From the NCBI GenBank assembly GCA_963965975.1, contig OZ014415.1, forward strand, positions 7,665,057 to 7,729,056: a stretch of DNA of 64,000 nucleotides, written 5' to 3'. The DNA comes from Xestospongia bergquistia. Its lineage: Eukaryota > Porifera > Demospongiae > Haplosclerida > Petrosiidae. Of this stretch, positions 1 to 64,000 are shown one piece after another (positions within the stretch are counted from its first letter, which is position 1; each line of letters begins with the position of its first letter). Under the pieces are notes generated by a model, which saw nothing but the letters and a program-made list of their open reading frames with translations, searched no databases and was not told where the DNA came from. Made by a program: the position numbers and the translations under genes.

Positions 1-1427
1 CATTCAACTGTCTTTGTAATTCTATAACAATTTTGTTAGCCTTTTCATATGCTGTACCAGTCATACTAGTAACATCATTTCTAACTGTTTGAGACAGTAG
101 TCCAGCTGAAATAAGTTTATTAACAATACGAAGAGGATCCGCTTCAATGGCATCACAGAGATCAGCAAACTGAGCTTCAAAAATATCTAGTGAATTATAT
201 TTAGATAATGTAGTTTGTTATTAGCTATAACTATCACCTTACCTCTGGGTTGTCGTGATCTTGGTGCTTCAACTATTACTTCTGCATCTAAAGGTTGTAG
301 AATCAATGCTAACAATACTTTTATGCTTCTGAACATAATTACATTTGTCTTTTCTACACTATTTGGTAATGGTTGTTATTAAATCCATAGTATAAAATAG
401 ATCATAATACATCAGTACATTGCTCTCTTAAAAGTCCAAATATCCTTTTTCATTTAGGTTATTAAAAGGCAAAATGCATTCTATTCGTATCAAAATGTTT
501 TATATTGAGTTCTAATAATAATCAGAGTATATTTATCATCTGCTTTTTTTTCATATAGCTTCATCTTTTGATCAAATAAGGGGTATTTCCAATTTTCAAA
601 AGAGAAAATCTCTCTAAATGATGCTTTGAAAATAAAATAAAAATTTGTCCCACTTATAAATTAATAAAATATAACACTTAAAATATATTACTTGTTAAAA
701 TTATATTAATTATATTACCATTTATGTCATGATTCAGAACATAACACATTTCACTTTTTAGGAAACACAATAAAATGAAACATTCTAATTTTGTTTTGTC
801 AATTCTAGGTTTTAGTAATGACGTTGTTAATGTAATAAAAATTGTTATTGAGGTTTGTTAAGTAATGCAAAGAGATATTGCCTTTGATAGACTTAGTTAG
901 TATTTTTAAGCTCTCATAAGTTGAAAGAAACTTATTCCTCCGCATAAAATGAACACATTAACTGTATCAGGAAATTTTAATTTACCTTTCTTAGTGTCTT
1001 CAGATGATTGAACACCAGACTCTTCTTCTTGGCCTGTTACAATATAATGTTATATTAGCTAAAATTATTGTACCAAATGTCACGATCACATACCAGTAAG
1101 ACTTGACAATTTTTCCTTAAGATCCCTTCCAGCCACACCTGCTGGTCCACCAAGATCCTCAAGAATATCAGTCAAACTTTTCCATCGCTTTCGTACTTCT
1201 GAAATACTTTTACATAACTCTAATCCAACTTTAAATTCTTCATATATATTAGAAAAATTTTTATTTTTCATGACTGGTGAGGATATCAGGCCTGCTGAAT
1301 ATGCTTTACTGGCGAATGAGTCCATAGTTCCCTCTACTGCTGAACTAAGTTTGGCATAGTATGAAGTGAAAACGCCCATAACAGCTCGTGTGTAGTTTCT
1401 TAAAGCTTTGTCACTTTTAGCAGCCAT
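1..1427 (-). CDS. Gene H: cytosolic protein with two related helical, CARD-like segments (partial)
   Basis: Four exons read right to left: 1094-1427 (ATG at 1427), 986-1033, 243-287 and 186 to beyond base 1. Splice sites (donors GTATGT, GTAAAT, GTAAGG) and phases agree. The first exon encodes about 110 residues with no signal peptide or TM helix. The second and third encode a short acidic/polar linker (QEEESGVQSSEDTKK, then DAEVIVEAPRSRQPR). The fourth encodes a helical stretch with FADLCDAIEADP and KLISAGLLSQTV. That stretch resembles part of exon 1 (YAKLSSAVEG, SKAYSAGLISSPV), so the protein holds two copies of one helical unit. The pattern of a short first helix followed by a (I/L)SxGL(I/L)S turn recalls CARD/death-fold domains, but I do not recognise the family. 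It sits 180 bp downstream of gene A, a death-domain receptor, which would suit an adaptor role; that is inference. The 3' end lies outside the window. Confidence 0.7.
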
Positions 1428-1607
1428 GATTTTGGAGCCCCTCCCATCTGATGAAGGGTGAGGCTATAACATCTGAGGAGAGGAGTATTTTTATAAAGGA
1501 CTAGAGTACGTGTAAAATAACAACACAATATATGTAAATATAATTACAGAATAACAAAATTCAGAAAATATATATAATACACATATATTTGTGACCTGAC
1601 AAAACAA
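1428..1607. other. Short A-H intergenic gap with a block repeated downstream of C and D
   Basis: This gap between the stop of gene A and the ATG of gene H contains a block near 1440-1500 (ATGAAGGGTGAGGCTAT and flanks). The same block recurs about 200-250 bp past the stops of gene C (41875-41930) and gene D (54650-54705), so the duplicated death-domain cassette carried part of its 3' flank with it. The block could hold 3' end signals of the receptor genes or the promoter of gene H. Confidence 0.45.
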
Positions 1608-4600
1608 TTAAGATGTTAAGTAATCAGTTATGATCTCCACTACTTTGTGAGCTTTAATAGTATCAGATTGTAACACATTGATAACAGTGCCCCATGTAAA
1701 ACTATCAGGATTAGTCTGACACCATTTATTAAAGACTTGATTAAATCTCTCTTGACAGTTAGGGTAGTCTATACGTAGACTATTGAGGTAACCCTCCTCA
1801 AGACCAACTGCCACTCCAAATAAGTGGTACTTATCTTCAATCTTTGCTCCAATGAGATCGTTAAGAATTGCTATAGAAGGCATTTCTTGTAACTTATCAT
1901 CTGTAACAGAGGGCAAAGATGTGTGGAAATATACTAAACAGATGGACAACTGCATGCACTCTGTAAAAACTGATTGGCAGATTTAACCAATATATGGCTA
2001 TACAACTTGTATGATGCTAATTGAAAGTAAACATAATGAATGCATTGTTTATCAAAATTTAATATGAAAAGTTTTTATTTCTCTTAAAAAATCATAACAT
2101 TTTGTAAACAATTATCATCATGCAATCTGTATAACCATATTGGTTAAAGTGACTAATGATTATTTACAATGTTAGATGTAGCTACAGACATATGAATGGA
2201 TGGATGTACTAACAGAATAACAAATGGATGAATAGATGACAAAAAAGATAAGATAATAATGAGTAGAAAAGTAGACAGATGCATCAAGATATATAAAACA
2301 AACATACTGACTGACTTACATGGTATTACATCTTGAGAATGATATGAATTTATTCCATGATATTTATTACAAAGGGAACAATAAATACCATCTACCTCCA
2401 CAGGTGTTTGTGGTTTTTCTTGAGCTGTGAACTGATACTCAACATCAGCTGCAACTTCGGTCAAACCAATTTTATGAAGAGCTTTAATTAGAGGTTCCCA
2501 TGATGCACTTTTATTATTAACTTTCCAGTGAAGTAGCACATTCCGAGTACGTTGTAAAGATTCATGATATTTTATTTCAATGTCTTCTAATTCGCCAACT
2601 GTTAGACCAAGTTCATAACCAAGATAAAACCATATTTCTTTCAAATGATCTTTAATTGTTATGATCTTAAGTATCTTTCCAAAGAAAGGATCTGTTTCTG
2701 AATAATTATATACGCATAAACATATATCAAATAGTTATGTTAAATATAATGGTTATTACCTTTAGAGAAAAATCTTGCATCTGTTAGGGAGGAGTCAGGT
2801 GACAATGAACTTGATGACGAAGTAGGACTCAGAGACAGAGAAAGATGCTTGCTATCTGTTGGATAACAAGCATATGGAAAATAAAATGACAAAGTATATA
2901 CCTGCTTTTTCTAAGACAATTGTAACAGTAGTAGGAGGATGGACACCATTAAATCTAACTTTGACATTTTGATTTCTGGCATCAATAACATCATCTTCAA
3001 CACTGAATTGCAGTCGGAAACGAGGAGGATATGAAAGAAAATCTTCAAGTAGTTCAAGCATTTTGATGTTGTCACTCGTAACCTCTCCTCCTTCACAGCC
3101 CATCATCTTATAGTAATCAATGGAGTCCTCACATATCTATTGGAATTGATAATAATACAGCAATATATTACTATCATTTTTCTTACATAATCATAGGAAA
3201 ATCCAATGTAGGACCACTTCCAGTCAGGTATACTCTCTGGTTGAAAAGAGAGAGAAACTTGACCAATCTCACTGAAAGTCACTGGTAAACAATGAGACAG
3301 TGTGTAACCTTCTTTACGACATTGCTCCTGTAATTTCTATAATTAAGATAATTGACAATACATTTGAAAATTATAAATCTGACCTTCATACAACCTGGTT
3401 GTTGATACAAAATGCTAAAGTCTACAAAAACATCATCATCAACCTTTTTATCAGCTCGAGCTATTAGATATCTCTTTGGTATCTTGTTGTGTGAGTTTCC
3501 AGTTGCAGCAACACAGTTAGAACAGAAGTGAAGAGCAAGAATTTTGACAAGAGTAGATTCAATAATCGTTTGATTTTCATGAATTTGTTTGAAAGCAAAC
3601 ATACCATTTCTTATGAAAAATTCATCATCTGCTGTCAGTAAACGAAGTTCATTTTCAGGATGCATCATATTAGAGACATCGATATGATGAGGTATATACA
3701 ATTCTGCTGGTTTCATTAACTGACAGTTGATGTACACCCACACAATTGGAGAGACGGGAACAAAATCATCTTTAAATTGGAACTTATCACTTAGCAAAGT
3801 CACACCAAACCAGATAGTAGCTGTACCTTCTACAGCTCTTGCTGGAATGATAAGAGTAACTCCATATTGACTGCAATGATGTACTAAGCCAGTAGTGGTG
3901 ACTTCTAACACAGTCAAATTTTCAAAGACAGCTATACAACAAGATAAAAATTATGTTAGATAAGACTGATACTTGTTTACCTTTCAAAGTTTGAACATGT
4001 GGAATGACATCAGTTTTGAGATAACTTGATATTTTGCTTTCTTCACTACTAGTATTAACATACTTTACTTTATAATCAGAGCGAGTGGAAGTTGTTCGAT
4101 TTTGTTTTGTACTGTGCTTACCAAATTGCATGTTTGCACATGTCAATGAAACAGAAGACAAAGGAGGATCTTGATCTAAGAGATCAATTGACAAAGAGTC
4201 TGTGTCTTGTACCACACTGCTATCATCCTGTAAAATTGGTGTATCCAACATTGAAGTGTGTAAAGGTGAACTTGACAGTTCCTCCATTGCATTTGCATGG
4301 GGAGGTTCCACAGGAGACTCTTTAATACGTGAAGACTGTTGTTCATCTTGTAGTAGACAAGTACTCTCTGAGCAATCCTCTTCTAATGAAGAAATAGAAC
4401 TTCTAACATCAGAATGATTACGTTCCTGCAAGTTGAAGTTGTTAGGCCTGAAATCTGTCACACCAATATTGTTTACATTTACATTGTTACTAGTTTGTAT
4501 TTCCTCTTGTGGCCCTGCAGGAGTATGCCTATCTTGTTCTTCGAGTATATAAATCATGCAACCAGAGGATATTAGACATGTACAACAGCAAACAAAAAGC

Positions 4601-5445
4601 AATACTATTATACTTACAAATACAGCAAGATTTCCTCTGTTAAGAGTAGAAGGAGTGAACTCATATCGAATGTCAACATTGTCGGTAGGTTTTACAATGA
4701 TGTATTCATCTTGTCTATTACATGTACTACCACAAGTAGTCATAGTACATGATGATTTATAATAGGTTAGAAGGTCACATTCATTAATTGTCTTGACGTT
4801 TGCTGTGTCATAGTACACACGAACTACTGATATAACACTAGTAACATTGACTTCATCATTTTTCTCAATTCTAACATAGTAACTTGAAGAATCATTGATA
4901 TTAACAGTCCACAATGTTGGAGACTCAACTGAAAGTCAAGGTGAACTAAGTATAGCATCAGAAGATGCTAAATAATTGATAATATCATTAAAAAGGTGCA
5001 GACGAGCAGGACACTCGGAAGTGTTTGTAAAAGAACTAATAGATACATTATATAATAACTTAGAGCCAGGAAGCAAATATATAGGTTTATCAGCACCAAG
5101 ATAATTAATTGAGATAGAACTTGAAAATGAAGAAGAATTAGTCAATGTAGTGTGTGGAAGATATTCGGTACTTTCACTTGGTTTGGTAGAACTTAAGGAA
5201 ACATTAGCTGTCCAAGTAAAAGAATGTAAACTAGTTAATAATATAGTGACAGAGGAGACAGTGGAATCCACGCTTATAAGACTCGATGATCTTAAGATAT
5301 CTCCAATATTATCGGTAGTTGTTAGAAAATCAGATTGTAGAATAATACCAAATAAAATTGCAGGAGAAGTAAAAAATGAAAGGCAACAACAAATATAGCA
5401 ACATAGAAACACAAAAAAACAAACTATAGAGAGATCATCATCCAT
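1608..5445 (-). CDS. Gene A: single-pass receptor with ZU5-UPA-DD-DD tail, interrupted by one in-frame TGA
   Basis: Exons: 3981-5445 (signal peptide, Ser/Thr-rich N-glycosylated ectodomain, TM near 4570-4640, tail), 3384-3931 (ZU5), 3187-3336, 2902-3136 (UPA-like), 2760-2855 (Ser-rich linker), 2320-2697 (death domain 1), 1608-1900 (death domain 2). The joined length is 1055 codons with all phases matching. The ATG follows a 3' splice site directly, so there is an upstream 5' UTR intron. The ZU5 exon shows the GVTLIIP core. Death domain 2 has GVAVGLEEGYL and the helix ending in FNKWCQTNPDSFTW. ZU5-UPA-DD is the signalling tail of UNC5 and PIDD proteins; the ectodomain here is not Ig, TSP or FN3 and I do not recognise it. 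A TGA at 4936-4938 replaces a cysteine codon (TGT) present in gene B, so this copy is either a pseudogene or a null allele. Confidence 0.8.
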
Positions 5446-6876
5446 CTATAAAACAATACAAAAATATATAACATTTTATATATCAATTGGATATATTATA
5501 ATAGAATAGGATTTTTGAGTTATATACCTTCTTTATATTGAGTCAATAACAATACAAACAATGGTATGTTGCCACACCCTATAACAAGACAATAATGAAT
5601 AACAGACGCACCTCAACTTTCATCTAGAGAGCAATACAATACCTCTTTTAATTAAAGAAACGTAAGACACTTGTAATTATAACTTTAACAATAATACCTT
5701 TAAATCCCGTTAAGGGCAGCTCACCAACACAACGGAATGCGGAAGCAAACGTCATCAATAAACACTAATAAACGACTGGTTAAAAGCTTATGTAGGAGTG
5801 CCTACCACGCGGTTAATTAAATAACAATCCGTGTCTGGCTTGTCAGTTGTCAACTAGACAGTTTCTAAAAAGACATTGGGGTCACTTGTACCGAGATACA
5901 GAAAAAAGGCTGTGAATTTTATTAAAAAATGTTAATGTAGGAATGGAAGGGGTATCGTCAGTCTCATTAGTACATACATGGAGTTTATGTTCATTTGTCA
6001 GCTATGCGTGAAATATGAAATGACACCATGTATCTCACAACAGCATTACCTTGATATAATATGTATTTGTACATGACTCCTCTCTCGTTTTCCATAGAAG
6101 AAATTCATCCCATGAAGCGAACTAATTGAAGGGATGGCTTTGAATCAAGGCAATGTTTAGAATACCAGTAATAGAATGCCATACTTTAGTGGGAAATTAA
6201 AACATTTCAGGTTAAAATCATAGTATTTTGAGTCTAGAAACAGTTAGTACAGGATACCGTTACTAGCGGGATAGATATTATCTTGATTTAATTACATACA
6301 ATATCATTGTACGCAGCCCATACTGTGTTGTTATAGTAAAACTCTATGTTTCACACATTAACCTAATTGCTCATTACGGCATGTATCACAATGTTGAAGC
6401 AGCTGGTTTACAAAAGTAGAAAGGAGACTTCACAGTACAATCAGGAAAAGGACAAGAGAAATGTGATTCTCGCTTTAGTCCAGTTTCTCCATGAACTTTT
6501 TCCTGATGATCTTTCAATATATTTGATCTGCTAAATCTCTTTGAGCGAGTATGTTCCTTCCCTTAAGCATCAAAGTCTGTTAAGTATTAATCTAGCCTGT
6601 CTTTGCCTATACTTTTGTGTCAGTGACTCCAATGTCTCTTTAGAGACTGTCTGGTAGACAACTGAAAATTACAAGCCGGACATTGATTGTTATTTAGCTG
6701 ACTGCAATCCTGTCCACGTGTCGCCATTCCTACAGAAAAGTTTCTTAAGTTTTTAATAATTCCATAGTCAGTTTATTGATCACGTTGCTTCATTGTGTTG
6801 CTGAGCTGTACTACAGAATTAAAGCTCGTGGGTTGAAATGTATGTATACATTGCCTAATTTAGCATAGATGTTAAC
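5446..6876. other. Intergenic region upstream of gene A
   Basis: I see no open coding structure here. It should hold the 5' UTR exon(s) and promoter of gene A, because the A start codon abuts a splice acceptor at 5446-5447. An 11-base match in opposite orientation (TGTAGGAATGG near 5936 and its complement near 6723) is too short to call an element. Confidence 0.4.
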
Positions 6877-7405
6877 CAGGGTTATGCCAAGCCTTTGGAA
6901 AAGTGCTTAAATACAAGCACAAGTACTTTAAAATTACGTCAAGTACAAGCACAAGCACTAACATTTTCACATATGCTTAAGCACAAGCACAATCCCTTTG
7001 TTCGAGTACTTAATCACTTTTACTCAAATCATATAAACTAGCAACAGTTATAATACATATAGTTATTTCATTATTTTAATCAGACTAATAAACATTGATT
7101 GTTCAAATTTTGTGTCACTAAGTCGACATCTTTCTGGGTGATATATCTTTCTAGCATTACTGAAAAGTCTCTTGACAGCAGCAGATGAAGCAGGGATACC
7201 AAATACAATTTCTGCTACAAATACAATTTTGAAAACCTTCTAGTCAAAGTTTCCATTTTTTGAGTTTCATCTTTTTTTCTTCATCACTGGACTTAAAGAC
7301 TTAAACACAAGCACAGACAATTAAGACTTGTGCTTAAATTGACAAAGAGCTTTGAAGCACTTCAAAAACTGTGCTTAAGCCCAGAAAGTGCTTGACACAA
7401 CCCTG
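6877..7405 (-). mobile_element. Truncated hAT-family DNA transposon
   Basis: The ends form imperfect terminal inverted repeats: CAGGGTTATGCCAAGC at the left, and CAGGGTTGTGTCAAGC when the right end is read on the minus strand. On the minus strand about 7201-7094 translates to a short stretch with IPASSAAVKRLFSNA, then RCRLSD and FEQ. This matches the C-terminal dimerisation region of hAT transposases (pattern IPASSAxxERxFSxAG ... RxRLxxxxFE). The body is only 529 bp, with no intact transposase, and is rich in AAGCACAAGCAC-like subrepeats at both ends. The eight flanking bases (ATGTTAAC and TAGAGTAC) do not match, so no target duplication survives. It lies just 3' of gene B. Confidence 0.75.
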
Positions 7406-7513
7406 TAGAGTACATGCAAAATAACAACACAATGTATGTAAATATAATAATAGAATAACAAAATTCAGGAAATACATATAATACACATATGTATATATGA
7501 CTTGACAAAACAA

Positions 7514-10500
7514 TTAAGATGTTAAGTAGTCAGTTATGATCTCCACTACTTTATGAGCTTTAATAGTATCAGATTGTAACACATTGATAACAGTACCCCA
7601 TGTAAAACTATCAGGATTAGTCTGTCTCCATTTATTAAAAACTTGATTAAATCTCTCCTGACAGTTAGGATAGTCAGTACGTAGGCTTTTGAGGTAACCC
7701 TCCTCTAGACCAACCGCTACTCCAAATAAGTGGTACTTATCTTCTATCTTTGCTCCAATGAGATTGTTAAGATCTACTATAGAAGGCACTGCTTGTAATG
7801 TATCATCTGAAACAGAAGTACAAAGATGTGTGGAAAATAGACTAAACAGATGGACAACTGGCATATAGCTACAGTCAGATGAGTGGATGGAAAAGACAAC
7901 AAATAGATGGATAGACCAAGCTCATAGCCAAAATTAAACCAATTTTCTTTTAAATGATTGTCACTTGTAATGATATTAAGTACCTTTCCAAGGAATGGAT
8001 CTGTTTCTAAATAATTATATACATATAATCACATGCCATATAGGTATGTTAAACATAATGTTTATTACCTTTAGAGAAAAATCTTGCATCTGTTTGTGAG
8101 GAATCAGGTGATGATGAATTTGATGACGAAGTAGGAGTCAGAGACAGAGAAATATGCTTACTGTCTGTTGAATTTGATAGTAAGCTTTATGAAAAATAAA
8201 ATGACAAAGTAGATACCTGTTTTTCCTAAGACAATTGTAACAGTAGTAGGAGGATGGACACCATTAAATCTAACTTTGACATTTTGATTTCTGGCATCAA
8301 TAACATCATCTTCAACACTGAATTGTAGTCGGAAACGAGGAGGATATGAAAGAAAATCTTCAAGTACTTCAAGCATCTTGATGTCATCACTTGTTACCTC
8401 TCTCCCTTCACAGCCCATCATCTTATAGTAATCAATGGAGTCTTCAGATATCTGTTGCCAATGATATTAATATAACAAATATGGTAGTATTATTGTCCTT
8501 ACATAATCATAGCACAATCCTATATAGGACCTTTTCCAGTCAGGTATACTCTCTGGTTGAAAAGAGAGAGAAACTTGACCATTCTCACTGAAAGTCACTG
8601 GTAAGCAACAAGACAATGTATAATCTCCTTTACGACATTGCTCCTGTATTGTCTATGAATTAAGACAATTGACAATACATTAGAAGATTATAAAACTGAC
8701 CTTCAAACAACCTGGCTGTTGATACAAAAAGCTAAATTCTACAAAAACATCATCATCAACCTTTTTATCAGCTCGAGCTATTAGATATCTCTTTGGTATC
8801 TTATTGTGTGAGTTACTTGTAGCAGCAATGCAGTTGGAACAAAAGTGAGAAGTGAGAATTTTGAACAGATTAGATTCAATTATCATTTGATTTTCACGAT
8901 TTTGTTTGAAAAGAAAAACACCATTTCTTATAAAAGTTTCATCATCTGCTGTCAGTAAATATAGTTGGTTATTAGGAACTTTCATATTAGAGACATCAAT
9001 GTGATGAGGTATATATAATTCTGCTGGTTTCATCAACTGACAGTTGATGTATGTCCACACAATAGGAGACATAGGAACAAAATCATCTCCAAACTTGAAC
9101 TTATCACTTAACAAAGTCACTCCAAACCAGACTGTAGCTGTACCTTCTATAGCTCCTTTTGGAATGATAAGAGTAACTCCATATTGACTGCAATGATGTA
9201 CTAAACCAGTAGCAGAAAATTCTAATACTATCAAGTTTTCAAAAACCGCTATACAACAAGATAAAAATTATGTTAGGTAAGACTGATTCTTATTTACCTT
9301 TCACAATTTGGAGATTTGGAATTAAAAATGTTTTAGGATGATTTGATAGTTTGCTTTCTTCACTAGTAACAGTAACATACTTCATTTTATAATCAGAGTA
9401 GAAGGAAGTTGTTTGATCTTGTTTTGCATTGTTATCAAATTGCATGTTGGCACACGTCAATGAAACAGAAGACAAAGAAGAATCTTGATCTAAGAGATCA
9501 ACTGACAAAGAGACTGTATCATCAACTACGCTGCTATCATTTTGCAAATTTGGTGTATTTGACATTGAAGACACTTCTATGTGGAAAGGTAAGTATGGGA
9601 GTTTCACAGGAGACTCATTAATATGCAAAGTTTGTTGTTTTTGTAGTAGACATTCACTCTCTGAGTAAACAACTTCTGATGAGGAAGTAGAACTTCTATC
9701 ATCAAACTGTGGGTAATAATCCTGCAAGTTGAAGTTGTTATGCTGGAAATTTGTCACAATATCATTGTTTACAATTACATTGTTATTAGTTTGCATTTCC
9801 TCTCGTAGCCTTGGAGTAGTATGCCTATCTGGTTCTTTGAACATACGAATCATATGAGCACAGAAAGCACAGCATACTAGCAACCAACAGCAAAATAAGA
9901 TCCCAAGAAGCGATGCAAATACACACTCAAATGCAGTTTCACATGCATTTCCTCTATTAACAGTAGAAGTAAACTCATATTGAATGACAACATTGTCAGT
10001 AGGTTTTATAATAATATATTCATCTGGTCTGTTACAAATACCACAAGTGGTCACAGTACACGATGATCTATCACTTGTTAGAAGGCTACATTCATCAGGA
10101 GTCTTCAATCCTGTTGTGTTATAGTACACACGAACTACTGATATAACACTAGTAACATTGACTTCATCATTTTTCTCAATTCTAACATAGTAACTTGAAG
10201 AATCATTGATATTAACAGTCCACAATGTTGGAGAGTCAATGGAAAGACAAGGTGAACTATCGGAGAATGATATATAACTGTCAAAAGTATTATAGAGGTG
10301 CAGACGTGCTGGACATTTGGAAGTATTTTTAACAGAACTAATAGATACATTATATAATAACTTAGAGCCAGGAAGCAAATATATAGGGTTATCAGCACCA
10401 AGATAATTAATTGAGATAGAACTTGAATAAGAAAGAGAATTAGTCAATGTAGTATGTGGAAGGTACTCAGTATTTTCACTTGGTTTGATAGAACTTAAGT

Positions 10501-10750
10501 AAACATCAGCTGTCAAATTAGAGGAAGAATTAGTTAATGATATAGTGACAGAGGACACTGAGGAATTCACACTTATAGCACTTGATGATCCTAAGATATC
10601 TCCAATAGCTACAGTACTAGTGTCAACAATAGTTGGTAAATTACTAGAAATAGGCATTACAGTCATCACACCCAAAATTAAAGAAAGCACGAGAATTGAC
10701 AAACAAAAAAGCAACAAAATAACTGCTACACAATATTTTGTATTAGCCAT
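7514..10750 (-). CDS. Gene B: single-pass receptor with ZU5-UPA and one death domain
   Basis: Exons: 9298-10750 (signal peptide, ectodomain, TM, juxtamembrane), 8701-9248 (ZU5), 8503-8652, 8217-8451 (UPA-like), 8069-8164 (Ser-rich linker), 7514-7806 (death domain). The joined length is 925 codons including the stop, open throughout. The ATG abuts a splice acceptor as in gene A. The N-terminal hydrophobic run (ILLLFCLSILVLSLILG) is a signal peptide or anchor. The ectodomain has many NxS/T sites. The TM is the Cys-rich run near residues 275-300. The intracellular part has a DYKMKYV tyrosine motif, also present in C and in A as DYKVKYV. It is the only intact member of the A/B type here. Its first death domain is missing (see the remnant at 7914-8006); splicing straight from the linker to the last exon stays in phase. 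ZU5-UPA-DD suggests a receptor that recruits death-fold adaptors; the ligand is unknown. Confidence 0.85.
7914..8006 (-). pseudogene. Remnant of death-domain-1 exon in gene B
   Basis: On the minus strand this encodes TDPFLGKVLNIIT followed by KENWFNFGYELGL. It is clearly the start of the exon that carries death domain 1 in genes A (2320-2697) and C (42620-42973). Homology stops after GYELGL and runs into a simple-sequence stretch; the remaining two thirds and the splice donor are gone. The acceptor survives, but without a donor the exon cannot be used normally. Confidence 0.8.
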
Positions 10751-10805
10751 CTATAAAACAAAACAGTACGATAAAAACAGTCTATATCAATTTGATACAA
10801 TAGAT

Positions 10806-10850
10806 AAGATATATATATATATAATTATATATATATAATATATATACTTT
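10806..10850. repeat. AT-rich microsatellite upstream of gene B
   Basis: Mostly (AT)n broken by AATT, lying about 60 bp 5' of the gene B start, within the 5' UTR intron or promoter. Confidence 0.75.
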
Positions 10851-10869
10851 CTTTATCGAGTCAACAAAA

Positions 10870-12060
10870 ACAAAGCATTCAGGTACACTCAGTAACAAGA
10901 CAGTAACGAATGTTCAATTATCTGCCTCAAGAATCACCTCTGACCTCATTTAGGAGTTAACAGGGCTGTCACCTAGCGCACTTGCGAGCCAGCTCATGAG
11001 GTCAGTAGTTACAAAAGCTCAATCACGAGTCGTCTTCAATGAATCTACTCAGACTAATTATTATTGTATGATACATCACTTGACTTATACCAGCATTTAC
11101 GGAAGCCGAGGACGGACATTGCCATTCCTATTTCTTCGAATTCCGTGAACAATGCGTTTTGAAATAAGGTATTCTAATTAAGAATTAAGATACAAAATCA
11201 ACAAATTTAAGATTTTGAAGATAATACAATACTGCCAAGTATTCTTAGAATATAATGTACAAAGAATTATAAAAACTGTTAACCATTGCTATGATATATG
11301 ACAAAGATTTTGACAACTCTGTCATCATGCATCATTACATAAAATAATTTCCTTTCATAGATCCAATTTCAAATAGATTAAACAGGTGAGCAATCCAATA
11401 ATGATATCTATGTATTCTGTAGTGTGTCAGTAATCCATACATAATGCATAATGTGACATCACTTATTTGCTTTTTTGCACACTTCATAATAGATACATGC
11501 ATAACAATTTCCATAATAACTTTCACAAAACATATCAAATCATAAGTACTTCATTTATACATAAATATCTCTGTACTTATGAATGAGAATTTTGTCTAAT
11601 TTCCAACACTGTGCTTCTCAACCATGCACTATTTACACAACAAATATAGAGTTAATTGCTTAAGTTCTGTAGTGATTCTCCAGTCAGGCTTTACCATATA
11701 TACACTGGTGATTAATGCTAACTAACAATTGAGATAATGTAATTGAATCATACAGCCATGCTATATGATTCAATTATATTATGCATGCCTCTATATAGCA
11801 TGTCAATGTCTATTATTTTTTTACTATAAAAACTTTTAATTTTATTAGTTTGCAATTGAACAAAAATCAGTTAAAGACATAATAATAATATTTAACAACA
11901 GTTCTTTGTTATGGTTTGTTATCAGGTACATTAACTTCAGCCAAAGAGGTATATGCTTGATATGACATGACAACATATTTGTAAAAAATATTTTTAAAAA
12001 TTGCAAAAATAATAAACATTATAACTTACAATGTTTTGATATATATCAGTATTGTACAAC
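10870..12060. other. Intergenic region between E1 and B
   Basis: No coding structure was recognised. The stretch from about 11560 to the E1 stop is homologous to 29930-30490, downstream of E2 (same order of blocks, for example GCTTCTCA and TTAATTG segments). It marks the left part of the duplicated E-F block. The promoter of gene B must lie in the left part. Confidence 0.5.
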
Positions 12061-13345
12061 TCATTTTTGAAGAAAGGAATCAATGTCTTTATTAGGATGA
12101 TCAGCATCTGATGGTATAAGAACATTTCTAGATAAGGTTTGTTCTATGATCTGATGAGTGAACATCTCCACTTTTTCATAGGAAACATTTTTATCAGTCA
12201 CTGGATCTCTGTATAATAAATCAATAAATTGTTTTCATGAATAGTTTGATATTTCCTGTAAATGTACATACTGGTACACAAAAAACTCACACTACAGATC
12301 ATCTCTTTTGAAAACTGATATAATAATGGAAATTATTTAGATAAGTCAGAAGTTTTATCTTTGTGACCATTTCAGAGTAGTTGATTTTGTGATAATTGAT
12401 ATCTTATGGCATCAAAATTCCTGGTTTAAAGGTAATTACTATATATTTATACAAACTAACCCCTCTAAATATAAAAATTCCTATAAATTATAGTATTAAT
12501 AATTAACAAAACATGTTTGGCACAAGAGAAAATCTAATGTTATGAATGGTAAAAATGTTCCTGATTGAGACAATCAAACCAAAATATTTATTAAAAACTT
12601 ACTGAGATATTTTAACAGGGGTATTATTGTCACTTTTATTCTGTCTTTTATGGTACCTAATACATAAGACAACAATTAGTGAAGTAATTACTAGCAATAG
12701 AGCTACAACAATGATAGTCACTATCATAGTCCATAATAATAGATTTAAGAAAAGAGTGGATCTGGAAGTTGGATTGACTGTTGGAGAGATGATGGATGTA
12801 ACTAAAATAATGGATGTAACTAAAATAATGGAAAGTTGATATACAACATTATAATGCATGTACTTACCATTCACAAATAAAAAAAGTTGAGGAATTTAAT
12901 TCATTGCTTGCTTTACAAGTATATACACACCTTTATAACTGTACAGTACTGATCTTTTCCATTCCAACTGGAGATGTCGTCTTACCTAAAATGGTGTCAT
13001 ACATGCACATTTTCTATGTGTGTACCTTATGTTGAACTATTCCTGATGGGAGAGTTTGATCTCCATTAAATTCCCAAGATAACATTGAGGTTGGATAACC
13101 TGTCCCAGTGCAGAAAAATGTAGGTTGATTCACTCCCTCAATTACAATCTCTGTTAATGAGAGTGATGTGTTAATGGGCAGTTTTCCAACTCCAGCAGTT
13201 GGAGAATCTAAAAACAATTATAACAATGGAATACTTTAAATCAGACAATTGGTTTCAATAATCCTTACATTTTATTATCAATTCTATTGGTTTCTTTACA
13301 GTAGATACTCCATCAGTAGCAACACATTGATAAATACCACTCAGA
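12061..13345 (-). pseudogene. E1: 3' remnant of a multi-Ig receptor
   Basis: Exons equivalent to the last five of E2 are present: 13269 to about 13337 (Ig fragment, SGIYQCVATDG), 13026-13207 (Ig half), about 12885-12988 (Ig second half), 12603-12801 (TM: TMIVTIIVVALLLVITSLIV) and 12061-12208 (tail). Everything 5' of the first fragment is missing because of a deletion, so there is no signal peptide or start. The second Ig-half exon also has a 2-bp insertion (TGTGTATATACTTG against TGTGTATACTTG in E2) that shifts the frame to a stop. The tail keeps VSYEKVEMF, an ITIM-like site whose tyrosine is lost in E2. Two direct repeats of the TM-exon acceptor (TTTTAGTTACATCC) sit at 12800-12820. Confidence 0.8.
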
Positions 13346-13480
13346 GCAAAAATGGACACATAATGCACACAGACATGTCTTGAAGTGTAGAGACTAGAGA
13401 CTATAACTACCTACTGTTTTCTGAATGCATATATGCACTGTACACTAAATTATTAAACAGATATCAATAGAATGTTATAT
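13338..13480. other. Deletion junction in the first E-F block
   Basis: To the left of about 13337 the sequence aligns with E2 (near 31795). To the right of about 13480 it aligns with the region downstream of F2 (near 36430 onward, ATGAATATACCACT). The intervening E2-side material (about 4.6 kb, holding the signal exon and most Ig exons) is absent, and about 140 bp of unmatched sequence fills the join. Confidence 0.65.
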
Positions 13481-13843
13481 ACCTAATGAATATACCACTG
13501 CTTTATATTATATAAAACTTCACGAGAAATTAAAAATATAACAATTTTGGTTATTTAATTTGTGATCCTCAAAATATGTAATATTTATATGAAAATTAAT
13601 ATTTGAACTGAATAATAGTTAGTAATAAAACATCTACGTTTTTTCTCTTGAACAAAAAATTATCAAGTTACAACATGTAACTACATTAAAAGTGCACAAT
13701 AAGTTTTATTTTATTATGTCATATTTTGTCATAACAATTATCATTTGTGGTGTTATCAGGTATATTAACTTCAGTTAAGGAGACACATACCGGAGATCTA
13801 TGTTCCAATAGAGAGAAGACACACAAAAACAATAAACATCATA

Positions 13844-16800
13844 TCAGGTAATGACAATTTTAAAGATAATTATTTCTAATTCATTCATATTAACTGACTT
13901 TTGTGAAAGCATATTGATGTCCTTGTAAATGTGATCAGCACCTGATGAAATAAGTGTTCTAGGTACGTCAGTTGTATAATTTAATGAGAAAACACCTCCA
14001 CTTCTAGGTGTATGGCTCAGTTGTGGTATTTGATGAGAGAACATCTCCATTTGTCCATGTGAAACACGTTTATCAGTCACAGAATATCTGTATCATATGA
14101 ATTAATTAATAAATACTAATAATATTAAAGTCGTTAAAGTCATTGCTCACAAAAATAACCTTATTAACAGCTATTACTTACCTATTTTGAAATTTTTGCC
14201 TCTTTACAATGCTTCATGTAAAATGTACAAGAAAGTATGAAATATAATATTATCAAAATTAATGTATAAACACAATATAGTTATAGGTAATGTGATCAAT
14301 AGCATAAGTCACTTGTACAAATATATAGTCATGCAGTATTGAATGATATTGTACAGCACACACACATATATATAATATATAATGCTATTTCAAATACTCA
14401 CCTGACCACAATAGTAATGATAATAATGATCATAATAGTTAAAAGTATTAGTACCATAATAGTACTAGTAACTAAAATAGTAATATTTATAGTACTTGTA
14501 GAATCTATAGAGAGAGGAGAAGAATAATAAATAAGAATGGTTGCTACTTGTTTATCTTACTGGATCCTTCACTAACTGTTTGTCCACTATCACTAGCAGG
14601 TGTACTCTGTCCAGCACTGTTATTAGCTACAATAGTACAATTGTACATTGTAAAAGGTTGTAAACCATCAACAGTAACATTAACAGGAGGAGGATGAGAG
14701 AAGACCCTTGGTAGAGAAGAGGGGACTACTTTACTTTCTGTCTCATAACAAGACTATGTGTAGTTGATGATAATACCATATTGAAGAAATGGATCTGGTG
14801 GTAACCACTGTACTGTGAGCATATGAGAATACATTTTCAGAATGGAGAAATTCATTGGAGGACCACCAGGAGCTAATTCAAATATTAAAAAGGGTTTAAT
14901 ATAATTTTAAGTTACCTTGTTCATGTGTGATAGTAGTCCCAAACGTAAGGTATCCAGTTCCAATATTGTTAGTAGCATTAAGACTACAATTAAGAGGAGT
15001 ACCTGGTCGAAACTTGTTAAGTATTAAATTAACTGATCCTTTCATATCAACAACAAATGGAGAATCTACCAAATTAGAGATGTCATTGATTATCTCATGA
15101 CAAATCAGTGTGTAATTAGTTATGTCCTCTCCTATAAGAGGTGGATCCCAACTAAACATGACAGCAGTAGAATTAACAGATAAAAGAGTGAAATTCACTG
15201 GATGACCAGGGAGAACTAAAATACAAAATACAAAATGATGTCAGAGTATGAGCATATATTATTGTATAAATTACATATAAAATTGCTCAATCAAAGGTAG
15301 ACTTATACATTTAAATAATCAGTAATTTCTGTTATTGTTACATATGATACAGGCTATTAATTAATGTTGAGTTATTTTATAAATACTTTATAAATTGTCA
15401 CTTTTCTTCCAATGATCATTTATTATCTAGTGTTGTTACATTAAATTACAGTTGCAGAGTCAACTTCATTCTCATAAATTCAACTTATCAGTTTTTACAG
15501 TGACATATACATAATATGACTTAGATGAATGAATAATTATATACAGTAAAGCAAACTATATAAATATTAAAATAATAATTATATGTATACTAGATTAATA
15601 TAATATTGTTATATAATAATAATAATATTATTGTTATTGTTATTATTATTATTAATATATTATATTATTATATAATGAAGTATATAAGAAATTACTATCA
15701 AAACATTGCATTTTTAACCTTTTAATTTAAACTATAGATTAGTCTTATTTTGGAAACATTATTTTGCTTTGTGCATTTTCATTCTCTTTATTTAGTTTCT
15801 TAGTATACTTACTTCCAACTTTCAAATGAAAGTTCTCTGTTTTATTCTCAACTTGATGGAGAACTAACAATCTTCCTTTACCAGTGTTAGATAGAGTCAG
15901 ATTATTTATTACAATAATAACAATGTTGTCCTCTAGTGATATTATAAGCTGTCCTGACTGTACATTGTTTCCCTCCCAAACTAAATCATTGAGAGTAACT
16001 GGAGGTTGTGCACTAGATATGCCAACACGAAATACAACATAACTACCAACATGATGATAAGATACTCTATTTGAGAGAAGTGTTAGGACAGGAGGGACTA
16101 GAAAGAAAGACAAGACAAATAATGAACAACAACACATATAGTCCCCAGTATGCCATGATACACTTACATAATATAGTCACATTAAACTCCAACCTTACAG
16201 AGCCCACACTATTTGTAACATTTAGTACATATATCACTCCATCTTCTAATGTAACATTAACTAAAGTTAAATTGAGTCCATGTTGTCCTTATACACTAGC
16301 TCTACTGTCATTTAGGACATTGGAGACTATACCATTGATATGACGAGTCCATGTTACTGTAGGATCAGGGTAACCTCCCTCATAGATAACTGATAACTTC
16401 ATGTCGTTTCCAATAGGTACATTTAATGTTTGCAATGTGATATGAGTAATTTGAGGAGCGACTATAGAAAGGAAAGAGAGAAAAATAAGAGTTCTCTAAG
16501 TCAGGTACAACATAATATATAATTGTGATCTATAAAACATATATAGAACTAAGCAATGTATTATTAATAGCTTTACCTGGTATATTGACAGTAACATCTT
16601 GATGATTCTTTCCAACAACATTGTTAGCTCTACAAGTATATCTACCAGCTTGTTTTGCTTGAATGTCATTGATTGTGAGACGAGAGACCCTATTAGAGAG
16701 TTGTTGTATAGTTACTGAGTCATTGTTCAATTCTATGTTGTCTTTTAGCCAAGTAATGTTTGGAGGTGGATCACCATTGCTATCATTACAAGTGATAGAG

Positions 16801-18032
16801 AATGTTGTGTTTATAGTGACAATGATTTCTGTATTTTTAAGACAATTACAATTTGAAGAGAGAGTGACTAAAGGACGAGCTAGAGAAAGAGAGACAGACA
16901 GACAGAGGCAGAGAAAAAGAGAGAGAAGAGAAAGAAAGAGAGATTAGTGTAGATTCTATCCAGTTAATTAATTAGTGTGCAATGAATGATGTACATTTAA
17001 AAATACTCATGTGGATGGATGTTTACAACATGTACATTATACAAATGGTCATCCCATTATACAAAGAATAATATTGTTGTATTTTTATAATATGACATAT
17101 CAACTCACAATGAATGTCAAGTGTATTACTAGCTGTAGCAGTACCAGCTGAAGTAGTGACATGGCATTCATATTTTCCTTCCATGGACAGTTGAAAGCCA
17201 TTATCTGGTATAATAAACATCGAACTTTTAGAAATGTAAATGTCAAATCCTTTACTACTAGCCAGTTGTAATGTTAATAATTCATTATTTAGATACCAAG
17301 TTATGTTATCTGCAGAAGGTTCTGGATTTCCTGATACAAATACATTAAGTATTAAAGTTTCAGCATCGTTTACAGACTTAGTGCTGAATTCACTCTTTAT
17401 AATTACAATAGGATTACCTTTAAAATGTACAGAGAGGAAGTAGATTAAGAGAGAATTGAGATATAAACATATAATGTGGTAAAGATAATATTGTATAATA
17501 ACTGATTAGCTAGAAAACTGACCTTCAGTAATTTCCAAAGTACGTGACCCACTAATGGATGTACATGTATAATTACCAGTCATATTAATTTGAAAGTTCT
17601 GAAAAAAAAGTGTAGGATCAGCTGTGTTATCTGTGTAATATACTAAGGATCCACTATTAGGACGGCTGTTGTCTACAGTTACACCAACACCATTCACTGT
17701 CCATGGTGTATTAGAGAAGTCATCACTTTTACATTCAATACTATATGTTTGACCTGTAGTCAATTGAATACTACGTGAATGACCTTGGAATTCTATGTTA
17801 GTTTTTCCTTTTCCTATTCCATTGACTATTTTATTAATAGACAGTGTTGGTTGACCTAGAAGAGTGATATAAAAATAAACCCTTCAGGGTACACTAAATA
17901 ATAGAACTAAGTTATACTCAAGTTAGTGTTAAATAGATTGATAAACAATAAGTAATAGTACTCACTTTCACACAACAAGAATTGAAGAAAAATGGAACAG
18001 TAAAGACTGACATGTTGACAGCAGAACATCAT
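13844..18032 (-). pseudogene. F1: Ig5-FN3x2 single-pass receptor with two in-frame stops
   Basis: Exons: 17966-18032 (signal peptide MMFCCQHVSLYCSIFLQFLL), 17523-17855, 17109-17417, 16577-16879, 16168-16461, 15813-16097 (five Ig-like), 14916-15215 and 14561-14872 (FN3), 14402-14504 (TM), 13844-14087 (tail). The joined length is 850 codons and all phases match F2. Two stops break it: TAA at 16289-16291 in the fourth Ig (TCA in C and F2), and TAG at 14754-14756 in the second FN3 (TTG in C). Both affected exons are phase 1-1 and a multiple of three, so skipping them would restore the frame. The TM is a run of Ile/Val/Leu/Thr. The tail has VSHGQMEMFSHQ, with His where gene G has the ITIM-like tyrosine. 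It is probably inactive as a full-length protein. Confidence 0.8.
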
Positions 18033-19225
18033 CTCTTCATGATATAACACTTGATACAAATATGCAGTTAGTCAACTATGCAGTATTCATAAGATGTTTA
18101 TTAAATTATATAACTTAATTGACAGCAATTATTAGTACTTGAATACAAAATTTAGCAAACATCCTGTTTAAATGACTGCTTGAATTAAGTGTTTTATATG
18201 TTTTGATGACAGATCAGTGAGTGCATTGTCTCTTATCAGGCATGTCATAGTAGTGCCTATATAGGGATTGCCCAAATTGTTCGTTAAATGTATTGGCAGA
18301 AAGTAATGAACATCTCTCTTAAAACTGATCAAAATCTTTCAATTCTTTGCAGTATTTCTTTCTATAATAATGTATTCATTATGACTTAGTTATAGGTTAA
18401 ACATGGTTTATAAGCATCAGAGATACAACTGGTCAAATGCTGAATTTGTTTATCTTTCTGCCTCTACATATGCTTTATACATCACAATAACTAACTATAA
18501 ACAGTTTGGACACCAAAATCACAGAGGTAACATGCTCAACTACAACAGGTGGTCTTTTGTAGCTTTCCCTTTGAGCACTTTAGACAACAATAGAAATTTC
18601 AGAAGTTTACTATCTAGAGCTACTCTTAAGAAGCCATTTTTATGAATAACTATGCCTTGATTTGTAATAAGGGACCACATCTGTTACAACATTTGTGACA
18701 AGATTTGTGAAAAGGGACCACAGTTGAAACACCTCAAAAAAAAGTTTGGTATACATGCACGCAGTTACCAGGAATAGTTGTCCATACATAGCAACACAAT
18801 GTACCACATGTAAACAGATCAGGTACATTGAATTTTGTTAATATTAATATTTCCAAAGGGAACATCAATATCATGTTGATAGTGTTTTCATGTAGGCTAA
18901 GTTTATAATAGCTGAATCATTATTTTAACACCAATATCTTTAAATCTTGTTACTCTAATGAGTCTAATGAGTGATTAACTGAATATACCACAATGTTGAA
19001 ATATCTAATAGCTGAGCCTATAACTGATCATTAGTATTTCTTACTTTGAAATTTATCATTGTTAGTAATTATAAAACTAAGTCTCAATTACAGAATAGTG
19101 CATGTTGGACAATAATCAAATCATTGATAATATGTAGAGTACAGTAGTATAAAGGAAACAACATAATTGACAAGTAGTATTTAAGAACAATATTAAAATC
19201 GTCATGCTATCTCATATAATTTATG
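18033..19225. other. Intergenic region between F1 and G
   Basis: It contains the left part of a repeat (about 18548-18805) that also lies upstream of F2 and C, and otherwise AT-rich sequence with no coding structure. It should hold the F1 promoter on its left and the 3' UTR of G on its right. Confidence 0.45.
18548..18805. mobile_element. 5'-flank repeat with one arm of the AAGGGACCAC MITE
   Basis: Homologous to 40857-41110 and 53629-53880, which lie upstream of the F2 and C first exons. It includes the left arm (AAGGGACCACATCTGTTACA) of the MITE seen complete at 40974-41192. The right arm is missing here. Confidence 0.6.
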
Positions 19226-19313
19226 TCAATACTGCACTTTCTCATAATCTTGATCAGTAATAGTTTGAGTGTTAACTTCACCATATGCTGGACATGATGT
19301 CATATTTGGAAAA
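19226..19313 (-). other. Terminal exon of G with paired YxxV motifs
   Basis: The acceptor TTCATAG precedes an exon encoding FPNMTSCPAYGEV, then NTQTITDQDYEKVQY and the stop. The donor of the preceding exon is a weak GTTAGT at 19621-19626; the phase (2) agrees. If the donor is skipped, the preceding exon runs on to its own stop (encoding LVKIIFTHHKN), giving an alternative tail without YGEV/YEKV. Confidence 0.7.
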
Positions 19314-22300
19314 CTATGAACAGAGAAACAGAAATAATATAATGATGTTGTACAACTAATAATAATCATGATGTTCCTGCACTGTAAAAATCAATTGACC
19401 ATTATTCAGTTATACAGGTTACAATTACAAACCTATTTTGTTGGAAAAGTAAGCATAATACTGTTTCGTAACTAATGTCCTACTGCTTATATAAGCTACA
19501 TAACCAATAATTTCATAATACATTTTAATAATCAAAGTAGTATTAAGTTTACGTTTTGCATATGACCATGCATTGGTTAAATTAACTAATCAATTTTTGT
19601 GGTGTGTGAATATTATCTTAACTAACTTTTGAGGAAAAGTATCAATGTTCTCATAAGGATGATCATTTTCATATATGGTAGTTTGTTGTGTCGCATTATG
19701 AGAGAACATCTCTATTTGTCCATAAGCAACACAGTCACTAGTCACTGGATCTCTGTTACAAATATAATTGTTAATTAATAAAGTAGTACCTACTTCTAAT
19801 AATTCTAATAATGTTAAACTTACTTCTTTCTCATAAAGTAAATGCTACAAAAATATAAACAACTTTAAATATATATAATACTTCTTACCTTCTTTTAAAT
19901 TTTTGTCTATTATATTAAAAAGATAGATATAAATATCAAATAATATAAATAACTTATAATGTAGTTAATTATTTATTAGTAGATCACATGATCACAGTAG
20001 TATGAGTCATATGATCATATGAACATGTACAATAGTATCTACTCATCATGATAGTATATAAGATGCTATTATCTACATTGTACATATGTAATAGTATCAC
20101 ATAATACTCACCTGATCACTACAGCAATAATAATGACAATTATAACAACTACAAGTATTACAATTAATACAATAGTCACTGAGATCCCTACATATATAGT
20201 ATGAGAGGAACCTAAAAGGATGGAGATGACAAGAAAATTTAGTAAGGATAAAAAAGTGAGAAAGAAAGGTTTAATAAATTACACATACTATATCAATCTA
20301 CTATACCTGTATTGTCAAGTGGTTCAATTATCACAGGTTCACTACTATTACCTTCACCCACACTAGTTACAGCACTAATGGTAACAATATAACTCACACT
20401 AGCCTTTAAACCACCAATATTCACTGTATTTTCATTAGCAGAGACATTGACATAGTTTATATTAGCTTGTCCAGTTGAAAGTTGAGCAAAGTAAGTGACA
20501 ATATAGTGTAGTATCTTTCCTTGTGCTAATGTGATAGGAATTAAAATCCATGTTACAGACATAGCTGTTTGATTGATACGAGTTATAATAATATTCATAG
20601 GTTTTGGAGGTCCTTATAATGAAAGAATACATGAGAGTTAAATAACAATAACAACATTTGTTAAGAGTTAAAAATTAATTATTACAAAACACTTTGTTAT
20701 ACAATTTTACAGGAACAATTAATTAACAGAGGGACATTAACTTCCTATTAATTAATAGAGGGACATTAACTTCCTATTAATTAACAGAGGGACATTAACC
20801 TCCTATTAATTAACAGAGGAACACTAACTTCCTATTAATTAACAGAGGAACACTAACTTCCTTCTTTAGTGAAGATAACAAATGTCATAGACTCTCCTGG
20901 ACCTTTGGAATTTATAGCAATGACTGTAATATTATATGGTATAAAACCTCCTACAGAAAAAAAAGATGAGTGACTTGACTGAAACAGTTATATAATGTTA
21001 TATAATAAATAAAGGAAATGATCATGTGACCTTGCATGTGACCAAAACATGCTAAATGTCCATTTACTAAATTCAAATCATTAACATTAAATGTTATGAT
21101 TACATAACTTACTTAATCCACTAAACTGGATTTCAAACTGACTTCCATTTACAACTATTGATTGTCTGTCTTTTCCAGTATATTGTACAATAGTCACTTT
21201 GTACTGTAAAATGATACCACGAGCTACTGAGAGAGACTGATTGGTCCAGTTGACAAGTAAGATGGATGATGTGAGAGGATGATATTCGATTCCTTCCACT
21301 GGACCAGGTGCTTTTAAAATTTTAAATATATATATGTATATATAGATAATTAATAGGTTGTTGAATAGATAGTTAAATGATGGATGGATAGACAAAAGGA
21401 TCAAGAGATTGGCAAATCAATGAACAAAACATTTGATGGATACATGATACATAGTGGAAACTGACTTCCTTCTTCAGTGAAGATAATAAATGTTGTAGGT
21501 TCTCCTGGACCTTTTGAGTTTATAGCAATGACAGTAATATTATATGGTATTAAACCTCCTATTGAGAGAAAAAAGATGGCTGACTCAAAAGAAACACATT
21601 AATAACAACTAAAGGTAAATAGTCATCTTATATGTCCATAGAAACCTCGTAAAGTCCTTGTAATTATTATTCAAACATCTTCATAAATTTGTGTATGCCA
21701 TAGAAACAAAACGATATCACTGCAAGTATTAATGTACCCATAGCACAAACTTACTTAATCCACTAAACTGAACTTCAAACTGACTTCCATTTATAATTAA
21801 TGACTGTCTGTCTTCTCCAGTATATTGTACAATAGTCACTTGATACTGTAAAATGATACCATGAGCTACTGAGAGAGACTGATTGGTACAGTTGATAAGT
21901 AAGATGGATGATGTGAGAGGATGATATTCAATTTCTTCCATTGGACCAGGTGCTTTTAAAATTTAAATAATAAAATACAATTCGATTGATGGACAGACAA
22001 AAGGATCAAGAGATTGTTAAATCACCAATAAATGGATGCAACCTTACCTGCTTCCTCCGTTCGTACTATCTTCAAATCACTCCTTGGTCCCTCTCCTATA
22101 GCAGTCCAGGCTGAGACCTGTACTTCTATTAGTTGATATGGACTGAGACCCATAACTTCATATTCATTCTTAAATACAGGTATAGAGCCACTACTACCAT
22201 TAAGATAATCTATATGTACACTATATTGTGTAATGTAACCATTAGGTTTAAATGGAGGTGCCCATGTAACCAAGATAGAGTAAGAAGAGATAGAAGTAAG

Positions 22301-25300
22301 AGAGACATAGTGAGGAGGACTACCAGGTCCTGTGTAAAACAAGAAGTAAAAATTATAGATGAGGGAATAAAGAGATGGATGGACATACAAGCAAAAACGT
22401 GGAACACTAAATACAAAAAACCAAAAGCTTACTTCCTTCATTAGTACTCATTGTCAACTTTGCAGGTGGTCCTGCCCCTTCTGTAGAATTAGCAAAGATA
22501 TAGCACTCATACGTGGTGCCAGGTGTGAGCCCATAAATAACTTTATCATATACTCCATTAGTCATTTCAAGTTGATCCTCAGGTGATACTTGAGTAGGTT
22601 CTAACTCAGTTGTGTTACAGCCAATTGTGTAGTTAACAATAATACCATTCTGTTGTGTATCAGGTACTGGTTCCCATGACAACTTGATAGTAGTAGAATT
22701 GAAGACTGTCATCAAGAAAGATGAAGGAGTCCCATCAGGTACTGTATGAGATAACAAATTGTAAAGTAAATTACATAATGAGAAGCAACATGAGTAAATC
22801 TATTAACATAATAATTCTGATATCTGTTGATATTTAGTCAAAGCTAGTCACCTACCCTCTAGTTTATAACACTTACCATCTGTATCAGTCATACCACTAT
22901 CACTAGCAGGTGTACTCTGTCCAGCACTATTATTAGCTACAATAGTACAGTTGTACATTGTAAAAGGTTGTAAACCATCAACAGTAACATTAACAGGAGG
23001 AAGATGAGAGTAGACCCTCGGTAGAGAGGAGGGGACTATTTTACTCTCAGTCTCATAACAATTCAGAGTGTAGCTAATGATAATACCATATTGGAGAAAT
23101 GGATTAGGTGGTAACCATTGTGCTGTGAGCTCACGAGAATAGATGTTTATAATGGAGAAATTCATTGGAGGACCAGCAGGAGCTATTAAGAGATGAGAGC
23201 AGTCAAGTAAACACGAACATTTATTACAAATCTTTAAATGTTGTTTAAAATATTAAAGATTTGTGGTAGATCTACTCACCTTCTTCTTGTGTGATGGCAT
23301 CATCATGTGCAGCTGGACCCGTTCCAGCCTCATTAGAAGCAGTAACACTACAATTAATAATAGTACCAGGTCTAAACCCATTAAGAACAAGATCAACAGA
23401 GCTATTATTATTATTGACAGTATAAGGAAATACAGGAGACTTGACAAGATATGAAGATCCATTAACTGTCTCATAGCAAGTAAGAGTATATTTAATGATG
23501 AGGCCATTTCTATGTTCTTGAGGAGGTGGATTCCAAGCCAAAGAGAGAGCAGTTGAGTTAACAGAAGAGATGACAAAGTTTGTAGGAGAAGCAGTAGGAG
23601 CTAAAGAAGTAAGTGAAAATAGTGACAGTGAAGGTGAAGGGTGAAAGTAGTGACAGTGAGAGTGGAGGGTGACAATAGCGACAATGAGTGAGAGTGAAAG
23701 GTGACAGTAGTGAAAGTGAAGGTAGAAGGTGAAAGTAGCAACAGTGAGGTGAAGGTGATGATGACAGTGAGAAAGTGGATGGTGATATTGACATTTATCT
23801 AGTAAATACACACATTAATATTAACTCTTATCTTACGTTTCTCTCTTGTCTTAAATGACTTAGTATCACTGTTAATAGATCCTTCCGTATTAGTAGCAGT
23901 CACTTGATAATAATAGGTAGTATCATGTATGAGGTTAGTTAATGATATAGAGAACATATCATTAGTACTAGAGAAATCAGTACTACCAGATACTATAGTA
24001 CTATTATTAGATAAATCATTGCTCTGTAGTCCATATTGTATTGTATACTGTTCTGGTGTATATGCTATACTAGATACTATCCATGTAATAGTAGCGCCAT
24101 TATAAAGAATATTAACAGCTGTAACATTGATAGGTTTATTTGGAGATGAGGGACCTGTAGAGAAGAGGAGAGAAATAGTGATTAGAAAGTAATAGCTGTG
24201 AAGGTGATGATAATTGTAATGAGAAATAGTGATTATAGGAAAAGGAAGATGAGTTATTATAAGAGATGGAGATAAGAGAGAAGGTGATTGTTGTGATAGA
24301 GAGAAGGTGATCATAGGAAGGGTGTGAGAGATGAAGATAATAGGAAAGATGATTGTTGTGATTTAGGTATAATTGGGAGCATGTAGTTAGTATTGAAGGT
24401 AATTTAAAACAATCAGAATGAAAGTGACAAAAGCTATGACACAAATGGTAATAAAAGGTAGTCATGTCATTAATGAGACAGCGAGATGATTTGGTGAAAG
24501 TGAAAGTAACAGTATAGGATGGTGAGGGTGATAAGACAGTGAGGTAATACTAATGATAGTTAGGTTGATATTTGTGACATGATGCAGCCTCTGTGACCCT
24601 AACAATGATAGAAGTTAATGACATTGAATATTATAAATTATGTGATGGTGACAATAGTGACAGTAAGAAAGGGAAGTGACAGAGTTATGACGAAAGAGAG
24701 GGTGAGTGTGACAGTGAAAGTTGTGAAGGAGAAGGTGATAGTTATGGTACACATATAAATTATCTTACTGGTGACAGTGACAACAGTATTATTAGTAAAC
24801 AATACCATAGGGTCACCAGTTACACTGATACTAACACGACAAGAGAGTTCATATTGTCCAGCAATTGAAAATGTTTGTGTTAAAGTACTGAAACTCAATG
24901 CAGCTCGTGGAGTACTTGGTGTAGTAGCACTATTAGTAACATCATTATTATGAAGAGTCCAGACAAAGACTTTATCAAATGCAAGAACCACTTTATTAAC
25001 TAGAGGTACAGTACCAGTACAATTGAAAGTGACTTGATTGTAGTTGGCATGGTTAGGAAGATGTAAAGAGAAAGGTATTAGAGAGACACTAGGAGTAGGT
25101 GCTATAAAAATGATTATAACTTGTAATGTCCATTGATAAAATTATTTATACATAGATATTGAAAATATTAATAGTGGAACCTCTGATGAACAACATTCAA
25201 AGATGGCAAGATCTTTTATTTCATACTTTAATGAATTACATTTACTTTACAGACTATTTCCAAGGTTATTATATCAGTAATGTTATTAGAACATATTCTA

Positions 25301-25698
25301 CTCTGATATTACCTTCTATTGTAAAGAATACTGTTCGGGTAGCAAGTGAGTCAACAACATAACTTGAGTCAATAGAAGATGTCACACTTACAATACAAGT
25401 GTATTCACCAGTGTCGAATGATGATACTAGATAGGTAAATTTAAGAGGTTGAATACGCACTAAACCTCCATTAAGAATATTAATATTCTCAAAACTTCGT
25501 CGACCATTATTAGTTATAGAAGATCCATTAAAGAGTATATTTATACTGACAGTCACACTAGCATCATTATAAGCATCTAAGCCAGTTACTAAGCACTGAA
25601 GTTCTCTGCTAGTTCCAGCATGATAAGGCTCTCCATTAGGGTCAGCAAAAAAAAGGACAAGATTATTACTATCTGGTATTGGCACTAAGAGGAGAGAT

Positions 25699-25732
<34 letters not shown>

Positions 25733-28700
25733 AGGATTTAGGAGAGGGAGACAGAGAGATGACATACAGATCAATGGAGTCACATAATCATATCATTTAC
25801 TCTAACTTACTCCTTTCATTTACTTTTGATGGTACTTGCAATAAGAGGCATTCTTTACAACTACAAATTGTATTGTTATTATAAAGACCATTTTTACACA
25901 GCATTTTAAACTAATGAAAGCTCCAGGTGTACTATAAGTATGGAAACCTAACAACACATCAATGAAAACTAAAATTTATATTGCTAAGATGATAACTTCT
26001 ATACAATGTGATTAATATATGCAGTACTAACTTACTTTGGACTATTATATTAGTGTTATTACTGATCATTATAACAGATCCATCATCAATATAGGGTGAG
26101 GATATTTGAGCAACACAAGTATAGTTACCAGCTTCATCAGATAAAATAGTACTGAGAGACAAAGTGGACTGTCGTTGATCAAGTGTGTTAGTGACACCAT
26201 TAGAGATGAGAGTACTGTCTTTATACCAAGTAATGGCAGTTACAGTAGCACTAAGACCATCAGTAACTGATATAGTACATGTTAGAGTGACTGCTGTACC
26301 AAGAATGATTATTGTATCACTAGGAACTATGACAAGTAAAGGCTGAGGAACTAGAAAGGAAAATGGAAGATGTAGAGAGATATAAGTAGATAGATATGTA
26401 AATAGAAATAGATACAAACGAAGAGGACATTACTTACCTTGAACTTCAACATTGATTGTAGCTGTTCTAACATTCCCATTCATGTATGCTTTACATAAGT
26501 ATGATCCATTATGAGAGAGATGTAGAGGACTTAACGTAAGTGCCTTACTAAAGGTAGTTTTTTTGTCTTCAAGAAATCCTAACATTATTCCAGCTGTTAC
26601 ATTAGTGGTCAACACAACATCACCCTTTTGCCAAATAATTGTCACATTTGAGTTCTCTATTATAGTGACTCTACAATTAAGTGTATACGAATCATCTACA
26701 TCAGTTGAACCCACAGTTGTCACGGCAACTGTAACATTTCCAACAGATTGTATGATAACAGAACTAACATCATTATCGATGACAACATCATTATGTCGTA
26801 TTGTTTTCACTTCACATTTGTATATTCCTATTAGTTCAGTGAGTGAGTTAGTTTGTACAAATAATACATTTTGATAAGCAGAATTAACTCTGTCCATTAC
26901 AACTTGATATATGGTATTTGAACCTCCAGTATTTAATATATTGCCATCTTTACTCCAAATAACTTGAGTAGCTGGCCAGCCAGTACTTGTACAAGTAACA
27001 GTGATATTATAACCAGATATATTATATTCTAATGGCAGGACCTCTAGTGAAACTATATTAAGAGAAGTAAGAGTTAAAAATAATTGTCAACATTGTGTTT
27101 TCATAACAACTGTGCTGCTTAGAGAAATTTGTGATAGTTTTTAAATATAATGATGTACCATTGAACTGTTAATACTAACATCACGCTACATAAATTGAAA
27201 GGTATTTACTATATAGGCACATAATAATCTTGCATCATATAATATATAGTGTTGTCACTATTCAGGCTATTATCTGTGTTGTAATACTCCTACTACATAT
27301 ACATAGCAAATGTAAACAAATTAACTAATGATATAATATTGTATATGTAAGTTTTAAGACTTACCAGTATTTCCAGAACCAGAACCAGGTTCTCTGTTTC
27401 TACTATACACAGCAAATGAACTTTCTGATATAGTTCCACCTCCATCAATATATTTACAAGTATAGACACCATTATTAACACTGCCAACATTAGTTGAACC
27501 ACTCATTTTCTTATAACCAGCTTCAACATTACTGAATTGTAGAGGTGTGTTTCCACTTGGACTAATAATAGTAGTACCAGTATTACCAGAGTTAGTATCT
27601 CCACTATAACATCGTATTTCATTAACTGTACCATGTACTGATATAGCAGTGTTGTTATGTATTAGATGACCAGGTGTGGGATTGTTATACCATATTATAG
27701 TACCTAGAGAAAGTAATTAACAAAATATCTACTATGTGTTTTCAACACAAAGAAAATACAATACAAATTATTAGATATTTATAATACAAACATTAATATA
27801 ATCAGTGTATATGTGAGAGTTAATTAACATTAATTTAATAAAGTTGTTTTAATAGTAAAATAAGCATACTTAATATAATCATAACATTAATATGTTAGTT
27901 GACCAACACAAGGAATGTTACACATGAGAAATATTAATTAGCAACAATACACCTTAGCAGTTGACCAGTTGAATTTGAATTTTAATACTCTCATTGAACA
28001 AACTAGAGGTCAAATAGTGCTGTTGAACAAATGATTATTTGCATATATTTTCAGCTGTAACAGTTAAAATAAATGCCTTCCGACATAATTTTCCAATAAT
28101 GTTATATGACTGTCGTACTGTTATGATTTTCTGTAAGCAAAATGTTTAGTTTAAATAATACCTTACTCTATACTACTTTATTAAGCAGTTAACAAATATA
28201 ATACAATAATGAAATAGATTCAACAATCAATCAACTTTACTATATAGATGACTGATATCTACTATTATGGATTTCCTTACCAGTAACAGTTAAGACATAA
28301 CTAGCACTCTCTGATCCTACAGAACATGTATGACTACCAGTATTGTGTCCATGAAGAAAGATACCAGTAATGGTACTATCAGAAGGATTAGTACCTACTC
28401 CATTAGAGTTAGTGAATGTACTGGTCCAAGATAATGTAGAGTTGTTAGTAATAGAACAAGTTAATGTGAGATTCTCTCCAGCTTGAAAGACAGCGGGAGA
28501 AGATCGACTTGGTGATGAGGTAATTGTAACAGTACCTTCCACTTAAGAAATAAACATATTATATATATTTAGCAAAGTGACTTGTTTCTCATAATTTGTT
28601 CACATAATTAGTAGTGTCTTTATGCTGGTAACATAAAGGCCAAACATACAAGAGCAGATCTAAGTCATTGCTATCTAACTATATATCAATAACAATTAAA

Positions 28701-28794
28701 TATGATTTAGTAACTAATTAGCTACAGTTTATATCTCCTAACTCCATTATAACTTACCTAAAGGAAGCACAAATAACAAGAAAATTGTTTTCAT
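19226..28794 (-). CDS. Gene G: intact Ig7-FN3x8 single-pass receptor with tyrosine-rich short tail
   Basis: Twenty exons sum to 1670 codons with every phase matching. Signal: 28758-28794 (MKTIFLLFVLPL). Ig: 28281-28541, 27365-27703, 26438-27052 (two domains), 26036-26350, 25313-25684, 24769-25101. FN3: 23837-24154, 23280-23600, 22877-23182, 22433-22741, 22048-22329, 21755-21952+21466-21558, 21113-21310+20858-20950, 20307-20612. TM: 20112-20211 (VTIVLIVILVVVIIVIIIAV). Tail: 19627-19752 and 19226-19313. Ig exons show the paired cysteines and YxC motifs; FN3 exons start with P-x-x-P and carry the core Trp. Sixth and seventh FN3 domains are each split by an intron. The tail holds VAYGQI (fits the ITIM pattern), YENI, YGEV and YEKV. 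No enzymatic domain is present. It is likely an adhesion or recognition receptor signalling through SH2 proteins. The FN3 array is closely related to that of gene C. Confidence 0.88.
20705..20862. repeat. Minisatellite carrying copies of a splice donor
   Basis: About five tandem copies of a unit near 31 bp containing TATTAATTAACAGAGG and RCAYTAACTTCC. On the coding strand each unit holds GGAAGTTA(A/G)TG, and the rightmost unit supplies the real exon end and donor (GGAA then GTTAGT at 20852-20857) of the seventh FN3 domain of gene G. Confidence 0.8.
23607..23790. repeat. Degenerate GTGACAGT-type purine-rich tandem repeat in an intron of G
   Basis: Repeated GTGACAGTGA / GTGAAAGTGAAGG units between the first and second FN3 exons. 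A similar, more degenerate purine-rich stretch fills the next intron upstream (about 24160-24750). On the coding strand these are long pyrimidine-rich tracts next to acceptors. Confidence 0.65.
25701..25730. repeat. (GA)n microsatellite in an intron of G
   Basis: About fourteen GA units beside the acceptor of the 25313-25684 exon; (CT)n on the coding strand. Confidence 0.85.
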
Positions 28795-29120
28795 TTTTTG
28801 CTATGCTGGTCAATTATTAAAATTAAATTACTGCATATTACAGTATAACTTCTATATACAAGCAAGCACAAAATGTAAACACATTTACCAAAACCTAATC
28901 ATCATTACACATACAACATGCTACTTATGTGCATAGATTTAAATACAGTCTATACAATTTAAAATGCTTGCATTAAGAATAAGCAGTGGCTGATCATTGG
29001 CAATCAATATCTCGTCATAATGATAGTGACTCACCATAATTATTAATTGTATTTATTAACAATTATAAGGCTTATGTAATAGTTAGTTGTGTATATATAA
29101 CAAATGTATATGTAAGAAAT

Positions 29121-29198
29121 GTTTTTGGGATGCTTTAACAGTGATCCACTTTCACAAATAAGTTACAAATATATTGCCAGAAGTGGTTCCTTATAGCA
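29121..29198. mobile_element. Solo right arm of the AAGGGACCAC MITE
   Basis: TTTTGGGATGCTTTAACAGT ... CCAGAAGTGGTTCCTTATA matches the right arm of the complete element at 40974-41192. The left arm is absent. Confidence 0.6.
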
Positions 29199-29330
29199 AA
29201 TCATGTCACAATTATAGTGTGCTGTAAGTGTATAGATAAATAATTGATAGTTGAATGATTGGAAGTAGATATAGATATTAGATGAAAGACAATGTAAAAA
29301 TTAATCAGTTATTTTAAATACCAATTTATA

Positions 29331-29490
29331 ACTTACATCAGCTGATTACTATGGAATCTAGAGTTCATGTGAATTACTCACTATATAATTTATTAGTATG
29401 TTGTACTTAACATTACAAAGCAACAAATTCTACAGTGAATTGTTCACTTGGACTCTAGATACCATAGTGTTCCACCCCCAATGTAAGCTA
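29331..29490. mobile_element. Fold-back (MITE-like) inverted-repeat element
   Basis: The left arm ACTATGGAATCTAGAGTTCA (from 29348) pairs with a right arm ending CTCTAGATACCATAGT at 29468. The arms are about 38 bp with a few mismatches, separated by about 45 bp. Weaker pairing extends outward to AACTTACAT / ATGTAAGCT. No coding capacity. Confidence 0.6.
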
Positions 29491-30492
29491 CAAGTTATTT
29501 TGTTAAGTAAAATACATTTTTACACTGTATAATAATATAAGCTGCACATATCTATGTTCCAAATAATTTTGGTCTTTGTTTACAAACATTAACCTACATG
29601 AACTGGACAAATATTATGATAAAATGTAAATAGTATAAAACTTAATATCATATATTGATTATATTTAGTTTAGCTAAGTTACGTCACATGGTAGTTTTTA
29701 TATCAACTCAAGCAAATGATTGGATTGCCTTTTTGAGGCAAAATCAAGCAGTGATTTAGTAACCTTCATTTGCTTATTTAAACAATTACCATCACATTTG
29801 TTGTATAAATCTATATATCATAGCAATGGTTATCTTAATTGTTCTTGTAATGTTAATTATTTGCATATTTCTTCTTTGGACACTTAAATTAATAACAGGT
29901 ACTTGACAATTTCCAAACTAATAACTTCCACAAAACATATCAAATCATAAGTAGTAATTTTATATACACATCATATATCTGTAAATAGTACTCATGCATG
30001 AGTTTTTGTCTAATTCTCAACTCTGCGCTTCTCAGCCACTATTTATATAACAAATTAGTTAATTGTTATGTAGTTAGTTGCTTTAATTCATTTCTGTTAT
30101 GTAATAGTTCTCTGGATCCAGTTTAAGCTTTACCACATGTAAACTGGTTATTAATGATTACTAACAACTGAAATAATGTGAGTGAACCATAATAGTCATT
30201 CTTCTAGTACATCATCTTCTATCATAGATTCTACCATGATTCTGACTGTAAATTACTTAAATATCAATGACATGATTTTACTATAAAACATTTAATGTTG
30301 CTAGCTTGCAACTAAACAAAAATTAGTTGAAGACAATATAATAATTAAACAATCATTTCCAGTGGTTTGTTATGAAGTGCATTAACTTTAGCCAAAGAGG
30401 TATATGTTGGACATGACAACATATTTGTAAAAATATAAAAGACTTTTGCAAAAAAGAATATACATTGCAGTTTGTAATGTATTGATATGTAT

Positions 30493-33400
30493 TCAGTATT
30501 GCACAATTGATTTTTGAGGAAGGAGATCAATGTCCTTATTAGGATGATCAGCACCTGATGGCGTAGGAACATTTTTAGATGAGGGTTGTTGTGTCATTTG
30601 ATGAGAGAACATCTCCACTTGTTCACAGGAAACACATTTATCAGTCACTGGATCTCTGTATAATAATATTGTCAATCAATAAATTGTTTTTATGCATACT
30701 TTGATAATTCCCATACATATAGATACAGGTACACAAGAAGGGTCATGCTACAGATCATCTCTTTTAAAAAACTGATATAATAATGGATGTTATTAAGGTA
30801 GATCACAATTTTAATTTCTGTGACCATTTCAGAGTAGTTGAGTTTGGACAATTGTTATGTTGCGGTACTATAATTGCCAATTTAAAGTCAATTACTATAT
30901 TTATATATATATATAAATCCTCTTGATATAATGATTCCTATTAATTATTAATTATATTATCAATAACTTAATAAAGTATGTATGACACAAGAAAAAAATT
31001 ACTATTCTGAATAACCAAAATGTTCCTGATTGGGACAATTAAACCAAAATATCATTAAAAACTTACTGAGATATTTCAGCAAAGCTTTTTTTGTTATTCT
31101 CATTCTGTCTTTTATAGTACCTAATACATAAGACAACAATTAGTAAAGCAATTACTGCTAGAGTTACAACAATGATAGTCACTATAACACTCCATAATAA
31201 TGGATTTAAGAAAAGAGTGGATCTGGAAGTTGGATTAACTGTTGGAGAGATGACGGATGTAGCTAAAATAATGGAAAGTTAATATACAACATTATAATAC
31301 ATATACCTACTATTCACAAATAAAAAAAAGGTGAGCTGATGAGGAATTTAATTCATTGCTTGCTTTACAAGTATACACATCTTCATCACTGTACAGTATT
31401 GATCTGTTCCATTCCAACTGAAGATGTCCACTTACCTAAAATATGGTGTTATACATGTACATTTTCTATGTCTGTTGTCTACCTTATATTGAACTATTCC
31501 TGATGGGAGAGTTTGATTTCCATTAAATTCCCAAGATAACATTGGGGTTGGATAACCTGTCCCAGTGCAGAAAAATGTAGGTTGATTCACTCCCTCAATT
31601 ACAATCTCTGTTAATGAGAGTGATGTGTTAATGGGCAGTTTTCCAACTCCAGCAGTTGGAGAATCTAAAAACAATTATAACATTGGAATACTTTAAATCA
31701 GACAATTGGTTTCAATAGTCCTTACATTTGATTATCAATTCTATTGGTTTCTTTACAGTAGATACTCCATCAGTAGCAACACATTGATAAATACCACTTT
31801 GACTGTTACTAGCATCTTGTATTATCAATGTATGTCCATTGGTCATAACACCAGAAGGAAGTTGAACAGAGTCTTCATACTGCCATAATATTGTAACTTT
31901 GAGATCACCAGTAGCATTACAAAAAAAGAAAATGTTTTCTCCTGCTATGATAGTTGTTTGATTAACATCAGGGTCAGTTGTAATTATAGGAGGATCTGTA
32001 ATGCATGAAAATCACATGACAATAAATAGTAATCACATGATAGTTATGACAATGTTCCAAAATATCTAATAGCCACATTATTATCGTACAATGGTCATAT
32101 GATTATAAATTAAAGTCACAGACCAATCAAAAGTAATGAACAAGTCATATAATGATCACATGAAATCACATGTCATACCATAATAAGAAACGTGAATAAA
32201 GGCACTGTTAGTTCCCTGACTAGTAGACACTCTAGCTTCATATTGACCAATAACATTAGCACTGGGAGCTGTTATTATTAGGACACTATTATCATTTTGT
32301 ATATGATAATGAGGATTGGTATGATCAATACATTTGCCTTGAAAGTACCAGAAGATATTGTTAGCACTAGGTATTGGATTTTGTCCACTTGTGTACACGG
32401 TGAGTGATGTATTAGTTGTAAGACCAACACGTATCATTGACTGACTTGTATAAATGGCAGGATTACCTGTAAAGGTAAAAATGACATTAAGTGACCATTT
32501 AAACAATTACTTACTATTAGTAATAAAGACAGATTTAATAACTTGTAAGTCAGAATAACAGTAATATAAACCACCACTATATGTATTAAAAACCAAATTT
32601 TGAAATAATGAAGGTAGCATCTCTTGATAAGGAATATCAGTAGTAACCATGGAAACATTAGTTCCATTAGAGTCAATCCACACTGGACTACCTGATCCTT
32701 CACAACTTAAATTAAAGGAAGTGTTATTTACATAGAGTAATGGAGAAGTCAGTACTCTACTTTGATCACTAGATGATGTGTAAACAAATTGTAGACCACC
32801 TGAAGGACATGCAATGTGATTTAATTGTTAGTAAAACATTAACTGACCATTAATGGATACAGTAGCTGTGTTTGATTGTGTAGGATGACTATCATCATTG
32901 AATGAAGCTTTACAATAGTATTGACCAATACGTACATTAGGGAGTGTTAATGTACTAGATATGACCTATAATGAGGATAATTAACATCACCCCTTAATTA
33001 TTAGTTAACTTACAGTACTATTAATAGTATTTGTAGATTGAGTTGCTTCTGAAGGTATTACCCCGCCCACTTTAAACCAATTAATTTTTATAGGTAGCGT
33101 TCCTGTAACACTACATGTTAACTCAAGAGTTCCCCATTCTTCAATGCCGGAAATATTACTAGGATGAGTCAATATACTTGGAGGAACTAAAAGGAAAGAA
33201 AACAATATATTACTTTGTGGACTGAGCTGCAATAAAAGACTGTTGTCTGTTAGTATTGACAATTGCTATAAATTTTCTTTGTCACAGTTATAGAACACAA
33301 GACACAATATTAAATCATTATAATGTTAATAAATGGAAATCTTCCAATCAATATTTGAACTATACTTACCAATAAGTCTGCATTTATAATAATTGTCACA

Positions 33401-35253
33401 GAACTTGATATTATCATGGGAATTTCTCCCTTTTATGTAAATTGCATATTTATAAATACAATATCTTTGTTATTATGATTACACATCATTACATAATATT
33501 AACGAAAAATGACCCTAGTTGTTAGAACTGACATTACCATACTATAAACAGAAGCCTAGAAATACTGCATATAATATATTGCGTAAATGCACTTAAAAAA
33601 AGATACCAGTTTGCATAGATCAAATTATTGAAGTAACCATACATACCTAATACATTAAGTGTGCTTTCTGCAGTGGCTACTGCTTGAAAGTTGCCTGATT
33701 TACGAGTAATAATAAATTTGTATAGTCCACTGTCAGCTAAACCAACTGATGCTATTGTTAATTTTTTTTGTTGATGTCAAAATCACCACTTGTGATATCA
33801 ATATTGTTAAGTTTCCAAGTAATATTAGCAGCTTGTGGAGCAGGTATAGATGAAGCATAAAATTCTATTGTTACAGAATCACCAACTACTGCTGTTATTG
33901 TATTTACTTTTGGTTATGCTGCTGGATTATCTATTGATACAATAATGATATGTGTATAACCTGTTAAACTGGTCTTACCAGTTGTGATATTGAGATCAAC
34001 AGAATCATATGATGCACTATCAGAGCAGACGTATATACCAGCATCAGTTTGAATAGGACTACTAAAAACTAAACTAACTCCATTAGTTATTGTATTTTGT
34101 GACTTAGTTAGACCAACTCCTTTTTTTGCCCAATTTAGTCCATTACCATTGTTAATTGTAGATTTACAATAAAAGTGATAGATTCTTGGGCAACAGCCAT
34201 AACATTCATAACTTGCTAATTCTTCAACCTCCCACTCAATACCAGGTGTATTAGGTTGTACTTGTACTTGGGTAAGAGTTAAATCACCTACAGAGAGAGA
34301 GAGAGAGAGAGAGAATCAATCAGTTTTAATCAAGAAACATATAAATTAAAGAGACTGAGTGGAGAGTGAGATGAAAGTTGTTATTGTAATTGTTACATCA
34401 TATTTAATGTTATATAATTGAAACCATTTAAATATTTTCCACATTGTATTAACATATATAAGTTCTAAATAGCTAGTCAGATAACATTATATACACTTCA
34501 TAAAAATAGTTAGAACTGCACTAAAGTTTCATAAATGTTGGTTGACAATGCATTGGCAAAATTAATTAATTCTGTTAAGCTTGATTAATTATCATCATAA
34601 TTACTACACTGTAATCATATTTTGCACTTATCCATGCATTACAGTGTAATGATGCATTTAATTTCTTTGTAAATGTATTAAGAACTATATTAATCAACAA
34701 ATATTATGTTAAGGTCATAACACACACTATAAATCATATTATCATTACCATAAAAGGTTCATATAAAAGTTATGCATATACAGTATCTACCAAAGTTATA
34801 ATAGTGGAAAATAATTCATAACTAGCTACCACAAGTTGTACATCAAGTAATGCACACACATGTATGACTGCAGCAAACATCTATAAATATATTTGAATGC
34901 AAAGTAATAGGCATATAATTGTATAATGTGTATGTCATTAATTTTAAATGGAGAATTATTGTCTAGTCAACTCAATTGTATCTTTCAAAAGTTTAATTTT
35001 TATCAATATTAGGAGACTGTGTCTTAATGTTTAGTTTGTTTATATTTTATAAATTCTAAATGTCTTTACTAAGCTTAGCAATATTTAAACAAAACATTAT
35101 ATATAGATTTTAATGGAAAAGACAGTAGCATTAAACAAACATTAGTGACATAAAATTGATAATTACTGTAATTCACTATAAATGTAACTCGCCTTTGACA
35201 ATCTTTACTGCTGTCAACAAACAGAAAATTATAACTTGAACACACCACCTCAT
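30493..35253 (-). CDS. E2: multi-Ig single-pass receptor with one broken exon
   Basis: Exons: 35193-35253 (signal peptide MRWCVQVIIFCLLTAVKIVK, apparently a GC donor), 33979-34287 (Ig, Cys-rich: YECYGCC), 33647-33930 (Ig, broken), 33014-33186 + 32848-32965 (split Ig), 32515-32799, 32179-32466, 31726-31995 (Ig), 31483-31664 + 31318-31435 (split Ig), 31067-31262 (TM: VIVTIIVVTLAVIALLIVV), 30493-30655 (tail). The 33647-33930 exon has a TAA at 33914-33916 and lacks one base in a run of eight T at 33762-33769; with that base the total is 816 codons. This exon is phase 1-1, so skipping it gives an open frame. The tail carries VSCEQVEMFSHQ, where cysteine replaces the tyrosine kept in E1. It is probably a cell-surface recognition protein without enzymatic output; function as a full-length protein is doubtful. 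Confidence 0.75.
34291..34313. repeat. (GA)n microsatellite at an E2 acceptor
   Basis: About eleven GA units immediately upstream, on the coding strand, of the first Ig exon; it reads as (CT)n and forms the polypyrimidine tract. Confidence 0.85.
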
Positions 35254-36772
35254 ATCATAATCACAGAGTCAAACTCTCAGATCGCATAGTATCCAAGTGT
35301 TTTCATAATAAATTAAACCAAAATGAAAGGTGTGGTCTAGGAGAAGCTAATAATAGGTGTGGTTAATTAAAAACATTTTCTAACTTGAACTCAGAAACAG
35401 CAAATAGTTAGTGCCCATTTATTAGTAGCTAATAGTAAATGATCATTTTATTTGTAAATCCATGATCCTTATGTATATATATTTACTTTGACTAGCTATT
35501 GTTAACATTAACCAAATGAGGTCACAAAAGTATGTTGGGAGCATTTGTTGTGCACTAAGATAATGTAGTATTGGCAGTCAGATATGAATCATAGTGCAGC
35601 CTGGTAATTGGTGCAATATTTACATATTCCAAAATTTTAGGAAATGATTTGACTACAGAAATAAAATGCAGTCTTTGCTCCTCTGCTAATATTTACACAT
35701 TCAGGAAAGGGTCTGGCTTCTGGCAATGCTAGCTACCACTCCAATGTGTACATAATTAATAACAACTAATGAATTGGTTTTAATTCGTTCTAGTGATCCT
35801 ATTATAAAGTATTCATAAAACTTTTATTTACATGGTTCTGTGACATGAGTCCCTTGTTTATCTCTTGTAAAAGTCATTTAACAAACAGCATATCAAATCA
35901 GTACCATTCCAATTCCTATATAATGTTAATGTTATTAGTATTTTTGTGCTGCAATATGCTGATCATGACTAATCAAGAATAGGTAGTTGTGGCTTCAAAG
36001 TTACATAAATATTGTAATTGCAGCATTAGAACTACTCTCTATCCTTATGAATAGTACCTAATGAATGTTTACTTAATACTTCATCTCAACAATATACTTT
36101 GTCCAGAATTGTAGACTCAGGATGTTAATATAGACAATACTGTACACTAATATATAGTATAAACTTTTACACAATTTATATTAATATTAATACTTTATAT
36201 GATATATAAAAATGTCTTAATAATTGTTTTACAATATCCACCAATTATGAATCATTGTTACCATTTTTACGTTAACAAATAAAAGTAAAGTACCCTCATT
36301 AACATTCTCATGTTAGGTAGTCTAGCTGTACAGTACAATTAGACTATCTAACATTTGCAATGTATAAGAATGCTAGAACAAGATATATGGACACACACAT
36401 TATGTCATGTCTTGGAAGTTGGAAGTATAAACACTAGTACAATATATGAATATACCACTACTTTATGTTACACAAAACATCACAAGAAATTAAACATAAT
36501 AATAAATTTTGGTTATTTAATTTGTGATTCTCAAAATATATAAACATTAATATTTGAACTGAATAATAGGCACTTATATCTTGCATGAACAATAAATTAT
36601 CAATTTACTACATGTAATTACATTAAAATTACACAATAAGTTTTATTTTATTATATGTCACATCAATTCTCATTTGTAGCGTTATCGGGTATATTAATTT
36701 CAGTTAAAGAGACATATACTGGAGGTCTATGTTACAACAGAGAAATAAAACACATAAACAATAAATGTTATA
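35254..36772. other. Intergenic region between E2 and F2
   Basis: AT-rich, with no coding structure recognised. It should contain the E2 promoter and the F2 3' UTR. The part from about 36430 to the F2 stop is homologous to 13480-13843 next to F1. Confidence 0.5.
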
Positions 36773-39700
36773 TCAGGTAATGACAATTTTAAAGATAACT
36801 ATTTTGAATTCATTCATAACTGACTTTTGTGAAAGGGTATTGATGTCCTCAGAAGTGTGATAAGCACCTGATGGAATAGGTGTTCTAGGTGAGTTAGTCG
36901 TATCATTTAAAAAGAGATCTCCACTTCTGGGTGTGTGGGTCAGTTGTGTCATTTGATGAGAGAACATCTCCATTTGTCCATGTGAAACACGTTTATCAGT
37001 CACGGGATATCTGTATCAATTAATTAATAAATACTAATAATATTAAAGTTATTGTTCACAAGGATAACCTTGTTATAATAGCTAGTACTTACTTGTTTTG
37101 AAATTTTTGCCTCCTTACAATGCTTCATGTAATATGTACAAGAAAAAATGAAATGTATATAGTAATGTCAATGTAAACAGAATGTAGCTATAGGTAATAT
37201 GATCAATAGCACAAGTCACTTGTATAAATATATAGTCAGGACTGAATAATATTATATAGCACATAAAAAGCCACATATATACCTGTCCTTTTGAATACTC
37301 ACCTGACCACTATAGCAATGATAATAATGATCATAAAAGTTAAAAATATTACTACCACAATAATACTTGTTACTGAAATAGTAATGTTTATAGCACTTAT
37401 AGAATCTATTGAGAGAGGAGAAAAACAATAAATAAGAATGGTTGGTACTTGTTTATCTTACTGGATCCTTCACTAACTGTTTGCCCACTATCACTAGCTG
37501 GTGTACTCTGTCCAGCACTGTTATTAGCTACAATACTACAGTTGTACATTGTAAAAGGTTGTAAACCATCAACAGTAACATTAACAGGAGGAGGATGAGA
37601 GTAGACCCTCAGTAAAGAAGAGAGGATTACTTTACTCTCAGTCTCATAACAAGTCAGAGTGTAGTTAGTGATAACACCATATTGTAGAAATGGATCAGGT
37701 GGTAACCATTGTACTGTCAGCTCATTAGAATAGATCTTTATAATGGAGAAATTTCTTGGAGGACCACCAGGAGCTAATTCACATATTTAAAAAGTTAAGC
37801 ATAATTTTAAGTTACCTTGTTCATGTGTGATAGTAGTCCCAAATGTAGGGTATCCAGTTCCAATATTGTTAGTAGCATTAAGACTACAATTAAGAGGAGT
37901 ACCTGGTCGAAACCTGTTAAGTATTAAATTAACTGATCCTTTCATATCGATAACAAATGGAGAGTCTACCAAATAAGTGATCTCATTGATTATCTCATAA
38001 CAAATCAGTGTGTAATTAGTTATGTCCTCTCCTATAAGAGGTGGATCCCAACTAAACATGACAGCAGTAGAATTAACTGATGAAAGAGTGAAATTCACTG
38101 GATGGCCAGGAGGAACTAAAATACAAAATACAAAATGATGTTAGAGCATAACAATTTATTACTGTAGAAATTACATATAAAATTGTTCAATCAAAGGTAG
38201 ACTTATACATTTAAATAATCAGTAATTTCTGTTACACATGATACAGGCTATTAATTAATGTTGAATTGTTTTATAAATAATTTATAAATTGTCAGGTTCT
38301 TCAAATGATCATTTACTACCTAGTATTGATACATTAAATTACAAATTAAAATATAGAAATAATAATTATATGTATACTAGATTAATATAATATTGTTATA
38401 TTATATTAATAAAAAAAAATAATAATAATAATATCGTTATTGTTGTCGTTGTTATCATTATTACTATTATGATTTTAATAAAACATATCAGTATACAACA
38501 AGTGACTTTCAAAACATTGTATTTTTTTAACCTTTTAATTTAAACTATAGATTAGTTCTATTTTGGAAACATTATTTTGCTTTGGTCATTTTCATTTTCT
38601 TTCTTTAGTTTCTTAGTATACTTACTTCCAACTGTCAAATGAAAGCTCTCTGTTTTATTCTCAACTTGATGGAGAACTAATAATCTTCCTTTACCAGTGT
38701 TAGATAGTGTCAGATTATTTATTTTAATAATTGCAATACTGTCCTCTAGTGATATTATAAGCTGTCCTGACTCTATGTTGTTTCCCTCCCAAACTAAATC
38801 ATTGAGAGTAACTGGAGGTTGTGCACTAGATATGCCAACTTGAAATACAACATAGCTACCAACATGACGATAAACTACTCTATTTGAGAGAAGTGTTAGG
38901 ACAGGAGGGACTAGAAAGAAAGACAGAAATGAACAACAATACATATAGTCCCCAGTAAGCCATGATACACTTACATAATATAGTCACATTGAATTCCAAC
39001 CTTACAGAGCCCACACCATTTGTAACATTTAGTACATAGACAACTCCATCTTCTAATGTAACATTAACTAAAGTTAAATTAAGTCCATGTTGTCCTGATA
39101 CACTAGCTCTACTGTCATTTAGAACATTTGAGACTATACTGTTGATATCACGAGTCCATGTCACTGTAGGATCAGGGTAACCTCTCTCATAGATAACTGA
39201 TAACTTCATGTCCTTTCCAATAGGTACATTTAATGTTGGCAATGTGAAATGAGTGATTTGAGGAGTGACTATAGAAAGGAAAGAGAGAAAAAATAAAGAT
39301 CTCTAAGTCAGGTACAACATAATATATAATTGTGATCTATAAAGCATAGAATTAAACAACCGGTATTATTAATAGCCTTACCTGGTATATTGACAGTAAC
39401 GTCTTGATGGTTCTTCCCAACAACATTATTAGCTCTACAAGTATATCTACCAGCTTGTTTTGCTTGAATGTTAGTAAATGTGAGACGAGAGACCCTATTA
39501 GAGAGTTGTTGTATAGTTCCTGAGTCATTCAATTCTATGTTGTCTTTTAGCCAAGTAAAGTTTGGAGGTGGATCACCATTGCTATCATTACAAGTAATAG
39601 AGAATGTTGTGTTTATAGTGACAATGACTTCTCTCTTGTTGAGACAATTACAATCTGAAGAGAGAGTGACTGAAGGAAGAGCTAGAGACAGACAGACAGA

Positions 39701-40814
39701 CAGACAGAGGCAGAGATAAAGAGAGAGAAGAGAAAGAGAGATTAGTGTAGATTCTATCCAGTTAATTAATTAGTGTGCAATGAATGATGTACATATAAAA
39801 ATCTCATGTGGAATGATGTTTACAACACGTAGACTACACATATGGTCATCCCATTATACAAAGAATAATAATATTGTTGTATTTTTATAATATGACATAT
39901 CAACTCACAATGAATGTCAAGTGTATTACTAGCTGTATCAGTACCAGCTAAAGAAGTGACATGGCATTCATATATTCCTTCCATGGACAGTTGAAAGCCA
40001 TTATCTGGCGTAATAAACACCGAACTTTTAGAAATGTAAATGTCAAATCCTTTACTACTAGCCAGTTGTGATGTTAATAATTCATTATTTAGATACCAAG
40101 TTATGTTATCTGCAGAAGGTTCTGGATTACCTGATACAAATACTTTTAGTACCAAATTTCCAGCATCGTTTACAGACTTAGTGCTGAATTCACTCTCTAT
40201 AATTACAATTGGATTACCTTTAAAATGTACAGAGAGAAAGCAAATAAAGAGAGAATTGAGATATAAACATATAATCTGGTAAAGATAATATTGTATAATA
40301 ACTGATTTGCTAGAAAACTGACCTTCAGTAATTTCCAAAGTACATGACCCGCTTGTTGATGTACATGTATAATTACCAGTCATATTACTTTGAAAGTTCT
40401 GAAAAAAAAGTGTAGGATCAGCTTTGTTATCTGTATAATATACTGAGGATCCACTATTAGGATGACTGTTGTCTACAGCTACTCCAACACCATTCTTTGT
40501 CCATGGTGCATTAGAAAAATCATCTTTTTTACATTCAATACTATATGTTTGACCTGTAGTCAACTGAATACTGCATGAATGACCTTGGAATTCTATGTTA
40601 GTTTTTCCTTTTCCTTTTCCATTGACTATTTTATTAATAAACAGTGTTGGCTGACCTAGAAGAGAGATATAAAAATAAAACCTTCAGGGTACATAAGAAC
40701 GGAGTTAGTGTTAATTGGATTGATAAACAATAAGTAATAATACTCACTTTCACACAACAAGAATTGAAGAAAAATGGAACAGTAAAGACTGACATGTTGA
40801 CAGCAGAACATCAT
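36773..40814 (-). CDS. F2: intact Ig5-FN3x2 single-pass receptor with short tail
   Basis: Exons: 40748-40814 (signal peptide), 40323-40655, 39909-40217, 39382-39681 (three Ig with cysteine pairs), 38975-39268 and 38626-38910 (Ig-like but without the canonical cysteines), 37816-38115, 37462-37773 (FN3), 37303-37405 (TM), 36773-37010 (tail). They join to 847 codons including the stop, open and in phase throughout. The Ig exons show DNITWYLNNELL and AGRYTCRANNVVG; the FN3 exons share an extra cysteine pair (TLTCYE ... YNCSIVANN). Signal and first four Ig exons are paralogous to those of gene C; the FN3 exons match the first two of C. The tail has RVSHGQMEMFSHQ, a His in place of the ITIM-like tyrosine of gene G, so it probably lacks that signalling site. 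It is a likely adhesion/recognition receptor, intact counterpart of F1. Confidence 0.88.
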
Positions 40815-40973
40815 CTCTTCATGATACAACACTTGATACAAATAAGCAGTTACTGGTGGTCTTTTTGTAGATTCCCCTTTGAGCAGTTTAGACAACAATA
40901 GAAATTTCAGAAGTTTACTATCAAGAGCTACTCTTAAGAAGCCATTTTTATGAATAACTATGCCTTGATTTGC

Positions 40974-41192
40974 AATAAGGGACCACATCTGTTACAACAT
41001 TTGTGACCCGATTTGTGAAAAGGGACTACAGTTGAAACACCTCAAAAAACAGTTTGGTATACATGCACGCAGTTACCAGGAATAATTGTCCATACATAGC
41101 AACACTATGTATCCAAACTGTCTTTTGGGATGCTTTAACAGTGGTATCTTTCATAAATCCGATAAAATGTTTTACCAGAAGTGGTCCCTTAT
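40974..41192. mobile_element. Complete MITE with AAGGGACCAC terminal inverted repeats
   Basis: The left end AATAAGGGACCACATCTGTT and right end ending AGAAGTGGTCCCTTATAAT pair over about 70 bp with mismatches. The element is about 220 bp with no coding capacity. Partial copies lie at 18548-18805 and 29121-29198. Confidence 0.7.
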
Positions 41193-41696
41193 AATGCAAA
41201 CAGGTCACTAGGTTAAATTTAATAGGAGAGATAGATGAGAATGGAGAATTCTATTTCATTAAAGCATAGTCTCTCATAGCAGTGAGTATAGACTATTTTC
41301 TGCTTTGATGTTGAGCTTAAAAGATGATCCAAGATAATTATTTTACAGATGAAAACCCAGTGTCTGTAAACCTAGCTACAATGAATTGAAACTCATTGCT
41401 GTCCAGAACTCATGATGGAATAGTTTTAAGTTCCATGCTACTTTCCTGTTGTTACTTTATTTAATTAGTTACTAATAATATATTCATCAAAATATGTAAG
41501 TGCAATTTGTAAGCTGGTTAAACATGGAATCTCATTACCTTCTAATTTGTAGGATGCTACAGCTTTCACTATTGATTATCAAAACACTTGCATTTTAAAA
41601 AAATTAAGCAATCACGTAAATAAAATATTTACTAAAAATGAAGTAGATGTAGGAATGGATAATATTAGTCCAATACAAAGAATGCAGAGGGCAAGA

Positions 41697-41850
41697 TAGT
41701 AGAGATGGCAATTACATCATTTCTACTCAATAACATGACACAAGCAATTAAGGATATACACGAGCTATCTAAATCACAATAAATAATTATCAGTGATACA
41801 TTCTGTGTCTGTGGTATTATGTAGGAATGATGTAATTGCCATACCTACTA
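41697..41850. mobile_element. MITE-like inverted repeat (GATGGCAATTACATCATT arms)
   Basis: The left arm GATGGCAATTACATCATT (from about 41704) pairs with GAATGATGTAATTGCCATAC (41825-41844), with GTAG/CTAC at the outer ends. The loop is about 100 bp and AT-rich. A second copy is at 54469-54622. Confidence 0.65.
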
Positions 41851-42118
41851 AACTCACTATGATTTTTGAGTCACTTCTATCTAATGAAGGGTGAGGCTAT
41901 GAGGGTGTCACACTCAAGGAGTATTTAGAATAATTTTATTGATTATTTCATAGTTTTATTAGTCAATGCAAGTGTGTTTTCGTTAAAGAATAATATATTT
42001 AACAATACCAAACTGTGCCAGTTAGAATACTTGTAAAACAACATAATATAGGTATAGAATAACCAAACTTTAAGAAATACAGAGAATATATGTATATATT
42101 TGTGACCTGACAAAACAA

Positions 42119-44226
42119 TTAAGATTGTAAATAGACAATTATATTCTCCACTACTTTGTAAGCTTTAATAGTATCAGATTGTAACACATTGATAACAGTA
42201 CCCCATGTAAAACTATCAGGATTAGTCTGACACCATTTATTAAAGACTTGATTAAATCTCTCTTGACAGTTAGGGTAGTCTATACGTAGACTATTAAGGT
42301 AACCCTCCTCTAGACCAACTGCCACTCCAAATAAGTGGTACTTATCTTCTATCTTTGCTCCAATAAGATTGTTAAGATCTGCTACAGAAGGAATTGCTTG
42401 TAATGTATCATCTGTAACTAAAGAAAGATATGTGGAAGATAGACTAAACAGATAGACAACTGATATGTAGCTACAGACAGATGGATGGAATAGCTAACAG
42501 ACAACCAAATGGATGAATAGATGGTAGAATGGATAACTAATTAATGATGGATGAATAAACAGACATACATATCTAGTTAGACATACAATCAACACTGACA
42601 GACTTATGAGGTACTATACCTTGAGAATTAAGTCCATGATACTTATTACACATGGAACAGTAAATACCATCTACTACTGGTGTCTGTGTATTCTCTTGAG
42701 TTATGAAATGATGCTTAACATCAACTGCAACTTCCGTCAAACCAATTTTATGAAGAGCTTCTGTTAAAGGTTCCCACGATGCACTTTTATTCTTAACTCT
42801 CCATTGAAGTAGTACTTTCCTAGTACATTGTAGAGGATCATGATACCTCATTTCAATGTCATCTAGTTGACCAACAGTTAGACCAAGTTCATAGCCAAAA
42901 TCAAACCACTTCTCACACAAATTATCTTTACTTGTAATGGTATGAAGTATCTCTCCAAAGAAAGGGTCTGTATCTAAATTTAGAATTAACTTATGTAAAC
43001 AATATTAATATTAATTTTTATACCTTTAGAGAAAAATCTTTCATCTGTTAGTGATGATGAACTTGTTGATGAAGTAGGAGTTGGAGGAAAAGAAAAACGC
43101 TTACTATCTGTTGAGTTTGATAGTAAGTATTACAATAATGTAAAATTTAGATATGAATATACCTGCTTTTTCTAAGACAATTGTATCAATAGTAGGAGGG
43201 TGGACATCATTAAATGTAACTGTTATGTTTTGGGTTCCAACATCCATTATATTTTCGACTTTGAATTTTAGACGAAAACGAGGAGGATAGGAGAGTAATT
43301 GTTCCAGAAGTTTAAGCCTCTCCTTGTGGTTACTCGTAACCTCTCCCCCTTCACAGCCCATCATCTTATAGTAATCAATGGAGTCCTCACATATCTGTTG
43401 GGAATAATATTAATAAAACAAAAATATGTTAATATTACTGTAGACCAGGAAATGTTCTATTATTCTTACATATTCATAGCAAAATCCGTTATAGGACCAC
43501 TTCCAGTCAGGGATATTCTCAGGTTGAAGTGAAAAAGAAACATGACCATTCTCAGCCCAGTTGACTGGTATGTAATAAGATAATGAGTAACCTTCTCTAC
43601 TATATTGTTCCTTTAACATCTAAATGTAGCATTAAATTAATTCAACTAGCAGGAATATATATTAGTTATTAGACTGACCTGCACACAACCACTCTCTTGA
43701 TACAAAAAGATATAATCTACAAATAAAGTATCGTCTTCCCTCTTATCAGCTCGAGCTATTAGATATTTCTTTGGTAACTCACTGTATGTTTGACCTTTAG
43801 TAGCAATACAGTTAGAACAGAAGTGAGGAGTAAGAATTTTCACCAAATTAGACTCAATTGTCACTCGACATTCATTGTTTAGTTTGAAAGTAAACACACT
43901 GTTTCTTAAAAAGGTTTCATCATCAGCTGTCAGTAAATATAGTTGATTTCTAAAAACCTCCATATTAGAGACATCAATGTGATGAGGTATATATAATTTA
44001 GCTGGTTTCATTAGTTGACAGTTGATGTGTGTCCACACAATAGGAGACACAGAAATAAAATCATCTTTAAACTTGAATTTATCACTTAACAAGGTCACAC
44101 CAAACCAGACTGTAGCTGTCCCTTCTATGGCTCCCTCTGGAATGATAAGAGTAACTCCATATTGACTACAGTGATGTACTAAACCAGTAGCAGTGAGTTC
44201 TAATACTGTCAAATTTTCAAAAATAG
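42119..44226 (-). other. ZU5-UPA-DD-DD cassette of gene C
   Basis: ZU5 (43679-44226) begins with FENLTVLELTATGLVHHCSQ, has GVTLIIPEGAIEG, and includes HFCSNCIA. The next two exons (NIPDWKWSYNGFCYEY; MMGCEGGEVTS ... YPPRFRLKF) fit a UPA-type beta domain. After a Ser/Thr linker come death domain 1 (CEKWFDFGYELGLTVGQLDD, then NKSASWEPLTEALHKIGLTE) and death domain 2 (GVAVGLEEGYLNSLR, FNKWCQTNPDSFTWGTVINV). Death domain 1 is followed by a CxxC-type segment (GIYCSMCNKYHGLN). Domain order equals that of gene A. Confidence 0.82.
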
Positions 44227-44494
44227 CTATACAACATAAAAAATATTATGTTAGACAAGACTGATATTTATTTACTTTTCATAATTTTGAGATCTGGAAG
44301 TAAGTCAGTTTTAAAATAACTTGATATGTTGCTTTCTTCACTAGTAGTATTAACATACTTCATCTTATAATCAGAACAGGAGGCAGCTGTTTGATCTTGT
44401 TTTATAACATTATCAGATGATATGTCTTCATTTGTCAGTGAAACTGAAGACAAAGAATCTTGATTTGAGTAAATAATAATAATAAGATAAAAAT

Positions 44495-44538
<44 letters not shown>

Positions 44539-46816
44539 GTAATTAATCTTTGTTGAGTTTACAAAATGTTTAAAAATCTTATGTATAAATAGGTTAGAAA
44601 AATGGGACTATAAATGACTTACCAATATCTTGAAAATCAGCATATTCCATTCTCATTTGTGGCCTAGTAGTTGAGGGTGTGGTCATTTCAACAATGTTAT
44701 CTATAGTATAATAAGAAAACCACAACTAAATAATAAGGTCGATGTTTTTTTTATATGTTAAAAGATAATTAAATATAAATTGTTATGGATTAATTCAATT
44801 ATCATGTGGTTAAATAGAATTAGTAACTTACCAACATCTAGAGACTTAGTATCTTCCAAAGGTTGGTCTACACTACTTGTTTGTAGTCTAGCTATTGAGG
44901 ATGTGGTCATCACTAAGGATACAATAAATAATGTAAATATCATAAAATGAATAATTAATTCAACATAAATATATATACTCATAATGTCAGTTTTATGCTT
45001 GAAATTTGAATCCCAAAGTAAAAGTAGACACCTTTAAGAATTACAAACAAAACTTCAGTTACTGAAACATATAATGATGTTTGTACTACAAGTAAATATA
45101 AATTTCCAATGAAATGTAGGAATATGGTGGTAGAAACTTCTGAAACAAGGTCACAAAAGTAATGCCAGTCACAAACAACAATAGCACATGAATGGATATA
45201 TAACACTGTAAATAACACATGGTCCAAAACGATTATAAGACTGTCTTGCACACTTTGTATGCCAGGCAGTAAAAGCAAAAATACACATTGATAATTTAAG
45301 GAAGCCAAGTCCTAGATCAGCATACTTTATTAATGACCCCTACTCCCTAAACCCTAAACATTAACTGTTAAAGCATGTTGTCCAAAGGTCAGACTGTCTC
45401 CATAATAATTGGAAAATCAGTGATTTCATCTAGTTTAAAAATTTCATAATGTTTAAATTATTTTGATGATATTATATTAGAGACTAAGACAGAAATATCA
45501 GAGATCAGTGACTATTGATCGATCTAATACATAGACAAAATCCGATAGAGTGTTATACATAATAACATCCTCCTTATGTTTGCAACATAATAACAAATGA
45601 ATAATAGCACTAGTCATCTTGTTATACTGAGTTATACAGAGTTATACTACATCATACTACAATATGCAGAACATACTATACTAAAGTGTATATTGGTATA
45701 GCTTACAAGGATAGACATTGGTAATTCTATTCTTTGGTTGATTGACAAGTGTTGTTGCAGCTTCATGTAGACCAACTCCAGGTTTGTTTAATGACTAACG
45801 AAAGATAAGGTTTCCATAGCAATAGTAATTAGAAGCAAGGCACGTCTTACTTGGTCATCAAGTTCAAATCTTTTATCACGACTTTGATGCATTTCTTTGA
45901 CATGTTGGTGGAATTCACTTCGAGGAATTGATTTCATACATTTGCCTATTAAATGATAAATGAATGCATAAAAGGAAATGGATGAATGATTTGTATGGAT
46001 AAATACATGTAGATATTATGATATACAAATGATCATATAAACAGACCAATATGTAATAAAAATGGACACATTAAGCAGTAAATTGATATAATGAGTAATT
46101 GGACAGTTATATGTACTTACTATGATTTAATTCAGGTGTTATCTTAATTGATTCAAGCTCAGTAACTTTGCTGTTTAATGACTTTGACTTCTTAAATTCA
46201 GTTTTGTCATCTTCCTTAATATAATCTGAGGGTTTATAGCCAACTAAAGATCTTGGTTTGTTCCTGTGTGTGTCAGTCACATAATATATGCAATGTGAAT
46301 CACATGACATAGTCACATAGTCTATAAAGATCACACGATCTCTAGCATTATGTACATGTAGTACATTAAAATGCATAGTACAAGTTAATATTCTATATTT
46401 CACATGATGTGCATGTGCTTATCACACAATGCTCACCTCATTACTGTAATAATGGCAATGCTTACAGTAATAATTAATATTACTACTATAACAACAACAA
46501 CTGAAATAGCTATAAGGACAAATAAACCAGTTGATTCTAGAAAGAGAGAGATTATCTCAAACACAATATCATATAAGATACCTTACCATTAAGCAGTGGA
46601 ACTTCATGACTAGTTGATTCTGGAAAGAGAGAGATCAACTAAAACACAACATCATATAGGATAACATACCTGTAGGAACTATATTACTAGTTGACACTGG
46701 AGAGAGAGAGAGAGAGAGAGAGGAAGAGAAAGGTCAACTAAAACATCATATAAGGTTACTTACCTGAAAGTAGTGAAACTACATCGCTGGTTGACTCTGG
46801 AGAGAGGGAGCAAGCG

Positions 46817-46915
<99 letters not shown>

Positions 46916-47012
46916 AACTAAAACATCATACAAGGTTACTTTACTTACCTGAAAGTAGTGAAACTACAGGACTTGGTGACTCTATACCTGAAACTACATG
47001 ACTTGCTGACTC

Positions 47013-47050
<38 letters not shown>

Positions 47051-47201
47051 AACTAAAATGCAACATCATATAAGATAACTTACCTGTAGGAACTACATGA
47101 CTAGTTGACACTGGAGAGAGAGAGAGGAAGAGAAAGGTCAACTAAAACATCAAATAAGGTTACTTACCTGAAAGTAGTGAAACTACATCACTGGTTGACT
47201 C

Positions 47202-47244
<43 letters not shown>

Positions 47245-50200
47245 ACTAAAACACAATATTGTATAAGATAACTTACCTGTAAGTAGTGGAACTATATGTA
47301 CAACAGGTTCACTACTACTACCTTCACCCACACTAGTTACAGCACTAACAGTTACAATATACCTCATACCAGCCTGTAAATCATTAATAGTCACTTCATG
47401 TTGATTAGCAGGGACAATGACAAAGTTCTTATTAATTTGTATTTGTCGAGAGTAACGTTGAGGAGCGTAATTGATAATATAATGAATTATCTTCCCTCGT
47501 GCTATTGTAATATCAATTGGAGTCCATGTAATGGACATAGCTGTTTGATTGATATGTCTTACACTGACATTTGTAGGTGGAGGAGGTCCTATAAAAAAAT
47601 TAGTATAATATTATATATTTACTGGTATTTTCATGAATTGATAGTAAATTAACATGTATTACTATGCTATTGTTCAGTTATCTCCTCATCTAACTAATAA
47701 ATAGTAACAAATATTGTGTTTTTAGAATATAGGAAATAAAGATTAGTATTACTGAGTGACAAATCTATCAATACAACTGCTGATTATTAATAATTATTTA
47801 TCATTTATTAATTACTGAGAGTATGGGATTGAGGAAATTATCACTTTAAATACAAAAATCAATCTATAAAAAAACACATGAAACTTACTTCCTTCTTCAG
47901 TGAATATAACATAGTTGACAGGCTCTCCTGGACCTTTTGAGTTGATAGCAATGACTGTGACATTATATGGAATAAAACCACCTATTGAGAGAAAGAAGTC
48001 AATTGAATAAAATTTTTAACCTCAATTATTTTGACAATATTAAATTTAAAGGCCATAATAATCATACATCCTTATAGTCTATTATCACTCTTCCACTGAC
48101 TATTACTATAAATGTAATGTTGTTAGATGTATTATAGATATTGTTAGTTATATTAAATGTTGTCTGTTAAAGTTGAATTGTTGCTATGCATTAGACAGGG
48201 TCACTTGAGGTCTTTTCCATCACATTATTTTTAAAAATTAGACAAGCAAAGTTTTAGAGAAACTATTGAAGTTTCAAATAAAACAAATCTAACTAATTTT
48301 ATTGAATATAAGATTAAAGTGTACATGTATACTGTCACTTACTTAGTCCCTTAAACTGAACTTCAAACTGGCTTCCATTTATAACTATCATTTGTCTGTC
48401 CTCTCTAGTATATTGTACAATAGTCACTTGATACTGTAAAATGATACCATGAGCTACTGAGAGAGACTGATCGGTACAGTTGATAAGTAAGATAGATGAT
48501 GTGAGAGGATGATATTCAATTCCTTCCACTGGACCAGGTGCTTTGAGAATAAAGGAAAAGGTTGATGGATTGATACAAAAAACAGTTGGATGAATAATCA
48601 TTCAATTAATAGGTTAATGAACTAACAAGTGAATAAATACTCACTGGATTCCTCTGTTCGTACTATCTTCAAATCACTGCTTGGTCCCTCTCCTATGGCA
48701 GTCCAGGCTGAGACCTGTACTTCTATTAGTTGATATGGACTGAGACCCATAACTTCATATTCATTCTTAAATACAGGTACAGAGTCAACACTACCATTAA
48801 GATAATCTACATGTACACTATATTGTGTAATGTAACCATTAGGTTTAAATGGAGGGGCCCATGTAACCAAGATAGAGTAAGAAGAGATAGAAGTAAGAGA
48901 GACATACCGAGGAGGACTACCAGGTTCTGTGTAAAACAAGAATTAAAATTTATAAATAAATGAATAAAGAGATGGATGGACATACAAGCAAGAAATGGAA
49001 CATTGAAACAAAAAGCCAAAAACTTACTTTCTTCTCTTGTTCTCCTTGTCAATTTTGCAGGTGGTCCTTCTCCCTCTGTAGAATTAGCGAACACATAGCA
49101 CTCATATGTAGTACCAGGTGTGAGCCCATAAATAACTAAATTATATACTCCATCAGTCATTTCAAGTTCATCATCAGCTGATACTTGAATAGGTTCAAAC
49201 TCAGTTGTATTACAGCCAATTGTGTAGTTAACAATAATACCATTCTGTTGTGCATCAGGTATAGGTTGCCATGACAACTTGAGAGTTGTAGAATTGAAGA
49301 TTGTCATCAAAAAAGATGAAGGAGTCCCATCAGGTACTGTAAGAGATAGCAAATGGTAAACTAAATAGACTGTTATATAACGAGAAGAAAAATGATAAAC
49401 AAGTCTTATGACATAATTTTTTTTCCTATTTTTGTTGGTATATTGTTAAAGTCATTCACTCATTCCTCAATTACTAAGTGGCTAGTTTATCACACTTACC
49501 ATCTGGTTCAGTCATACAACTATCACTAGCAGCTGTACTCTGTCCAGCACTATTATTAGCTACAATAGTACAGTTGTACATTGTAAAAGGTTGTAAACCA
49601 TCAATAGTAACATTAACAGGAGGAGGATGAGAGTAGACCCTTGGTAGAGAGGAAGGGACTACTTTACTTTTAGTCTCGTAACAAGACAATGTGTAGCTAA
49701 TGATAATACCATATTGAAGAAATGGATCAGGTGGTAACCACTGTACTGTGAGCTCATGAGAATAGATGTTTGTAATAGAGAAACTCCTTGGAGGACCACC
49801 AGGAGCTACAGATAGAAAAAAAGATCACTTATCTCTTCACTTTATCAATGAGGATCTACCAACCTTCTTTTTGAGTAGTAGTATAATTGTATGCAGCTGG
49901 ACCTGTTCCAGCCTCATTAGAAGCAGTAACACTACAGTTAATAGTAGTACCAGGTCTAAATCCATTAAGAACAAGATCAACAGAGCCATTATAATTATTG
50001 ACAGTATAAGGAAATACAGGAGATTTAACAAGATATGAAAATCCATTAATTGTCTCATGGCAAGTAAGAGTGTATTTAATGATGAAACCATGTCTATGTT
50101 CTAGAGGAGGTGAGCTCCAAGCCAGGGAAAGAGCAGTTGAATTGAGAGCAGAGATAACAAAACTTGTAGGAGGAGAAGTAAGAGCTAAATAAATAGTAAT

Positions 50201-52081
50201 AGAGAGAGTAGAAGGTGACAGCTGCTAATAGATGGTAAGTAGACAATTAAACAATGAAAAATTAAACGATCAATCATCAATGAATCTAATGTATTAATTA
50301 TTTCTTCAATTTCATTTGTTATTTAGTTAAAGTAACTCACTTACTCCTCAATTACTTAGTAGCTAGTTTATCACACTTACCATCTGGTTCAGTCATACAA
50401 CTATCACTAGCAGGTGTACTCTGTCCAGCACTGTTATTAGCTACAATAGTACAGTTGTACATTGTAAAAGGTTGTAAACCATCAGCAGTAACATTAACAG
50501 GAGGAGGATGAGAGTAGACCCTTGGTAGAGAGGAGGGAACTACTTTACTCTCAGTCTCATAACAAGACAATGTGTAGTTGATGATAATACCATATTGAAG
50601 AAATGGATCAGGTGGTAACCACTGTACTGTGAACTCATCAGAATAGATGTTTATAATGGAGAAATTCATTGGAGGACCACCAGGAGCTAATTCAAATATT
50701 AAAAAAGTTAAGCATAATTTTAAGTTACCTTGTTCATGTGTAATAGTAGTCCCAAATGTAGGGTATCCAGTTCCAATATTGTTAGTACCATGAAGACTAC
50801 AATTAAGAGGAGTACCAGGTCGAAACCTGTTAAGTATTAAATCAACTGATCCTTTCATATCGACAACAAATGGAGAGTCTACCAAATAAGAGATCTCATT
50901 GATTATCTCATAGCAAATCAATGTATAATTAGTTATGTCCTCTCCTATAAGAGGTGGATCCCAACTAAACATGACAGCAGTAGAATTAACAGACAAAAGA
51001 GTGAAATTCATTGGATGGCCAGGAGGCACTACAAAACATAAAATTTCATCAGAGCATGAGCATACATTATTGTATAAATTACATTTAAAATTGTTCAATC
51101 ATTAATAAACTTATACATTTAAAATATTACAAGTAACCTATTATCCATTAGATATGATACAGGCTACTTATGTTGAATTATTTTATAAATACTCTATAAG
51201 TTGTCACTCTTGTTCTAATGATCACTTACTTACCAACTATTGTCACATTAAATTCCAACTCTATATAGCCTTCAGTATTCTCAACCTCAAGTACATATAT
51301 CCCTTCGTCTTCTAATGTGACATTAACTAAAGTTAAATTGAGTCCATGTTGTCCTGATACACTAGCTCTACTGTCATTTAGAACATTTGAGACTTCTTCA
51401 TTGCTATAATAAGTCCATGTCACAGTGGGATCAGGATAGCCTCCTTCATAGATGAACGATAATTTCATATCATTTCCAATGGGTACATTTAATGTTTGCA
51501 ATGTGATATGAGTGATTTGAGGAGCAACTATAGAAGGGAAAGATAAATATATGAGAGTTCTGTAAGTCAGATGGCTCGTAATATATAATTGTGATCTACA
51601 ATGTAAAAATTTGTTATTGCAACAATCAAGTTGTAGCTTTCATGGGTGGATCGTTATGGAATTCAGAATTTAAATTCTATAGTAATCTACTTATGTAAAT
51701 AAATTGGTTGTTAAAATAACATTAATTTTACAGTGATAAAGCACAGAATTTAAACAACATATTAATAGCCTTACCTGCTATATTAATTGTAACATCTTGA
51801 TGATTCTTTCCAACAACATTATTAGCTCTACAAGTATATCTACCAGCTTGTTTTGCTTGAATGTCATTGATTGTGAGACGAGAGACCCTATTAGAGAGTT
51901 GTTGTATAGTTACTGAGTTATTGTTCAATTCTATGTTGTCTTTTAGCCAAGTAAAGGTTGGAGGTGGATCACCATTGCTATCATTACAAGTGATAGAGAA
52001 TGTTGTGTTTATAGCGACAACGATTTCTCTATTGTTGAGACAATTACAATTTGAAGAGAGAGTGACTGAAGGACGAGCTAA

Positions 52082-52143
<62 letters not shown>

Positions 52144-53586
52144 GTACATGTAGATGTTAACTTGTAAGTAATTTTTTGTTTTACATACACACATATGTGT
52201 ACTATGCTCATTAACAATTAAAACTAGTAAAATTATTATTCTAATCTGGTTACTAAGTGAAAGATACATACTATCAGACATCAATGGAACTTTGTATAGT
52301 TGGTCTAACTAGTTACCATGTGCATACTTGTATGTTAGGTAATAGACAAACAGTAGACTTCTAAGAAGAGTCATTTTTCGTAAGCATAACAAGGACTAAG
52401 TCTAATATCATTTAATTTAGTTTAAAAAGGTGCAAGACAGGCTATTGACATATGGAGGGTATACAAAAAAGGAGAGCAGTGTTATGTAACCTCAACAAGC
52501 CTGGGTTTACCTATGTCACTGTTATATAATGTGCTGTTGTTTTAACAAAAACAATTTAAATAGCTAAGACCTATCATCAGTTAATTAATTAGTGTACGTG
52601 TACATGTAAATAATCCTGTGAATACTAACAACATACATATGGTTGTCTTATAATGTTTAATATGACATATCAACTCACAATGAATGTCCAATATGTGACT
52701 AGCAGTAGCAGTACCAGCTGAAGTAGTGACATGACATTCATATATTCCTTCCATTGATAGCTGAAACCCATTATCTGGTGTAATAAACACCGAACTTTTA
52801 GAAATGTAAATGTCAAATCCTTTACTACTAGCCAGTTGTGATGTTAATAATTCATTATTTAGATACCAAGTTATGTTATCTGCAGAAGGTTCTGGATTTC
52901 CTGATACAAATACTTTGAGTACCAAATTTCCAAAATCATTTTCAGACTTTGTGCTAACTTCATTCTCCATAATTACAATAGGATTACCTTTAGAATGTAA
53001 AGGGAGAAAGCAGATAAAGAGAAAGAATTAAGATACAAACATAAAGTATACAATCTGGTAAAGATAATATAATGTAATAATTACATAGACTGACCTTCAG
53101 TAATTTCCAAAGTACGTGAACCACTAATTGATGTACATGTATAATTACCAGTCATATTACTTTGAAAATTCTGAAACACAAGTATACGATCAGCTGTGTC
53201 ATCTGTATAATATACTAAGGATCCACTATTAGGATGACTGTTGTCTACAGTTACTCCAACACCATTCACTGTCCATGGTGTATTAGAAAAATCATCACTT
53301 TTACATTCAATACTATATGTTTGACCTGTAGTCAACTGAATACTGCGTGAATGACCTTGGAATTCTATGTTAGTTTTTCCTGTTCCTTTTCCATTGACTA
53401 TTTTATTAATAGACAGTGTTGGTTGACCTAGAAGAGAGATATAAAAATAAAAACTTCAGGGTACATAAGAACGGAGTTAGTGTTAATTGGATTGATAAAC
53501 AATAAGTAATAGTACTCACTTTCACACAACAAGAATTGAAGAAAAATGAAACAGTAAAGACTGACATGTTGATAGCAGAACATCAT
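42119..53586 (-). CDS. Gene C: Ig4-FN3x8-stalk-TM-RPTP-like linker-ZU5-UPA-DD-DD receptor
   Basis: Thirty-three exons join to 2126 codons, all in phase. Signal: 53520-53586. Ig: 53095-53427, 52679-52987, 51775-52077, 51234-51527. FN3: 50729-51028, 50381-50686, 49864-50184, 49500-49805, 49028-49336, 48645-48926, 48343-48540+47889-47981, 47277-47588. Stalk micro-exons: 46587-47200. TM: 46437-46536 (LIAISVVVVVIVVILIITVS). Juxtamembrane: 46121-46263, 45851-45945, 45707-45794, 44832-44912, 44623-44700, 44276-44458. ZU5: 43679-44226; 43470-43619; UPA-like: 43163-43394; linker: 43024-43107; death domains: 42620-42973 and 42119-42411. The ectodomain is paralogous to F2 and G, the tail to A and B. Three juxtamembrane exons resemble the receptor tyrosine phosphatase linker, yet no phosphatase domain follows. 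The design parallels UNC5 (Ig/TSP-TM-ZU5-UPA-DD) with a different ectodomain. It is expected at the plasma membrane, linking contact or ligand sensing to death-fold adaptors; that role is inferred. Confidence 0.85.
44497..44533. repeat. (AT)n microsatellite in an intron of C
   Basis: About eighteen AT units just upstream (coding strand) of the 44276-44458 exon. In gene D the same tract is about 20 bp longer (57269-57326), the main length difference between the copies. Confidence 0.9.
45707..46263 (-). other. RPTP-like juxtamembrane exons in gene C
   Basis: Exons 46121-46263, 45851-45945 and 45707-45794 follow the TM. They encode SIPRSEFHQHVKEMHQSRDK, then RFELDDQSLNKPG and ATTLVNQPKNRITNVYP. 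Receptor tyrosine phosphatases have the same order just before the catalytic core: an IP-x-x-x-(F/L) helix, an FxxEFExL-like segment, an NKxKNRYxNVxPYD segment. The match ends exactly at the exon border after NVYP. No phosphatase core (HCSAGxGRTG type) is visible in the following introns or elsewhere. Confidence 0.65.
46587..47200 (-). other. Array of repeated stalk micro-exons in gene C
   Basis: Six phase 1-1 exons of 33, 27, 63, 33, 27 and 33 nt: 47168-47200 (ESTSDVVSLLS), 47084-47110 (VSTSHVVPT), 46949-47011 (ESASHVVSGIESPSPVVSLL...), 46764-46796 (ESTSDVVSLLS), 46670-46696 (VSTSNIVPT), 46587-46619 (ESTSHEVPLLN). Each has a GT donor, mostly GTAAGT or similar, and most are preceded by a (CT)n tract ending CCAG. 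The TM exon starts with the same EST motif, so it joins the series. Confidence 0.85.
46682..47240. repeat. Cluster of (GA)n and (GT)n microsatellites between stalk micro-exons
   Basis: (GA)n tracts lie near 46700-46722, 46855-46912, 47013-47048, 47113-47126 and 47203-47239, and a (GT)n near 46821-46850. On the coding strand they are (CT)n, ending at the acceptors of the micro-exons. Confidence 0.9.
52082..52140. repeat. (GA)n microsatellite at an Ig acceptor of C
   Basis: About 29 GA units just upstream (coding strand) of the third Ig exon of gene C. F1 and F2 have degenerate GA/CAGA repeats at the same place (16880-16945, 39682-39745). Confidence 0.9.
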
Positions 53587-53745
53587 CTCTCCATGATACA
53601 ACACTTGATACAAATAAGCAGTTACAGGTGGTCTTTTTGTAGATTCCCCTTTGAGCAGTTTAGACAACAATAGAAATTTCAGAAGTTTACTATCAAGAGC
53701 TACTCTTAAGAAGCCATTTTTATGAATAACTATGCCTTGATTTGC

Positions 53746-53964
53746 AATAAGGGACCACATCTGTTACAACATTTGTGACCCGATTTGTGAAAAGGGACTA
53801 CAGTTGAAACACCTCAAAAAACAGTTTGGTATACATGCACGCAGTTACCAGGAATAATTGTCCATACATAGCAACACTATGTATCCAAACTGTCTTTTGG
53901 GATGCTTTAACAGTGGTATCTTTCATAAATCCGATAAAATGTTTTACCAGAAGTGGTCCCTTAT
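53746..53964. mobile_element. AAGGGACCAC MITE, second complete copy
   Basis: Identical by eye to 40974-41192 and part of the large duplication, so probably not an independent insertion. Confidence 0.7.
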
Positions 53965-54468
53965 AATGCAAACAGGTCACTAGGTTAAATTTAATAGGAG
54001 AGATAGATGAGAATGGAGAATTCTATTTCATTAAAGCATAGTCTCTCATAGCAGTGAGTATAGACTATTTTCTGCTTTGATGTTGAGCTTAAAAGATGAT
54101 CCAAGATAATTATTTTACAGATGAAAACCCAGTGTCTGTAAACCTAGCTACAATGAATTGAAACTCATTGCTGTCCAGAACTCATGATGGAATAGTTTTA
54201 AGTTCCATGCTACTTTCCTGTTGTTACTTTATTTAATTAGTTACTAATAATATATTCATCAAAATATGTAAGTGCAATTTGTAAGCTGGTTAAACATGGA
54301 ATCTCATTACCTTCTAATTTGTAGGATGCTACAGCTTTCACTATTGATTATCAAAACACTTGCATTTTAAAAAAATTAAGCAATCACGTAAATAAAATAT
54401 TTACTAAAAATGAAGTAGATGTAGGAATGGATAATATTAGTCCAATACAAAGAATGCAGAGGGCAAGA

Positions 54469-54622
54469 TAGTAGAGATGGCAATTACATCATTTCTACTC
54501 AATAACATGACACAAGCAATTAAGGATATACACGAGCTATCTAAATCACAATAAATAATTATCAGTGATACATTCTGTGTCTGTGGTATTATGTAGGAAT
54601 GATGTAATTGCCATACCTACTA
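54469..54622. mobile_element. MITE-like inverted repeat, second copy
   Basis: Copy of 41697-41850 carried by the large duplication. Confidence 0.65.
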
Positions 54623-54890
54623 AACTCACTATGATTTTTGAGTCACTTCTATCTAATGAAGGGTGAGGCTATGAGGGTGTCACACTCAAGGAGTATTTAG
54701 AATAATTTTATTGATTATTTCATAGTTTTATTAGTCAATGCAAGTGTGTTTTCGTTAAAGAATAATATATTTAACAATACCAAACTGTGCCAGTTAGAAT
54801 ACTTGTAAAACAACATAATATAGGTATAGAATAACCAAACTTTAAGAAATACAGAGAATATATGTATATATTTGTGACCTGACAAAACAA

Positions 54891-57266
54891 TTAAGATTGT
54901 AAATAGACAATTATATTCTCCACTACTTTGTAAGCTTTAATAGTATCAGATTGTAACACATTGATAACAGTACCCCATGTAAAACTATCAGGATTAGTCT
55001 GACACCATTTATTAAAGACTTGATTAAATCTCTCTTGACAGTTAGGGTAGTCTATACGTAGACTATTAAGGTAACCCTCCTCTAGACCAACTGCCACTCC
55101 AAATAAGTGGTACTTATCTTCTATCTTTGCTCCAATAAGATTGTTAAGATCTGCTACAGAAGGAATTGCTTGTAATGTATCATCTGTAACTAAAGAAAGA
55201 TATGTGGAAGATAGACTAAACAGATAGACAACTGATATGTAGCTACAGACAGATGGATGGAATAGCTAACAGACAACCAAATGGATGAATAGATGGTAGA
55301 ATGGATAACTAATTAATGATGGATGAATAAACAGACATACATATCTAGTTAGACATACAATCAACACTGACAGACTTATGAGGTACTATACCTTGAGAAT
55401 TAAGTCCATGATACTTATTACACATGGAACAGTAAATACCATCTACTACTGGTGTCTGTGTATTCTCTTGAGTTATGAAATGATGCTTAACATCAACTGC
55501 AACTTCCGTCAAACCAATTTTATGAAGAGCTTCTGTTAAAGGTTCCCACGATGCACTTTTATTCTTAACTCTCCATTGAAGTAGTACTTTCCTAGTACAT
55601 TGTAGAGGATCATGATACCTCATTTCAATGTCATCTAGTTGACCAACAGTTAGACCAAGTTCATAGCCAAAATCAAACCACTTCTCACACAAATTATCTT
55701 TACTTGTAATGGTATGAAGTATCTCTCCAAAGAAAGGGTCTGTATCTAAATTTAGAATTAACTTATGTAAACAATATTAATATTAATTTTTATACCTTTA
55801 GAGAAAAATCTTTCATCTGTTAGTGATGATGAACTTGTTGATGAAGTAGGAGTTGGAGGAAAAGAAAAACGCTTACTATCTGTTGAGTTTGATAGTAAGT
55901 ATTACAATAATGTAAAATTTAGATATGAATATACCTGCTTTTTCTAAGACAATTGTATCAATAGTAGGAGGGTGGACATCATTAAATGTAACTGTTATGT
56001 TTTGGGTTCCAACATCCATTATATTTTCGACTTTGAATTTTAGACGAAAACGAGGAGGATAGGAGAGTAATTGTTCCAGAAGTTTAAGCCTCTCCTTGTG
56101 GTTACTCGTAACCTCTCCCCCTTCACAGCCCATCATCTTATAGTAATCAATGGAGTCCTCACATATCTGTTGGGAATAATATTAATAAAACAAAAATATG
56201 TTAATATTACTGTAGACCAGGAAATGTTCTATTATTCTTACATATTCATAGCAAAATCCGTTATAGGACCACTTCCAGTCAGGGATATTCTCAGGTTGAA
56301 GTGAAAAAGAAACATGACCATTCTCAGCCCAGTTGACTGGTATGTAATAAGATAATGAGTAACCTTCTCTACTATATTGTTCCTTTAACATCTAAATGTA
56401 GCATTAAATTAATTCAACTAGCAGGAATATATATTAGTTATTAGACTGACCTGCACACAACCACTCTCTTGATACAAAAAGATATAATCTACAAATAAAG
56501 TATCGTCTTCCCTCTTATCAGCTCGAGCTATTAGATATTTCTTTGGTAACTCACTGTATGTTTGACCTTTAGTAGCAATACAGTTAGAACAGAAGTGAGG
56601 AGTAAGAATTTTCACCAAATTAGACTCAATTGTCACTCGACATTCATTGTTTAGTTTGAAAGTAAACACACTGTTTCTTAAAAAGGTTTCATCATCAGCT
56701 GTCAGTAAATATAGTTGATTTCTAAAAACCTCCATATTAGAGACATCAATGTGATGAGGTATATATAATTTAGCTGGTTTCATTAGTTGACAGTTGATGT
56801 GTGTCCACACAATAGGAGACACAGAAATAAAATCATCTTTAAACTTGAATTTATCACTTAACAAGGTCACACCAAACCAGACTGTAGCTGTCCCTTCTAT
56901 GGCTCCCTCTGGAATGATAAGAGTAACTCCATATTGACTACAGTGATGTACTAAACCAGTAGCAGTGAGTTCTAATACTGTCAAATTTTCAAAAATAGCT
57001 ATACAACATAAAAAATATTATGTTAGACAAGACTGATATTTATTTACTTTTCATAATTTTGAGATCTGGAAGTAAGTCAGTTTTAAAATAACTTGATATG
57101 TTGCTTTCTTCACTAGTAGTATTAACATACTTCATCTTATAATCAGAACAGGAGGCAGCTGTTTGATCTTGTTTTATAACATTATCAGATGATATGTCTT
57201 CATTTGTCAGTGAAACTGAAGACAAAGAATCTTGATTTGAGTAAATAATAATAATAAGATAAAAAT

Positions 57267-57330
<64 letters not shown>

Positions 57331-59608
57331 GTAATTAATCTTTGTTGAGTTTACAAAATGTTTAAAAATCTTATGTATAAATAGGTTAGAAAAATGGGAC
57401 TATAAATGACTTACCAATATCTTGAAAATCAGCATATTCCATTCTCATTTGTGGCCTAGTAGTTGAGGGTGTGGTCATTTCAACAATGTTATCTATAGTA
57501 TAATAAGAAAACCACAACTAAATAATAAGGTCGATGTTTTTTTTATATGTTAAAAGATAATTAAATATAAATTGTTATGGATTAATTCAATTATCATGTG
57601 GTTAAATAGAATTAGTAACTTACCAACATCTAGAGACTTAGTATCTTCCAAAGGTTGGTCTACACTACTTGTTTGTAGTCTAGCTATTGAGGATGTGGTC
57701 ATCACTAAGGATACAATAAATAATGTAAATATCATAAAATGAATAATTAATTCAACATAAATATATATACTCATAATGTCAGTTTTATGCTTGAAATTTG
57801 AATCCCAAAGTAAAAGTAGACACCTTTAAGAATTACAAACAAAACTTCAGTTACTGAAACATATAATGATGTTTGTACTACAAGTAAATATAAATTTCCA
57901 ATGAAATGTAGGAATATGGTGGTAGAAACTTCTGAAACAAGGTCACAAAAGTAATGCCAGTCACAAACAACAATAGCACATGAATGGATATATAACACTG
58001 TAAATAACACATGGTCCAAAACGATTATAAGACTGTCTTGCACACTTTGTATGCCAGGCAGTAAAAGCAAAAATACACATTGATAATTTAAGGAAGCCAA
58101 GTCCTAGATCAGCATACTTTATTAATGACCCCTACTCCCTAAACCCTAAACATTAACTGTTAAAGCATGTTGTCCAAAGGTCAGACTGTCTCCATAATAA
58201 TTGGAAAATCAGTGATTTCATCTAGTTTAAAAATTTCATAATGTTTAAATTATTTTGATGATATTATATTAGAGACTAAGACAGAAATATCAGAGATCAG
58301 TGACTATTGATCGATCTAATACATAGACAAAATCCGATAGAGTGTTATACATAATAACATCCTCCTTATGTTTGCAACATAATAACAAATGAATAATAGC
58401 ACTAGTCATCTTGTTATACTGAGTTATACAGAGTTATACTACATCATACTACAATATGCAGAACATACTATACTAAAGTGTATATTGGTATAGCTTACAA
58501 GGATAGACATTGGTAATTCTATTCTTTGGTTGATTGACAAGTGTTGTTGCAGCTTCATGTAGACCAACTCCAGGTTTGTTTAATGACTAACGAAAGATAA
58601 GGTTTCCATAGCAATAGTAATTAGAAGCAAGGCACGTCTTACTTGGTCATCAAGTTCAAATCTTTTATCACGACTTTGATGCATTTCTTTGACATGTTGG
58701 TGAAATTCACTTCGAGGAATTGATTTCATACATTTGCCTATTAAATGATAAATGAATGCATAAAAGGAAATGGATGAATGATTTGTATGGATAAATACAT
58801 GTAGATATTATGATATACAAATGATCATATAAACAGACCAATATGTAATAAAAATGGACACATTAAGCAGTAAATTGATATAATGAGTAATTGGACAGTT
58901 ATATGTACTTACTATGATTTAATTCAGGTGTTATCTTAATTGATTCAAGCTCAGTAACTTTGCTGTTTAATGACTTTGACTTCTTAAATTCAGTTTTGTC
59001 ATCTTCCTTAATATAATCTGAGGGTTTATAGCCAACTAAAGATCTTGGTTTGTTCCTGTGTGTGTCAGTCACATAATATATGCAATGTGAATCACATGAC
59101 ATAGTCACATAGTCTATAAAGATCACACGATCTCTAGCATTATGTACATGTAGTACATTAAAATGCATAGTACAAGTTAATATTCTATATTTCACATGAT
59201 GTGCATGTGCTTATCACACAATGCTCACCTCATTACTGTAATAATGGCAATGCTTACAGTAATAATTAATATTACTACTATAACAACAACAACTGAAATA
59301 GCTATAAGGACAAATAAACCAGTTGATTCTAGAAAGAGAGAGATTATCTCAAACACAATATCATATAAGATACCTTACCATTAAGCAGTGGAACTTCATG
59401 ACTAGTTGATTCTGGAAAGAGAGAGATCAACTAAAACACAACATCATATAGGATAACATACCTGTAGGAACTATATTACTAGTTGACACTGGAGAGAGAG
59501 AGAGAGAGAGAGAGGAAGAGAAAGGTCAACTAAAACATCATATAAGGTTACTTACCTGAAAGTAGTGAAACTACATCGCTGGTTGACTCTGGAGAGAGGG
59601 AGCAAGCG

Positions 59609-59685
<77 letters not shown>

Positions 59686-59782
59686 AACTAAAACATCATA
59701 CAAGGTTACTTTACTTACCTGAAAGTAGTGAAACTACAGGACTTGGTGACTCTATACCTGAAACTACATGACTTGCTGACTC

Positions 59783-59820
<38 letters not shown>

Positions 59821-59971
59821 AACTAAAATGCAACATCATATAAGATAACTTACCTGTAGGAACTACATGACTAGTTGACACTGGAGAGAGAGAGAGGAAG
59901 AGAAAGGTCAACTAAAACATCAAATAAGGTTACTTACCTGAAAGTAGTGAAACTACATCACTGGTTGACTC

Positions 59972-60014
<43 letters not shown>

Positions 60015-63000
60015 ACTAAAACACAATATTGTATAAGATAACTTACCTGTAAGTAGTGGAACTATATGTACAACAGGTTCACTACTACTACCTTCACCCA
60101 CACTAGTTACAGCACTAACAGTTACAATATACCTCATACCAGCCTGTAAATCATTAATAGTCACTTCATGTTGATTAGCAGGGACAATGACAAAGTTCTT
60201 ATTAATTTGTATTTGTCGAGAGTAACGTTGAGGAGCGTAATTGATAATATAATGAATTATCTTCCCTCGTGCTATTGTAATATCAATTGGAGTCCATGTA
60301 ATGGACATAGCTGTTTGATTGATATGTCTTACACTGACATTTGTAGGTGGAGGAGGTCCTATAAAAAAATTAGTATAATATTATATATTTACTGGTATTT
60401 TCATGAATTGATAGTAAATTAACATGTATTACTATGCTATTGTTCAGTTATCTCCTCATCTAACTAATAAATAGTAACAAATATTGTGTTTTTAGAATAT
60501 AGGAAATAAAGATTAGTATTACTGAGTGACAAATCTATCAATACAACTGCTGATTATTAATAATTATTTATCATTTATTAATTACTGAGAGTATGGGATT
60601 GAGGAAATTATCACTTTAAATACAAAAATCAATCTATAAAAAAACACATGAAACTTACTTCCTTCTTCAGTGAATATAACATAGTTGACAGGCTCTCCTG
60701 GACCTTTTGAGTTGATAGCAATGACTGTGACATTATATGGAATAAAACCACCTATTGAGAGAAAGAAGTCAATTGAATAAAATTTTTAACCTCAATTATT
60801 TTGACAATATTAAATTTAAAGGCCATAATAATCATACATCCTTATAGTCTATTATCACTCTTCCACTGACTATTACTATAAATGTAATGTTGTTAGATGT
60901 ATTATAGATATTGTTAGTTATATTAAATGTTGTCTGTTAAAGTTGAATTGTTGCTATGCATTAGACAGGGTCACTTGAGGTCTTTTCCATCACATTATTT
61001 TTAAAAATTAGACAAGCAAAGTTTTAGAGAAACTATTGAAGTTTCAAATAAAACAAATCTAACTAATTTTATTGAATATAAGATTAAAGTGTACATGTAT
61101 ACTGTCACTTACTTAGTCCCTTAAACTGAACTTCAAACTGGCTTCCATTTATAACTATCATTTGTCTGTCCTCTCTAGTATATTGTACAATAGTCACTTG
61201 ATACTGTAAAATGATACCATGAGCTACTGAGAGAGACTGATCGGTACAGTTGATAAGTAAGATAGATGATGTGAGAGGATGATATTCAATTCCTTCCACT
61301 GGACCAGGTGCTTTGAGAATAAAGGAAAAGGTTGATGGATTGATACAAAAAACAGTTGGATGAATAATCATTCAATTAATAGGTTAATGAACTAACAAGT
61401 GAATAAATACTCACTGGATTCCTCTGTTCGTACTATCTTCAAATCACTGCTTGGTCCCTCTCCTATGGCAGTCCAGGCTGAGACCTGTACTTCTATTAGT
61501 TGATATGGACTGAGACCCATAACTTCATATTCATTCTTAAATACAGGTACAGAGTCAACACTACCATTAAGATAATCTACATGTACACTATATTGTGTAA
61601 TGTAACCATTAGGTTTAAATGGAGGGGCCCATGTAACCAAGATAGAGTAAGAAGAGATAGAAGTAAGAGAGACATACCGAGGAGGACTACCAGGTTCTGT
61701 GTAAAACAAGAATTAAAATTTATAAATAAATGAATAAAGAGATGGATGGACATACAAGCAAGAAATGGAACATTGAAACAAAAAGCCAAAAACTTACTTT
61801 CTTCTCTTGTTCTCCTTGTCAATTTTGCAGGTGGTCCTTCTCCCTCTGTAGAATTAGCGAACACATAGCACTCATATGTAGTACCAGGTGTGAGCCCATA
61901 AATAACTAAATTATATACTCCATCAGTCATTTCAAGTTCATCATCAGCTGATACTTGAATAGGTTCAAACTCAGTTGTATTACAGCCAATTGTGTAGTTA
62001 ACAATAATACCATTCTGTTGTGCATCAGGTATAGGTTGCCATGACAACTTGAGAGTTGTAGAATTGAAGATTGTCATCAAAAAAGATGAAGGAGTCCCAT
62101 CAGGTACTGTAAGAGATAGCAAATGGTAAACTAAATAGACTGTTATATAACGAGAAGAAAAATGATAAACAAGTCTTATGACATAATTTTTTTTCCTATT
62201 TTTGTTGGTATATTGTTAAAGTCATTCACTCATTCCTCAATTACTAAGTGGCTAGTTTATCACACTTACCATCTGGTTCAGTCATACAACTATCACTAGC
62301 AGCTGTACTCTGTCCAGCACTATTATTAGCTACAATAGTACAGTTGTACATTGTAAAAGGTTGTAAACCATCAATAGTAACATTAACAGGAGGAGGATGA
62401 GAGTAGACCCTTGGTAGAGAGGAAGGGACTACTTTACTTTTAGTCTCGTAACAAGACAATGTGTAGCTAATGATAATACCATATTGAAGAAATGGATCAG
62501 GTGGTAACCACTGTACTGTGAGCTCATGAGAATAGATGTTTGTAATAGAGAAACTCCTTGGAGGACCACCAGGAGCTACAGATAGAAAAAAAGATCACTT
62601 ATCTCTTCACTTTATCAATGAGGATCTACCAACCTTCTTTTTGAGTAGTAGTATAATTGTATGCAGCTGGACCTGTTCCAGCCTCATTAGAAGCAGTAAC
62701 ACTACAGTTAATAGTAGTACCAGGTCTAAATCCATTAAGAACAAGATCAACAGAGCCATTATAATTATTGACAGTATAAGGAAATACAGGAGATTTAACA
62801 AGATATGAAAATCCATTAATTGTCTCATGGCAAGTAAGAGTGTATTTAATGATGAAACCATGTCTATGTTCTAGAGGAGGTGAGCTCCAAGCCAGGGAAA
62901 GAGCAGTTGAATTGAGAGCAGAGATAACAAAACTTGTAGGAGGAGAAGTAAGAGCTAAATAAATAGTAATAGAGAGAGTAGAAGGTGACAGCTGCTAATA

Positions 63001-64000
63001 GATGGTAAGTAGACAATTAAACAATGAAAAATTAAACGATCAATCATCAATGAATCTAATGTATTAATTATTTCTTCAATTTCATTTGTTATTTAGTTAA
63101 AGTAACTCACTTACTCCTCAATTACTTAGTAGCTAGTTTATCACACTTACCATCTGGTTCAGTCATACAACTATCACTAGCAGGTGTACTCTGTCCAGCA
63201 CTGTTATTAGCTACAATAGTACAGTTGTACATTGTAAAAGGTTGTAAACCATCAGCAGTAACATTAACAGGAGGAGGATGAGAGTAGACCCTTGGTAGAG
63301 AGGAGGGAACTACTTTACTCTCAGTCTCATAACAAGACAATGTGTAGTTGATGATAATACCATATTGAAGAAATGGATCAGGTGGTAACCACTGTACTGT
63401 GAACTCATCAGAATAAATGTTTATAATGGAGAAATTCATTGGAGGACCACCAGGAGCTAATTCAAATATTAAAAAAGTTAAGCATAATTTTAAGTTACCT
63501 TGTTCATGTGTAATAGTAGTCCCAAATGTAGGGTATCCAGTTCCAATATTGTTAGTACCATGAAGACTACAATTAAGAGGAGTACCAGGTCGAAACCTGT
63601 TAAGTATTAAATCAACTGATCCTTTCATATCGACAACAAATGGAGAGTCTACCAAATAAGAGATCTCATTGATTATCTCATAGCAAATCAATGTATAATT
63701 AGTTATGTCCTCTCCTATAAGAGGTGGATCCCAACTAAACATGACAGCAGTAGAATTAACAGACAAAAGAGTGAAATTCATTGGATGGCCAGGAGGCACT
63801 ACAAAACATAAAATTTCATCAGAGCATGAGCATACATTATTGTATATATTACATTTAAAATTGTTCAATCATTAATAAACTTATACATTTAAAATATTAC
63901 AAGTAACCTATTATCCATTAGATATGATACAGGCTACTTAAGTTGAATTATTTTATAAATACTCTATAAGTTGTCACCCTTGTTCTAATGATCACTTACT
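54891..64000 (-). CDS. Gene D: near-identical copy of gene C (5' end outside window)
   Basis: All exons of C from the first FN3 (63499-63798) to the last death domain (54891-55183) are present with the same splice sites. They include the micro-exon stalk (59379-59970), TM (59229-59328), RPTP-like linker (58499-59055), ZU5 (56451-56998), UPA-like exon (55935-56166) and death domain 1 (55392-55745). The two coding substitutions I saw are synonymous (58703 in a Phe codon; 63416 in an Ile codon). The signal peptide and Ig exons must lie beyond 64000; the Ig4 donor begins at the very edge (ATCACTTACT on the plus strand). Microsatellite lengths differ from C: the long (GA)n between stalk exons is about 24 bp shorter and the (AT)n about 20 bp longer. 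It is either a second gene of a recent tandem pair or the other haplotype placed in tandem by assembly. Confidence 0.85.
57269..57326. repeat. (AT)n microsatellite in an intron of D
   Basis: About 28 AT units, longer than the equivalent tract in gene C (44497-44533). Confidence 0.9.
59379..59970 (-). other. Array of repeated stalk micro-exons in gene D
   Basis: Same six micro-exons as in gene C, with identical coding sequence by eye but different (GA)n/(GT)n lengths between them (for example about 35 bp of GA near 59650 against 57 bp in C). Confidence 0.85.

Follow-up and report, generated by a model that had tools for sequence, protein, structure and literature searches.

A death-fold tail behind a receptor phosphatase linker: a candidate chimeric receptor gene

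The 64-kb stretch of DNA analysed here (the window) carries an Ig/FN3 receptor gene, termed gene C, in which a linker of the kind known from receptor phosphatases (RPTPs) is followed by a death-fold tail. The locus raises the question of whether this tail has taken the place of a phosphatase and, if so, from where the pieces of the gene came. Recognition receptors are poorly known in sponge-like animals. What is observed is a mosaic at the DNA level, with an open spliced frame and without a detectable phosphatase in the window. The preferred explanation, to which a probability of roughly 0.77 is assigned, is that gene C encodes a type-I receptor of chimeric origin, which would have been assembled by recombination within introns, with the trunk, transmembrane (TM) segment and linker of an RPTP, exons of a GTPase gene, the tail of the family of genes A and B, and the outer part of short-tail receptors.

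Gene model, ectodomain and linker

On the minus strand, to which all the window features given below belong, gene C runs from an ATG at 53586 to a stop at 42119 in a single 27-exon model, and the coordinates, exons and frame of the initial annotation agree with it. The coding length is 6114 nt including the stop, and the product has 2,037 amino acids. All 26 introns are GT-AG, the phases are compatible, and the only stop is the terminal one. The domains are ordered as signal, four Ig, eight FN3, TM, linker, ZU5, UPA and two death domains (DD). A profile check of the joined protein against Pfam was positive in part: fn3 was found in eight stretches (E 2.3e-86), along with I-set (E 3e-32) and Death (E 4.9e-9), but ZU5 stayed under its cut-off, and UPA and PF00102 were absent.

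Exon 1 (53520..53586) holds the start codon and a putative signal peptide, judged by eye from the hydrophobic N-terminus. It is followed by the Ig1-Ig4 exons at 51234..53427 (53427-53095, 52987-52679, 52077-51775, 51527-51234), with 78-93% amino acid identity to exons of genes E and H, and by the FN1 and FN2 exons at 50381..51028 (51028-50729, 50686-50381), with 86-93%. Genes E and H are nearby short-tail receptors, and such neighbours would have supplied the whole outer Ig1-Ig4-FN1-FN2 part. From FN3 to FN8 (47277..50184), gene C is colinear with the RPTP gene R, and from FN3 to FN7 also with gene G (19593..28542; open frames, without a full exon model), which has a short tail behind an ectodomain colinear with R. 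The TM exon (46437..46536) was recognised by eye from its hydrophobic stretch; its protein match is weak, and at the DNA level the region 46114-46486 matches R at 71% (E 5e-51). An FN3 ectodomain with a single TM, a feature of RPTPs whether or not Ig domains go with it, is therefore present in gene C, insofar as the TM is judged by eye. The idea that the ectodomain was kept from an RPTP holds from FN3-FN8 onward but fails for Ig1-Ig4, FN1 and FN2. Together with the comparisons below, these trace the pieces of gene C to four or more sources.

The linker begins with LK1 (46121..46263), placed next to the membrane by the exon model and the comparison with R. Exon LK2 (45851..45945; SIPRSEFHQHV...) encodes SIPRSEFHQHVKEMHQ, which corresponds to the membrane-proximal helix region of RPTPs and is 72% identical to R in amino acids. 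Exon LK3 (45707..45794; ...PKNRITNVYP) encodes LVNQPKNRITNVYP, the segment right before the RPTP catalytic core, with 62% identity to R. When the linker alone (58 residues) was searched, three distinct PDB sequences were matched at E<=10. All three are RPTPs and align where the cytoplasmic construct of the RPTP begins, which bears out the assignment of this linker to RPTPs. The match is short, its E values are modest (0.016-0.023) and Pfam gives no PF00102 in gene C, points that would suit a likeness arisen by chance or convergence in a receptor never of phosphatase ancestry. Such a coincidence is nevertheless extremely improbable, as the introns and the FN3 exons match R too, and the splice position and the donor after NVYP/NIYP are identical in gene C and R.

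Gene R (C5:763-778 kb) encodes an RPTP and shares its contig with gene C. The two are colinear in DNA, introns included, from the FN3 exons through the TM and the linker into the following intron, and over the linker exons and introns they show 76% identity in 439 columns (E 1e-84). After the linker, R continues into phosphatase exons which, when joined, match PF00102 at E 1.4e-57 and are LAR/PTPRS-like in a PDB search (E 2e-106). This colinearity up to the linker, with phosphatase exons behind it in R, and the RPTP matches of the linker alone uphold the proposal of a phosphatase replaced by a ZU5-UPA-DD-DD tail. In a genome search with the R linker and first phosphatase exon as the query, 38 match rows were obtained, of which 20 touched the linker part, at 16 loci. 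A same-strand phosphatase match was close by at 14 of the 16; the other two, without one, are gene C and its tandem copy, gene D. Within the 64-kb window, regular expressions over six frames found no PTP signature HCxxGxGR, and tblastn with the R phosphatase peptides gave a best E of 0.042 at 21674, outside gene C, whereas the same peptides score 1e-68 to 1e-15 in R itself. Both results make it unlikely that the window holds alternative phosphatase exons. At the level of sequence, the loss of the phosphatase behind an RPTP-type trunk, TM and linker is supported; an R-type RPTP would have supplied the FN3-FN8 trunk, the TM segment and the 58-residue juxtamembrane linker.

Junctions and the third donor

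The initial annotation had the frame running without a break from the linker into ZU5. The frame is open, but the join is indirect, with two small exons, LK4 and LK5, lying between. The first fusion junction falls in the intron at 45067..45706, where homology to R extends to about 45533 and homology to another gene begins from 45066. LK4 (44832..44912; 81% in amino acids) and LK5 (44623..44700; 62%) match this gene and, judged from open frames, are internal exons there too, with the same splice borders. It is labelled a putative Roc-like GTPase gene because of the stretch GPARAGKTS, which we take to be P-loop-like, and a weak Pfam match to Roc (E 0.014, under the cut-off). A 711-aa frame of this third donor is without a PDB match, and a putative death-fold frame behind it went unrecognised in Pfam and PDB searches. 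A ROC-COR-Death label was dropped, as it goes beyond these results.

The second junction falls in the intron at 44459..44622, which has a TA repeat inside. Homology to the A/B tail starts at 44464, inside one long coding exon of A/B, and exon LK6 (44276..44458) is, by comparison, captured from the interior of that A/B-type long first exon. As this piece starts inside the coding exon, it stands in gene C without the start codon and TM of A/B. The short single-exon ectodomain of A/B type, with its TM and LK6 region, is absent in gene C, where LK6 follows LK5 and TM and FN3 exons that came from elsewhere. The reading frame would pass via LK4 and LK5 of the putative GTPase gene into a ZU5-UPA-DD-DD tail of the A/B family, with a single spliced transcript spanning the join of linker and tail.

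The locus might also hold two transcription units, namely a receptor ending after the linker and a separate cytosolic ZU5-UPA-DD-DD protein made from the ATG of LK4. That exon begins with LMTTSS, so that a separate tail transcript could make use of the ATG near its start; the LK3-LK4 intron has an AATAAA at 45331, with similar hexamers elsewhere in gene C, and a 599-aa prediction from Amphimedon queenslandica, P0024, starts just before ZU5 and is without a TM-like stretch. Such a split is nonetheless improbable, since every junction of the two halves has matching phases and GT-AG splice sites, and the tail piece begins in the middle of a coding exon of A/B. The ATG of LK4 is not special to gene C, as LK4 and LK5 are internal exons of the GTPase gene as well.

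The death-fold tail, its constraint and the tandem copy

The ZU5-like exon (43679..44226), with an HFCS motif at protein residues 1635-1638, matches Pfam ZU5 at E 0.032, with 14.9 bits against a cut-off of 21. The UPA-like exons follow at 43163..43619 (43619-43470, 43394-43163) and are named from the fold of a homologue. The exon of the first death domain (DD1; 42668..42973) matches PF00531 at E 3.4e-8; that of the second (DD2; 42119..42411), which includes the stop codon, does so at E 0.02, under the cut-off, and is further assigned from the homologue's model. The homologue is P0024, which shares 43% identity with the tail query across 82% of its length. With its predicted model, Foldseek gave two matches at E<=0.001, UNC5b 3g5b (2.3e-8) and the ankyrin-B ZU5-ZU5-UPA-DD structure 4d8o (3.5e-7), and two helical bundles in the model match death domains. 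The ZU5 part of the P0024 model is predicted with little confidence (mean pLDDT 55, pTM 0.28), and the ZU5 exon of gene C itself was modelled at pLDDT 31 only. As the Pfam match to ZU5 is under the cut-off and UPA was not found, the ZU5-UPA label of gene C rests on the fold of P0024, which indicates that the tail may carry this pair. Thus, of the ZU5, UPA-like and two death domains first proposed, DD1 stands by Pfam, ZU5 and UPA are backed by the fold of the homologue but are under the cut-off or absent in Pfam, and DD2 is weak.

A homologous ZU5-UPA-DD-DD tail is common to gene C, genes A and B and the Amphimedon family; the ZU5 exon is 69-75% identical to A/B in amino acids, and tail identity to Amphimedon is 39-44%. 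Gene B (7517..10750) is a short-ectodomain receptor with a donor-type ZU5-UPA-DD tail, in which most of DD1 is missing. Gene A (1611..5445) is similar but has DD1 and DD2, and one in-frame stop in its long first exon.

The dN/dS was 0.39 for FN3, 0.36 for the tail and about 1.0 for the gene C linker, the latter on 103 codons (95% interval 0.55-2.19). These values suggest that FN3 and tail may be under constraint, which for the tail could predate the fusion, and that the linker may be relaxed, on few codons and with mixed controls. Linkers compared between R and other RPTP copies give 0.37-0.49, where the value of 0.49 (R against the locus L025) pairs exons 1.8 kb apart, perhaps of different copies. 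LK6, an ordinary linker, gives 0.84-0.94 against A/B. The gene C linker is not raised against more distant RPTP copies (0.30-0.37, on shorter alignments), and a relative-rate count of nine changes on its side against three on the R side is not significant (p 0.15).

Gene D (54891..64000 and beyond) repeats gene C in tandem, almost unchanged; the window covers it from FN1 to the stop, with the signal and Ig exons past the window edge. Between the two genes, 2 of 4808 aligned coding bases are substituted, too small a difference to reveal constraint since the fusion (2 exon against 7 intron substitutions, p 0.09). Their near-identity could reflect either a recent duplication or unmerged haplotypes. 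This, together with the damage in the donor-type neighbours (the stop in A, the lost DD1 in B), speaks for a non-functional fusion, that is, a recombination scar left open by chance or an assembly artefact. Such an origin is most unlikely, however, as the 2037 codons of gene C form an uninterrupted frame and its splice sites are intact, despite about 11-29% DNA divergence from the sources compared. Existing loci joined by misassembly would have stayed closer to their sources, and stops would be expected in a gene long dead. Assembly error as the main account of gene C was rejected on this divergence.

Relation to known receptors and meaning

With the RPTPs (R3 PTPRO/PTPRQ/Ptp10D; R2A LAR/PTPRS), gene C shares the FN3 trunk, the single TM and the linker IP..F..HV..M with KNR..N..P, which in RPTPs lies directly before the catalytic core. 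It differs from them in having no phosphatase domain, in KNRI for KNR(Y/F) and in the death-fold tail found instead. The UNC5 netrin receptors are likewise type-I, with Ig domains; they carry a cytoplasmic ZU5-UPA-DD module, which the tail of gene C may share, and UNC5b 3g5b is the first match of the predicted P0024 model. Gene C departs from them by its two death domains, its RPTP linker and its eight FN3 in place of the thrombospondin repeats reported for UNC5B; Pfam found no thrombospondin repeat in gene C at E<=1, with Ig and fn3 families listed. The sponge ZU5-UPA-DD-DD receptors (genes A and B; Amphimedon queenslandica P0001, P0022-P0029) have the tail of gene C behind a short TM-anchored ectodomain, and in B and P0001 a region weakly matches APD1-4_M. 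By listed domains, Ig or fn3 was absent from all ten tail homologues, Amphimedon among them.

FIIND (NLRP1, CARD8) and PIDD carry ZU5-UPA followed by a death-fold domain, an order that the tail of gene C may share, but gene C would be a membrane receptor. In a low-confidence model, its HF-C-S appears to stand at the place of the FIIND/PIDD self-cleavage motif (H/S)F/S, with Cys at the position of the nucleophilic Ser. The HFCS is present in gene C and in eight of nine Amphimedon relatives examined. One FN3 trunk was seen with three tails, namely phosphatase, short and death-fold, which by analogy is reminiscent of paired receptors. It is a tentative and rather unlikely extension that output-swapping by intron recombination in a fast-duplicating Ig/FN3 cluster yields paired receptors in this way, which would sense one kind of ligand to opposite or differing effect, and that the death-fold tail cleaves itself at HF/CS with Cys as the nucleophile, so that UPA-DD-DD is released on ligand binding.

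In the chimeric receptor proposed here, the protein would be seated in the membrane. Ligand binding would open the closed ZU5-UPA-DD module, as in UNC5, in place of the control over tyrosine dephosphorylation presumed for R, and the death domains of the opened module would recruit death-fold adaptors. The former RPTP linker would now be a mere spacer.

It thus seems that one kind of outside sensor came to be coupled to a different message inside the cell, and the donors of this rewiring are still recognisable in the DNA, introns included. Within one genome, the trunk recurs in three versions, which end in an enzyme, a short tail or a death-fold tail. The case lets one ask how the message changes while the sensor stays, and what becomes of a linker without its enzyme. 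Literature searches within open-licence PMC papers did not turn up the architecture of gene C. Provided that the gene is translated, its product would add a receptor layout not met in those searches and would link death-fold to phosphotyrosine signalling in an animal of sponge type.

Gene model and domain order

Gene C, which lies in the window C5:7665057-7729056, was assembled manually from open frames and splice sites. It runs on the minus strand from 53586 to 42119 in 27 exons and encodes 2037 amino acids. All 26 introns are GT-AG and no internal stop is present; thus, the unbroken reading frame into the tail, claimed in the initial annotation, is borne out by the joined model. According to Pfam and the exons, the order is signal, four Ig, eight FN3, TM (assigned by eye), linker, the small exons LK4-LK6, ZU5-like, UPA-like and two death domains. 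The linker comprises 58 residues encoded by LK2-LK3, preceded by the juxtamembrane exon LK1. The ZU5 match (Pfam E 0.032) lies under the family cut-off, the second death domain matches weakly (E 0.02), and no UPA was found by Pfam. Most of the introns are of phase 1, which would explain how the pieces could have joined in frame. In R3 RPTPs, one account describes FN3 domains as mostly flanked by phase-1 introns, favouring shuffling (PMC5336234). No receptor of this architecture was named in the open-licence PMC literature searched.

A linker shared with receptor phosphatases

Judged by sequence, the gene C linker is derived from a receptor phosphatase. Searched alone against PDB (E<=10), it retrieved three distinct sequences, all receptor phosphatases (PTPRO, CRYP-2; E 0.016-0.023), and the matches align to the starts of the chains (first 5-69 residues). 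In the source genome (E<=10), it matched only three places (6 matches): C, its near-identical tandem copy D, and C5:768 kb on the same contig. The open frames of the gene at this last place, R, encode FN3, TM and linker in gene C order, followed by phosphatase exons containing WPD and HCSAGVGRTG. Its joined exons match PF00102 at E 1.4e-57, and its best PDB matches are PTPRS (E 2.4e-106). By blastn, C and R are colinear across FN3-FN8, at 46114-46486 (TM, LK1; 71% identity), at 45655-46071 (LK2, LK3 and introns; 76%, E 1e-84) and in an additional piece of the intron behind LK3 (45533-45695, 69%). The proposed likeness of the linker to receptor phosphatases is, therefore, upheld by both the linker-only PDB search and the DNA colinearity.

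The R linker together with the first phosphatase exon yielded 38 rows in a genome search. Of these, 20 touch the linker (some weakly, E up to 3.4) and represent 16 loci. By coordinate comparison, a same-strand phosphatase match lies close by at 14 of these 16, and none at C and D. Genome-wide, at least 194 PF00102 matches were observed, many exon by exon, in large clusters (C5 0.43-0.79 Mb; C9 1.99-2.15 Mb; C10 0.97-1.25 Mb; C2 6.83-6.93 Mb).

Constraint was estimated by Nei-Gojobori dN/dS, comparing FN3-FN8 and linker with R and the tail with gene A; FN2 was omitted because FN2 and FN4 share one R exon. The values were 0.39 for FN3-FN8 (591 codons, 95% 0.29-0.52), 1.04 for LK1-LK3 (103 codons, 0.55-2.19) and 0.36 for the tail (505 codons, 0.27-0.48), and the bootstrap share with linker dN/dS not above FN3 was 0.0004. 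As controls, LK2-LK3 of R gave 0.44 and 0.37 against two other phosphatase copies and 0.49 against a less clean third copy, the ordinary linker LK6 0.84-0.94, and C against distant phosphatase copies 0.30-0.37 over short alignments. A three-way count assigned nine private changes to C, including KNR(F) to KNR(I), and three to R (p 0.15). It is plausible, though not proven, that the linker was relaxed after enzyme loss.

A common trunk and additional sources

With an FN6-FN7 query, 14 listed rows among at least 154 matches had at least 63% identity, and these represent C and D together with two further genes, G and R. On this common FN3 trunk, a phosphatase follows in R and the death-fold tail in C and D, and the tail of G is short. 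The ectodomain of gene G (19593-28542, minus) is colinear with that of R, Ig part included; the short tail, read from open frames, holds YENDHPYENI, a possible phosphotyrosine docking stretch. FN3-FN7 of C is closest to G and R. For FN8, TM and linker, the closest gene is R. Ig1-FN2 of C is 78-93% identical to the short-tailed window genes E (36776-40991) and H (13847-18032), which would make this receptor type a fourth source. Together with F (30496-34315) and a partial receptor (about 12064-13217), all on the minus strand, these form a tandem cluster of Ig/FN3 receptors whose short tail is encoded by a common type of exon (YRxPVTDKxVSxxQxEMFSHQ).

Over 441 columns, the segment 44652-45066, which holds LK4 and LK5, shares 81% identity with C5:7936008-7936434. 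There, the counterparts of the two exons are flanked on one side by a 711-aa frame (Roc E 0.014, under the Pfam cut-off) and on the other by a frame that is death-domain-like by eye and was recognised by neither Pfam nor PDB search. The third source would be this putative Roc-like P-loop GTPase gene (C5:7935000-7939500), with weak Pfam support. Further places of the gene are C5:7790211-7790725 and 7960312-7960799.

A tandem repeat of 12.8 kb spans 39888-51230 and 52658-64000. It shows nine substitutions in 40855-51230. Below 42119, a stretch of about 2.2 kb has 71, almost all of them in 39919-40854, so that the repeat may either change in age at this point or have undergone gene conversion.

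The death-fold tail and the HFCS motif

From 44464 downwards, gene C matches A (2176-4175, 77%) and B (7912-9479, 78%), in which the LK6 counterpart forms the last part of a single long exon also encoding ectodomain and TM. The long first exon of gene A (1611-5445, minus) is interrupted by a single in-frame stop, and gene B (7517-10750, minus) lacks most of death domain 1. The tail family is dispersed through the genome (39 rows), and its nearest named relatives come from the demosponge Amphimedon queenslandica (the one match in one search; 8 of 9 in another, at 39-44% identity), which makes a sponge the probable source of the window as well. The model of one such homologue, P0024, has a mean pLDDT of 55, with death domains above 80 and ZU5 mostly below 50. 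Foldseek (E<=0.001) returned only two matches to it, UNC5b and ankyrin-B ZU5-UPA-DD.

The ZU5-like exon (43679-44226) encodes HFCS at residues 1635-1638. The motif is present in C, in all of the best 12 family loci and in 8 of the 9 Amphimedon relatives examined. CARD8 and NLRP1 are described as self-cleaving at (S)F/S, at the end of ZU5, and PIDD at HF/S (PMC3210808). In the alignment (VIA-align), NLRP1 residue 1214, with which the C-terminal fragment begins (cleavage Ser 1213), falls on model residue 166, the Cys of HFC, in a low-confidence part. Within the limits of this weak model, HFCS appears to occupy the place of FIIND self-cleavage, and its Cys could be a putative nucleophile. The cytoplasmic part of UNC5B is described as alternating between two states, one closed, with ZU5 holding UPA and the death domain, and one open and pro-apoptotic (PMC8358048). 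By analogy, in the simplest reading, gene C would tie an adhesion/recognition ectodomain to a UNC5B-like closed/open switch.
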